A program made the translations under genes and the position numbers. A stretch of 49,437 bases of DNA from Deltaproteobacteria bacterium tcs-42 (lineage in GTDB: Bacteria > Desulfobacterota > Desulfuromonadia > Desulfuromonadales > Geopsychrobacteraceae). The notes below the pieces were generated by a model, which was not told the origin of the DNA, did not search any database, and was given only the letters and a program-made list of their open reading frames with translations. The DNA lies in assembly GCA_002049545.1 (NCBI GenBank), contig LLYT01000009.1, positions 1-49,437 of the forward strand, in the 5' to 3' direction. The number at the start of each line of letters is the position of its first letter. Position 1 is the first letter of the stretch. Below are positions 1-49,437 of this stretch, piece after piece.

Positions 1-962
1 CTGCAGAGCAGAAATATCACTATCCCGATCAAAACCCGCCATAACCATCTCTTTTCAATACAATTGATTTCTCTCTGCAGGGTCTTATGCTGGCGAAGCG
101 GTTGACAAATACCCGGGAGCATCCCGTAAAGAGTTGCTATGAACAGCCCGATATAGAGAGGATAGCCAATGTAATTGTAATTGGCCTGCAGCATGTCGAA
201 GGGGCAGTGGTGACTCGGCATCTGGTAGATGTAGAGAGAAATAAATGACACGATTGCTCCTAGTGAAGCAAAGAATGTCAGCACCGATGTTACAAATAAC
301 AAGTGGCGCAATGTCGCTGCTTTGGAATAAAAGCAGGCACATAAAACCATCAGGTGGATACCGGTCAGCGAGAAAAATAGCCACATGGCCTGTCCGGCCG
401 GCATGCCCGCCAGATCACTGATGACGCTTTCCCCTTCTGTACTGAATAATGAGCCGCAGCATGAAGTAATGACTTCGGGGTGTAAGCCACTGAAGTAACT
501 CCATTGCAGGTAGCAATCCAGTGCGACCAGGGGGGTCAGAAACATGAGACTGAGGTACTTTGGGCGGACCAGTGGACAATCTTCGGTGCGCTGATCCAAT
601 CGATTCAGAACGATCCAGAATGCAGCGGCAAACAGAAGAATTCCTTTGAATAAAAGGACCAACCAACCGACCAGGTTGGCGTTCAAAGAGCCTGTCGCAC
701 ACATTGCGCCGACGAATAGCTGATGGATGTCCTCAGCAGTGGCGACAAATAATAATCCTGATAAAATTTGAAAACCTAAAGCGTAATTGAGTAAACTGGA
801 GACCAGCCAGGTCTTTCGTTCCAGAAGAATCTGTCCTTCGGAATTGCTGTCGATATCCCAGCTTGATAATATTTTCATCCCCAGGCCGCTGGCAAAGATC
901 ATGATCAACAGGGTGATCAACGAACCGCTGAGAAGGGCAAGGATTCCGGGGTGTAGAATCAC
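1..962 (-). CDS. Polytopic membrane protein with conserved-looking Cys motifs (partial, 3' end beyond window)
   Basis: I do not recognise a named family. The frame is open from a GTG at 962 to the left edge, at least 320 codons, with no stop. The GTG overlaps the stop of the upstream ATPase gene (GTGA), and a GAGG lies 10 nt ahead of it inside that gene. The translation is strongly hydrophobic, with about eight or more likely membrane segments. Cysteines and histidines sit in compact motifs: MCATGSLNAN, ITSCCGSLFS and SHHCPFDMLQ, the kind of residues that bind metal or thiols. It is the last visible gene of the NosL/FtsX/ATPase operon, so it may be the membrane partner of that transporter. 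Codon logic and hydrophobicity make the gene solid. The function is unknown; metal or thiol handling is inference from the neighbours. Confidence 0.8.
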   Translation of the reverse strand, partial: MILHPGILALLSGSLITLLIMIFASGLGMKILSSWDIDSNSEGQILLERKTWLVSSLLNYALGFQILSGLLFVATAEDIHQLFVGAMCATGSLNANLVGWLVLLFKGILLFAAAFWIVLNRLDQRTEDCPLVRPKYLSLMFLTPLVALDCYLQWSYFSGLHPEVITSCCGSLFSTEGESVISDLAGMPAGQAMWLFFSLTGIHLMVLCACFYSKAATLRHLLFVTSVLTFFASLGAIVSFISLYIYQMPSHHCPFDMLQANYNYIGYPLYIGLFIATLYGMLPGICQPLRQHKTLQREINCIEKRWLWRVLIGIVIFLLC

Positions 963-1651
963 TTGGTGGTATCCTCGGTTATTTGGCCATGGCGCAGGTT
1001 GACACGACGTTGAATCAAGGGGGAATTGTAAATTGAAGGGTCATGGGTGGCGATAATGATGGTTCTTCCATCGCTATGCAACTCGGCTAGAATTTGCAGC
1101 AGATGACGTGATAGTTCACTATCGAGGTGTGCTGTTGGTTCATCCGCGATAATAATCTCCGGGTTCGCAATCAAAGCGCGGGCAATAGCGACACGTTGCT
1201 GTTCTCCTCCGGAGAGCTGGTTCACTTTTTTCCCCATCATTCCTGCTAACTCAAACCGTTCCAGAACCGCTGTCGCTGATTTCTTCATTTCAGCAAATGA
1301 TTGGCTTGAAGGGTAGAGTGGCAACATCACATTCTCAATAACGTTGACATCGCGTAACAGATTGTATTGTTGAAAGACGAACCCGAATTTCTCGCGCCTG
1401 ATTTGAGCAAGAAATCGCTCGGGGAGTTTAGATACGGTGAGATCGCTTAATCGGATACTTCCAGACGTCGGCCTGCTCATACAGCCAAGCAGGCTGAGTA
1501 AAGTTGTTTTTCCTGATCCACTTGGCCCAGTCAGAGCGACGATTTCGCCGTGCGAAATCTGCATAGAAATATTCCTTAAAGCGGTCACTTCATCGGGTTG
1601 ATGGCGGTGATAGAATTTATTGAGATTCTCAGCGACCAATAGCTGTGCCAT
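959..1651 (-). CDS. ABC transporter ATP-binding protein, LolD/MacB type
   Basis: Cytoplasmic ATPase of 230 residues, the usual length for the LolD/MacB/FtsE-like family that powers mechanotransmission transporters rather than substrate channels. Walker A is GPSGSGKTT (about residues 42-50). The Q-loop is FVFQQYNLL, the signature motif is [15 protein letters not shown], Walker B is EIIIADEPT and the switch histidine is in IIATHD. It begins 5 nt after the stop of the FtsX-type permease upstream, its obvious partner. It overlaps the next gene by 4 nt (GTGA), so translation is probably coupled. No periplasmic binding protein is encoded nearby, which fits a MacB-like function. Substrate is not visible. 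The NosL genes in the same operon suggest a role in copper or envelope redox homeostasis. Confidence 0.93.
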
Positions 1652-1656
1652 GAAAA

Positions 1657-2814
1657 TCAGCCTCTCATCACGTGTTCAGGGTCAGTCACAGCGGTTTTCC
1701 AGGCTGGAATAATCGTACAGCCGAGGTATGGGACGATTGTCAGAAACGCCAGTACAAACAGTTGGTAAAAGTCGACTGCCGGTGTGAGTTGAAACTTCGG
1801 GAACAGGACCGACCACCCTTTGAGCAGTGGAATCAATCCCGGAGCATCGAAGATAAACACATGAACCCAGGCGGCAAGAGTTCCCAGGATAAAGGATGTT
1901 AAGGAAATCACCAGGCCTTCCCAGAATTTGACACTAAGAACGTCAGCGGTTTCCCAGCCGATGGCTTTCAGAATACCGATTTCCTGTTTTTCTGTGGCAC
2001 TGATTCCCGTTGCCTTATCCCAAGCCAGAATACAGAAAGCGATCAGCGCGGCGATGGCAACCGCGAGCATCATCCCGCTACGCCAGTTAAACAGACTATC
2101 GTAGGTATGGATAATTTCGTCACGGGTAATCGGCCGTGTGTCAGGGAGCAGATATTTAATTTTTTTGGCCAGGACTTTGATCTCCCGTTGATTATGGATC
2201 TCCACGATCAGGTCGGTTGCCAGGCTTTGATCCATGGAGAAAAAATCTCTCAATGTCGCTTCCTGCAATACCACCAGATCGTTGGTCAGCAGATTGGACT
2301 CCGCTTGAAAGACCCCGGTAATTTTAAACGTCGTGGTTTCTTTGCCGCTATCCTCAAGAACCAGATTGTCTCCGATAGCGGGGCCAAAGGCCTGCGCAAC
2401 ACCTTTTCCAATGGCGCATTCTCCGGGGCCCAGTGGCAATCTTCCATTGAGAAGTTCCAGTTTTTCCCGATAACTGCTGATTCCGGACAAAGTCAGATTC
2501 GCTTTGATCAGAGAATCGTAATAGTACCCCCAGACTCGGGGGGTGACCGATTTGACACCGGGAAGTTTTTCGATCGTTGCGACATGATCCGTTGGGATTA
2601 ATTCGTGACGACCAGCTGAGATTTTTTGAATCGTCAAGGCAGGAGCTTCTGTCAAGCTGCTGGTGGCTTCCACCTTCAGGGCATGGGTCAAAAAGAGAAC
2701 CGATCCCAAAGTGGCGATGGTAAAAGCGTAGACAACAACTAAAGACAAGTTTTTAGACTTCCGACGCATCAGGCTGGAGAGGGTATATTCCAGTGTTTTA
2801 AGTTGTCGTACCAT
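1657..2814 (-). CDS. ABC transporter permease, FtsX/MacB family
   Basis: Inner-membrane permease of 385 residues with the FtsX/MacB plan: an N-terminal membrane segment (about residues 22-46, after a basic SLMRRKSKN stretch), a large periplasmic MacB_PCD-like domain (about 50-230) and three C-terminal membrane segments. The cytoplasmic TEKQEIGILKAIGW segment is the typical FtsX coupling motif that contacts the ATPase. I chose the ATG at 2814 because AGGAAAT lies 9 nt ahead and it starts 4 nt after the stop of the small upstream gene. A longer reading from 2865 would overlap that gene. The next gene downstream is the matching ATPase. Substrate is unknown. Confidence 0.9.
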   Translation of the reverse strand: MVRQLKTLEYTLSSLMRRKSKNLSLVVVYAFTIATLGSVLFLTHALKVEATSSLTEAPALTIQKISAGRHELIPTDHVATIEKLPGVKSVTPRVWGYYYDSLIKANLTLSGISSYREKLELLNGRLPLGPGECAIGKGVAQAFGPAIGDNLVLEDSGKETTTFKITGVFQAESNLLTNDLVVLQEATLRDFFSMDQSLATDLIVEIHNQREIKVLAKKIKYLLPDTRPITRDEIIHTYDSLFNWRSGMMLAVAIAALIAFCILAWDKATGISATEKQEIGILKAIGWETADVLSVKFWEGLVISLTSFILGTLAAWVHVFIFDAPGLIPLLKGWSVLFPKFQLTPAVDFYQLFVLAFLTIVPYLGCTIIPAWKTAVTDPEHVMRG

Positions 2815-2818
2815 CGGT

Positions 2819-3133
2819 TTAATTTCCTGGAAGTTGTTGGATTCTGATTCGGCTCGAAAATCCAATAGGGTTGGGTGGAATCATTGAGCCGGTAGGGAAA
2901 TGTTCTAATGCCCCGGGAAAATCCTGGAATGGCGCAAATAAATCGGCTTGCGAGGGGTGGCGGGTGTAGCGTGCCTCACTGAAGAGAGAGAGGTCAGTGA
3001 TTCCAAGGGCTTTGACCAGTTGTTGTTTTTCTGACACATCGACACTTTTAGCCGCACCCGCTGCCATTAAGCTCGCCGTCAAAATTGCTAAGGTGAGAAT
3101 AAATGCTAGATAGGCAACCCCACGTGTCATCAT
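2819..3133 (-). CDS. Small membrane-anchored periplasmic protein of the NosL/ABC operon
   Basis: A 104-residue protein that I cannot assign to a family. The first 25 residues form one hydrophobic segment, an uncleaved anchor or signal peptide. The rest is soluble and rich in aromatic residues, Pro and His (SLFSEARYTRHPS, LFAPFQDFPGALEHFPTG), with no Cys. It overlaps the preceding NosL gene by one base (TAATG) and is followed 4 nt later by the permease, so it is translationally embedded in the operon and is unlikely to be a chance ORF. The His and Met residues could touch metal, but this is speculation. Confidence 0.75.
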   Translation of the reverse strand: MMTRGVAYLAFILTLAILTASLMAAGAAKSVDVSEKQQLVKALGITDLSLFSEARYTRHPSQADLFAPFQDFPGALEHFPTGSMIPPNPIGFSSRIRIQQLPGN

Positions 3134-3606
3134 TAATCCGGCAAGGTTTCAGGGGTTATTTTATTAAACGGCAAAATCCGAATACCAGAATGATCACGCA
3201 TAAATGTTTCGGCGAACTCTTTTCCCGACACAGGGATCAGCTCTTTCCCCATCGGTCCATAGACATCACTTCCTAAAACAAAAAAAACGGAGTCTATCGG
3301 GACCAGTTGCGTGCTGTAATATTCGGTGACATAGATTTCATCAATCTCGTTCCGGGCCCGCTGACCCTCGCCTTGAGGAAGCTTGAAATAGAATCGGAAC
3401 AGATCCTTGCAGCCGTCAAAAAAAATCTGCTGGCCATCTTTGAAAACAATTGTGGCAATCCAATCCGGGTAAGGTGCGACGAACATTCCACAGATCGGGC
3501 AGCGATCATTCTTGTCAGGCATTCTGGGCTCTGCAGAGAATATGGGTCCGGCAAATAAGCCCAAAAGAGAGATCACCAGAGCTATTTTCTTGAATAAAAG
3601 TTTCAT
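3133..3606 (-). CDS. NosL-family protein (second copy)
   Basis: Periplasmic protein of 157 residues with a Sec-type signal peptide (basic MKLLFKK, a hydrophobic core, likely cleavage near FSAEP). The hallmark NosL motif CPICGM is present (C36, C39, M41), followed by the family's DGxxxxFDGCKDLFRFY region. NosL proteins bind Cu(I) and help assemble the copper centres of nitrous-oxide reductase. Classical NosL is a lipoprotein; here no lipobox cysteine is visible. No nosZ, nosD, nosF or nosY is present in the window. The gene follows another NosL-family gene and overlaps the next gene by one base. A copper-chaperone role for the divergent oxidase is inferred. Confidence 0.88.
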   Translation of the reverse strand: MKLLFKKIALVISLLGLFAGPIFSAEPRMPDKNDRCPICGMFVAPYPDWIATIVFKDGQQIFFDGCKDLFRFYFKLPQGEGQRARNEIDEIYVTEYYSTQLVPIDSVFFVLGSDVYGPMGKELIPVSGKEFAETFMRDHSGIRILPFNKITPETLPD

Positions 3607-3630
3607 CGGCTTATTGTTTATTCATTTTCA

Positions 3631-4131
3631 TCATTTTCTTTTTTTCATCTTGCGCATTTTGCGAATTCGCTGGGTATCCTGGTACATATCCTCATAGCTG
3701 GCTTTCATCGCCTGATCAAAATTGGCAATAGTTCCACCATGGGCGGCGATAAAATTATCGGCATCTGATTGCTGTGCAAAAGCCCATTTTGCTCTGGATG
3801 TCATGACCCCGTTTTTGTCTCCTCCAAGAATCCATATGGCTTTTTCTGCTATCACCAGCTTTCCCGTGAGATAATCAGCGACTAAGAGTCGCTTGGGCAT
3901 GCGATCAATGGCATTGGCAAACTCAAGAGCCATGCAGTGAATGCTGCAAGTGCCAACTTCACCACCATCTTCATACTCAACCAGCATACGGCTGTGGCCG
4001 AATTTGGTTCGATCCATCCCACAATATTGACAGGTGCTGTAGGAAAGTTGATCCGGATGTTGGCTCGCCTGAGCAAAAAAGCTGGTCAGGCTGATGATGA
4101 GAACAAATAAGACTAGAATTATTTTTTTCAT
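3631..4131 (-). CDS. NosL-family protein (first copy, operon leader)
   Basis: A 166-residue secreted protein. I chose the ATG at 4131 because a GAGAGGGAGA Shine-Dalgarno precedes it and a typical signal peptide (MKKIILVLFVLIISL, cleavage near AQASQ) follows. A reading from 4314 adds 61 residues of non-signal-like sequence through the promoter region. The NosL motif appears as CQYCGM (C34, C37, M39), with a second CSIHCM cluster about 45 residues later. The C-terminus is a basic, Met-containing tail (RKMRKMKKRK). The two NosL paralogues in this operon differ greatly, so they may act at different steps, for example metal acceptance and delivery. It is the first gene after the divergent promoter region. 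Confidence 0.87.
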   Translation of the reverse strand: MKKIILVLFVLIISLTSFFAQASQHPDQLSYSTCQYCGMDRTKFGHSRMLVEYEDGGEVGTCSIHCMALEFANAIDRMPKRLLVADYLTGKLVIAEKAIWILGGDKNGVMTSRAKWAFAQQSDADNFIAAHGGTIANFDQAMKASYEDMYQDTQRIRKMRKMKKRK

Positions 4132-4198
4132 ATTCTCCCTCTCTGGGTGTCGTGAATTTGAATGGATGATAATTTCATTTGCACATTGCTGCATGAAA

Positions 4199-4227
4199 TT
4201 TATACCATGCAGAAGATAACGCGACAA
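4199..4227 (-). promoter_or_regulatory. Candidate sigma-70 promoter for the NosL/ABC operon
   Basis: Read on the minus strand: -35 TTGTCG (4222-4227), a 17-nt spacer, -10 TATAAA (4199-4204). A 6-bp inverted repeat, TGCATG at 4190-4195 with CATGCA at 4206-4211, flanks the -10 box and could be an operator. Read by eye; no mapping data. Confidence 0.45.
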
Positions 4228-4300
4228 CAGAACTTGTGCTTTGCTAGCAATCATCAGTGTCCGTTGGCTTTTCTCTATAAAAATGGAAATAAATAGTTTG

Positions 4301-4346
4301 CTAAAGTTGATCAAATTGGTAAACTATCGTGAAGTTTCAACTTTAG
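4301..4346. repeat. 10-bp inverted repeat ahead of the SCO/oxidase operon
   Basis: CTAAAGTTGA (4301-4310) and its exact complement TCAACTTTAG (4337-4346) are separated by 26 nt. They flank a weak promoter-like pair, TTGCTA (4298-4303) and TAAACT (4320-4325), whose -10 lies at the centre of the repeat. A second pair, TAGTTT (4294-4299) with AAACTA (4321-4326), is interleaved with the first. The right arm ends 9 nt before the sco start codon, which has no Shine-Dalgarno. It could be an operator with two half-sites or an mRNA structure. Confidence 0.5.
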
Positions 4347-4355
4347 TCAACTGTA

Positions 4356-5147
4356 ATGAATGTGAAAAAAATCTGCTTGGGAGGAATCTTGCGTCATACG
4401 CTGTTGGTAATAGTCTGTTCAGTTGTTTTATCGAGTTCTGTGTTGGCTGCCGAAGAGCGAGTTGAGCTGATTGAGCAGTTAGGAAAAAACATTCCTCTGC
4501 AGATGAATTTTATTGATTCTACAGGTGAGACTGTAAGCCTTGACCAGCTGATTGATCGTCCCACCCTTGTAGTCCCGGTATTCTATGATTGTCGGAATGT
4601 TTGCAATATGCTGCTGGGAAGGCTCTCTGCCGTTCTTCCTGAAATAAAAATGAATCCCGGGGAAGACTATAATGTCGTCACTTTTAGTTTTGACCCCCTC
4701 GAAACCCCGGAAATGGCAGCTCACAGTAAGCAGACTTTTCTGACGGCGACACAGGTTTCATTCCCCCCCAAAGCTTGGCGCTTTGTCATCGGCACCCGGG
4801 AGAATATCCTTCAATTGACTGACGCTGCCGGTTATTATTTTAAAAAAGAGGGGGATGAGTTTCTTCACCCGATTACTGCATTTGTGGTAACAAAAGATGG
4901 AACCATCGTACGTTACTTGCCTGGACAGAGCTTTTCTGCAATCGACCTCTCCATGGCTTTATTTGAAGCCAGCGAAGGTCGAATCGGTAAGCCGATACGT
5001 CAGGCCCTTCAATTCTGTTTCAGTTACGACCCGGAAGGGCGTCGATATGTTTTTAACCTTATGCGCGTCAGTGGCACAGTTATCCTGTTAACTCTAGGGA
5101 GCTTTTTGCTCTTTCTCATCCTTGGCGGTAGAAAGAAGAACAAATGA
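4356..5147 (+). CDS. sco: SCO1/SenC-family copper chaperone
   Basis: A 263-residue thioredoxin-fold protein. It has an N-terminal signal or anchor segment (residues 12-31) and, unusually, a second hydrophobic segment near the C-terminus (about 235-257) followed by a basic RKKNK tail. The copper and redox ligands of the family are present: the CxxxC motif CRNVC (C79, C83) and a histidine (H171, FLHP). SCO proteins insert copper into the CuA site of oxidase subunit II and reduce its cysteines. It overlaps subunit I by 4 nt (ATGA) and leads the oxidase operon. The start has no clear Shine-Dalgarno; a GTG two codons downstream is an alternative. Family assignment is secure. Confidence 0.93.
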   Translation: MNVKKICLGGILRHTLLVIVCSVVLSSSVLAAEERVELIEQLGKNIPLQMNFIDSTGETVSLDQLIDRPTLVVPVFYDCRNVCNMLLGRLSAVLPEIKMNPGEDYNVVTFSFDPLETPEMAAHSKQTFLTATQVSFPPKAWRFVIGTRENILQLTDAAGYYFKKEGDEFLHPITAFVVTKDGTIVRYLPGQSFSAIDLSMALFEASEGRIGKPIRQALQFCFSYDPEGRRYVFNLMRVSGTVILLTLGSFLLFLILGGRKKNK

Positions 5148-6769
5148 CAAATACGACCCTCAAATCCACAGGTTTTTATAGTGAAAGCCCAAGATCCGGG
5201 ATCCTTGGCTGGTTGTTGTCGACCGATCATAAACGCATCGGCATTTTGTATCTGGGCTGTATTGTTGCGATGTTTCTGGTTGCAATGTGTCTGGGTTTGG
5301 CACTGCGTCTGGAGTTGATTGCTCCCGGCCCGACAATCATGGGTCCACAAACCTATAATGCCACCTTTACGGTCCACGGCATTATTATGATTTTTCTTTT
5401 TATTATCCCCAGCATCCCTGCTGCTTTTGGCAACCTGGTCTTGCCAATTCAACTGGGTGCCAGAGATGTTTCTTTTCCGAAGTTGAATCTTGTATCCTGG
5501 TATTGCTACATCATCGGGGCGATCCTTGCGATCAGCGCTGTTTTCTCCGGTGGTGGGGCTCCGGACACGGGCTGGACTTTCTATGTCCCGTTCAGCACCC
5601 AGACAACGACCAACGTTAATCTGGCTGTTACAGGGGCATTGATGTTGGGTTTTTCCTCAATGCTGACGGGGATAAACTTTGTCACCACGATACACCGGTT
5701 ACGGGCTGAGGGGATGGGATGGGGGCGCTTGCCGATGTTTGTCTGGACCCTTTATTCAACAGCCTGGATACAGATTCTTGCGACCCCGATGCTCGGTATT
5801 ACCTTGATACTTATCGTGCTGGAGCGCGTATTTGGGGCCGGACTGTTCGATGCGGCGCGTGGTGGTGACCCAATTCTTTATCAACACCTATTCTGGATTT
5901 ATTCACATCCGGCCGTCTATATTATGATCCTCCCCGGTATGGGAGTCATTTCAGAGATTATCCCCACTTTTTCTCGCAAGCCGTTGTTTGGTTATTGGGC
6001 CATGGCGGTTTCCAGCCTTACCATTGCCTTTGCTGGCTCTCTGGTCTGGGCGCACCATATGTATGCAAGTGGCATGAGTGATTTTGCCATTCTGATTTTC
6101 TCATTTTTAACCTTCATCGTAGCCATTCCAAGCGCGATCAAAATTTTCAACTGGGTTTCAACTCTCTATAAAGGATCCATTCAATTGGCACCGCCAATGT
6201 TGCATTCTTTGGCGTTCATTTTTAATTTTGCTATTGGTGGTCTTGGCGGATTGGCTCTTGGAGCTGCAGCCAGCGATATTCACTTGCACGATACCACCTT
6301 TGTCGTTGGCCACTTTCATTACACTATGTTTGGTGGTACCGGCTTTGCTTTCTTTGCCGCCCTCCACTACTGGCTGCCTAAATTCACCGGGCGTATGTAC
6401 AACCATAAAATTGCCGTTATCAGCTGGGCTTTGGTGTTTGTTGGTTTCAATGTTACCTACATGGCAATGCAGGCTGTTGGCGTTCAGGGTATGCCAAGGC
6501 GCTATTACGATTATTTACCCGAGTTCCAGACCTTGAACGTCGTATCAACGGTCGGATCCTGGGTTCTTGCTGTGGGGTTGATCATTATGTTTGTTAATCT
6601 CTGGAATGGGATTCGTCGAGGAGGTCTCGTCGGTCAGAACCCCTGGGGGAGTGCAACCTTGGAGTGGACCGTCCCTTCACCACCTCCGATGGAAAATTTT
6701 GGCGAAGAAGACCCGATCGTTACCAAAGGTCCCTATAACTATAAAGGGGTGGTCGCTGATGAGTATTGA
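5144..6769 (+). CDS. ctaD: Cytochrome c oxidase subunit I, A2-type haem-copper oxidase
   Basis: A 541-residue, 12-helix catalytic subunit that reduces O2 at the haem a3-CuB site. Visible ligands: H78 and H392 (low-spin haem a), H390 (haem a3), H255, H304 and H305 (CuB), and Y259, the cross-linked tyrosine. Helix VI reads YSHPAVY, not GHPEVY, so the D-channel glutamate is missing. By the known classification of haem-copper oxidases this is the A2 subfamily, in which the YS pair replaces that glutamate. The K-channel helix (SLTIAFAGSLVWAHHMYASGM) looks complete. The gene starts inside the sco stop codon and overlaps the subunit III start by 11 nt. Confidence 0.97.
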   Translation: MTNTTLKSTGFYSESPRSGILGWLLSTDHKRIGILYLGCIVAMFLVAMCLGLALRLELIAPGPTIMGPQTYNATFTVHGIIMIFLFIIPSIPAAFGNLVLPIQLGARDVSFPKLNLVSWYCYIIGAILAISAVFSGGGAPDTGWTFYVPFSTQTTTNVNLAVTGALMLGFSSMLTGINFVTTIHRLRAEGMGWGRLPMFVWTLYSTAWIQILATPMLGITLILIVLERVFGAGLFDAARGGDPILYQHLFWIYSHPAVYIMILPGMGVISEIIPTFSRKPLFGYWAMAVSSLTIAFAGSLVWAHHMYASGMSDFAILIFSFLTFIVAIPSAIKIFNWVSTLYKGSIQLAPPMLHSLAFIFNFAIGGLGGLALGAAASDIHLHDTTFVVGHFHYTMFGGTGFAFFAALHYWLPKFTGRMYNHKIAVISWALVFVGFNVTYMAMQAVGVQGMPRRYYDYLPEFQTLNVVSTVGSWVLAVGLIIMFVNLWNGIRRGGLVGQNPWGSATLEWTVPSPPPMENFGEEDPIVTKGPYNYKGVVADEY

Positions 6770-7358
6770 ACATCGTGATGATACCGGTGCCCGCTTTGGT
6801 ATGTGGCTGTTTCTCTACACCGAGGTCATTCTGTTTAGCGGCCTGTTTATCCTCTACGCAGTTGCTTTGGCGAAATATCCAGACCAGTTTGCTGAAGCCA
6901 GCCATAAGCTGAATATCTATTTTGGAACGATTAACACCATAGTGCTTTTAACCAGCAGCTTAACGATCGCACTGGCGATTACCGCCATTCAAAGAAATAA
7001 AATAAAGCAAACCCTGACCCTATGTATAATCACTATCGTATTGGCGGTTGTTTTTCTGATCAATAAATACTTTGAATGGGCTGCTGAAATTGGCCATGGG
7101 ATTTATCCCGGTTCAGATTATTTGGCCGAGCTGGGTCCCGGGATTACTGCATTTTTCAACCTTTATTATTTCACGGCAGGATTGCATGGTGTCCATATCC
7201 TGATTGGTGGGACTCTCATTGCCGTTGTTGCCGCCATGATTGCCAAGGGCAAGGTGACCAGTGATCGTTATACATTGCTGGAAAACAGCGCCCTCTACTG
7301 GCATCTGGTTGACCTGGTCTGGATATTCCTGTTTCCGCTGTACTATTTAATTCTGTGA
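6759..7358 (+). CDS. ctaE: Cytochrome c oxidase subunit III
   Basis: A 199-residue polytopic membrane protein with five predicted helices, the short form of subunit III. Typical segments are FGMWLFLYTEVILFSGLF near the N-terminus, FEWAAEIGHG in the middle and GLHGVHILIGG plus YWHLVDLVWIFLFPLYYL at the end. Subunit III stabilises subunit I and may hold lipids at its oxygen channel. I chose the ATG at 6759, which lies inside the 3' end of ctaD (11-nt overlap) and is preceded by AAAGGGGTGG. An upstream in-frame start at 6591 would add out-of-family sequence that is only the shadow of subunit I. Confidence 0.95.
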   Translation: MSIEHRDDTGARFGMWLFLYTEVILFSGLFILYAVALAKYPDQFAEASHKLNIYFGTINTIVLLTSSLTIALAITAIQRNKIKQTLTLCIITIVLAVVFLINKYFEWAAEIGHGIYPGSDYLAELGPGITAFFNLYYFTAGLHGVHILIGGTLIAVVAAMIAKGKVTSDRYTLLENSALYWHLVDLVWIFLFPLYYLIL

Positions 7359-7365
7359 GGTGACT

Positions 7366-7650
7366 ATGGCAGAACATAAACACGAGCCGGTTCCCTACCG
7401 GACCTTTATAACGATCTGGGTTGCATTGCTGATCCTGACAGTGGTGACCATTGCTGTGTCCCGAGTGAATTTGGGAGCCTGGAATATTTGGGTCGCATTG
7501 GTTGTTGCATCAGTGAAATCGAGTCTGGTTATTTTAATTTTCATGCATTTAAAGCAGGAATCAAAATTGTTCAAAATCGGGTTACTCACCCTGCTCGTTA
7601 TCGTGGCTATCTTTATTGGATTGACCTTTACCGACGTGCTTTACCGTTAG
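7366..7650 (+). CDS. ctaF: Cytochrome c oxidase subunit IV, prokaryotic type
   Basis: A 94-residue protein with three membrane segments, matching the bacterial COX4 family (TFITIWVALLILTVVTIAVS, then VKSSLVILIFMHLKQE with the family's FMHLK). It has no catalytic residues and is thought to help assembly or stability of the oxidase. I prefer the ATG at 7366, since GAGGTGA lies just ahead; a GTG at 7360 would add two residues. It lies between subunits III and II in the operon. Confidence 0.9.
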   Translation: MAEHKHEPVPYRTFITIWVALLILTVVTIAVSRVNLGAWNIWVALVVASVKSSLVILIFMHLKQESKLFKIGLLTLLVIVAIFIGLTFTDVLYR

Positions 7651-7659
7651 GGAGACATT

Positions 7660-8874
7660 GTGAACCAATTGAATAATCCTACTGCGCAAGCTGTTGATAA
7701 TGTCCTGATCTATATTTTCGGATTTTCGCTTATCCTGTTACTGGGAATCACCGCGGTCTCTGTTTACTTTGTTGTTAAATATCGGCGCTCTAAATATCCG
7801 GAACCGACATCAGATGTTGAAGGGAGTTGGTTTCTGGAGACCCTTTGGACGGTTTTACCGATCATCATTGTGCTGACGATGTTCTGGTATGGTTGGACCA
7901 ATTATGTCGGCTTACGAGAAATCCCTGCTGACGCCATGGAGGTTAAGGGGACCGCACGGATGTGGTCATGGGTTTTTGAATATCCTGATGGCCGCAAGGA
8001 AAGCAAACTTTATGTCCCGGTGAATAAGCCCGTCAAGGTGGAGCTCTATTCAGTCGATGTCCTGCACAGTTTCTTTGTTCCGGCGTTTCGGATTAAACGG
8101 GACACCGTTCCCGGGATGGAATCTTATGTCTGGTTTCAGGCCCCAGAAGCAGGCAGTTATGACATTTTTTGCGCTGAGTACTGTGGTGTTGGTCACGCCG
8201 ATATGACCACGAGCGTTGAAGTTCTCAGTGAAGAGGATTTTGAGCGATGGTCACAAGCCTCTGATGAATCTGGTGGCGAGCCAAGAGGCCTGGTGGTTCT
8301 GAACGAACAGGGATGTATTGGCTGTCACAGTCTGGATGGTAGTGAAAATATTGGACCAACTCTTTTTGAACTGTCAGGGACCCCCCGCCAAATAGAGAGA
8401 GACGGGCAAACTATTGAAATAACAATCGATGAAGATTATCTGCAGCGGGCCATCCGAGATCCAGCGGTTGAACTGACGAAGGGTTTTGATCCAATGATGC
8501 CTGCCTATGATGAAGGGACGATCAGCAATGATGATCTTCAGGCTGTCGTGGACTATCTTCTCGGTAAGGTGGTTGTGACGCCAGCGGCTCCCAGCGGATC
8601 GCGATTACTCGAAGTCAACGGTTGTACGGGTTGTCATTCCAGTGATGGAAGCGAGGAAATTGCACCAACATTCAAAGGAATTGGTCAACGTGAAGTGACG
8701 ATTGAAGCTGACGGGAAAGAGATCACTCTGCAGGTTGATGCTGAATACCTCCGTCGAGCTTTGCTTGAACCCAATACCGAAATAGTCAAAGGTTTTGCTC
8801 CAATGATGCCGGCAGCAGACTATTTAAGCGCAGAAGAAATTGATGCTATTATTGAGCACCTCCTCCAGCAATAA
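7660..8874 (+). CDS. ctaC: Cytochrome c oxidase subunit II with CuA and two cytochrome c domains
   Basis: Electron-entry subunit of 404 residues starting with GTG (GGGAGA 5 nt ahead). There are two N-terminal membrane helices (about 15-38 and 58-80) and a periplasmic cupredoxin with all CuA ligands: H136, C171, C175, H179, M182, with E173 between the cysteines. Two tandem class I cytochrome c domains follow. The first has CIGCH (C219-H223) with a methionine near 279-280, and the second CTGCH (C322-H326) with one near 382-383. The two domains are alike (GxxGCHSxDGSExIxPT and GF-PMMPA), so the second probably arose by duplication. This makes the enzyme a caa3-type oxidase with two haems c that can wire electrons directly to CuA. 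No signal peptidase II lipobox is seen. Confidence 0.96.
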   Translation: MNQLNNPTAQAVDNVLIYIFGFSLILLLGITAVSVYFVVKYRRSKYPEPTSDVEGSWFLETLWTVLPIIIVLTMFWYGWTNYVGLREIPADAMEVKGTARMWSWVFEYPDGRKESKLYVPVNKPVKVELYSVDVLHSFFVPAFRIKRDTVPGMESYVWFQAPEAGSYDIFCAEYCGVGHADMTTSVEVLSEEDFERWSQASDESGGEPRGLVVLNEQGCIGCHSLDGSENIGPTLFELSGTPRQIERDGQTIEITIDEDYLQRAIRDPAVELTKGFDPMMPAYDEGTISNDDLQAVVDYLLGKVVVTPAAPSGSRLLEVNGCTGCHSSDGSEEIAPTFKGIGQREVTIEADGKEITLQVDAEYLRRALLEPNTEIVKGFAPMMPAADYLSAEEIDAIIEHLLQQ

Positions 8875-8886
8875 TGGGAAGATGTG

Positions 8887-9798
8887 ATGCCAATCCCGAA
8901 TTTAAATTACGCTAAAGCCGCATCGACGGATCAATTTTTGAGTTTAGTCCAAGTCTTGCGGCGCCTTTTCCGGATAGAATTGTCGGCTCTGGTGACCCTG
9001 TCTGCACTGGCGGGATATTTGTTTTTTGGGGGGATTTGGGGCTCTGATGCTTTTCTGCTGGCTGCCGGAGTGGGTTTCCTGGCTGCGGGATGTTCGGCCC
9101 TGAACCAATGGCAAGAGCAGGATCTCGATTCGCGCATGGAACGGACGCAGCAGCGTCCGCTACCAACAGGTCAATTATCACCGCAGGCAGTGTTATTGTT
9201 GGCATCGTTAGCGATCAGCAGTGGCTCACTTTTTCTCTCTGTATTGCCTGGAAATATGCCCCTTCTACTTGGCCTGCTGGCGGTTATCTGGTACAACGCA
9301 GTTTATACGCCGTTAAAACGTCGCTCCCCTTTTGCTGCTATTCCGGGGGCGATCTGTGGAGCATTGCCACCATTAATTGGTTGGACCGCAGCCGGGGGCA
9401 CCCTGTTCACGCATAAATCTTTGATTCTTGCGGGGACTTTGTTTGTCTGGCAGATACCTCATACCTGGCTTCTGCTCTGTCGTTATCGTGAGGATCTGCA
9501 GCGCAGTGGGTTGCCGAATATTTTTAAAACGATACCGACCCACAGATTGCTGAGAATCAACAATTGTTGGATGGCTGGGCTGTTTCTGTGTTATTTGCTG
9601 TTTCCACTGTTCCATTTTATTCAAAGCGAGATCCTTGTGTATCTCTACATTTCAGGCTTATCTGTCATTATGATTCCCGTTTTTAAAATTTCAGATACTG
9701 CGGGGGAAATAGATTCTATATCGAAGAAATTTCATCTCATCAATATCTCAATGGCTTTATTCCTCACAGTGTTAATTCTCGACAGGTTGATTGCATAA
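8887..9798 (+). CDS. ctaB: Protohaem IX farnesyltransferase (haem O synthase), UbiA family
   Basis: A 303-residue integral membrane prenyltransferase that attaches a farnesyl chain to haem b, making haem O, the precursor of haem A needed by the oxidase upstream. The first Asp-rich motif is intact, NQWQEQDLDSRMERT followed by QRPLPTG. The second site is YREDLQRSGLPNI, a variant of the usual DDYxxAGIPM. About nine membrane segments are visible. The start is the ATG at 8887; a GTG directly before it at 8884 is equally in frame. It lies 12 nt after subunit II and ends the operon. No haem A synthase (ctaA) is found in the window, so either it is encoded elsewhere or the enzyme uses haem O. Confidence 0.9.
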   Translation: MPIPNLNYAKAASTDQFLSLVQVLRRLFRIELSALVTLSALAGYLFFGGIWGSDAFLLAAGVGFLAAGCSALNQWQEQDLDSRMERTQQRPLPTGQLSPQAVLLLASLAISSGSLFLSVLPGNMPLLLGLLAVIWYNAVYTPLKRRSPFAAIPGAICGALPPLIGWTAAGGTLFTHKSLILAGTLFVWQIPHTWLLLCRYREDLQRSGLPNIFKTIPTHRLLRINNCWMAGLFLCYLLFPLFHFIQSEILVYLYISGLSVIMIPVFKISDTAGEIDSISKKFHLINISMALFLTVLILDRLIA

Positions 9799-9839
9799 TT
9801 AATTTGGCGCGGAACGACATAAACTTCATATCGGTTTTA

Positions 9840-9854
9840 GGGACTTTCAGTCCC
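9840..9854. other. Small perfect hairpin after ctaB
   Basis: GGGACT-TTC-AGTCCC, a 6-bp stem with a 3-nt loop, lies 42 nt after ctaB in the 187-nt gap before the convergent acylphosphatase gene. No T-tract follows on either strand, so it is not a convincing intrinsic terminator. It might protect the 3' end of the oxidase mRNA. Confidence 0.3.
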
Positions 9855-9985
9855 AATTCAACCTCATGTACTTTCAGTGCGTGGTGGTTTAGTCTATCAA
9901 GATAATCAGGAGTTTACGTGTAAGCTAATCTGGAAACTATTGGCTTGATCAAAGAAGCCTAAGTAGAAGATTTTCAGAAGATCTC

Positions 9986-10261
9986 TCAGCGGATAAAAAA
10001 CCGCTCAAATTCACCAGTAGGCCGTTCCCAGCGAATATTCAGATCGACCACACGGGCCAGTTCCGGTCCATCTTGACACCATTCGATCACTGCTTTGACG
10101 GCCGATTCTTCTCCTTCAAAAACAGCTTCAACCGATCCATCAGGGTTGTTGCGACACCAGCCATTAATTCCATACTGATCTGCCGTGTTTTTTGTGCTCT
10201 GCCGAAACCAGACTCCCTGAACCCGCCCGGTGACGTGAACCTCTGCTCTGATAATTGCCAT
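9986..10261 (-). CDS. acyP: Acylphosphatase
   Basis: A 91-residue cytosolic enzyme hydrolysing acyl phosphates such as acetyl or carbamoyl phosphate. The whole protein is one acylphosphatase domain of normal length. The phosphate-binding loop is GRVQGVWFR with catalytic R20, and the catalytic asparagine is N38 in WCRNNPDGSVE. It starts one base after the ligA stop and so probably forms a two-gene operon with it. Two extra cysteines (C36, C62) have no known role. Confidence 0.95.
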   Translation of the reverse strand: MAIIRAEVHVTGRVQGVWFRQSTKNTADQYGINGWCRNNPDGSVEAVFEGEESAVKAVIEWCQDGPELARVVDLNIRWERPTGEFERFFIR

Positions 10262-10262
10262 T

Positions 10263-12305
<2,043 letters not shown>

Positions 12306-12333
12306 TTATGCTGAGTACATACAGTCGATTTAT

Positions 12334-12362
12334 ATTATGTTGATTGATTTTCTGCAAAGCAA
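12334..12362 (-). promoter_or_regulatory. ligA: Candidate sigma-70 promoter for ligA-acyP
   Basis: On the minus strand: -35 TTGCTT (12357-12362), a 17-nt spacer and -10 CATAAT (12334-12339), placing transcription start about 45 nt before the ligA ATG. By-eye match only. Confidence 0.4.
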
Positions 12363-12455
12363 GCACTTTCCCTTTATCGAAGTTTGCGCTAAACTCCGAC
12401 GTCAAGTGGGTGTTACAATAAAAAACTGCTGGGTTCTACCTTTTTTGGAGCATAA

Positions 12456-13712
12456 ATGACAGACGAAATATCGTGGCGCTTGTTGGCCTTGCTGCTACTG
12501 TTGATTCTCTCCGGTTTTTTTTCCGGCTCAGAAACCGCATTGATGGCCCTCGATAAGTTGAGGGTCCGTTATCTACAACAGAAACAACATCCTGGAGCTG
12601 ACAAGCTGGCAGCCTTGTTGGATAATCCTGATCGTCTCCTGAGTGGAATCCTGGTTGGCAATAACCTGGTGAATATTGCCGCTTCAGTTATTGCGACCGG
12701 ACTTTGTGTCACCTATTTTGGAGACGGTGGTGAACTGCTGACGGTACTTATCCTGACCCCTGTCCTGTTGATTTTTGCTGAAGTCTGCCCCAAAACCTAC
12801 GCAGCGCAATATCCGGAGAAACTGTCACTTCTGGTGTTGAACCCGATTCGTTTCGTTGTCTGGGCCCTTGCTCCGATTATCTTTGTGGTCTCTGCAATCT
12901 CCCGTTTGATGACGAGTCTTATCCGCAGGAAGGCTGCTGAGAAGCTGTCTGTCTCTGAAGATGAGATCAAGGCGATGATTGCAGTCGGGGAGGAGTCGGG
13001 GGTTGTTGCCGCCGAACAACGGAAGATGTTACACGGGATCTTTGAGCTGTCGGAAACCCGGGTTCGCGACATCATGATCCCCCGGACAGAAGTGATCGGC
13101 ATTGACGTATCGACCGACTTTCAGGATGTTCTGACAAATGTACGGCAGACACGTCATTCCCGTTTTCCGGTGTTCAACGAAAATCTCGATACCATTATCG
13201 GGACGATTCATTCTAAAGATGTGCTTGGATATGTTGGCCAGACTGGACAGTTTTCGCTCAAAGATTTGTGTCGTGAGCCCTATTACGTACCCGAGTCAAA
13301 GCGGATTGGTGTTTTGCTCCAGAGTTTTCGTAAAAGGCGTGAGCATTTGGCGATTGTTGTCGATGAATATGGTGGAATGGAGGGGATCGTGACCCTTGAA
13401 GATGTCGTCGAGGAAATTGTCGGTGATATCCATGACGAATACGATATTGAAGAGCTCACTTTCAAAAAGCTGGGGGAGGGGCGCTATCTGATTGATGCCG
13501 CCATGCCGCTACGTGAGGTGAATCGACGTTTTGGCTTGGATCTTCCCGAAGAGCACGTCACGACCCTGGCTGGATATTTTTTGCAGATGCTGGGTAGAAT
13601 TCCGTCAGAAGGGGAATGCTGTGAAGAAGGGAATCTCCTGTTTCGGGTACAACGCATGGAAGATCGGCGAATTGAAGAGATTGAAATGGTGATTGCTGCC
13701 TCTGATGAATGA
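12456..13712 (+). CDS. CNNM/CorB-type membrane protein with CBS pair (HlyC/CorC family)
   Basis: A 418-residue protein with the full CNNM architecture: a DUF21/CNNM transmembrane domain (residues about 5-150, with the conserved GFFSGSETALMAL and NNLVNI segments), tandem CBS domains (about 200-325, including DIMIPRTEV and VDEYGGMEGIVTLEDVVEEIVGDI) and a C-terminal CorC/HlyC domain (about 340-410). Members of this family (CorB, YfjD, eukaryotic CNNM) are linked to magnesium or cobalt transport or efflux, and the CBS pair binds ATP-Mg. It has its own transcription unit, divergent from ligA and upstream of the mra promoter. The name HlyC is historical; a haemolysin function is not implied. Confidence 0.93.
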   Translation: MTDEISWRLLALLLLLILSGFFSGSETALMALDKLRVRYLQQKQHPGADKLAALLDNPDRLLSGILVGNNLVNIAASVIATGLCVTYFGDGGELLTVLILTPVLLIFAEVCPKTYAAQYPEKLSLLVLNPIRFVVWALAPIIFVVSAISRLMTSLIRRKAAEKLSVSEDEIKAMIAVGEESGVVAAEQRKMLHGIFELSETRVRDIMIPRTEVIGIDVSTDFQDVLTNVRQTRHSRFPVFNENLDTIIGTIHSKDVLGYVGQTGQFSLKDLCREPYYVPESKRIGVLLQSFRKRREHLAIVVDEYGGMEGIVTLEDVVEEIVGDIHDEYDIEELTFKKLGEGRYLIDAAMPLREVNRRFGLDLPEEHVTTLAGYFLQMLGRIPSEGECCEEGNLLFRVQRMEDRRIEEIEMVIAASDE

Positions 13713-13926
13713 AAAATAGCAACAGATAAAAAGTAGTCAGGTCCTCTTTGTTCGTCCCCATTCCCCTTGATTGAATGGAGAACAACCCCCACTTCTTAAA
13801 AGAAGCTTATGATATTAGGCAGTTCTGAGCTGCTCCCCCTTTCCCTGCCCGGTTTCATTAACTCCAAGTCCCTGTCATAACAACATTTTCCAGATAGAGT
13901 AATTGCTTTAAAAAAGCATTTGTCGC

Positions 13927-13955
13927 TTGACAGTTTCTGGTGTCACCGCTATATT
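13927..13955 (+). promoter_or_regulatory. mraZ: mra promoter of the dcw cluster
   Basis: TTGACA (13927-13932), a 17-nt spacer, TATATT (13950-13955): a near-consensus sigma-70 promoter. Transcription should start near 13962, leaving a leader of only about 34 nt before the mraZ ATG. A GGTGTCA box lies in the spacer and three more lie in the leader. Confidence 0.8.
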
Positions 13956-13993
13956 TTCATCAATCTGGTGTCAAAAGGTGTCAAGCGGTGTCA
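13939..13993 (+). promoter_or_regulatory. Four GGTGTCA boxes, probable MraZ operator
   Basis: GGTGTCA occurs at 13939, 13967, 13977 and 13987. The last three have an exact 10-bp period, and the last ends 2 nt before the mraZ ATG. MraZ is known to bind short direct repeats with about one helical turn spacing at its own promoter and repress the dcw operon. The location between -35 and -10 and across the leader fits autorepression. The box sequence differs from the E. coli TGGG-type repeat. Confidence 0.7.
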
Positions 13994-13995
13994 AT

Positions 13996-14439
13996 ATGAA
14001 GTTTTCGGGCGAATATAATGTCAGTATCGACTTGAAAGGGCGGGTCAGTATCCCGGCTCCTTTCCGGGAAGAGCTGCACCAAGCTTACCAGTCTGAAGGG
14101 TTGGTTGTCACGCGCTATAAAAATGGTCTGGTCGCGTATCCACCCAGCCGCTGGGAAGAGATCTGCGCTAATGTGTTTTCCATGTCGCCGGGCCCCAGGC
14201 GTGAGGCCAATTTGCGCAACCGGATTGCTCCGGCGAAAGAATGCTCTTTCAATGCCCAGGGGCGGATTCAGGTGCCACAATCTTTACGTGAGCATGCCGG
14301 GCTGGACAAAGATGTTGTCGTGATCGGCATGTTTGAAAAAATAGAAATCTGGAGCCAACAGGCTCATATTCTGATTGCCGCTGAATCTGAATCGATGTTG
14401 GATGACGATGCGCAGGGGCAGGCGGATTTAGGTTTTTAG
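13996..14439 (+). CDS. mraZ: Transcriptional regulator MraZ
   Basis: A 147-residue protein made of two tandem SpoVT/AbrB-like swapped-hairpin DNA-binding modules: residues about 1-50 (FSGEYNVSIDLKGRVSIPAPFRE) and 70-120 (AKECSFNAQGRIQVPQSLREHA), each with the family's D/N-xxGR-xxxP signature. MraZ forms ring oligomers and represses its own operon. I chose the ATG at 13996; the longer reading from 13927 would translate the promoter and operator boxes. A standard Shine-Dalgarno is weak because the last GGTGTCA box occupies that spot. It is the first gene of the division/cell-wall cluster, 2 nt before rsmH. Confidence 0.96.
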   Translation: MKFSGEYNVSIDLKGRVSIPAPFREELHQAYQSEGLVVTRYKNGLVAYPPSRWEEICANVFSMSPGPRREANLRNRIAPAKECSFNAQGRIQVPQSLREHAGLDKDVVVIGMFEKIEIWSQQAHILIAAESESMLDDDAQGQADLGF

Positions 14440-14441
14440 CG

Positions 14442-15383
14442 ATGCTGTCAGCCCCGTTTGAACATCTGTCGGTGATGTCTGAGGAGGTTCTCCACTGGTT
14501 GCAACCTGTGGCAGGCGGTATTTATCTGGATGGAACTCTTGGCGGTGCCGGCCATTCCCGTTTGGTTCTTGAGGCGGCGGCAGAGAGTCGCTTAATCGGT
14601 CTGGACCGGGATCCTGCTGCCCTGAAGAAAGCTGCTGAAGTTCTGGCGCACTATGGTGACAGGGTCAGTCTTCACCATGCCACTTTTGATCAGGCCGATC
14701 AGGTGCTGCGGCAACTTGATATTGATGGTCTTGATGGCATGCTCCTCGATCTTGGAGTCTCCTCCCACCAACTGGATACCCCGGAGCGGGGCTTCTCTTT
14801 CCGTTACGATGCCCCCCTCGATATGCGCATGGACCCCACCGTGGGAATCACGGCTGCCGATATTGTCAATCAGGCTGATGAAGCCGAGCTGGTCCGTATA
14901 TTTTTTGAGTATGGTGAAGAGCGTTACAGCAGGAGAATTGTCCGGAAGATTATTGCGCAACGCAAGGAGTCGGCCATAACAAAAACCGGAGAGTTGGCCG
15001 AGCTGGTCAGGCACGCGGTCCCCGGAGGGCATCGACCAGGTAAAATTCATCCGGCGACTCGGGTGTTCCAGGCGTTGCGGATACACGTTAACGATGAGCT
15101 GGGGCAAGTGAAACGAGGGGTTGCAGCGGGGATCTCACTACTCAAGCCGGGCGGACGGCTGGTTGTTATCACTTTTCATTCACTGGAAGATCGAATTGTG
15201 AAGCATTTGTTTCGTGAAAAGGCGCAGGGCTGTATTTGTCCACCGCGTTTGCCGGTTTGCCAGTGCATGAATACTCCCGACGTGAAGATTTTAACGCGCA
15301 GAGGGATAAAAGCCGGTGAAACTGAGATTGATCAGAACGTTCGGTCACGTAGCGCCATATTAAGAGCCGTTGAACGTTGTTAA
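14442..15383 (+). CDS. rsmH: 16S rRNA (cytosine-1402-N4)-methyltransferase
   Basis: A 313-residue SAM-dependent enzyme (formerly MraW) that methylates N4 of C1402 in the ribosomal P site. The SAM-binding motif is LDGTLGGAGHS near residue 30. Other family segments are LDLGVSSHQLDTPERGFSF and the catalytic region RLVVITFHSLEDRIVK. A C-terminal cysteine group (CICPPRLPVCQC) is typical of the family. It follows mraZ by 2 nt, the usual order at the head of dcw clusters. Confidence 0.97.
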   Translation: MLSAPFEHLSVMSEEVLHWLQPVAGGIYLDGTLGGAGHSRLVLEAAAESRLIGLDRDPAALKKAAEVLAHYGDRVSLHHATFDQADQVLRQLDIDGLDGMLLDLGVSSHQLDTPERGFSFRYDAPLDMRMDPTVGITAADIVNQADEAELVRIFFEYGEERYSRRIVRKIIAQRKESAITKTGELAELVRHAVPGGHRPGKIHPATRVFQALRIHVNDELGQVKRGVAAGISLLKPGGRLVVITFHSLEDRIVKHLFREKAQGCICPPRLPVCQCMNTPDVKILTRRGIKAGETEIDQNVRSRSAILRAVERC

Positions 15384-15415
15384 TTGTCCGACCGGGATGA
15401 GAAAGGGGCGACAAG

Positions 15416-15733
15416 ATGTCAGAAGCTGTATCTCAGGCAACTGTTAAAATAACTCGATTTTCATTCTATCGACCCCGTCTCAGTTCGGTTTTTGTGGCAC
15501 TTTTGCTGGTGTCATTATTGTCGCTGTTGTTTGTCTGGTCACGGATCCATGCCATCAACCTGGAATATGGTATTTCCAGCCTCGAGCGTGACATTCGTAG
15601 CCATGAGCGGCAGATCAAGGAGTTGAAATTGGAGGCGGCTTTTCTGGCTCGAGATGAGCGGATTGAAAAGCTGGCCAGAACAGACCTGGGGTTGCGTAGC
15701 CCATCACCTGGACAAATCATCAGGGTGGAGTGA
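15416..15733 (+). CDS. ftsL: Cell division protein FtsL
   Basis: A 105-residue bitopic protein: a short cytoplasmic N-terminus, one membrane helix (about 22-42, SVFVALLLVSLLSLLFVWS) and a periplasmic coiled coil (about 48-85) with leucine-type heptads. FtsL forms a complex with FtsB and FtsQ and activates FtsWI. Sequence identity in this family is always low, so the call rests on size, topology and position between rsmH and ftsI. AAAGGGG lies ahead of the ATG. Confidence 0.88.
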   Translation: MSEAVSQATVKITRFSFYRPRLSSVFVALLLVSLLSLLFVWSRIHAINLEYGISSLERDIRSHERQIKELKLEAAFLARDERIEKLARTDLGLRSPSPGQIIRVE

Positions 15734-15734
15734 T

Positions 15735-17687
15735 ATGGCTTTAACGGAACGTGGAATTCAGCTTCGCATCCGCTTTTTCGGGATTCTATTCATCCTGGCA
15801 TTTTTGATGATTGCCGGGCGTGCTTATTATCTTCAGGTTGTACAGGCTTCTGAACTTCAGGGGCGTGCCGATCAGCAACGTCAGCGTGTGGTCAAGCTAG
15901 CTCCACAACGGGGAGGCATTTTTGATAGCAAGGGAGACCCTCTTGCAATAAGTCTGGCGACAGAATCACTTTATGCCGACCCGATGCTGATTAAGGATCC
16001 TGAGCAAATTGCTGAGCAGTTGGGGCAGCTGCTTAAGAGTTCAAGGAAAGAGCTGCTGCGCTTACTTTCTTCGCAGAAACGTTTTGTCTGGTTGCAGCGG
16101 AAACTTGATCCAAAGGTTGCCAGGCAGGTACGCGACTTGAAAATTGGCGGACTGCAGTTTGTGACCGAACGGAAACGCTATTACCCACAAGCGACGACCG
16201 CAGCACATGTGGTGGGGTTTACGGGTCTGGATCCTGAAGGGCTCGAAGGGATCGAGCTGGAATACGATCGGCAGCTGCAGGGAGAACCGGGACGACTGGT
16301 GTCGTTGCGTGATGCCAGAGGGCGGGGGCTCGCTTCTGCAGATCAACTGGTTCAAGGCGGGGTGGCAGGTTACAGTCTGTTTCTGACCCTTGATCGGTCG
16401 CTGCAATATATTGCCGAAAAAGAACTGTCTCGAGTTGTTCATGAAACGGGTGCTGTGGGTGGCACTGTTGTCATGCTGGAACCCGCCAGTGGCCGCGTTT
16501 TAGCGATGGCGAGTCAACCCGATTACAACCCCAATCTGGCTGGACGTTCTCCAGCCGACAACCGCCGTAACCGGGCGGTATGTGACATGTATGAGCCGGG
16601 TTCGACTTTTAAGCCCTTTCTCATGGCCGGAGTTTTGGAAGAAGGCTTGGCCCGCCCCGATCAGAAGATTTATTGCGAGGATGGTCGCTATACGGTTGGC
16701 GGTAAAACAATCCGTGACCATAAGAAGTTCAAGGAATTGACCCTGAAAGAGGTTTTGCAATTCAGCAGCAACATCGGTTTTGCCAAGCTGGGTAAAAGAT
16801 TGGAGCGGGAACGCTTCTATTCATATATCCGCGATTTCGGTTTTGGCCAACCAACCGGTCTTGATCTCCCTGGAGAAGTGGAAGGAATGCTCCGTTCAGC
16901 ATCGAAATGGTTCGAAATCGATCTGGCGGCAATTTCTTTTGGTCAGGGGTTGAGTGTGACATCGATTCAGATGGCTGCCGCTATGGGTGCAATTGCCAAT
17001 GGTGGTTTACTCATGGAGCCCTACCTGGTGGAAAAGGTGACCACTGTCGATGGTCAGCGAATACAGAAACGTCTACCACAGGTTCGACGCCGGGTTATTT
17101 CAGAAAAAACAGCACAGCAGGTGAGAGATATGATGGTCGCCGTTACCGAGCCGGGAGGAACAGGAACCAGGGCAGCGCTGTCGGGGTACCGGGTTGCCGG
17201 AAAAACGGGGACGGCACAAAAAGTTGATACGGTGACGGGTGGCTACTCTCCCGATAAACGGGTTTCTTCTTTTGTTGGGTTTGTGCCGGCAGATAACCCG
17301 GCGTTGGTCCTTTCTGTCACAGTTGATGAACCGGAGGGAAAGGCTTATGGCGGTCTGGTTGCAGCGCCGGTCTTTGCCAGGATCGCCGGACAGACTCTCG
17401 GCCATTTAAATATCCTCCCCAAAGGCACCGTGGCTCCCCTGACAAACCAGCAGTCAACTGTAGAGCCACTCCCCGATCTGGCGGCATTGCTCCCTGAAAT
17501 TGAGACAAGCGACGGGCTCCGGATGCCCAATTTTTCCGGGATGAGCTATCGCCAGGTGTTGCAAACAATGGAAAAAAAGAATCTGAACTTGAAGCTTTCT
17601 GGCAGCGGTCAGGTTGTCAAGCAATACCCGGCTCCGGGGGAGGTTATTCATTACGGCAAGCAAGCCTGGGTTCGCTTTGGTGTGTAA
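15735..17687 (+). CDS. ftsI: Septal peptidoglycan transpeptidase FtsI (PBP3) with PASTA domain
   Basis: A 650-residue class B penicillin-binding protein: membrane anchor (about 12-34), PBP dimerisation domain (about 55-210), transpeptidase domain (about 240-575). The active-site motifs are S290-T-F-K293, S344-S-N346 and K490-T-G492. A single PASTA domain closes the C-terminus (about 590-650, from MPNFSGMSYRQVL). PASTA-tailed FtsI is common in Gram-positives and in Geobacter-like bacteria but absent in E. coli. The ATG at 15735 has GGAG ahead and starts one base after the ftsL stop; a longer reading from 15654 is out of family. Confidence 0.96.
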   Translation: MALTERGIQLRIRFFGILFILAFLMIAGRAYYLQVVQASELQGRADQQRQRVVKLAPQRGGIFDSKGDPLAISLATESLYADPMLIKDPEQIAEQLGQLLKSSRKELLRLLSSQKRFVWLQRKLDPKVARQVRDLKIGGLQFVTERKRYYPQATTAAHVVGFTGLDPEGLEGIELEYDRQLQGEPGRLVSLRDARGRGLASADQLVQGGVAGYSLFLTLDRSLQYIAEKELSRVVHETGAVGGTVVMLEPASGRVLAMASQPDYNPNLAGRSPADNRRNRAVCDMYEPGSTFKPFLMAGVLEEGLARPDQKIYCEDGRYTVGGKTIRDHKKFKELTLKEVLQFSSNIGFAKLGKRLERERFYSYIRDFGFGQPTGLDLPGEVEGMLRSASKWFEIDLAAISFGQGLSVTSIQMAAAMGAIANGGLLMEPYLVEKVTTVDGQRIQKRLPQVRRRVISEKTAQQVRDMMVAVTEPGGTGTRAALSGYRVAGKTGTAQKVDTVTGGYSPDKRVSSFVGFVPADNPALVLSVTVDEPEGKAYGGLVAAPVFARIAGQTLGHLNILPKGTVAPLTNQQSTVEPLPDLAALLPEIETSDGLRMPNFSGMSYRQVLQTMEKKNLNLKLSGSGQVVKQYPAPGEVIHYGKQAWVRFGV

Positions 17688-17754
17688 TTGATGGCATCGC
17701 CATCGAACCAATTCTACGAAATCTCCACCGGTGTCTGCTCAACAAGGACAGTGT

Positions 17755-19293
17755 ATGAAACTGGAAAAACTGCTGACAACGATACAACCACTTGAAATCA
17801 TCGGTTTGACTGACCGTGATATCGAAGGGTTAAGCTGCGATTCACGCCAGGTTGCAACCGGGATGATGTTTTTTGCCCTGCCCGGCGTCAAGGTCGACGG
17901 TCTTGATTATCTTCCCCAGGCTCTGCAGGCGGGAGCGACGACTGTAGTGGCGGAGAAAATTCCAGAAAATTGCATGGATAATATTTGTTATATCAGCGTC
18001 GCCAATGTGCGACAGGCCATGGCTGTCATGGCTGCTGAATTTTATGGCAATCCAACTCTCGGTATCCCCGTTATTGGTGTCACCGGAACCAACGGAAAAA
18101 CAACCATCACCTATCTGCTCGAAGCGATTTTCAAGCAGGGCGGATATGCCCCGGCAGTGTTTGGAACCGTTGAATACCGGTTTGGCGAGTTGCGCTACGA
18201 AGCATCACATACAACACCCGAATCGATTGATCTGCTGCGAATGATGGCCGACTTCCGGCAGCAGGGGGCGAACCTCCTGATCCTTGAAGTCTCGTCTCAT
18301 GCATTGGAGCAGCATCGAGTTGATGGCATCAATTTTGATGCCGCAATATTTACCAATCTTACCCGGGATCACCTCGATTATCATGAAACGCTGGAGCGGT
18401 ATTACGCCAGCAAGCGACGCTTGTTTACAGAATTGTTGGGGAGCGGAGTCGGGGTTATCAATCGTGATGATGCTTGCGGTACCGATTTATTGCGGGACAA
18501 TCAAAACTGGATCTCTTTTGGCCTGAATGAGCAGGCCGATATCTATCCCCGGAAGGTTACGGTCGGTCGTGACCGGATCAGTGGTCTATTTTCAACCTCT
18601 CAAGGGGATATTGTTGTTGAAAGTGGGATGATCGGTGATTTCAATGTCAGTAACCTGCTGGCGGCAGCTGCAACGGCACAACAGCTTGGCATCAGCAATG
18701 CTGAGATTGCCGCGGGGATTTCTGACGCTCCCCAGGTGCCGGGACGGGTGGAGAAGATTAAGAATGACAGGGGCGTTTTAGCACTGGTCGATTATTCGCA
18801 TACTGCTGATGCTCTCGAGCAGGCGTTGCAGACTTTATCAAAACTTGATTCTCGGCGACTCCTGACGGTTGTCGGTTGCGGTGGTGATCGAGACCAGGGA
18901 AAGCGCCCAGTTATGGCTGCCGTGGCGGTTGAATATTCCAATTTGGTTGTTTTTACCTCAGATAATCCGCGGACCGAAGACCCTCTTGAAATCCTCGAAC
19001 AGATCCGGGGCGGCGCAGTGGTTGCCGGCAGTCAGGAGTTGAGCAAGGATCGGGCTGCAAATGAAGATGGCTTTGTCGTTATCCCTGATCGTCGCAGTGC
19101 TATTGAGTTTGTCGGGCAACTGGCTGAGGTTGGTGATCTGGTATTGGTTGCCGGAAAGGGTCACGAAGATTACCAGATCTTTGGCACAGAAAAGCTCCAT
19201 TTTGATGATCGTGAAGAGTTGGGTCGTGTGCTGAATCGGGTCAATGTCTCAGCTGTTACGCCCAACGGAACCGGGACCGGAAATCATGTTTGA
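17755..19293 (+). CDS. murE: UDP-MurNAc-tripeptide synthetase (meso-DAP-adding)
   Basis: A 512-residue ligase that adds the third stem amino acid in the cytosol. The ATP loop is GTNGKTT (111-117) and the carbamylated-lysine site is YASKRR (K220). The substrate motif DNPR (403-406) predicts meso-diaminopimelate rather than lysine, indicating a Gram-negative-type wall. Start chosen at the ATG at 17755, 7-8 nt after AAGGA; an in-frame start at 17731 lacks a site. Overlaps murF by 8 nt. Confidence 0.97.
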   Translation: MKLEKLLTTIQPLEIIGLTDRDIEGLSCDSRQVATGMMFFALPGVKVDGLDYLPQALQAGATTVVAEKIPENCMDNICYISVANVRQAMAVMAAEFYGNPTLGIPVIGVTGTNGKTTITYLLEAIFKQGGYAPAVFGTVEYRFGELRYEASHTTPESIDLLRMMADFRQQGANLLILEVSSHALEQHRVDGINFDAAIFTNLTRDHLDYHETLERYYASKRRLFTELLGSGVGVINRDDACGTDLLRDNQNWISFGLNEQADIYPRKVTVGRDRISGLFSTSQGDIVVESGMIGDFNVSNLLAAAATAQQLGISNAEIAAGISDAPQVPGRVEKIKNDRGVLALVDYSHTADALEQALQTLSKLDSRRLLTVVGCGGDRDQGKRPVMAAVAVEYSNLVVFTSDNPRTEDPLEILEQIRGGAVVAGSQELSKDRAANEDGFVVIPDRRSAIEFVGQLAEVGDLVLVAGKGHEDYQIFGTEKLHFDDREELGRVLNRVNVSAVTPNGTGTGNHV

Positions 19294-20680
19294 TCTGGAG
19301 CGAATAGCCCGCATTACTGGTGGTGATTTTTCGGGGAAAAAAAATAATTGTCCGTTGAGCGGAATTTCTACTGATAGCCGGAATCTGGCTCCTGGATCGC
19401 TGTTTGTCCCTCTGCGCGGGGAGCGTTTTGATGGTCACGATTATATCGGTCAGGCGGTAAAAAATGGTGCCGCAGCTTGTCTGAGTGAAGAGGTTATCGC
19501 CGGCCTGAGCGTTCCCGTTGTGCGGGTTAAAAATACCTTGCGCGCCCTTGGAGATATCGCTGCTGCTTACCGTTTGCAGCTCAACGGGCCATTGGTTGCC
19601 ATCACGGGATCAGCTGGTAAAACAACCACCAAGGAGATGCTGGCGACAATTCTGGAGTTGGTAGCACCGGGACTGAAGACTGCCGGGAACTTTAATAACC
19701 TGATCGGTGTGCCGCTGACACTGTTTGGGATCGAAAAAGAACATCAATGGGCCGTTCTGGAAATGGGGACCAGTGCCCTTGGTGAGATTGAGCGCTTGAC
19801 CGAAATTGCTCAGCCGACGATTGGTGTCATTACCAATATTGGTGCGGCACACTTAGAGACTTTACGTGGTCTGGATGGTGTCTCAAGGGCCAAGGGCGAA
19901 CTCTACGCCGGCTTGCAGGGAGGGACCGCAATTCTCAACCTTGATGACCCACGGGTGGCTTGTTTGCCTGTTGCCAACGGGGTTAAGCGGCTGACTTACG
20001 GAGTGTCAACAGAGGCCCGGGTTCGTGCTGAAAATATCAACGAAGGCCCTGCTGGACCCGGGTTTGATCTTCTGCTTGCAGAAGAGAGGCATCGAGTGCA
20101 ACTGCGACTTCCCGGCCGGCACAATGTGTCAAATGCTTTAGCTGCTGCTGCCGTCGCTATGGAAATACAAGTTCCGGCTGAAAAAATTGTCGCCGGACTG
20201 AATCAATTCGCTGCTATCGAGGGGCGGATGAATCTCACTCCGCTCCCCTGTGGAGGGGTGTTGCTTGACGATAGTTATAACTCCAATCCCTTGTCTGCAA
20301 CTGCTGCTCTGGATGCTTTGGCAGCATTGCCGGGGCAGGGAAGGCGGGTTGCGGTTCTGGGTGATATGCTCGAACTTGGCGAAAATTCGGTACAGATGCA
20401 TGAAGAGCTTGGTGCGCGAGCTGCTGACGTTGCAGAACTACTGGTTGGTGTCGGCCAGTTCTCGGCTGACCTTTGCCGGGGGGCAAAGGCTGCCGGGATG
20501 AAGGCAAAGCAGATGGCAGCCCTGAAAGATGCCGCCGCCGCGATCGATTTTTTGCAGGGACAGCAACGTCCCGGCGACAAAATCCTGATCAAGGGATCGC
20601 GAGGGGTGCGGCTGGAACAAGTCGCCGGCGCTTTAGCGATTGCTGCCGATTCACCCTTGAATGACAGGAAAGGAAACTAA
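19286..20680 (+). CDS. murF: UDP-MurNAc-tripeptide:D-Ala-D-Ala ligase
   Basis: A 464-residue Mur ligase that adds the D-Ala-D-Ala dipeptide, completing the pentapeptide. The ATP loop reads ITGSAGKTTTKEM, the MurF form. NFNNLIGVPLTLF, the LPGRHNVSNALAAAAVA segment and LLDDSYNSNPLS are typical of the family. The ATG at 19286 lies within the last codons of murE (8-nt overlap), so translation is coupled. mraY follows after 3 nt. Confidence 0.96.
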   Translation: MFDLERIARITGGDFSGKKNNCPLSGISTDSRNLAPGSLFVPLRGERFDGHDYIGQAVKNGAAACLSEEVIAGLSVPVVRVKNTLRALGDIAAAYRLQLNGPLVAITGSAGKTTTKEMLATILELVAPGLKTAGNFNNLIGVPLTLFGIEKEHQWAVLEMGTSALGEIERLTEIAQPTIGVITNIGAAHLETLRGLDGVSRAKGELYAGLQGGTAILNLDDPRVACLPVANGVKRLTYGVSTEARVRAENINEGPAGPGFDLLLAEERHRVQLRLPGRHNVSNALAAAAVAMEIQVPAEKIVAGLNQFAAIEGRMNLTPLPCGGVLLDDSYNSNPLSATAALDALAALPGQGRRVAVLGDMLELGENSVQMHEELGARAADVAELLVGVGQFSADLCRGAKAAGMKAKQMAALKDAAAAIDFLQGQQRPGDKILIKGSRGVRLEQVAGALAIAADSPLNDRKGN

Positions 20681-20683
20681 CGG

Positions 20684-21760
20684 GTGCTATATCACCTCTT
20701 ATATCCTCTTCATACTGAATACTCGGTGCTGTATGTTTTTCGCTACATCACTTTTCGTACTATCTACGCGACAATTACCGCGTTGCTCATCTCTTTTATT
20801 CTCGGACCCTGGTTGATTGCTGCCTTGCAGAAAATGCAGATTGGTCAGGTTATCCGCAAGGTTGGCCCCGAATCACATTTTGTCAAAGAGGGAACCCCGA
20901 CCATGGGTGGGTCGCTGATTTTGTTGGCCATTATTATTCCGACACTCCTCTGGGCCGACCTGACAAACCTCTATATCTGGATCACATTGCTGGTCACAAC
21001 GGGATACGGTGTGATCGGTTTTATCGACGATTATCTCAAAATTGTGCATAAAAGCAGTGACGGTATTTCGGCCCGACAGAAAATGTTCTGGCAGATCCTG
21101 ATCGCTTTGGTTGCGTCTCTGTTGCTCTATCAGGGTGGTGATTTCGATACCCAGTTGAGCTTACCATTCTTTAAAAATATCAATCCCGACCTCGGGGTTT
21201 TCTACATTCTGTTTGCGATTCTGGTCATGGTGGGGGCAAGCAATGCGGTCAACTTGACCGACGGGCTTGATGGGTTGGCGATCGGGCCCATGATTGTTGC
21301 TGCGGGGACATTCCTGCTGCTCTCCTATCTGGTTGGGAACGCCAAGCTTTCAAGTTATCTGCAGATTGCCGGTATCCAGGGTGCAGGTGAGCTGGCAATT
21401 CTTTGTGGCGCAATGGTTGGTGCCGGGCTCGGTTTTTTGTGGTTTAACAGCTATCCCGCCCAGGTGTTTATGGGAGATGTCGGCAGTCTGTCACTCGGCG
21501 GGGCGTTGGGGACGATTGCGGTGATTACCAAGAATGAATTTGTTCTGGTCATTGTTGGCGGGATTTTTGTTGTGGAAGCACTCTCAGTGATCGTTCAGGT
21601 TATTTCGTTCCGTTACTGGGGACGTCGGGTGTTTCGGATGGCACCGATTCATCACCATTTTGAATTGAAGGGTTGGCCGGAACCAAAAATAATTGTCCGG
21701 TTCTGGATTATCAGTATCATTCTGGCACTTATTGCCCTTTCAACATTGAAATTACGCTAA
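20684..21760 (+). CDS. mraY: Phospho-MurNAc-pentapeptide transferase MraY
   Basis: A 358-residue, ten-helix inner-membrane enzyme that transfers phospho-MurNAc-pentapeptide to undecaprenyl phosphate, giving lipid I. Family motifs: [10 protein letters not shown], the acidic [29 protein letters not shown] and the histidine segment [14 protein letters not shown]. It starts with GTG, with AGGAAA about 8-9 nt ahead. Its stop overlaps the murD start by one base (TAATG). Confidence 0.97.
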
Positions 21761-23121
21761 TGAAACTAGACTTTACCAACAAGCGCATTGTAGTTATTGG
21801 AGCCGGCCAAAGTGGTCAGGCTCTGGTGCGTTTTCTGGTAGAACGGGGTGCAACTGTTGCTTTGTCCGATCTGCGCAACAGGGAGAATATCGTCGGTCTT
21901 GATTCCCTCGACGAGCTACCGGTGCGCTTCGATCTGGGTGGCCATAACCTGGAGTTGTTCGAACAAGCTGACCTGATTGCTGTCAGTCCTGGAGTCCCCC
22001 TTGATTGTAAGCCTCTACGACTGGCGGCCTCCTGTGGAATTCCAATTCTTGGAGAGATTGAAATAGCGGCCCGGGAAATCGAGGTGCCGATCATCGGCGT
22101 GACGGGAACCAATGGAAAATCTACGACGACCAGCTTGATCGGTGAGATTATGCAGAGCTGGGGGCGCAAGGTTTTTGTCGGTGGAAATCTGGGAACCCCG
22201 CTGGTGAAAGCTTGCTCAGCTGCATATGATGGAGTTGTTGTTGAGCTTTCTTCATTTCAATTGGAAACCATCGACCAATTTCACCCCGCCATTGGTTTGC
22301 TCCTCAATCTGAGTTCAGATCATCTTGATCGCTATCCCGATCTGCTGAGTTACTATCAGGCCAAGCTAGAATTGTTTCGCAATATGACAGCTGAAGATTT
22401 TGTTGTGCTGAATGCCGATGATGTTGAAGTTTGTCGACTGACAACAGATCTCAAAGCGACAAAAGTGTGGTTTTCCGCCCGAGGTCGCCTGGTTGAGGGG
22501 ATGGTCAGGCTTGGGGATAAGTTGGTCTGGAATTGGGCTGGAGCCAATATTCAACTGCCGCTGTCTGAGTTGCAGCTTTCCGGTGAACACAATATTGAAA
22601 ATGCAATGGCTGCGATGATTCCGGCACTCCTGCAAGGGTGTCCGGCAGAACTGGCATGGAGTGCGGTGTGTTCATTTACTGGACTGGAGCACCGGATGCA
22701 GCTGGTCCGGAAATTGAAAGGGGTGGCTTGGTACAACGATTCGAAGGGGACGAATGTCGGCAGTGTATTGAAGAGTCTTGCCGGACTCTCATCCGGAGTG
22801 ACCCTGATTGCCGGAGGGAAAGACAAGGGGGGCGATTATACGCTGCTTCGACCATTGCTGAAACAGAAGGTGAGACATCTGATTCTGATTGGCGAAGCTG
22901 CGCAGAAGATGGCAACTGAACTGTCGGGCAGTTGTGAAATTCGCTTGGCGACAGGGCTGGAATCCGCGGTTCAGCAGGCTTATGAGGTGACTGACTCTGG
23001 TGGCACGGTCTTGTTGTCTCCAGCTTGTTCCAGCTTCGATATGTTCCCCGATTTTCAGGCACGTGGCTCTGAGTTTGAACGCCTCGTGCAACAGCTACCT
23101 GCAGGGGAGGCTGAACTATGA
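21760..23121 (+). CDS. murD: UDP-MurNAc-L-alanine:D-glutamate ligase
   Basis: A 453-residue Mur ligase adding D-glutamate. An N-terminal Rossmann segment (RIVVIGAGQSGQALVRFL) is followed by the ATP loop GVTGTNGKSTTTSL, DHLDRYP and, near the end, LLSPACSSFDMFPDFQARG, a MurD hallmark. The ATG at 21760 shares a base with the mraY stop; an in-frame upstream start at 21673 is only the shadow of mraY. It overlaps ftsW by 4 nt. Confidence 0.97.
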   Translation: MKLDFTNKRIVVIGAGQSGQALVRFLVERGATVALSDLRNRENIVGLDSLDELPVRFDLGGHNLELFEQADLIAVSPGVPLDCKPLRLAASCGIPILGEIEIAAREIEVPIIGVTGTNGKSTTTSLIGEIMQSWGRKVFVGGNLGTPLVKACSAAYDGVVVELSSFQLETIDQFHPAIGLLLNLSSDHLDRYPDLLSYYQAKLELFRNMTAEDFVVLNADDVEVCRLTTDLKATKVWFSARGRLVEGMVRLGDKLVWNWAGANIQLPLSELQLSGEHNIENAMAAMIPALLQGCPAELAWSAVCSFTGLEHRMQLVRKLKGVAWYNDSKGTNVGSVLKSLAGLSSGVTLIAGGKDKGGDYTLLRPLLKQKVRHLILIGEAAQKMATELSGSCEIRLATGLESAVQQAYEVTDSGGTVLLSPACSSFDMFPDFQARGSEFERLVQQLPAGEAEL

Positions 23122-24221
23122 CATTACGGCGTGATGTTGATACCTCTCTGCTATTGTTGACAGTTTCACTGACCTGTATCGGGGTGGTGATGGTCTATTC
23201 CTCATCGGCGATTATGGCGGCAGAGCGATTTCATGACGGTTTTTACTTTCTGAAAAGGCAGCTGGTCTACGCTTTGGTCGGTTTTGTTCTGATGGCGATG
23301 GCCACCTATTTTAATTACAAAAACTGGCGGAAACTGGCAGTAATCTCCCTGCTTTTCAGTATTGCATTGCTGGTGTTGCTCTTTGTCCCCGGCTTTGGTG
23401 TCCGGGTTGGTGGTGCGATGCGCTGGTTGCATTTGCCTGGTCTGACCGTCCAGCCGGCCGAGTTGGTGAAATTGACCCTGGTTCTTTATCTGGCTCACTC
23501 TTTGACTCGGAAGAAAGAAAAAGTACGTTCCTTTCTCAAGGGTTATTTTCCATATATGATCGTTCTGGCCCTGCTCCTGGGGATGTTGGTGAAGCAGCCC
23601 GATATGGGCAGCGCCATGATCATTGCCGGGGTTGCGCTATCGATGTTGATCGTCGCCGGGGTGCGTTGGCGCTATCTTCTGCCAACAATTCTGATGACCC
23701 TGCCACTTGTCTATTTTCTGGTTATGCAAGTTGATTATCGCCGCCGCCGGATTATGGCTTTTCTCGACCCTTGGGACGATCCCTTCGATAGCGGGTTCCA
23801 GATAATTCAGAGCCTGGTTGCTTTTGGCAAAGGGGGAATTCTTGGACAGGGACTGGGGATCGGCGAGCAAAAATTGTTTTATCTGCCTGAAGCGCATACC
23901 GATTTTATTTTTTCTGTGATCGGCGAAGAACTGGGTTTGGTCGGCGCTCTGATTGTAGCGGCGTTGTTTCTGATGTTGGTTCTTTGCGGCATTCGTATCG
24001 CCTTGCACTGTCCCGATCCATTTGGTCGGAATCTGGCTTTTGGTATAAGTCTACTGCTTGGTTTGGAGGCCTTTGTCAATCTGGCTGTTTGTCTGGGTTT
24101 GTTGCCAACTAAAGGGTTGGCTTTGCCGTTTGTTTCTTATGGTGGGACCAGTTTGGTCGTGAGTCTGGTTGCGGTGGGAATATTGTTGAATATTTCAAAT
24201 TCATTGGGGGCGGTCAAATGA
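23118..24221 (+). CDS. ftsW: Septal peptidoglycan polymerase FtsW (SEDS family)
   Basis: A 367-residue membrane protein with about ten helices, a SEDS glycosyltransferase that polymerises lipid II with FtsI. Typical segments: GVVMVYSSSAIMA near the start, LVKQPDMGSAMII with the catalytic aspartate region, the RRRRIMAFLDPWDDP loop, the LPEAHTDFIFSVIGEELG loop and PFVSYGGTSL near the C-terminus. Its position between murD and murG supports FtsW rather than RodA. It overlaps both neighbours by 4 nt. Confidence 0.97.
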   Translation: MTLRRDVDTSLLLLTVSLTCIGVVMVYSSSAIMAAERFHDGFYFLKRQLVYALVGFVLMAMATYFNYKNWRKLAVISLLFSIALLVLLFVPGFGVRVGGAMRWLHLPGLTVQPAELVKLTLVLYLAHSLTRKKEKVRSFLKGYFPYMIVLALLLGMLVKQPDMGSAMIIAGVALSMLIVAGVRWRYLLPTILMTLPLVYFLVMQVDYRRRRIMAFLDPWDDPFDSGFQIIQSLVAFGKGGILGQGLGIGEQKLFYLPEAHTDFIFSVIGEELGLVGALIVAALFLMLVLCGIRIALHCPDPFGRNLAFGISLLLGLEAFVNLAVCLGLLPTKGLALPFVSYGGTSLVVSLVAVGILLNISNSLGAVK

Positions 24222-25309
24222 GATTACTTTTGGCTGGTGGCGGAACCGGAGGTCACCTTTTTCCGGCAGTCGCATTAGCGCAATTACTGCTTTTGCAGGA
24301 GAGCGAATCGGCAGTGCAGTTTGTCGGAACCGAACGGGGTCTGGAGCAACGCTTGCTGCCCAAGTTGGGATTACCACTGGCAACGGTCGACATGGTCGGT
24401 GTTGTCGGTCGAGGCTGGCGGGGGAAACTTGAATTGCTGCCAAAATTGATCAAAAGCCTTATTCAGGCCAGTAAAATATTAGGCAACTTTAAGCCCGATA
24501 TTGTCATCGGGGTGGGTGGATATGCCTCCGTTCCGGTCCTTCTGATGGCTAGACTCAAGGGAATTCCGTATCTGATTCATGAACAGAATGCGCTCCCGGG
24601 CTTAAGTAACCGGCTGTTGGGGCGAGGGGCGAAACTCATCTGTCTCTCTTTCTCTGCCAGTGCTGCCGGGTTCAGTCATAGCAGAATCAGGGTGACCGGG
24701 AATCCGCTGCGACAAGGATTGGATAATGTCCCTGCTGAGATTTCTCAACCCGGGAAACTATTGATTTTTGGTGGTAGTCGGGGTGCCCGAGCGATCAATC
24801 AAGTGGTTATGCAGATGTTGCCACTGATGCAGGGCTGGGAAGATAAAATCGAAATTCTCCACCAAACCGGAGAAGAAGATTTTCTTCAAGTTCAGCAGGC
24901 TTACCGGGACGCTGGTTTTGATCCACAACAAGTTGTCCCATTTATCGATGCCATGCCTGCTGCTTATTCTGCTGCAAGCCTGGTGATCTGTCGTGCTGGA
25001 GCAACAACGCTGGCAGAGTTGACTGTGTGTGGCCGGCCGGCAATTTTGATCCCGTTTCCTCATGCAGCAGGGGACCACCAGACGGCCAATGCCAAGGCGT
25101 TGGAAAATGTTGGAGCGGCAATGTTGCTGCCACAGGATGAATTAACCGCAGAAGGATTGGCACGATTAGTAAAAAATCTTCTGGAGGATCAACAGACACT
25201 ACAGAATATGGGAGAGCAAGCTCGCCTGCTCGGTTTGCCGGGGGCAGCAGGTCGAATTCTGAATGAGTGTCGACGTTTACTCGGGAAACCATTGGTGGAG
25301 GACGTCTAG
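24218..25309 (+). CDS. murG: UDP-GlcNAc:lipid I N-acetylglucosaminyltransferase
   Basis: A 363-residue membrane-associated GT28 glycosyltransferase making lipid II. The N-terminal glycine loop is LAGGGTGGHLFPA. The central HEQNALPGLSNR motif and the C-terminal donor site CRAGATTLAEL plus PFPHAAGDHQTANAK are intact. It overlaps ftsW by 4 nt (ATGA), and murC starts at the next base after its stop. Confidence 0.97.
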   Translation: MRLLLAGGGTGGHLFPAVALAQLLLLQESESAVQFVGTERGLEQRLLPKLGLPLATVDMVGVVGRGWRGKLELLPKLIKSLIQASKILGNFKPDIVIGVGGYASVPVLLMARLKGIPYLIHEQNALPGLSNRLLGRGAKLICLSFSASAAGFSHSRIRVTGNPLRQGLDNVPAEISQPGKLLIFGGSRGARAINQVVMQMLPLMQGWEDKIEILHQTGEEDFLQVQQAYRDAGFDPQQVVPFIDAMPAAYSAASLVICRAGATTLAELTVCGRPAILIPFPHAAGDHQTANAKALENVGAAMLLPQDELTAEGLARLVKNLLEDQQTLQNMGEQARLLGLPGAAGRILNECRRLLGKPLVEDV

Positions 25310-26695
25310 ATGTACGGACGGATAAAAAAAATCCATTTCATCGGTATTGGCGGAATCGGCATGAGCGGTATTGCCGAACTGCTGCTGAATCAGGGGTATC
25401 GGGTTTCCGGCTCCGATTTGCGTGAGTCTGATACGACCCGGCGATTGACCGGGCTGGGTGGTGAGATTGTGATTGGCCACAGTGCCGAAAATATCACTGA
25501 AGTCGATGTGGTTGTGACATCAACTGCGGTTAAGACCGACAACCCTGAGGTTGTTGAAGCGTTGCGGCAGCACGTTGCCGTAATCCCTCGAGCGGAAATG
25601 TTGGCCGAGCTGATGCGGATGAAATATGGCATTGCCATCGCCGGAACCCACGGCAAGACGACAACAACCAGTATGATGTCCGTGGTACTGCAACATGCCG
25701 GTGTTGATCCGACGGCAGTTATCGGTGGCAAACTCGATGCCTTTGGTTCCAACGCCAAGTTGGGACGTGGCAAGTTTTTAATCGCTGAAGCTGATGAATC
25801 GGATGGATCATTTATGCATCTTTCTCCGACGATTGCTGTGGTGACGAATATTGATGTGGATCACCTCGATTTCTATTCGGGGATTGAAGAAATTAAGCAG
25901 ATATTTGTCGATTTTATCAACAAGGTCCCGTTTTATGGCCGCGCGGTCCTCTGTTTGGGTGATCCGAATATTCAGGATATTTTGCCCGCTGTCAAAAAAC
26001 GCTTCACAACTTATGGTTTCAGCAGCCAGGCCGATTTTTATGCCGAAGATGTTCAGCATCGTCAGGGACGCACCAGCTTTACCGCTTACTATCAAGGTGG
26101 AGAATTGGGGCGGATTTCATTCCGGATGCCCGGTCGGCACAATGTTTTAAATGCGCTGGCGGTGATTGCCGTCGCCCATGAGCTTGAAATACCATTTCAG
26201 ACGATTATCGGTGGCTTCCGTAATTTCGGTGGGCTGCAGCGCCGTTTCGAATTGCGGGATGAAATCAACAACATCATGATCATTGATGATTATGGTCATC
26301 ATCCAGTTGAAATTAAAGCAACTCTGGGTGCAGCCAAAAGTGGTTGGAGCAAGCGGGTCATCGCCGTCTTTCAGCCCCATCGATACAGTCGGACAGAGGC
26401 TCTGTTTGACGATTTTCTGACGGCGTTTTATCAGGCTGATCAACTAGTGATCACCGCTGTCTATGCTGCCGGAGAAGAGTCGATCGAGGGGGCTACAGGG
26501 GAGGCCTTGGCGCAGGGCATTGTCGAGCATGGCCACAAGGCGGTTTCCTACCGCTCCACAATCGATGAAGTGAGTGACTATCTTGCTGAGATTGTTGAAC
26601 CCGGAGATATGGTGGTCACGCTGGGAGCCGGTAACATCAATCAGGTTTGTGACTTGTTGGCCGAGCGGTTGCGCAAGAAAGAAGTTCAGGGATGA
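25310..26695 (+). CDS. murC: UDP-MurNAc:L-alanine ligase
   Basis: A 461-residue Mur ligase, the first of the stem-peptide series. N-terminal [17 protein letters not shown] binds the nucleotide substrate. The ATP loop is [14 protein letters not shown], with the histidine variant typical of Mur[15 protein letters not shown] and FQPHRYSRT are further MurC marks. A GGAGGA region precedes the ATG. The next gene is ddl, overlapping by 4 nt; the murB gene often found between them is absent. Confidence 0.97.
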
Positions 26696-27627
26696 GTTGT
26701 CTGACGCGGACCCAGATGTTGTCAAAGCGGATTGGTGTTCTGCTCGGCGGTTTGTCGGCAGAGCGTGAGATCTCTTTGAAAACCGGGAATGCCACCGTAG
26801 GTGCGTTGCAGCAGCTTGGTTACAATGTCGTTGCTATCGATGTGAAACAGAACCTGCCGGAGCAATTGCAGGAGGCGGGTGTTGACATTGCTTTTATTGC
26901 TCTGCATGGACGCTTTGGTGAGGATGGTCGGGTTCAGGGGTTGCTGGAAATGTTGCAGATTCCATACACCGGCAGTGGTGTGCTGGCATCGAGTGTGGCG
27001 ATCGATAAGGTCATGACCAAACAATTCCTCCTGTATCACGAATTGCCAACGCCGGGATTTGATTTTATGCGCCCTGGCGATTCTGCGGCAGATTTGCTGC
27101 AGCGCTGTAAATATCTGCCAGTCGTGGTTAAGCCCTCACGTGAAGGTTCAACCATCGGTATTACCATTGCAAAAAACCGTGAAACTTTACGCGACGCTAT
27201 TGATCTTGCCGCAAGTCTGGACGGTACGGTTCTGGTTGAAGATTATATCGATGGAGTCGAATTAACCGTATCGGTGGTGAATGGTAAGGCGTTGCCAACT
27301 ATTCAGATTGTCCCCAAGAGTGGTTTTTACGATTATCAGGCAAAATACACTTCTCGAGACACTGAGTATTTATTGCCGGCTCCGATTGATGCAGAAAGCT
27401 ATCAACTCGTGCAAGAAGCGGCCGTTAAAGCTTGCCGGGCCATTGGATGTCGAGGTGCTGCACGAGTTGATTTTATGTTCCGCGATGGGGAGTTTTTCTG
27501 CATTGAAGTCAACACCATTCCGGGGATGACAGAAACCAGCCTGCTGCCGAAAGCAGCCCGGGCTGCAGGGGTCAATTTTGAACAACTGGTTGAGATGATT
27601 TTACTTGATGCTGACCTGGACAAGTAG
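26692..27627 (+). CDS. ddl: D-alanine:D-alanine ligase
   Basis: A 311-residue ATP-grasp enzyme making the D-Ala-D-Ala dipeptide used by Mur[21 protein letters not shown] begins the substrate domain. [35 protein letters not shown], the lid [13 protein letters not shown] and the metal-binding [17 protein letters not shown] are intact, and the serine-loop context suggests the ordinary D-Ala ligase rather than a D-Lac form. It overlaps the murC stop by 4 nt; an ATG at 26716 is a possible alternative start giving a more usual N-terminus. Confidence 0.96.
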
Positions 27628-27672
27628 ATTTTTGTCTTATGTTTTATGCCAATTGCAAAATAAGAGAACTGC

Positions 27673-28521
27673 ATGCGTGACCTGAAAAAAAATCAGAAAA
27701 AAAGCAAAAAAACCCGCCAGAATCGGCGTAAGCAGCAGAAAAAACCTTTAAATTGGCGGAAACTGCTGCACCGTACCTTACGCGTCGGGGTGATGGTTTT
27801 CAGTGTCGCTCTCCTTTTGGTTGGAGGGTTCTTTGTGACGCAACTGTTGGTGGCATCTGATCTGTTTCGAGTTGATCAGGTTTCGGTCCAGGGGAATGAT
27901 CGGCTTACAGGCCAACGGGTTGAAGCTCTTTCAGATATCCAGGTTGGTATCAATACCTTCCGTCTCGATCTTGAATTGATCGGGAGAAAAATTGAAGAGA
28001 ATCCCTGGATCCGGCAAGCTGATGTTCAAAGGATTTTCCCTCGTCAAGTCACTATTCGTGTAAAAGAACGGAAGCCGGTGGCAATTATTAATCTGGGGTA
28101 TCTCTATTACCTTGATGAGCAAGGGGAGGTTTTCAAAGTTTTAGAGGCAGATGACAGCCTCGATTATCCGATCATTACTGGCTTTGACTACGATAAAGCG
28201 CAGGGTCACGATAGCGAATATGCCCGGAAATTGCGGCAAATAGTAGAATTGTTGACCGACTTGGATCAGCGCGAGCTGTTTTGCCTCGATCAGGTATCGG
28301 AAATACACCATGGGGCTAACGGTGGTTTTTCACTTTTTACCCTGGAAGGTGGGGTTGAGGTCAAGCTTGGCAGTACTGAGATCGGCAAAAAACTCGATCG
28401 ACTGGAACGAATTTACACACAGCTGCAGCCCAAGTTGCAGATGCTCGATTATATTGATTTGAATGTTGAAGAAAAAGTGATCGTCCGAATTGAACGGCTG
28501 AAAAATACGGCCAAGAGCTGA
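27673..28521 (+). CDS. ftsQ: Cell division protein FtsQ
   Basis: A 282-residue bitopic protein. The N-terminus is strongly basic and lysine-rich (residues 1-38), followed by one membrane helix (about 38-62), a POTRA domain (about 65-135, VDQVSVQGNDRLTGQRV and PWIRQADVQRIFPRQVTIRVKER) and the FtsQ beta domain to the end. FtsQ links FtsLB and FtsWI at the septum. The highly basic N-terminal extension looks lysine-biased but is in frame and follows a normal start. Confidence 0.93.
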   Translation: MRDLKKNQKKSKKTRQNRRKQQKKPLNWRKLLHRTLRVGVMVFSVALLLVGGFFVTQLLVASDLFRVDQVSVQGNDRLTGQRVEALSDIQVGINTFRLDLELIGRKIEENPWIRQADVQRIFPRQVTIRVKERKPVAIINLGYLYYLDEQGEVFKVLEADDSLDYPIITGFDYDKAQGHDSEYARKLRQIVELLTDLDQRELFCLDQVSEIHHGANGGFSLFTLEGGVEVKLGSTEIGKKLDRLERIYTQLQPKLQMLDYIDLNVEEKVIVRIERLKNTAKS

Positions 28522-28536
28522 TACCAAGGGGGTGTC

Positions 28537-29766
28537 ATGAGCAAAAGAACTGAAAATTTAATTGTTGGACTCGATATCGGTACCACCAAAATCTGCTGCA
28601 TTGTCGGTAATCTGACGGATGAGGGGCTAGATGTCGTTGGCATCGGTACCAGCCAGTCAAAAGGATTACGCAAAGGTGTCGTGATTAACATCGAGAGCAC
28701 TGTTTCTGCAATCCAGAAGGCCATTCGAGAAGCAGAGTTAATGGCCGGTTGTGAAATTAAATCGGTGTTTGCCGGAATCGCTGGTGGCCACATCAAGGGG
28801 TTGAATTCACAGGGAGTGATCGCAATTAAAAACCGCGAAGTCACCAGTGATGATCTGCAACGGGTGATTGATGCTGCCAAGGCGATTGCGATCCCGATGG
28901 ATCGTGAAGTTATGCATATCCTGCCGCAAGAATTTATTATTGATGATCAGGATGGCATTCGCGAACCGCTGGGTATGAGTGGTGTTCGTCTGGAAGCGAA
29001 AGTTCATATCGTGACCGGAGCCGTGGCCAGTGCGCAGAATATTATCAAGAGCTGTAACCGGGCAGGAGCGGATGTCGCAGATATTGTCCTTGAGCAATTA
29101 GCAAGCAGTGAAGCCGTTTTGTCGTCTGATGAAAAAGAGTTGGGCGTAGCACTGGTCGATATCGGTGGTGGAACGGCCGATATCGCAATTTTCTCCGAGG
29201 GAGCAATTAAGCATACCTCGGTTCTTTCTATCGGTGGCGACCATTTGACCAACGATGTTGCTGTGGGGCTGCGTACGCCGATGGGGGAAGCGGAAAAGAT
29301 CAAGCAGGCTTACGGTTGCTGCTTAACTTCTATGGTGGGAAAAGATGAGACAATTGAGGTCCCATCGGTTGGTGGTCGTGAAGCCCGGATTTTATCGCGC
29401 CAACTGTTGGCTGAGATCCTTGAACCCCGGGTTGAGGAGATTTTTTCTCTGGTTAACCGTGAAATTATCAAAAGTGGTTACGCAGACATGATTGCTTCGG
29501 GAGTCGTTATTACCGGTGGGAGTGCCATTTTGCCGGGGATGCCAGAGTTGGCAGAGCAGGTATTCAACCTGCCGGTACGACGTGGCAATCCCCTCGAAAT
29601 CGGTGGCTTGATCGATGTAGTGAACTCACCGATTTATGCAACCGGAGTTGGCCTGGTGAAGTATGGAAGTATGAATACCCAGGCACAGAACTTCAAGATA
29701 GGAGAAAAGAACGTATTTGAGCGGGTTTCCCAACGGATGAAAGAGTGGATTAGCGAGTTTTTTTAA
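28537..29766 (+). CDS. ftsA: Cell division protein FtsA
   Basis: A 409-residue actin-like ATPase that anchors FtsZ to the membrane. IVGLDIGTTKICCIVG is the phosphate-1 loop, VALVDIGGGTADIAIF the phosphate-2 loop and GVVITGGSAILPG the adenosine motif; the inserted 1C domain (about 85-165) is present. The C-terminal amphipathic helix that binds membrane is visible (RVSQRMKEWISEFF). It follows ftsQ by 15 nt with GGGGGTG ahead of the ATG. Confidence 0.97.
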   Translation: MSKRTENLIVGLDIGTTKICCIVGNLTDEGLDVVGIGTSQSKGLRKGVVINIESTVSAIQKAIREAELMAGCEIKSVFAGIAGGHIKGLNSQGVIAIKNREVTSDDLQRVIDAAKAIAIPMDREVMHILPQEFIIDDQDGIREPLGMSGVRLEAKVHIVTGAVASAQNIIKSCNRAGADVADIVLEQLASSEAVLSSDEKELGVALVDIGGGTADIAIFSEGAIKHTSVLSIGGDHLTNDVAVGLRTPMGEAEKIKQAYGCCLTSMVGKDETIEVPSVGGREARILSRQLLAEILEPRVEEIFSLVNREIIKSGYADMIASGVVITGGSAILPGMPELAEQVFNLPVRRGNPLEIGGLIDVVNSPIYATGVGLVKYGSMNTQAQNFKIGEKNVFERVSQRMKEWISEFF

Positions 29767-29887
29767 TCAATAATTATATAATAATTACTTGTATAATAAA
29801 TTAAATTTTGATAAATTAAGCTCACTTGAATATAACTAGTTTTCGGTTTCGCGGAGAAGCTGAAAACGCAGCATCAGGGAGGGCATC
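29767..29887. other. AT-rich spacer between ftsA and ftsZ
   Basis: The longest gap inside the dcw cluster (121 nt) and very AT-rich from 29767 to 29820. It contains an inverted repeat, TAATTAT (29771-29777) with ATAATTA (29781-29787), and two TATAAT hexamers (29777-29782 and 29792-29797) without good -35 boxes. It may hold a separate ftsZ promoter, which would let FtsZ be made at a higher level than its neighbours. Confidence 0.35.
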
Positions 29888-31090
29888 ATGCCTAATCAAG
29901 AGGGAGTCATGTTTCAGTTTGAAGCAGCATTGGATCAAGCCGCAAAGATTAAGGTTATTGGCGTCGGTGGTGGTGGTGGAAATGCCGTCAACACCATGAT
30001 TCGCAGCCAGGTTGAAGGGGTCGAGTTTTTCACGGCCAATACCGATGCACAGGCGTTGCGGCGCAGCGATGCGTCGATGAAGGTCCAGCTTGGTGGCCAT
30101 TTGACCAAGGGGTTGGGTGCGGGTGCAGATCCGGAGATCGGTCGCCAGGCTGCAGAAGAAGACAAACAACGTCTGGTTGAAATGTTTGAAGGTGCAGATA
30201 TGATTTTCGTCGCTGCCGGTATGGGGGGCGGTACTGGAACCGGGGCTGCACCAATTATCGCAGCGGCAGCCAAAGAGGCCGGTGCCTTGACGGTTGGTGT
30301 CGTAACCAAACCGTTTACCCGTGAGGGTCAGCAGCGGATGAAACGGGCTGAGACTGGAATTGCTGAGCTGCGTGAGGTCGTCGATTCATTGGTTGTTGTC
30401 CCCAATGATCGTCTGCTCGGGCTGGCCGGTAAGCATATGAGTATCCTGGATGCTTTCAAGCCGGCAGATGATGTTTTGCGTCAGGCTGTCCAGGGGATCT
30501 CTGATTTGATAACCACCGAAGGGCTGATCAACGTCGACTTTGCCGATGTGCGAACCGTCATGAGTAATCATGGCATGGCGATGATGGGAATCGGTGTTGC
30601 TGAAGGTGAGCGTCGTGCCGCTGAAGCAGCTCATAATGCAATCAGTAGCCCACTGCTCGAAGAGGTCGATATCTCCGGTGCAATGGGCGTATTGGTTAAT
30701 ATCTCTGGTTCATCAAGTATGACCATGGAAGAATTTGAAGAAGCATCAACAATTATCCACGAAAAAGTTCATGAAGATGCCAATATTATTGTTGGCCTGG
30801 TGATTGATGAAGATCTTGGCGAGAACATCAAGATCACTGCGATTGCAACTGGGTTTGGGGAGGCTTTTGAAGAAAAAGAGGACGTTTCTGAAACCGTTGA
30901 TCAGCGTTCTCAGACCCTGGCACAGGTGAGTGTCAAGGCCGATTTAGACGTGCCGACGCATATCCGTAACCAGCAAAAGGTATCACCAGGTCAGCGCAGA
31001 ACACGTGAATTGTCAAATCAAACACACGATTTGTTCGTTGATGATGAGCAATTTGATATTCCGACCTTTCTGCGGCGCAGGGTTGATTAA
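29888..31090 (+). CDS. ftsZ: Cell division GTPase FtsZ
   Basis: A tubulin-like GTPase that forms the division ring. The GTP signature GGGTGTGAAP lies near residue 110, and the T7 synergy loop NVDFADVRTVM is intact. A variable linker (about 330-385) leads to the conserved C-terminal peptide DIPTFLRRR, which docks to FtsA. Two starts are plausible. The ATG at 29888 has GGAGGG ahead and gives 400 residues. The ATG at 29909 also has GAGGGAG ahead and gives 393 residues beginning MFQFE, which is the usual N-terminus in this lineage. It is the last gene of the cluster, followed by terminators. Confidence 0.97.
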   Translation: MPNQEGVMFQFEAALDQAAKIKVIGVGGGGGNAVNTMIRSQVEGVEFFTANTDAQALRRSDASMKVQLGGHLTKGLGAGADPEIGRQAAEEDKQRLVEMFEGADMIFVAAGMGGGTGTGAAPIIAAAAKEAGALTVGVVTKPFTREGQQRMKRAETGIAELREVVDSLVVVPNDRLLGLAGKHMSILDAFKPADDVLRQAVQGISDLITTEGLINVDFADVRTVMSNHGMAMMGIGVAEGERRAAEAAHNAISSPLLEEVDISGAMGVLVNISGSSSMTMEEFEEASTIIHEKVHEDANIIVGLVIDEDLGENIKITAIATGFGEAFEEKEDVSETVDQRSQTLAQVSVKADLDVPTHIRNQQKVSPGQRRTRELSNQTHDLFVDDEQFDIPTFLRRRVD

Positions 31091-31183
31091 GGCAGATTTT
31101 CGATATTCTGCAACCAGATAGCCAACTGAAGCAGTCTTAACAGTTTTTTGTTGTGATGTAAGCCGGTTCTCCGCCCGGCAGAT

Positions 31184-31205
31184 GTGCAGCTTTCTGTACT
31201 TTTTT
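31184..31205 (+). terminator. Possible weak terminator after ftsZ
   Basis: GTGCAG (31184-31189), loop CTTT, CTGTAC (31194-31199, one G-U pair), followed by six T. The stem is short; the stronger terminator lies 30 nt downstream. Confidence 0.35.
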
Positions 31206-31233
31206 ATGAACTCCCGACGACTCCCTCGTCACT

Positions 31234-31260
31234 GGGGCCACAATGTGGCCCCTTTTTTTT
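31234..31260 (+). terminator. Strong intrinsic terminator closing the dcw cluster
   Basis: GGGGCCAC (31234-31241), loop AAT, GTGGCCCC (31245-31252), then eight T (31253-31260): a perfect 8-bp GC-rich stem with a U-tract. It separates ftsZ from the acyl-CoA synthetase gene. Confidence 0.95.
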
Positions 31261-31350
31261 GCCGTTCTGCAGAATAACTCGAAGTCAAACCAATAGAATG
31301 GTATATTGAGGCGATTGACATTATTTGTTGCATTCAAGGGCTCATTGCAT

Positions 31351-33255
31351 ATGCCAGAAACCGTTTTACCCAGAGGAACCTTATTCGACATGCTGCTCAA
31401 TAGCAGTGTTGAATATGCAGAGCGAATCGCTTTTATCTACCGGTCCGCTGATGCCGAATTTGAAGTGAACTATCAAAAACTATTTGACGATGCCCTCATT
31501 CTTGCCAAGGCTTTCAGTTCCCATAAAGTTCGTAAGGGAAGTAAGGTTATGCTCCTCTCAGATAATCGCTACGGCTGGATCGTCACCGATTTTGCTCTCG
31601 TTTCTCTTGGGGCTATCAGTGTCCCGCGGGGCAGCGATACTCCGACCCGTGAACTTGAATTTATTCTCCAACATGCCGAATGTGAATTTCTGGTTATTGA
31701 GACGGAAATGCTCCTTAAAGCCCACGAAGAGATGCTTAAGGGGCTGAAAAATCTCAAAGCTATCTTTGTTATCGAGGGGGGAAAGACGCACCGGTGGTTT
31801 GACAATATTTATAGCTACAACGATATTCTTAAAGATCGCAGTATCAGCAATTCTGACACCGAACATTTTATTGCCCAGCGCTATGCTCTTTCAGCAGAGG
31901 ATATTTTTACCCTGATTTATACCTCAGGTACGACCGGGGTTCCCAAAGGGGTTTTGTTGACCCATCGCAACATCATGTACAATGTTTGCCATCTTCCAGA
32001 GTTGATTGATTTGCAGCAAGATGACAGTTGGGTTTCGATTCTGCCCAGCTGGCATATTTTTGAGCGGGCTGCAGAATACGTTGCCCTTTCCAGTGGCTGT
32101 TCAGTTGTTTATTCTTCGGTTAAAACCTTTGCTGCTGATCTGGAAAAGTATCAGCCGACTATGGTTGCTACGGTACCGCGCCTCTGGGAATCGATGTACA
32201 GCAAGGTCAACCAGACGCTGGAGAAACAAAATCGACGTAAAGCGCGCATCTTTAAACTGTTGGTGAAAATTTCGGCCCGTTACAACTATTTGCGTCGGAT
32301 CGTGCGCAATCAACGACCAGTTTTCAAGAAAGTTTTTTTCTTGAGACGTTTCTGGCAAAAAATCACAGCCGGCCTACTGTTGCTGTTGCTGACCCCTTTA
32401 AATCTTGTGGCAAAAAAGCAGCTGCTTCTGGTGCAGGATAAATTTGGTGGCCGGTTGCGTATGGCGATTAGCGGTGGCGGTAGCTTGCCCCCCTATCTTG
32501 ATGAATGGATTGATGCTATCGGTATCCGAATCGTTAACGCTTACGGTATGACCGAATGTGCCCCAGCCATTGCTGGAAGGTCGGTCCATTGTGAGGTTTT
32601 CGGTACTTTGGGACCGCCAATCAAAAATACAGAGTTGAGAATCGTCGGCGATGATGGGGACGTGCTGGAAGCCGGTGAGGTTGGTGAGATACAGTTGCGT
32701 GGTGAGCAGGTTTTTCCCGGTTATTATGACAATGAGGAAGAAAACGCAAAAGCTTTTACTGCCGACGGTTTTTTCAAAACCGGTGACCTGGGCAAACTGA
32801 CTGTGACAGGGGAGCTGGTGATTACCGGGCGCTCAAAAGAGGTCATTGTCCTGGCCAGTGGTGAAAATATCGACCCCAGCCGGATCGAATCTGAAATCAC
32901 TAAATTACCCTTTGTCAGTGATGCTGTATTAGTTGGTCAGGATAAAAAGGGGCTTGGAGCGCTGATAGTTCCTGATTTCGAACAATTACGCAGTTTTATC
33001 AGTGGCAAGTTTGACCAGGGAGCTGAGACAACCGACAAGCTGGTCATGGATAAACAAAGTCTGAATCGGGTCAAGGCCGAAATCAATCGACTGTTGCACC
33101 CGAAGCATGGGTTTAAGCCGTTTGAAAAACTGCAGAATATTCATTTTCTCGATAAGGAATTCAAAATGGGGGAGGAGTTAACGAATACACTCAAAAAGAA
33201 ACGTCACGTTATCGAAACAAAATATCAAGAAGTCATTACCAAGATACTTAAGTGA
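31351..33255 (+). CDS. Long-chain fatty acyl-CoA synthetase (AMP-forming)
   Basis: A 634-residue ANL-superfamily enzyme that adenylates fatty acids and transfers them to CoA. The phosphate loop is YTSGTTGVPKG (190-200). NAYGMTECAP, the TGDLG hinge region (FFKTGDLGKL) and SKEVIVLASGENIDPSRIE are all present, as is the catalytic lysine region near the C-terminus (FKPFEKLQNI). Length and the helical insert (about 285-350) fit the FAA1/FadD15-type long-chain group rather than short FadD. The ATG at 31351 has GGG 10 nt ahead; a TTG at 31306 would add 15 residues. It has its own unit after the ftsZ terminator. The exact chain length is not visible. Confidence 0.92.
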   Translation: MPETVLPRGTLFDMLLNSSVEYAERIAFIYRSADAEFEVNYQKLFDDALILAKAFSSHKVRKGSKVMLLSDNRYGWIVTDFALVSLGAISVPRGSDTPTRELEFILQHAECEFLVIETEMLLKAHEEMLKGLKNLKAIFVIEGGKTHRWFDNIYSYNDILKDRSISNSDTEHFIAQRYALSAEDIFTLIYTSGTTGVPKGVLLTHRNIMYNVCHLPELIDLQQDDSWVSILPSWHIFERAAEYVALSSGCSVVYSSVKTFAADLEKYQPTMVATVPRLWESMYSKVNQTLEKQNRRKARIFKLLVKISARYNYLRRIVRNQRPVFKKVFFLRRFWQKITAGLLLLLLTPLNLVAKKQLLLVQDKFGGRLRMAISGGGSLPPYLDEWIDAIGIRIVNAYGMTECAPAIAGRSVHCEVFGTLGPPIKNTELRIVGDDGDVLEAGEVGEIQLRGEQVFPGYYDNEEENAKAFTADGFFKTGDLGKLTVTGELVITGRSKEVIVLASGENIDPSRIESEITKLPFVSDAVLVGQDKKGLGALIVPDFEQLRSFISGKFDQGAETTDKLVMDKQSLNRVKAEINRLLHPKHGFKPFEKLQNIHFLDKEFKMGEELTNTLKKKRHVIETKYQEVITKILK

Positions 33256-33340
33256 GCAATGACAACTTTTATTCAACACAACCTCCGGACTTTTCCCCAT
33301 TCTCTTTTGATCGTCTCTTCAGCTGTGCATAAATAACGTT

Positions 33341-35086
33341 ATGTCGAAGAATCGTTTGCAAAGAGATAAACAGAGGCTGGAGGGTGAGACGGGGGCGTTT
33401 TTTCATTCCTGGAATGAGGATCGCTACCGGATTGCTTTGGTTTATCCAAATACCTACCACCAGGGGATGAGCAACCTTGGTTTCCTGACGGTTTATCAGC
33501 TTTTTAACCAACGGGATGATTGTTTATGTGAGCGGTTTTTTCGCCCCGATAAGGATGAGTTGGCGCACTACGAGCGAACCGGTTCGCCATTGGTTTCTCT
33601 TGAATCGGGACATCGATTGACCGATTTTGACCTGATTGCATTTTCTGTTTCGTTTGAAAATGACTACCTCAATCTCCCTTTAATTTTCCGTTTATCCGGG
33701 ATCCCTTTCTATTCAGCACAACGTGATGCTTCGTGGCCGCTGGTTCTGTTGGGTGGAGTTTGTGCGTTTATTAACCCTGAACCGTTAGCCGAGATTGTCG
33801 ATCTGGTTGCGGTTGGTGAAGCAGAGCCGATTATCCCCCGATTATTGACTATTCTGCAGAAAAAATCTGCAGATCGAATCGGTTCTCTTGGTGCCGTTTC
33901 TCAGGTGCCGGGAATCTATGTGCCGAGATTTTATGAACCGGTTTATGCCGAGACCGGTGAGGTCCTTAAGTTTCATGCTGATCCTGCTGTCCCGGTCAAA
34001 GTTCGCAGACAGTTTCTGCACGATTTGGATCAGTCCCCGAGTCGCAGCTTTATTCAAACCGAGGAGAGCGAATTCGGCAATATGGCTTTGACCGAGGTTT
34101 CCCGGGGCTGTTCGCGTGGCTGCCGGTTTTGTGCTGCGGGATTTGTCTACCTGCCCCCACGGGAACGCAGTCTGGAAAACCTTTTGGGGCAAGTTGATCT
34201 GGGGCTGTGTCAGCGCGATCGGGTTGGATTGGTTGCCGCAGCAGTTGCAGACTATTCCAACATTCATAAACTGCAACAGGGAATTCTGGAAAAGGATGGC
34301 CAGATTTCCATGTCGAGTCTCCGCCTTGATACATTGAACACCGAAGAGGTTGAACTTTTATACCAGGCTGGACACAAGTCGGTTGCCATTGCCCCGGAAG
34401 CGGGGAGCCAAAGGTTGCGTAATTTCATCAATAAGGGGATCGATGAAGAGCAGATCCTGGCTTCGGTACACATGCTGGCGGGCGGTGGAATTAAAAATTT
34501 GAAGCTCTATTTCATCATCGGCTTTCCCGGGGAGCAACAGAGCGATATTGATGCGATTATCGCCCTCACAGAGGGCATTTCAGCGATCTGGCGCGAAGCT
34601 GGCCGCAAGCGGGGGCAGCTTGGAAGTCTCACCTTGAGTATTAATCCATTTATCCCCAAACCGTTTACACCATTTCAATGGGCAGGGATGGAGCAAGAAA
34701 AAAGTCTCAAGAAAAAACTACGACAGCTCCAGTCTGCTATCTCACGAATCCCCAACACCCGAATGAATAGTGAGTCGATTCGCGCGGCGACTCTGCAGAC
34801 ATTTTTGTCGCGCGGTGATCGACGGATTGGCAAATTGTTACCTGCTCTGGCGGCGGGGGAAAACCTCAAACAATTGTGTAAGAAATCGGGATTAGCACTC
34901 GATTTTTATGTGACCCGTGAAAGAGGGGTGGGAGAATCGTTCCCCTGGGAAATTATTGATCAGGGGGTTGAGCGCCAATATCTCTGGAACGAATATCTGC
35001 GGGCGCAACAGGAGAAGACGACAACTCCCTGCGCTCCGAATTGTCGGCGTTGCGGAGTTTGTGGTGAAGATGTAAGCTGTTGCTGA
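33341..35086 (+). CDS. Radical SAM protein with B12-binding-like N-domain and Cys-rich tail
   Basis: A 581-residue protein of unknown function. The N-terminal part (about 25-200) resembles the cobalamin-binding-like Rossmann domain found before many radical SAM cores (RIALVYPNTYHQGMSNLGF, DLIAFSVSFEND, VLLGGVCAFINPEP, VAVGEAEPI). The radical SAM [4Fe-4S] motif is CSRGCRFC (C257, C261, C264), followed by TIM-barrel segments. The C-terminus ends in a cysteine cluster, CAPNCRRCGVC and CC (C564, C568, C571, C574, C580, C581), which may bind a second cluster. The DxHxxG cobalamin motif is not obvious, so B12 binding is uncertain. The ATG has no clear Shine-Dalgarno. The E2-like gene follows after 39 nt. 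Confidence 0.88.
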   Translation: MSKNRLQRDKQRLEGETGAFFHSWNEDRYRIALVYPNTYHQGMSNLGFLTVYQLFNQRDDCLCERFFRPDKDELAHYERTGSPLVSLESGHRLTDFDLIAFSVSFENDYLNLPLIFRLSGIPFYSAQRDASWPLVLLGGVCAFINPEPLAEIVDLVAVGEAEPIIPRLLTILQKKSADRIGSLGAVSQVPGIYVPRFYEPVYAETGEVLKFHADPAVPVKVRRQFLHDLDQSPSRSFIQTEESEFGNMALTEVSRGCSRGCRFCAAGFVYLPPRERSLENLLGQVDLGLCQRDRVGLVAAAVADYSNIHKLQQGILEKDGQISMSSLRLDTLNTEEVELLYQAGHKSVAIAPEAGSQRLRNFINKGIDEEQILASVHMLAGGGIKNLKLYFIIGFPGEQQSDIDAIIALTEGISAIWREAGRKRGQLGSLTLSINPFIPKPFTPFQWAGMEQEKSLKKKLRQLQSAISRIPNTRMNSESIRAATLQTFLSRGDRRIGKLLPALAAGENLKQLCKKSGLALDFYVTRERGVGESFPWEIIDQGVERQYLWNEYLRAQQEKTTTPCAPNCRRCGVCGEDVSCC

Positions 35087-35125
35087 TATCTATGAGTCAT
35101 GTAGTATTGGGTCAGGAGGTCTGGA

Positions 35126-36007
35126 ATGACAGAATCTGAAAAAGCAGAGGGAGCCACATCTCGCGTGTCGCCTGCGGCGCGAAAATTAGCCGTCGAGTTG
35201 GGGATAGATCTCGATTCTCTACATGGGAGTGGGCCGCAGGGGCGGATTGTCCTGGCCGATATCGAACGGTCACGGGCATCTTCCGACATTGATGGTAACA
35301 AGCAGACGGCGTATCAACAGAAAGTCTCTTTGACCAATCCTCCTGAACGGGAAAAGTCGATCAAAGTCCGGCGCTTACTGGCACGTAAGATGGAAAAAGC
35401 GTGGCAAACGATACCCCATTTTTATGTGACTATTGCGGTGGACATGACCGACGTTGTCCGACTTCGCCATGACCTCGGTGTGACGATCAACGATTTTGTT
35501 CTGGCTGCATCTGCCAGGGCACTGGTTGAACACCCCTGGGTGAATGCCACCTGGAACGGTGAGCAGGGGGTTGAGCTTCCCGATGTCAACATCGCCATTG
35601 CCGCTGCGACAGATCGTGGGTTGTATTACCCGGTGTTACATAACTGTCATCAGTTGAGCTTGTTGCAAATCGGTGAAAATTCCAGGGTGCTGGCAAATAA
35701 AGCTGCAAATAATGGTCAATTGACCGAAGCTGATATGAGTGGTGGGACATTTACCATCACAAATATGGGGATGCTCGGGGTTGAATCTTTTGGAGCCATT
35801 ATTACTCCCCCGCAGGCTGCGGTCCTTTCGGTTGGTTCAGTGAAGGGGGAGGTTGTCGTCGATGGTCAAGGGGAACCAAATGTCGCACTGATGATGCGTT
35901 TAACCCTCTCGGCAGACCACCGTGTACTCGATGGAGCGGATGCAGCGGAGTTTCTGGGGACACTCAAGAGTTATCTGGAGGCACCCATCGTGCTGACAGA
36001 GACCTGA
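35126..36007 (+). CDS. 2-oxoacid dehydrogenase E2-type acyltransferase lacking a lipoyl domain
   Basis: A 293-residue protein with a peripheral subunit-binding domain (about 12-48, VSPAARKLAVELGIDL and GSGPQGRIVLADI) joined by a short linker to a full E2 catalytic domain (about 78-290). The active-site motif is DHRVLDG (H265, D269). Ordinary E2 proteins carry one to three lipoyl domains first. Here an exact AGGAGGT lies 5 nt before the ATG and the previous gene ends 39 nt upstream, so no lipoyl domain was missed by a wrong start. No E1 or E3 gene is nearby. It might use lipoyl groups carried by another protein, or have a different acyl-transfer role. Confidence 0.9.
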   Translation: MTESEKAEGATSRVSPAARKLAVELGIDLDSLHGSGPQGRIVLADIERSRASSDIDGNKQTAYQQKVSLTNPPEREKSIKVRRLLARKMEKAWQTIPHFYVTIAVDMTDVVRLRHDLGVTINDFVLAASARALVEHPWVNATWNGEQGVELPDVNIAIAAATDRGLYYPVLHNCHQLSLLQIGENSRVLANKAANNGQLTEADMSGGTFTITNMGMLGVESFGAIITPPQAAVLSVGSVKGEVVVDGQGEPNVALMMRLTLSADHRVLDGADAAEFLGTLKSYLEAPIVLTET

Positions 36008-36023
36008 CCAGCACTAAAGAAAA

Positions 36024-36443
36024 TCATGGTGTTATCCCGCGATGCTGCAGTTCTAATTTAACTTCATTGCGTCTGTTACGCAGGTCGGTAGCAACGTTTC
36101 GCTTGCTCCCCCCTGTTGTAACCCCGATGCTCCCACTTCCCCCACTCCTGTAGCCAAAGCTGCCCAGGCCCAAACCTAAGCTGACTGATGATCCACTTGT
36201 TTGCCGTTCAACAACTTCGATTTGATCTTCCAGTTGATAAAAATACAGAGTCAGGTTGTCGTTCGATAAGCTGTGATAATCTTCAGTCAGCAACTCTTGT
36301 GTTTTTGCCTGATGATTTGCACAACCCGATAAAAAAACGGTTAAAAGAAGTGATAGCAGAATAGTCCATAGGTGAAGCCGTTTTTTTGGTTCGCTGAAAG
36401 ACCGAAATTGAGCGGTTTGTTCAATGTTGAGACTGCCACACAT
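36024..36443 (-). CDS. Small lipoprotein with Gly/Ser-rich region
   Basis: A 139-residue predicted lipoprotein. A basic segment and hydrophobic core (about 20-38) lead to the lipobox LSGC (C41), which would be lipidated after cleavage. Next comes a helical part (QLEDQIEVVERQ), a Gly/Ser-rich low-complexity stretch (about 82-112) and a basic C-terminal helix (RNRRNEVKLELQHRG). GGGA lies 7 nt ahead of the ATG. It converges with the E2-like gene, 16 nt apart. I recognise no domain. The N-terminus before the hydrophobic core is unusually long for a signal peptide. Confidence 0.75.
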   Translation of the reverse strand: MCGSLNIEQTAQFRSFSEPKKRLHLWTILLSLLLTVFLSGCANHQAKTQELLTEDYHSLSNDNLTLYFYQLEDQIEVVERQTSGSSVSLGLGLGSFGYRSGGSGSIGVTTGGSKRNVATDLRNRRNEVKLELQHRGITP

Positions 36444-36694
36444 AGATATCCCTTTCGTCAGGTTTTTTTGAGATTGTCTGATTATATCACATTTACCTTA
36501 TGTCGTGAGTTCTGCCTTTTTTCTGCTGCAGTCAGTCTTGACAAAACAGCAGAATAAGGCTTGAATGAAATTTCGTTTCGCTAAGGGGGGACGAGTGGAA
36601 CGAAAAATTCACAGGTAATAAATTGCAAGTTGTCAAACCGGTATAAAGCTGGCTGGCGACTTTCTACAACGCCATCAACAGAAGGACACCTTCC

Positions 36695-38458
36695 TTGTCA
36701 TCCTCTCTTTCCTGGCTCCAATCGTTACGCCACCATTGTCGCCGCTGGGTGTTGGTCACCATCCTCCTCGGCGTTGCTTCCGGGCTTTGCATACTTGCCC
36801 AGGCTGGATTGCTGGCCTATATTCTCCATGCGGCAATTATGGACCAGGCTCCCCGCCAGGAGCTGCTCCCATGTTTTGCCGTTCTCTGTAGCGTGATCAT
36901 TGCCCGGGCGCTGTTGGCCTGGGGGCGAGAGATCAGCAGCCAGCGCGCATCCTCCCGGGTTCGCAGCTCAGTCCGCCAGCAGCTGCTGGAGCAGCTGAAT
37001 GCCCATGGGCCGGTCTATGTCAAGGAGAAGGAAACTGCTCCGTTGGCAAGCACGATTATTGAGCGGGTTGAGGCCCTGCACGGTTATTTTGCCAACTACC
37101 TGCCGCAAAAGTCCCTGGCCATGATTGTGCCGCTGATGATCTGTCTGGCCGCTTTCAGTGTCAGCTGGGTCGTGGGGCTCATTTTTGTGATCACCGCGCC
37201 CCTGATTCCGTTGTTTATGATCATGATTGGCCGCGGTGCAGAGTCGCTGAATCAGAAAAATTTTCAACAGCTCTCCCGGATGAGCGCCCACTTCCTCGAT
37301 ACCCTGCAGGGCTTGGCAACTCTGAAATTATTTCACCGCTCCCGGGACGAAGCAGAGCGCATTGCCGCCGCATCTGAGAGCTACCGCAAGGGGACTATGG
37401 AGGTGCTGCGGGTGGCTTTTCTCTCTTCTGCCGTCCTTGAATTTCTTACCTCTGTGGCCATCGCCATGACCGCTGTTTTTCTGGGTCTGACCTATCTCAA
37501 CTATCTCGATTTCGGTCTCTACTCCCGGGAGCTGACGCTGCAGACCGGGCTTTTTCTGCTTCTACTGGCACCCGATTTTTATCAGCCTCTGCGCGAACTC
37601 GGAACCCACTATCATGCCCGAGCCGAAGCGCTGGGAGCGGCAACAGAGTTGAGTGCCATCCTTGCTGAGCCGCTCCGTGGGCAGGGGGAGGCAGGGACAG
37701 TGTCGATTCGAGCTGGGGAGAACATAACTCTGACCATGAACCACGTTTATCACACTTTTGATCAGCGGCAACAATCGGCCTTACAGGATCTCTGTCTGTA
37801 TGTGAAGGCTGGAGAGTGGCTGGCTATTGTCGGTGCCAGTGGTGCTGGAAAAAGCACCCTGCTCAATCTGCTCCTGGGATTTCTGCCGCTGCAACAGGGA
37901 GAGATTTTTGTCAATGATCAGCCTCTCCTTATGCTTAATTGCGAGGAGTGGCGGCGAATGATTGCCTGGGTTCCCCAGAATCCAACCCTGTTCTTCGCCT
38001 CCCTGGGCGATAACATTTCCATGCAAGATCCTGATATTTCCGCCGCGCAGGTGAGTGCAGCAGCCCGGCAAGCCGGCCTCACCGGCCTTATCAACCAGTT
38101 GCCCCAGGGGCTTGAAACCTGCATCGGTGAACAGGGCAATCAACTCTCCGGTGGCGAGGCCAGGCGGGTGGCCCTGGCGCGGGCCTTTGTCAGAGAGGCC
38201 CCGCTGGTCCTGCTCGATGAACCGACAGCCGGCCTTGACCGGGAAAACGAACGGCTGATCATGAAGAGTCTGCAACTGCTGGCCCAGGATAAAACAGTGG
38301 TCATGTTAACCCATCGACTCGACACGGCCCAGTTGGCCCAACGAATTGCAGTGATGGATGCCGGGGCAGTCATTGAGCAGGGGAGTCACCAGGAGTTGCT
38401 GGCTCTGAAGGGTGCCTATGCCCGTCTGATCAGCAGTGGCCGGCGGGTGCTATCATGA
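36695..38458 (+). CDS. cydD: Thiol reductant ABC exporter subunit CydD
   Basis: A 587-residue half-transporter: six membrane helices (about 18-310) fused to an ATPase domain (about 330-587). Walker A GASGAGKST, signature LSGGEARRVALARAF, Walker B LVLLDEPTAG and the switch TLTHR-like VMLTHRL are intact. CydDC exports cysteine and glutathione to the periplasm, needed for cytochrome bd and c-type cytochrome maturation in E. coli. The start is TTG with AAGGA 9 nt ahead. It overlaps cydC by 4 nt. No cydAB lies in the window. The cydDC pair reads more GC-rich than its neighbours, a possible sign of transfer. Confidence 0.92.
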   Translation: MSSSLSWLQSLRHHCRRWVLVTILLGVASGLCILAQAGLLAYILHAAIMDQAPRQELLPCFAVLCSVIIARALLAWGREISSQRASSRVRSSVRQQLLEQLNAHGPVYVKEKETAPLASTIIERVEALHGYFANYLPQKSLAMIVPLMICLAAFSVSWVVGLIFVITAPLIPLFMIMIGRGAESLNQKNFQQLSRMSAHFLDTLQGLATLKLFHRSRDEAERIAAASESYRKGTMEVLRVAFLSSAVLEFLTSVAIAMTAVFLGLTYLNYLDFGLYSRELTLQTGLFLLLLAPDFYQPLRELGTHYHARAEALGAATELSAILAEPLRGQGEAGTVSIRAGENITLTMNHVYHTFDQRQQSALQDLCLYVKAGEWLAIVGASGAGKSTLLNLLLGFLPLQQGEIFVNDQPLLMLNCEEWRRMIAWVPQNPTLFFASLGDNISMQDPDISAAQVSAAARQAGLTGLINQLPQGLETCIGEQGNQLSGGEARRVALARAFVREAPLVLLDEPTAGLDRENERLIMKSLQLLAQDKTVVMLTHRLDTAQLAQRIAVMDAGAVIEQGSHQELLALKGAYARLISSGRRVLS

Positions 38459-40194
38459 AAGAGCTGCTCCCCTTTATCAAGATGTTGTGGCCGCATCGGA
38501 ACTGGCTGTTCTGGGCGATCAGCGCTGGCACGGTGACTCTGCTGTCAAGTATCGGATTGCTGGCCGTATCCGGCTGGTTTCTCAGCGCCTCGGCTCTGGC
38601 CGGTCTGAGCGTGGTAGCGGCCCAGCATTTCAATGTATTCACCCCCAGTGCCAGTGTGCGCGGCTTTGCTGTGCTGCGTACCATCGGTCGTTATCTGGAT
38701 CGGGTCATTTCCCATGAAGCCACCCTGCGGCTGCTCTCTTCCCTGCGTGTCTGGCTCTACCGAAGTATTGAGCCCCAGGCGCCGGCCAGCCTCTACCGCC
38801 ATCGCAGCGGTGACCTCCTTGGCCGCATTGTCACCGATATCAACAGCATGGATACTCTATTTATCAGGGTCCTCTCTCCGACCCTGGTTGCCCTTGGGGT
38901 GACCCTGGTCGCCAGTGTTTTTCTCTGGTGGCTGGCACCGTCCCTGACTGTACTCTTTCTCCTTTTTTTCCTCAGCGCCGGACTGCTGCTGCCCCTGTTG
39001 ACCGAGCGGCTCGGTCGCCATCTCGGTACCAGTATCCAGCAGCAAATGGCCCAGCTGCGCATGAATATGGTAGAGGACATCGATGCAGCAGCGGACCTGA
39101 CCATGTTTGGTGCCCAGCACCGCCACCGTTGTCTCCGCCTTGCCGAGAATGAGCGCTTGCTCCGTTTGCAGGAAAAAATGGCACGGATCGAAGGCTTCAG
39201 CACGGCAATGACTACTCTGCTCAGCGGGTTGGCGGCTGTCAGCGCCCTCTATGTCGCCATCCCTCTGGCTCAGGACAGCCAGTTTGATTGGCCTGTGCTG
39301 GCTCTGATCACTTTCGGTGTTCTGGCTGCTTTTGAGGCGGTTCTACCTTTGCCCCATGCCTACCAGTTGCTGGGGAAAATCGGTGCTGCAGCGGCTCGGC
39401 TGCTGGAAGTGAGCCAGGCCCCGGCTGCTGTCTGTTTTCCCACCGCAGCAGCCAGCAGCCCCACTGAATGGTCAATCAGCTATCAGGAGGTTACTTTTGC
39501 CTATCCGGGGAGTGACGGCGGTAACGCTGTTGAAGAAATCAGCCTGCCCCTGTCACCTCAATCAACTGTGGCGCTGGTCGGGCCCAGCGGCAGCGGGAAA
39601 ACCACCCTGGCTCACCTGCTGACCCGCTTCTGGGACCCGGATCAGGGGCGGATTACCATCGGCGGGCAGGGATTGTCCCATTTCAACGAGGCACAGCTGC
39701 GGCAGATGGTGACTCTGGTGTCACAGAAATCTCATATCTTTAACGCCACCCTGCGCGATAATCTGCTGCTTGCCGATCCGCAGGCCGATGACCAGATGCT
39801 CTGGCGGGCCCTTGAGCGGGCCCAGTTGGCTGACTTTGTCGCAGGTTTACCCCAGGGGCTTGAGACCTGGACCGGGGAGGGTGGCTCACAGCTCTCCGGT
39901 GGAGAGGCACGCCGCTTGATCCTGGCCAGGGCCCTGCTCAAGGATGCGCCGGTCTGGGTTCTTGATGAGCCGACCGAGGGGCTGGATAATCTGACCAGGC
40001 GCCAGTTTACCGAGACACTGTTTGCCAATCTGACCGGGAAAAGTGCCCTGCTGATCACCCACACCCAGGAGGCGCTTGAACAGGTCGATCAGGTCTGTTT
40101 TATGGAAAATGGTCGGATAGTTGCCTGTGGCAGCCACAGTGAACTGCTCAACAGTTGTCTGCGCTACAGTGATTTTATCGGCAGCCAACAGTGA
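38455..40194 (+). CDS. cydC: Thiol reductant ABC exporter subunit CydC
   Basis: A 579-residue half-transporter pairing with CydD. The early segment LLAVSGWFLSASALAGL and the FNVFTPSASVRGFAVLRTIGRYLDRVISHEATLRLL region are typical of CydC. The ATPase domain has Walker [10 protein letters not shown], the signature LSGGEARRLILARAL and Walker B VWVLDEPTEG. Starts inside the cydD stop (ATGA), so the two are coupled. Converges with ftsH, with a 178-nt gap holding only a weak stem (CATGCC at 40242 with GGCGTG at 40254) and no clear terminator. Confidence 0.92.
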   Translation: MKELLPFIKMLWPHRNWLFWAISAGTVTLLSSIGLLAVSGWFLSASALAGLSVVAAQHFNVFTPSASVRGFAVLRTIGRYLDRVISHEATLRLLSSLRVWLYRSIEPQAPASLYRHRSGDLLGRIVTDINSMDTLFIRVLSPTLVALGVTLVASVFLWWLAPSLTVLFLLFFLSAGLLLPLLTERLGRHLGTSIQQQMAQLRMNMVEDIDAAADLTMFGAQHRHRCLRLAENERLLRLQEKMARIEGFSTAMTTLLSGLAAVSALYVAIPLAQDSQFDWPVLALITFGVLAAFEAVLPLPHAYQLLGKIGAAAARLLEVSQAPAAVCFPTAAASSPTEWSISYQEVTFAYPGSDGGNAVEEISLPLSPQSTVALVGPSGSGKTTLAHLLTRFWDPDQGRITIGGQGLSHFNEAQLRQMVTLVSQKSHIFNATLRDNLLLADPQADDQMLWRALERAQLADFVAGLPQGLETWTGEGGSQLSGGEARRLILARALLKDAPVWVLDEPTEGLDNLTRRQFTETLFANLTGKSALLITHTQEALEQVDQVCFMENGRIVACGSHSELLNSCLRYSDFIGSQQ

Positions 40195-40372
40195 GGTCGA
40201 AACTCTCTTTTCCTGTCTCTTTGCTATGGTTTCGCGCTGGTCATGCCTCCTGTGGCGTGGTTGTTTCTGCTCCAGTTAAGCCGGAAAAGTTAAGGTCTTA
40301 ATTGACACGTGTTGGAGAGATGGGGGCATTGTTGTTATTTTGATATTGGCAAATAAGGTGGATTTGTGAATG

Positions 40373-42292
40373 TCACCAACATGATTTTTCTTTCAAGCCA
40401 ACATTATTTTCTGGTCGCTTTACTGTCCATTTCTTGAAAAAATCATTTAACCTTTCCTGATCCAGAGTTTCTTCCTCGACAAGGCTGTTGGCGAGAGCTT
40501 CCAGGATTTCACGGTTTTCCCGCAGGATCTGTTCGGCGCAATCCTGTGCTGCATTGATCAGTTTTTCGATCTCCTGATCGATCTGCCATGCGGTCCTGTC
40601 GCTGAAGGTTTTTTCTGTCGCAAGTTTGAGCCCCAAAAATGGGTGCTCTTCGCCACGTGAGAAACTGAGCGGCCCTATCTTTTCGCTCATTCCCCATTGA
40701 CAGACCATCTTTTCGGCAAGATCCATAACCAGTTTGAGATCATTTCGGGCACCAGTCGAATATTCGTCGAAACAAAGTTTTTCTGCCGCTCTGCCACCAA
40801 GAGCCACTGTTAACCGCGCCAGAAGGTAACTGCTCTGGTAGTGGTAGCGATCATCTTCTGGCAGCTGCTGGGTCATTCCCAGGGCTTGTCCGTGAGGAAT
40901 GATTGTGACCTTATGAATCGGGTCGGTGTTTGGCAGGGAGACGGCAACCAGGGTATGACCTGCTTCATGGATTGCAGTGATATGTTTTTCCTGGTCAGAC
41001 ATGAACAGTGTTCGTTCTATCCCCATCAGCTGGCGATCTTTGGCTCGCTCAAAGTGGCTGCTGCATAGTTGACTGCTATTTTCGCGTGCAGCAATCAGGG
41101 CGGCTTCGTTGGTCAATCCTTCCAGATCAGCACCCACCATGCCGGGGGTTCCTTTGGCGATGATTTCCAGATTGACGTCATCGGCCAGAGGCATATTGCG
41201 GGTGTGAACTTCAAGTATCTTGACTCGATCGCGCCAGTCTGGTCGTTCAATCACGACCTGGCGGTCAAAGCGCCCCGGCCTCTGCAGTGCCGCATCAAGG
41301 ACATCCGGGCGGTTGGTTGCAGCCATCACCACGATTTCATCATGGGGTTCAAAACCGTCCAGTTCTGACAGCAGCTGGTTCAAGGTTTGTTCCCGCTCAT
41401 CATGACCTCCACCCATTCCAGCTCCCCGTGAACGGCCAACGGCATCGAGTTCATCGATAAAGATAATGCTCGGAGCATTTTTTTTGGCGTTAGTAAAAAG
41501 ATCGCGAACTCTGCTGGCTCCGACGCCGACGAACATTTCGATGAACTGTGACGCTGAGAGGGTGAAAAATGGAACCCCGGCTTCGCCGGCGACGGCTTGA
41601 GCCATCAGGGTTTTTCCGGTTCCCGGGGGGCCGACCAGCAGGACCCCGCGTGGCATTTTGCCACCCAACCGTTCAAACTTGCCGGGGTTTTGCAAGTAGG
41701 CGATGATTTCCTGAAGCTCCTGTTTTGCTTCTGCAAGGCCTGCGATATCACGGAAAGTTTTGCTCGAAGTTTCATGGGTGAAGATGTGTGCACCCGATTT
41801 GCCAAACTTGTTCAAAGGGTTCCCTCCCATGCCACCTTGTAGACGTGCCCGCTGGATGAAATACCACCATACCCAGACAATGATAATCCAGGGGAGCAAG
41901 CTGACCAGGAATCTTTCCCAAATCGTTGTTTCTTTCGGTCGTTCGACATTGATGATGACCTCGTGTTCTTCGAGTAGTGCCATCAATCCCGGATCGCCGA
42001 ATGGTGGGATGTTGGTGCGAAATTGCTTGTAGGCATGGATTTCTTTGGATGGGCTACCAACAATGTCCGCCCCTGAGAGGGGGAGTGGTTGCAGAAAAAT
42101 TCCCGTTAAAAAGCTTTCCTGGAGGGTGACTTCTGCAATGCGGCCCTGTTTCAACTCATATTTGAAATGACTGTAGGCAATCGGGGCAACGGGCTCTTGT
42201 TCAACGGGAGGCGAGTTCAAGAGATTTAATACAGTAAGGGCGAACAGGACCACCATGAAGAGTATAATTTTTTTCCAGGGATCTTTCACCAT
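40373..42292 (-). CDS. ftsH: ATP-dependent zinc metalloprotease FtsH
   Basis: A 639-residue inner-membrane AAA+ protease for quality control of membrane and regulatory proteins. Two membrane helices (about 8-26 and 127-147) flank a periplasmic domain. The AAA module has Walker A GPPGTGKT (221-228), Walker B IIFIDE (276-281), the pore loop [10 protein letters not shown] and the second region of homology [20 protein letters not shown]. The zinc site is HEAGH (H442, E443, H446). The C-terminal tail ends unusually in KEKSCW. ATG at 42292, next codon GTG; no good Shine-Dalgarno. It is transcribed alone, away from the tRNA gene. Confidence 0.96.
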
Positions 42293-42369
42293 TACAGTTT
42301 TTGGCTCCCATCAGTGTAAGTTGCGTCTCAAGCAAACGAATGGCCAGTTGTCGTTGTCTGTATATATTA

Positions 42370-42397
42370 AGTATATCTTGTTTGGGAGGATGGTCAA
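42370..42397 (-). promoter_or_regulatory. ftsH: Candidate sigma-70 promoter for ftsH
   Basis: On the minus strand: TTGACC (42392-42397), 16-nt spacer, TATACT (42370-42375), about 75 nt before the ftsH ATG. The 286-nt gap 42294-42579 holds nothing else that I can identify; no heat-shock promoter is evident. Confidence 0.5.
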
Positions 42398-42579
42398 AAA
42401 TCGACAGGATGAAATTTAAATAAATTAGAACTAACTACAGGCTCTCCCCATATTGATTTATGTTTCTCCTGTATGGATACTCAATAAGTCTGGAAAGCGT
42501 CCCTGTTATTTTGTTTAAAAAAGGAGATCAGAACTTCTGGAAGACATCAGACAAGCTAGATGAGGGGGCGAAAATTATC

Positions 42580-42610
42580 AAAAAAAGGGTTAGCGAAAAT
42601 CGCTAACCCC
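42580..42610 (-). terminator. Intrinsic terminator of the tRNA-Thr gene
   Basis: A 9-bp perfect stem: GGGTTAGCG (42587-42595) and CGCTAACCC (42601-42609) with a 5-nt loop. Read on the minus strand it is followed by seven T (42586-42580), directly downstream of the tRNA. Confidence 0.92.
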
Positions 42611-42617
42611 ATGATTT

Positions 42618-42693
42618 TGGAGCCGCTGGCCGGAATTGAACCGGCTACCTGATCATTACGAGTGAACTGCTCTACCGAATGAGCTACAGCGGC
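42618..42693 (-). tRNA. tRNA-Thr (anticodon CGU)
   Basis: A 76-nt gene with CCA encoded. Acceptor stem GCCGCTG/CAGCGGC is perfect, the D arm GCTC/GAGC is normal and the T arm GCCGG-TTCAATT-CCGGC is perfect. The anticodon loop is CTCGTAA, anticodon CGT, reading ACG. The anticodon stem GTTCA/TGATC has one T-T mismatch (positions 28-42). A promoter and an intrinsic terminator flank it, so it is its own transcription unit. Confidence 0.96.
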
Positions 42694-42706
42694 AATGAGG
42701 TTTGAA

Positions 42707-42735
42707 CTTTTACCTCAATTTTTTAAATGAGTCAA
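42707..42735 (-). promoter_or_regulatory. Candidate promoter for tRNA-Thr
   Basis: On the minus strand: TTGACT (42730-42735), 17-nt spacer, TAAAAG (42707-42712), with transcription expected near 42700, about 7 nt before the mature tRNA end. Confidence 0.55.
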
Positions 42736-42777
42736 TCGATCACTCAATCTACGCCGGCGATTATTTTCAGCTGACCC

Positions 42778-42806
42778 TTGACAGTATTCCGGTTTGAAAC
42801 TATGGT
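42778..42806 (+). promoter_or_regulatory. perR: Promoter of the perR-like gene
   Basis: TTGACA (42778-42783), 17-nt spacer, TATGGT (42801-42806). The predicted start of transcription falls at the left edge of the palindromic operator. This promoter excludes the long ORF reading that starts at 42794. Confidence 0.7.
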
Positions 42807-42812
42807 CTCACC

Positions 42813-42827
42813 TAAGAATGATTCTTA
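42813..42827. promoter_or_regulatory. 7-1-7 palindrome, probable Fur/PerR-type operator
   Basis: TAAGAAT-G-ATTCTTA, a perfect 7-1-7 inverted repeat, has the layout of Fur and PerR boxes. It sits just after the -10 box of the perR-like gene, so binding would block transcription: likely autoregulation and control of the perR-rbr pair. Confidence 0.7.
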
Positions 42828-42841
42828 TCAACCGGCGCGGT

Positions 42842-43282
42842 ATGATCATGGAGATGGACACGAAAAATATACTGAGCACGTTTGCCCAAGCTTGCCGTGA
42901 GAAGGGTTTGCGCTTGACCCCACAACGTCTGGAGATTTTTCAGGTGTTGGCACGGGCAACAGATCATCCAACGGCCGAAATACTTCATCAGCGCTTGATT
43001 CAGGGAATGCCAACCCTGTCACTGGATACCGTTTATCGCACCCTTGGAACCTTTGTGGATTACGGTTTTGTTAATCGGGTTGAAACGTCTGCAAGTCAGG
43101 CTCGCTTTGAGGTTTCGCACGTTCAGCACCATCATTTAATCTGCCGAAAGTGTCATGAAATTATCGATTTCAAGTGGCAATCTATTGATAGTGCTGTATT
43201 GCCAGAGGAAGTCCATTCCTGGGGAAAAATTGAACGAAGAAATATTGTTGTTTATGGCATCTGCCATAAGTGCCTACAATGA
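42842..43282 (+). CDS. perR: Peroxide-responsive Fur-family repressor (PerR-like)
   Basis: A 146-residue regulator (from the ATG at 42842; ATGs at 42848 and 42854 are also possible, none with a good Shine-Dalgarno). N-terminal winged helix (GLRLTPQRLEIFQVLA, TLSLDTVYRTLGTF), C-terminal dimer domain. Structural zinc cysteines C101, C104, C141, C144 are present. Regulatory-metal positions: H96, H98 and D109 correspond to H91, H93 and D104 of B. subtilis PerR; the D85 position is E90. The aspartate at 109 favours PerR over Fur, since glutamate at that position is known to abolish peroxide sensing. Rubrerythrin follows 62 nt downstream. The 42794 reading starts in the promoter and is rejected. 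Confidence 0.88.
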   Translation: MIMEMDTKNILSTFAQACREKGLRLTPQRLEIFQVLARATDHPTAEILHQRLIQGMPTLSLDTVYRTLGTFVDYGFVNRVETSASQARFEVSHVQHHHLICRKCHEIIDFKWQSIDSAVLPEEVHSWGKIERRNIVVYGICHKCLQ

Positions 43283-43294
43283 TTTTGGGCTATC

Positions 43295-43315
43295 AAGGTC
43301 CCTCCGGGACCTTTT
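43295..43315 (+). terminator. Weak hairpin between perR and rbr
   Basis: AAGGTCCC (43295-43302), loop TCC, GGGACCTT (43306-43313) then TTAT. The T-tract is short, so partial termination or mRNA processing between the two genes is possible. It could raise or lower rbr relative to perR. Confidence 0.45.
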
Positions 43316-43344
43316 ATCCTCATTCATTCTAAGGAGAAGAACAA

Positions 43345-43923
43345 ATGTCAAAAAGTATCAAAGGGACAGAAACAGAAAAAAATTTACTGAAATCTTTTGC
43401 AGGCGAATCTCAGGCGAGAACTCGATACACCTATTTTGCCAGTATTGCCAAAAAAGAGGGTTATGTACAGATTGCTGATGTCTTTGAAGAAACGGCCAAT
43501 CAAGAAAAAGAGCACGCAAAGCGGTTCTTCAAATTTCTTGAAGGTGGTGATCTTGAGATTACAGCAATGTATCCTGCTGGAAAGATGGGGACGACTGCGG
43601 AGAACCTCTTAGCCGCAGCGACAGGTGAAGAAGAGGAACATACAGAACTCTACCCCGCCTTTGCTGATGTTGCTGTCAAAGAAGGGTTCCCGGAGATTGC
43701 GGCAGCCTGGAATGCTATTTCTGTAGCAGAAAAGCAGCATGAAAAACGCTACCGAGACCTGCTTGCTAATATTGACAGTGGTCAGGTTTTTAAGCGCGAT
43801 CAACCGGTAACCTGGCGTTGTCGAAATTGTGGCTACCTGCATATTGGAGATGAAGCTCCGGGGGTGTGTCCAGCCTGTGTTCATCCCAAAGCTCACTTTG
43901 AATTACTGGGTGAAAATTGGTAA
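43345..43923 (+). CDS. rbr: Rubrerythrin
   Basis: A 192-residue non-haem iron peroxidase of anaerobes that reduces H2O2 to water. The four-helix ferritin-like domain (1-145) has the di-iron ligands E21, E54, H57, E95, E98, E129 and H132. The C-terminal rubredoxin domain (155-192) binds one iron through C159, C162, C175 and C178. GGAG lies ahead of the ATG. Placed right after the PerR-type repressor, it is the probable main target of that regulator. Confidence 0.96.
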
Positions 43924-43937
43924 CTATTTGATGATTT

Positions 43938-43980
43938 AAACCAACGGCCGTTCGGAATCACTCCGGACGGCCGTTGGTTT
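43938..43980. terminator. Long perfect hairpin, bidirectional terminator between rbr and the hybrid kinase
   Basis: Arms at 43938-43951 and 43967-43980 pair over 14 bp (core ACCAACGGCCGT). The stem continues inward through CGGA/TCCG with one G-U pair to a 5-nt loop, about 19 bp in all. It lies 15 nt after rbr and 175 nt past the convergent kinase gene. T residues end both outer arms but the tracts are short. Confidence 0.7.
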
Positions 43981-44025
43981 GAGATTGTATTATCACTGAA
44001 ATGTAACTGTTCAGCAATGCCTTGA

Positions 44026-44112
44026 GGCACCCGTTCCAAGGGCCACTTTGCGCCGTCCATGGCCGTTCGACTGTCGCCGTCCGTGGCGACAGACGCCCTT
44101 TCCATGGGTACC
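44026..44112. repeat. REP-like composite palindrome
   Basis: Outer arms GGCACCC (44026-44032) and GGGTACC (44106-44112), then AAGGGC (44038-44043) and GCCCTT (44095-44100). Inside is a perfect hairpin CTGTCGCC/GGCGACAG (44071-44092) and two near-copies of CGCCGTCCATGGC. The one mismatch in the outer stem is a G-U pair only on the minus-strand RNA, so it may act in the 3' UTR of the kinase mRNA. Confidence 0.5.
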
Positions 44113-44154
44113 ACAAGCCCCTATCAGTCGTGGTGGTGAATAGTTACACTGAAA

Positions 44155-46455
44155 TTACGATTTTAAGGTCTTCTCTATAACATTCCTGAGCTCGTCCAGT
44201 GTGTAAGGTTTGGTCGCCACCCCTTTAAAACCATAATCGGTGTAGTGAGCCATGACCGGATCATTGGCATACCCGCTGGAAACAATCACCTTGGCATGGG
44301 GGTCAATATTCAGGATGCCTTTGATTGCATCCTTGCCCCCCATGCCACCGGGGATGGTCAGATCCATAATAACCAGATCATATGGGGTACCACTTTGCAG
44401 CGCCTGGCTGTAGAGCTTGATTGCTGTTTCCCCCTCTGCTGTTGATTCAACGCTGCAACCCAGTCTGGTCAACATCTCAGCGGTTATCGCCCGGATGATT
44501 TCTTCATCATCCATGCATAGCACTTTGAGCGATTGCCCTCCAAACAGGGGCTCTTCATGGGTCATGGAACTCTCTGTTGTAGGCTCTTCATCCACAGCAG
44601 GGAGATACAGGGTGAAGATGGTTCCATGCCCGACATCAGACTCGACCTGAATATGACCATCATGTTTCGTCACGATGGAATAGACCGTCGCCAGTCCCAG
44701 CCCCTGGCCAGTTTGCTTGGTGCTGAAGTAGGGATCAAAGATGTGGGTCAGGTCTTTTTCATCAATCCCTTCCCCTTCATCGCGAATCGTGGCTTGAATA
44801 TATTTTCCCGGTTTTATTGCTGGTACTGAAGAGTCGTCCGTATGCTCCCAGTTTTGTAGATTAATATATAAATGGCCACCTGTTGGCATCGCCTGAAAAG
44901 CATTGATGACCAGGTTTGAGAAAACCTGTTGAATCTGCCCTTTGTCGACTTGTGCTGTCCAGAGATTGTCAGCCTGCTCGAAGACCAGCTTGACATTGCT
45001 GCCCGAAAGATCAAACTCTGCAACTTCTTTTACCAGCTCTCCGAGATAGATATGATCCTTGATTGGCGCACCACCTTTGGCAAATGTCAGTAGTTTTCCA
45101 GTTAAATTTTTCGCCCGTTCCGCACTGATTTCAGCTTGATCGAGATACTTCATGCAGGGATGATTGTTTTCAGTGCGATTTTTTGCCATAGATATGTTGC
45201 CGAAAATACCGGAGAGAATATTATTGAAATCGTGAGCAAGGCCGCCAGAGAGCGTACCAATTTTTTCCAGTTGTTGCATTTTTTGCAATTCTTCACGCAT
45301 CCGGTACTCTTCAGTCACATCGCGGAAAACCAGGACAACCCCGGTTGTTTCCCCTCTATTGTTGAGGATAGGTGCTGCAGAATCTGCAATCTGTAGTTGC
45401 CGGCCGTTCCTGGCAACCAGAATAGTATGATTGGCCAGACCGACAACCTTTCCGGTTTTTATAGCTTTATCAACCGGATTCTCTGCAGTTTTGCCGGTTT
45501 TGGCATTTACGATATTAAAAACCTGCAGCAAGGATTGTCCTATAGCTTCTTCCGCTGTCCAACCGGTCAGCTGTTCTGCTATCGGGTTCATGCGGACAAT
45601 CGTGTGATGGATATCGGTGGCCATAACTGCATCCCCGATAGAATTCAGTGTGGTGCGGAGGTTTTCCTCGCTTTCACGCAAAGCCATTTCTGCCTGTTTA
45701 CGTTCATTAATCGCCGTATGTAATCCAATAAAGCGCACTGGCATGCCATTGTCATCCCACTCCACAATTTTTCCCTGAGCAAGAATCCACATCCAGGTCT
45801 CATGTTTGGTATGAAATCTAAACTCAGCAGTAAATTGACTTTTGTTTTGCTCAAGAGTTGATTGAATGATCGCTTTTGTCTGACTTATATCTTCCGGGTG
45901 AACACGTTTTTCCCATTCTTCAAAAGCACAGGGAAATTCATCTGGTTGATAGCCGGCTATGAGAAAATAGTTTTCATCAAAATAGACCTTATTGGTTTTC
46001 AGATTCCAGTCCCAGATACCACTGTTGGCTCCTTGCAGAGAAAAAGAGAGCCTTTCATTTTTTTCCAACAGATCCTGCTCTGCCAGTTTACGCACTGTAA
46101 TATTGGTAGCAATTTCCATGCGTACCAGTCGGCCATCCGGCCAGAGAACTGCCTGGTCACGACATTCGTACCACTCTTTATCGATAGTGTTCTGAAATTC
46201 CCAGATATAGGGCTTGTTTGGATTGCCATCTTTATCGAGCAGGCGGTTATTGGTGCAGAACGAGCAGGGACCCTCTTGACCCGACTGAAGTGTTGCCCAG
46301 CAGGTGTCACCAAGACTGCCACCAGATGTTTCGCGTGCCATTTTATTCATGAATAGAAGCTCGTAGGTCTGCATGTCGGCAACATATATGACCGCATCGA
46401 CAGAATCGAGCAGTGCGAGGTAGATCGAATCAGAAGTGGCAGTTTTCTCTGGCAT
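44155..46455 (-). CDS. Hybrid sensor histidine kinase, PAS-PAS-PAS-HisKA-HATPase-REC
   Basis: A 766-residue soluble kinase with no membrane segment. PAS1 (about 10-125) carries a cysteine cluster C52, C64, C67 (DTCWATL, GPCSFC). PAS2 (about 135-255) is of the PAS_3 type with VHPED and FRFHTKHETWMW. PAS3 (about 262-382) follows. HisKA has H408 in GGLAHDFNNIL, the family that phosphorylates via HDFNN. The ATPase has N, G1 (DEGEGID), F and G2 (TGQGLGLATVY) boxes. The C-terminal receiver has DDE and phospho-acceptor D698 (VIMDLTIPGG). The ATG at 46455 has GGAGG 8 nt ahead; an in-frame TTG at 46470 lies before that site. Output and partner are unknown. Confidence 0.94.
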   Translation of the reverse strand: MPEKTATSDSIYLALLDSVDAVIYVADMQTYELLFMNKMARETSGGSLGDTCWATLQSGQEGPCSFCTNNRLLDKDGNPNKPYIWEFQNTIDKEWYECRDQAVLWPDGRLVRMEIATNITVRKLAEQDLLEKNERLSFSLQGANSGIWDWNLKTNKVYFDENYFLIAGYQPDEFPCAFEEWEKRVHPEDISQTKAIIQSTLEQNKSQFTAEFRFHTKHETWMWILAQGKIVEWDDNGMPVRFIGLHTAINERKQAEMALRESEENLRTTLNSIGDAVMATDIHHTIVRMNPIAEQLTGWTAEEAIGQSLLQVFNIVNAKTGKTAENPVDKAIKTGKVVGLANHTILVARNGRQLQIADSAAPILNNRGETTGVVLVFRDVTEEYRMREELQKMQQLEKIGTLSGGLAHDFNNILSGIFGNISMAKNRTENNHPCMKYLDQAEISAERAKNLTGKLLTFAKGGAPIKDHIYLGELVKEVAEFDLSGSNVKLVFEQADNLWTAQVDKGQIQQVFSNLVINAFQAMPTGGHLYINLQNWEHTDDSSVPAIKPGKYIQATIRDEGEGIDEKDLTHIFDPYFSTKQTGQGLGLATVYSIVTKHDGHIQVESDVGHGTIFTLYLPAVDEEPTTESSMTHEEPLFGGQSLKVLCMDDEEIIRAITAEMLTRLGCSVESTAEGETAIKLYSQALQSGTPYDLVIMDLTIPGGMGGKDAIKGILNIDPHAKVIVSSGYANDPVMAHYTDYGFKGVATKPYTLDELRNVIEKTLKS

Positions 46456-46777
46456 GAGATTTCCCTCCAAGAAAATATGCGAACCAAGTCAGATGATTAT
46501 GCAAAAAAGTCCACGCTACGGCGTTACGCTGTTTTTGCAGGACCTCGACCGACAAGATGCAGCCCTTTACATCTGAAAAACCAGCACCCTTGCAGGACAA
46601 AATTTTTACATAGCCAGCCACTGCTTTATTTGCGAGGGCATCAAAGCAATAACGGAAAAGAACAGAATAATATTTTGTCCTGTTTTTATGTGGTTTTATC
46701 TTTCGGCAAAACTTGATAATATTCAAGGATAAAATGGCGTTTTAACCATTTGTCTTGGAAGCTGAAACGAACAAGGA

Positions 46778-46799
46778 TGTTAAGTTAATGTTAAGTTAA
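46778..46799 (+). promoter_or_regulatory. 11-bp tandem repeat upstream of the GGDEF-EAL promoter
   Basis: TGTTAAGTTAA occurs twice without a gap (46778-46788, 46789-46799), ending at the -35 box. Direct repeats with an 11-bp period are the usual binding pattern for OmpR/PhoB-family response regulators, and the complement contains TTAACA repeats like PhoP boxes. Confidence 0.55.
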
Positions 46800-46827
46800 T
46801 TGACATTGATGTCAATTAATATATAAT
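46796..46827 (+). promoter_or_regulatory. Promoter with overlapping palindromic operator
   Basis: TTGACA (46800-46805), 16-nt spacer, TATAAT (46822-46827): consensus hexamers. A perfect palindrome with 11-bp arms, TTAATTGACAT (46796-46806) and ATGTCAATTAA (46809-46819), 2 nt apart, covers the -35 box and spacer. A repressor bound here would block polymerase. Transcription would start about 75 nt before the GGDEF-EAL start codon. Confidence 0.75.
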
Positions 46828-46910
46828 GACTAATCGTTTGTTCCTGTATTTTCTATTCTTGACAAGACTTCATACTTTGGCAACCAAAGTGGGCAGGGCT
46901 GGGGATTGAA

Positions 46911-49001
46911 ATGAAGAGGCTGTTTTATAAGTTATCCCTACGGGGAAAACTGACATTCATTATTACCCTGACTAGCTGCCTGGTCCTGGTTTTAACCTTT
47001 ATTGCTATCATTGCTTTGCAATGGATGATATTGCGCGATGACCTTCTTCATGATGCTCAGATTTTAAGTCGCAAGATCAGTAAAAACTGTGCATCCGCAA
47101 TGGTAGTCAAAGATCAGCATGCGGCGAATTTAGCACTGGAACCATTGTCAGCGACCCATCGTATTGTTGGGGCCAGATTGTTTGATAACAAACTGAACAT
47201 TTTCGCCGAATTTCATCAAGACAAGCCAAAAGATCCAAAGATCGATAAGTTGAAAACGACGACCATTTTGCGTCAGGGACACATATTTACCTTTCTTTAT
47301 CTTGATGTTTTTGAGCCGGTGATCCATGAAGGTGAAATCGTCGGTCAATTGATGATTCGGGCTGACCTTGACAAGGTCAATAACATTATAATTCGTTATG
47401 TTTGGATTGGGATTGGGGTGTTTTTCGCCTATTCATTTTTGGCATTTTTACTGGCCAGCAGTTTGCAACGATTAGTCTCAGAACCGATAAAGTCTTTGGC
47501 TGCTTCAATGCGGACTGTTTCGCGGGAAAAAAATTTTTCTTATCGTGTTCAGAAAACAAGTCATGATGAACTGGGAAGGCTGTTTGATGGTTTCAATGAG
47601 ATGCTGTCGGAAATTGAGACTAGAGATCAGGAGTTATTGAACAGTCAAGTTCACCTTGAGTATCAGGCTCATCACGATCCCCTCACTCAGCTAGCAAACA
47701 GGCTGCTGTTCCACGATCGATTAGATCATTCCCTGGCTCGCGCCAGACGGATGAAATCCCGACTGGCAATTCTGTATATTGACCTGGACCGGTTCAAGAA
47801 TATCAACGATTCTCTTGGCCATGATGTCGGGGATAAAGTTCTTTGTGCTGTGTCCGAGCGAATGAACGGTCTGGTTAGAGAGACAGACACTTTGGCACGC
47901 ATGGGAGGGGATGAGTTTGTCATTATTCTGGAACAGTTGCGAAAAAATGAAGATGTTCAGCGTTACGTGGAGAGATTGCTCAAAGAACTGACCCGTCAAA
48001 TTGAAGTCTCAGATCACAAATTACATGTGAGCGCCAGTGTCGGGATCAGTCTTTATCCCGATAATGGTGACGATGCCGACAGTCTGATGCAAGCAGCTGA
48101 TATCGCCATGTATCAGGCCAAAAACAAGGGGAATAGTCTTTATCAGTTCTACTCTGCTGATATGGATAGTGATGCGCGTGAATCTCTGTTACTTGAAAAT
48201 CAGCTCCGCAATGCATTGAAGAAAAAACAACTGATTTTGCATTACCAACCGCAGTTTGAGTTGAAGACGGGTCGTTTGATTGGTTTTGAAGCTCTGATTC
48301 GTTGGCAGCACCCAGATTTGGGACTTGTTTCCCCCCTTGATTTCATTTCGCTAGCCGAAGAGACGGGTTTGATTGTTCCGATTGGTCAATGGGTTCTCTC
48401 TGAGGCCTGCACACAGATGAAAAAGATACAGGATCAGTGGCAGTTGCCACTCAGGGTGGCCGTCAATCTTTCACCACGCCAGTTTCTTCACCCTTCATTG
48501 GTGCAGACAGTCGCTGAAGTACTCTATCGCACCAAGTTGAAACCAGGTTTTCTAGAACTTGAGATTACCGAGAGCATGGTGATGGGTAATGTTGATCAGT
48601 CTATCAGCAAAATGAATGAATTTAATCGAATGGGCGTTGAATTGGCGATTGATGACTTTGGTATCGGCTATTCATCTCTGGAATATTTGAAAAAATTTCC
48701 AATTTCCAAATTAAAGATCGATCAGACTTTTGTCCGGGAACTGGGGATAAATGTTAACGATACTGCCATTGTCAATTCAGTTATTGCTCTTAGTAAAAAT
48801 ATGGGGCTGGAAGTTATTGCAGAGGGGATTGAGACCGTCGAACAATTGGATTTCTTGAAAAAAGAGGGCTGTGATCAAGGTCAGGGCTATTGGTTCAGTA
48901 AGCCTTTACCTGTCGCATCTCTGCCCGAATTTTTGAATTCTGTGATCAGCGATGACCCTGAGGCTCTTTCCAAAATGATGTACGAATCCAAGGAGACCTG
49001 A
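46911..49001 (+). CDS. Membrane-bound GGDEF-EAL protein (c-di-GMP turnover)
   Basis: A 696-residue protein: membrane helix (about 13-40), periplasmic sensor (about 45-155, CHASE8-like), second helix (about 160-185), HAMP linker (186-240), GGDEF domain (about 250-415), EAL domain (about 428-685). Both catalytic centres look intact: MGGDEF (332-336) and EAL (460-462) with ELEITES, AIDDFGIGYSS and EVIAEGIET. An inhibitory I-site RETD (323-326) sits five residues before GGDEF, so cyclase activity should be limited by product. The net activity (synthesis or breakdown of c-di-GMP) cannot be read from sequence. GGGG lies about 7 nt before the ATG. It is divergent from the hybrid kinase. Confidence 0.95.
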   Translation: MKRLFYKLSLRGKLTFIITLTSCLVLVLTFIAIIALQWMILRDDLLHDAQILSRKISKNCASAMVVKDQHAANLALEPLSATHRIVGARLFDNKLNIFAEFHQDKPKDPKIDKLKTTTILRQGHIFTFLYLDVFEPVIHEGEIVGQLMIRADLDKVNNIIIRYVWIGIGVFFAYSFLAFLLASSLQRLVSEPIKSLAASMRTVSREKNFSYRVQKTSHDELGRLFDGFNEMLSEIETRDQELLNSQVHLEYQAHHDPLTQLANRLLFHDRLDHSLARARRMKSRLAILYIDLDRFKNINDSLGHDVGDKVLCAVSERMNGLVRETDTLARMGGDEFVIILEQLRKNEDVQRYVERLLKELTRQIEVSDHKLHVSASVGISLYPDNGDDADSLMQAADIAMYQAKNKGNSLYQFYSADMDSDARESLLLENQLRNALKKKQLILHYQPQFELKTGRLIGFEALIRWQHPDLGLVSPLDFISLAEETGLIVPIGQWVLSEACTQMKKIQDQWQLPLRVAVNLSPRQFLHPSLVQTVAEVLYRTKLKPGFLELEITESMVMGNVDQSISKMNEFNRMGVELAIDDFGIGYSSLEYLKKFPISKLKIDQTFVRELGINVNDTAIVNSVIALSKNMGLEVIAEGIETVEQLDFLKKEGCDQGQGYWFSKPLPVASLPEFLNSVISDDPEALSKMMYESKET

Positions 49002-49064
49002 TATCTTTCCGGCAAAAACAGGACCACGAATCCTGCAGACAAGTTTAACCTTCTATTTGTTCAT

Positions 49065-49437
49065 TCAAATAATCTCTTGTTTAAGGCGTAAGAACTCTTC
49101 ACGAGTAATCAGCTCATCATCCAACATCTGACTCAGTCTGGATAACTCTTTGATTTGACGTGACTCTGACGACTCCAATTGCTTTGTTTCGGTGTCATTG
49201 TCGGCCTGAATTAATTTAATGCTGTCATCTTTATGCCCCACTCGCATGGTTGCCATCCCACCCATCAGACTGATTTCTAAGGTGCGATCAGTGAATGCCG
49301 GATCTGACATGAGATCACTGAGTTTTTGTTTGTGCTGTTTGAAGTAGTGATAAAAATAATCGGTTCTATCCACCAAAAAAAGGTGGATGTGACATAGTTT
49401 GACACAGTCATATGGGAACATAGCTCCAAAAGGAGGT
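49065..49437 (-). CDS. SHOCT-domain protein (5' end may lie beyond window)
   Basis: From the ATG at 49421 the protein has 118 residues, but the frame is open to the right edge, so it may be longer. The C-terminal 25 residues (LSRLSQMLDDELITREEFLRLKQEI) are a SHOCT motif, a short helical oligomerisation module found at the end of many unrelated proteins. The middle (EISLMGGMATMRVGHKDDSIKLIQ) could be a small beta-rich domain. GGAG lies only 2 nt before the ATG, which is too close for a good start and favours a start outside the window. Function unknown. Confidence 0.6.
   Translation of the reverse strand, partial: PPFGAMFPYDCVKLCHIHLFLVDRTDYFYHYFKQHKQKLSDLMSDPAFTDRTLEISLMGGMATMRVGHKDDSIKLIQADNDTETKQLESSESRQIKELSRLSQMLDDELITREEFLRLKQEII

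Follow-up and report, generated by a model that had tools for sequence, protein, structure and literature searches.

We lean, on balance, towards reading six adjacent genes in a genome placed in the genus of Desulfuromusa kysingii as an autonomous envelope machine for copper supply, neither a relic of denitrification nor part of one oxidase. The module is probably a general ATP-driven supplier of periplasmic copper that is distinct from NosDFY and loads enzymes located beyond the cell membrane; its client here is probably a caa3 oxidase. This reading starts from what was observed of the module, namely its gene content, motifs, synteny, neighbours and co-occurrence. To our knowledge, periplasmic copper loading in enzymes of largely anaerobic bacteria has been little studied.

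Gene content of the window

The stretch of DNA analysed, referred to as the window (49,437 nucleotides), is one entire contig of its genome. Two divergent operons with 224 nt between them, the six-gene module and a sco-cox-ctaB operon, lie at one end (Table 1). Module genes overlap or are spaced by at most 5 nt when the permease starts at ATG 2814, the exception being 24 nt between the NosL genes; this start gives a permease of 385 aa, matching the length of its homologues. Gene and family calls confirmed the divergent operons, the shared region, the six genes and the cox operon described in the initial annotation, and its remark that nos genes are absent agrees with the lack of a NosZ match above cut-off in the window's genome. 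Of four copper respiratory enzymes sought there, caa3 was the sole one found, and FixO, a giant multicopper oxidase and NosZ were not found.

Table 1. Features of the divergent module and caa3 operons (positions in the window)
Feature	Position	Strand	Evidence
8-helix membrane protein	3..962	-	no match in Pfam, NCBIfam or PDB-sequence searches; C-terminus cut by contig end
ABC ATPase, LolD/MacB/FtsE type	959..1651	-	ABC_tran 6.2e-35
FtsX-type permease (type VII ABC)	1657..2865, probable ATG 2814	-	MacB_PCD 1.7e-12, FtsX 7.1e-9
Small anchored protein	2819..3133	-	no family match
NosL_a, secreted NosL-family protein	3133..3606	-	PF05573, 7.5e-28; CPICGM and GPMG
NosL_b, second NosL-family protein	3631..4131	-	PF05573, 2.7e-12; CQYCGM and TCSIHC
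Divergent intergenic region, 224 nt	4132..4355	.	NosL_b ATG to SCO ATG
SCO copper chaperone	4356..5147	+	PF02630, 1.1e-7; CRNVC
caa3 subunit I (CoxI)	5144..6769	+	TIGR02891
caa3 subunit III (CoxIII)	about 6759..7358, start inferred	+	matches solely to models below cut-offs
caa3 subunit IV (CoxIV)	7360..7650	+	family search
caa3 subunit II (CoxII), two cytochrome c stretches	7660..8874	+	TIGR02866 over cut-off
Haem O synthase (CtaB), UbiA family	8884..9798	+	family search

The sco-cox-ctaB operon is an ordinary caa3 operon. CoxI scored 665.6 bits against TIGR02891, slightly under the cut-off of 670.75, and carries YSHPAVY, which we take to mark an A2-type oxidase. CoxII exceeded the cut-off of the CoxB profile TIGR02866 (172.7 versus 147.7 bits), has fused cytochrome c domains and contains CAEYCGVGHADM, presumably the CuA motif. 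A block at 4297-4322 of the intergenic region is conserved in D. kysingii; a promoter scan of the 224 nt gave nothing above chance.

Proteins of the module

The two NosL proteins scored 97.9 and 47.6 bits against PF05573 (cut-off 24). The Cu(I) motif of NosL has been defined as CXM (CXXCXM in clade II) plus a second conserved Met (PMC6530538), and both proteins carry it, as CPICGM with GPMG in NosL_a and as CQYCGM with GVM in NosL_b. The CXXCGM and the Met of GPMG are invariant in 73 of 73 NosL_a sequences, as are C37, M39, C62, C66 and M110 in 23 of 23 NosL_b sequences, where C34 is conserved at 95%. NosL_a also aligns to solved NosL across both the Cys and the Met sites (7og7, 7.9e-6; 7osf, 4.8e-4). 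A lipobox-like pattern was detected within the first 45 residues of 2/73 NosL_a and 0/23 NosL_b sequences; the two proteins are thus members of the NosL family but not classical NosL lipoproteins.

The permease consists of a MacB-like periplasmic core and an FtsX C-terminal domain and has its ATPase encoded by a separate gene, which places the pair among type VII ABC systems. Several type VII relatives are exporters. Folds and topology of the module proteins are predictions; the permease model matches LolCDE, MacB, YknZ and HrtBA by fold, with TM-scores of 0.33-0.58 on the query among the matches listed. The curated LolD and LolCE profiles were not reached (206.7 versus 307.75 and 45.1 versus 362.45 bits), and the pair does not classify as MacB, with an ATPase score of 193.7 versus 966 bits and ATPase and permease as separate genes. 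The small protein has an N-terminal anchor and the conserved pattern EARYTR..AD..FQDFP..HFP.GS.

The window covers 320 of the roughly 335 residues of the 8-helix protein, as the gene runs off the contig end. C88, C168-C169, H251 and C253 are invariant in 22 of 22 aligned members, yet H251 is not universal, because a nos-linked relative (locus L260) has Leu in place of the first His of HHC. The C, CC and HHC loops probably face the periplasm, as judged from their few Lys and Arg residues (means of 0.3, 1.05 and 0.36, versus 4.0, 3.4, 2.6 and 2.2 in the other loops).

Spread and neighbours of the module

A scan yielded 442 relatives of the 8-helix protein, and the 80 retained span Desulfobacterota, Nitrospirota, Acidobacteriota and Gammaproteobacteria. 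The FtsX, ATPase, small and NosL genes all lie within 5 kb of the 8-helix gene in 84 of 116 distinct loci, and the same gene order recurs across locus maps. The module is a syntenic unit in its own right, beyond chance.

Within 14 kb, the 116 loci carry genes for SCO (n = 43), multicopper oxidase (n = 16), PCuAC (n = 6), caa3 subunit I (n = 3) and NosZ (n = 2). At least one of these is present in 54 loci and none is in reach in 62; among the loci flanked by 5 kb or more on each side, the numbers are 33/68 and 35/68. SCO and PCuAC, chaperones of CuA oxidases, are frequent neighbours, and we know of no ATP-driven partner of either, unlike in the module. Of the 33 loci of the order, 17 have SCO within 10 kb, against 0.63 expected. 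The median distance is 75 nt for 31 SCO genes in 30/94 loci, and in L184 and L206 SCO starts a few nt from the 8-helix gene. In two genomes, which include both NosZ loci, the module forms the distal part of a nos operon; NosZ and NosD are profile-confirmed in one of them, and in L260 the module stands beside confirmed NosD and NosF/NosY-like genes.

CusA/CzcA heavy-metal RND genes also occur in the surroundings, namely a gene in Desulfuromusa L035 that is separated from the module by about 6 kb (TIGR00914, 1204 bits), a partial one in the Nitrospirota locus L222 (500 bits, below cut-off), and genes of this cluster, assigned by cluster alone, in L237 and L051.

Proposed mechanism and related systems

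The account below of how copper is bound, in which direction it moves, at which steps it is handed over and to which client is inferred. Cu(I) would be bound by the two secreted NosL proteins via CXXCGM and the second Met. A permease homodimer with two ATPases would act as a type VII ABC mechanotransmitter, in which ATP hydrolysis drives the periplasmic domains and no substrate crosses the membrane. The small anchored protein may dock NosL at the permease, and the 8-helix protein, with its putatively periplasmic C, CC and HHC loops, may take up or relay the copper, which would then reach either a chaperone, SCO for example, or the apo-enzyme itself. The client would vary by bacterium, being caa3 in this genome, multicopper oxidases (giant or small) in others and NosZ in two.

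The closest parallel is NosL-NosDFY, with which the module shares a NosL-type protein with CXM and a second Met, an inner-membrane ABC machine and, in two genomes, location in a nos operon. It differs in its permease, which is of the FtsX/MacB type, a type to which NosY is not known to belong, in NosL proteins without a lipobox, in the added anchored and 8-helix proteins, and in occurring where nosZ was not found; no NosD match was obtained among the six proteins (Pfam/NCBIfam). With LolCDE, MacB, YknYZ and HrtBA the module has in common the FtsX C-terminal domain, the MacB-like periplasmic core and an ATPase of the LolD/FtsE/MacB clade, but it stays under the curated cut-offs for LolD, LolCE and MacB, and its partners are NosL proteins and the 8-helix protein instead of LolA, MacA and TolC. 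A precedent for NosL plus ABC without NosZ is the NosL-NosDFY locus of Parageobacillus, where NosL and the ABC system are thought to serve another copper protein (PMC13068155); that locus has NosDFY and not an FtsX-type permease with an 8-helix protein. The module itself was not found described in the published literature, as far as searched.

More tentatively, the NosL pair, small protein, type VII ABC pair and 8-helix protein, often joined by SCO, may represent a widespread class of ATP-driven copper-loading machine, a counterpart of NosDFY built on another transporter type, with several unrelated copper enzymes as clients. If so, this would be a second ABC-driven route of copper assembly, and membrane proteins that so far match no Pfam or NCBIfam family could be named. 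NosL is commonly taken as a marker of nitrous oxide reduction, an annotation practice that would change if NosL operons serve other copper enzymes.

Less likely readings: copper efflux or a non-copper substrate

The main competing explanation, which we consider unlikely, is copper efflux or detoxification, where the ABC machine expels periplasmic Cu(I) collected by NosL in a MacB-like manner. The fold matches to MacB and the haem exporter HrtBA would fit, as would the RND genes near the module in L035, L222 (partial), L237 and L051. However, none of the six proteins was placed in a MacA-like or TolC-like family by the family searches, no gene called here across 140 loci (duplicates and six NosZ loci included) carries the P-type ATPase signature DKTGT, and the common partners SCO, PCuAC, NosZ and multicopper oxidase need or deliver copper.

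We give little credence to a role in which the module handles a non-copper substrate (haem, sulphide or lipoprotein) for copper-containing enzymes and NosL has another function. The best fold match of the permease is to LolCDE, which acts on lipoproteins (E 1.1e-16), with HrtBA at 1.9e-11; 24/116 loci carry a cytochrome or Peripla_BP gene along with the module; and sulphide supply has been proposed for NosDFY (PMC6530538). A NosL gene is absent within 5 kb in 29 of the 116 loci and in 11 of the 68 with full 5-kb flanks, and nine of these 11 retain the permease and 8-helix genes and six have SCO; this absence of NosL also counts slightly against the copper-supply reading. Against this, the copper motifs are invariant wherever NosL is present, permease and ATPase fall below the LolCE and LolD cut-offs, and SCO and PCuAC are copper chaperones.

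Relation to the caa3 oxidase

The preferred reading of a general copper supplier departs from the initial annotation in the matter of the client. That the module serves copper is favoured by the SCO excess in the order and by the nos-operon ends, but it is not specific to the neighbouring oxidase, since CoxB (CuA oxidase; threshold >100 bits) went unmatched in 28 of the 41 strong carriers of the phylum sample. NosZ exceeded its cut-off in just 2 of 52 carriers in that sample, so the six genes do not track with nosZ, the pattern named beforehand as speaking against a copper role at the oxidase; in the order, NosZ and lactonase-type NosZ above cut-off were each found in 0 of 118 genomes, the window's included.

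Within the genus the module coincides with caa3, occurring in 4/4 genomes with a CoxB match, one of them (G099) a fragment below cut-off, and in 0/5 without. Linkage and ancestry confound this coincidence, which may reflect a single co-loss of adjacent genes. Counted by genus across the order, the association does not reach significance (17/20 versus 19/31, p = 0.11). There, CoxB is missing in 4 of 31 carriers and the module in 43 of 70 CoxB-bearing genomes, and caa3 can therefore do without it in places.

A system dedicated to loading or repairing the caa3 CuA site, as first proposed, is accordingly very improbable, even though the within-genus pattern and the adjacency of module and caa3 in four Desulfuromusa contigs (window, L034, L033 and L175), in two arrangements, speak for it. 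Among the loci examined this adjacency is confined to Desulfuromusa, and the cox operon already has SCO. The argument that NosZ and subunit II share CuA is weak, because loss of NosL in Paracoccus impairs CuZ, the site that known NosL serves, and spares CuA (PMC6530538, PMC7558416).

Chance adjacency of operons without a common function, for which the separate contigs of module and cox operon in G099 could be cited, has a very low probability, as the two stay together despite a change of orientation within the genus, neither was found in the five other genomes, and the intergenic block is conserved between the window and D. kysingii.

In two Desulfuromusa contigs the module lies downstream of ctaB on the same strand, with gaps of 42 and 87 nt. 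Both operons are side by side in Desulfuromusa kysingii DSM 7343 (L034/L177), a named strain in which the putative copper route is testable.

Composition and spread of the module

Gene calls and family profiles confirmed the six minus-strand and six plus-strand genes of the initial annotation. The window comprises a whole contig (C111) from a 2.55-Mb genome estimated to be 100% complete, and the contig end truncates the last minus-strand gene, encoding an 8-helix protein, by approximately 15 residues. Module and oxidase genes are packed tightly, with a gap of 224 nt between the two operons, in which a promoter scan returned one site, a count not above that of shuffled sequences.

The module forms an independent unit. 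Its 8-helix protein occurs in 31/118 genomes of the order sample and 52/326 of the phylum sample (hereafter carriers), and a GTDB scan gave 442 relatives. The titles among the best 80 of these 442, which were kept, include Desulfobacterota, Nitrospirota, Acidobacteriota (Holophagae and Thermoanaerobaculales), Gammaproteobacteria (Chromatiaceae), and one Deferribacteres. NosL was matched in 30 of the 31 order carriers vs 4 of the 87 non-carriers, two of the latter under the cut-off. Of 94 loci read, 87 contained FtsX, 79 the small anchored protein, 76 the ATPase, and 68 NosL_a, some having been lost in gene calling. Removal of copies from 134 loci with the 8-helix gene left 116 distinct loci; within 5 kb of that gene the ATPase was found in 110, FtsX in 107, the small protein in 101, NosL in 87, and all four in 84, with many contigs being so short that 5 kb was available on both sides in only 68. 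Gene calls for the loci came from our own scripts rather than annotation, and a few antisense calls are wrong. NosL was missing from 11 of the 68 loci with full flanks, of which 6 have SCO and 9 retain the permease, so the core can exist without an adjacent NosL.

Coordinates and gene content of features in the window and in fetched loci (L numbers)
Locus	Position	Feature
Window	4297-4322	Block TTTGCTAAAGTTGATCA..TTGGTAA kept in the divergent intergenic region of Desulfuromusa kysingii; candidate shared regulatory site
Window	7660-8874	CoxII with two cytochrome c stretches and two CXXCH
L053 (Desulfuromonadales)	9377-17153	SCO, cytochrome c/periplasmic-binding-like protein, 159-aa protein, giant multicopper oxidase (1433 aa, Cu-oxidase_2 + DUF4214)
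L230 (Nitrospirota contig)	3629-6590	Second ABC-like set immediately upstream of the NosL module: FtrD-like protein (PF10080), permease FtsX-looking by eye, ATPase
L260	12658-15354	250-aa NosL-like protein whose second half weakly matches cytochrome c (2.6e-6)
L260 nos operon, upstream part		Rieske, cytochrome b, cytochrome, nosZ, two small genes, nosD, nosF
L260 nos operon, next		nosL-like gene, nosY, thioredoxin-like gene, one further gene
L260 nos operon, distal		NosL_b, NosL_a, 451-aa NosL, small, FtsX, ATPase, 8-helix
L261		NosL_b, small-like gene, FtsX, 8-helix called; ATPase not called

Predicted properties of the module proteins

Both NosL_a and NosL_b retain the NosL copper motif; the lipobox is not retained. 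Pfam and fold comparison both class the permease as a type VII ABC protein, and since there is only one permease gene, it probably acts as a homodimer. The small protein is anchored N-terminally, and the stretch after the anchor is strongly conserved across 83 sequences.

The 8-helix protein was modeled with a mean pLDDT of 85. Its invariant Cys and His residues sit in the loops joining helices 2-3, 4-5, and 6-7, which contain few positive charges and should therefore face the periplasm; parts of these loops are modeled too poorly (pLDDT <50 at 170-181 and 248-250) to define a metal site. The relative encoded in the nos operon of L260 keeps the three Cys sites and has Leu in place of the first His. 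No solved relative was found by sequence, nor by Foldseek at E <0.5; VIA-align returned helical bundles and unrelated membrane proteins, an outcome compatible with an unrecognized relative. None of the libraries searched names the family. PADLOC gave no match for three of the module proteins, on which ground a role in defense was dropped.

Copper-related neighbors

Within 14 kb, the 116 distinct loci contained SCO in 43 cases (40 within 5 kb), a multicopper oxidase in 16, PCuAC in 6, caa3 subunit I in 3, and NosZ in 2. At least one of these was present in 54 of the 116 loci and in 33 of the 68 with 5-kb flanks, a census biased to close relatives, since the GTDB scan contributed the best 80 of 442. 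The multicopper oxidase threshold was set at 90 instead of 45 bits because low matches came from a GEVED-domain protein. SCO genes of one neighbor cluster have CxxxC in all 31 members listed, and its Malonomonas rubra SCO matches PF02630 (3.9e-21).

In the order sample, SCO lay within 10 kb of the module in at least 17 of 33 loci vs the 0.63 that the SCO count and size of each genome would predict; the simulated count never exceeded 6 in 200,000 simulations. These figures cover 33 of 35 rows (fragment rows G043:C50 and G012:C51 were excluded), and 3 of the 17 near SCO genes are the cox operon's own. A giant multicopper oxidase (1433 aa, Cu-oxidase_2) was found in 9/31 carriers vs 3/87 other genomes when scored at >270 bits (12 genomes), weaker matches in other genomes being excluded.

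The same giant oxidase family as in L053 occurs in L049, L062, and L063, and runs of the L053 type are possibly an extracellular copper oxidase system. In L205, L211, L212, L231, L243, and L252, giant surface-type proteins (1678-1987 aa) lie near the module, ahead of a small multicopper oxidase; Pfam covered those of L211 and L252, and the giant L211 protein has SdrD_B and carboxypeptidase-regulatory-like domains. A TonB receptor adjoining the module in Imhoffiella (L232) was considered as a copper importer and rejected, as it is of the haem type.

The caa3 oxidase as client

The caa3 oxidase of the window is an ordinary one. Textbook caa3 subunit II has one cytochrome c stretch (that of the window is described in the table). 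The genes are ordered sco-coxA-coxC-coxD-coxB-ctaB, as are the published locus tags for caa3 in Desulfuromonas strains (PMC8235581).

The initial annotation proposed that the module supplies, loads, or repairs copper for this oxidase, a claim that is plausible within the genus of the window, where four genomes have both the module and CoxB and five have neither (p = 0.008 if the genomes were independent, which they are not; the CoxB of genome G099 is a fragment under the cut-off). The arrangement varies within the genus: the two operons are divergent in the window and in D. kysingii, BB25 and AUK122 have the module head-to-tail downstream of ctaB at 42 and 87 nt, respectively, and in G099 module and oxidase are on separate contigs. 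Among four copper respiratory enzymes sought in the window's genome, caa3 was the sole one found; profile searches there for the other three (FixO, the giant multicopper oxidase, and NosZ) found none of them.

Beyond the genus the claim was not supported. CoxB, matched at E ≤0.001 in 70/118 order genomes (65 above the cut-off), accompanied the 8-helix gene in 27/31 carriers vs 43/87 others when counted by genome (p = 0.0002), but in 17/20 vs 19/31 when counted by genus (p = 0.11). Of the 41 strong carriers in the phylum sample (those of at least 180 bits; 11 of the 52 carriers were excluded from some tests), 13 had CoxB above the cut-off vs 39/285 others (p = 0.006; p = 0.06 with all 52). No CoxB exceeded 100 bits in 28 of the 41, which contradicts the idea that the module always accompanies caa3. 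The oxidase is thus at most one client. The cbb3 oxidase as a general client was rejected, with FixO above 100 bits in 20/31 carriers vs 34/87 non-carriers (p = 0.02; five genomes with only FixO rows <30 bits excluded) and in none of the nine genomes of the window's genus.

Proposed function and alternatives

Known NosL is described as a Cu(I) chaperone for the CuZ site, with CuA forming without it (PMC6530538; PMC7558416), and SCO and PCuAC are described as serving CuA sites (PMC7558416). Because SCO or PCuAC so often accompanies the module, a relay is suggested: Cu(I) would come from the module and be inserted by the chaperone. The type VII permease would perform mechanical work in the periplasm. 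We lean slightly towards the six genes being a general periplasmic copper-supply machine whose client here is probably caa3. Context lends the copper reading good support; caa3 as client is plausible for the window's genus only.

Copper efflux is the main rival. CusA-type genes occur near the module in L035 and partly in L222 (also in L237 and L051, judged by sequence clustering alone), and relatives of the permease include exporters, yet no P-type ATPase signature was present among the genes called in 140 fetched loci. Transport of a substrate other than copper is unlikely, although the loci lacking NosL make it slightly more likely, and copper supply slightly less so.

NosL copper systems assisted by an ABC transporter are already known; the module would be one with a different type of transporter and an unnamed membrane protein family. 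No recognizable description of a NosL-FtsX-8-helix operon was met in the literature on NosL and copper, judged mostly from the openings of abstracts.

Relation to nos operons

The initial annotation noted no nos gene, and 0/118 order genomes were above the NosZ cut-off. A hidden or lactonase-type NosZ is rejected as an explanation of the NosL genes, the latter profile likewise giving none above its cut-off in the 118; weak NosZ matches fell almost all in the CuA end of NosZ, mostly at CoxB positions, and weak lactonase-type matches were scattered propeller-like stretches. In the phylum, NosZ exceeded the cut-off in 3/326 genomes, two of which carry the 8-helix protein (association p 0.04 to 0.07 on only three genomes), and in both the module forms the distal end of the nos operon.

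NosZ and NosD of L260 were confirmed by profile. Its NosY-like and nosL-like proteins had no NCBIfam match, and these two labels, like Rieske, cytochrome, and thioredoxin, were assigned from position and sequence inspection. The gene order of L260 places the module beside NosDFY-like genes, from which it is distinct. That such modules make up a widespread class of ATP-driven copper-loading machines, feeding several unrelated copper enzymes and paralleling NosDFY, is a tentative proposal, to which we give somewhat less than even credence, the loci lacking NosL lowering it marginally.

Open frames of 567-609 aa matching mainly the second half of NosZ were seen in L257, L258, and L259 and in genomes G133, G171, G178, G213, G289, and G356. 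They score 133-150 bits, far under the cut-off, and may represent a diverged group of NosZ-like proteins from small genomes. A weak relative of the 8-helix protein is encoded in G178 and G213 as well.
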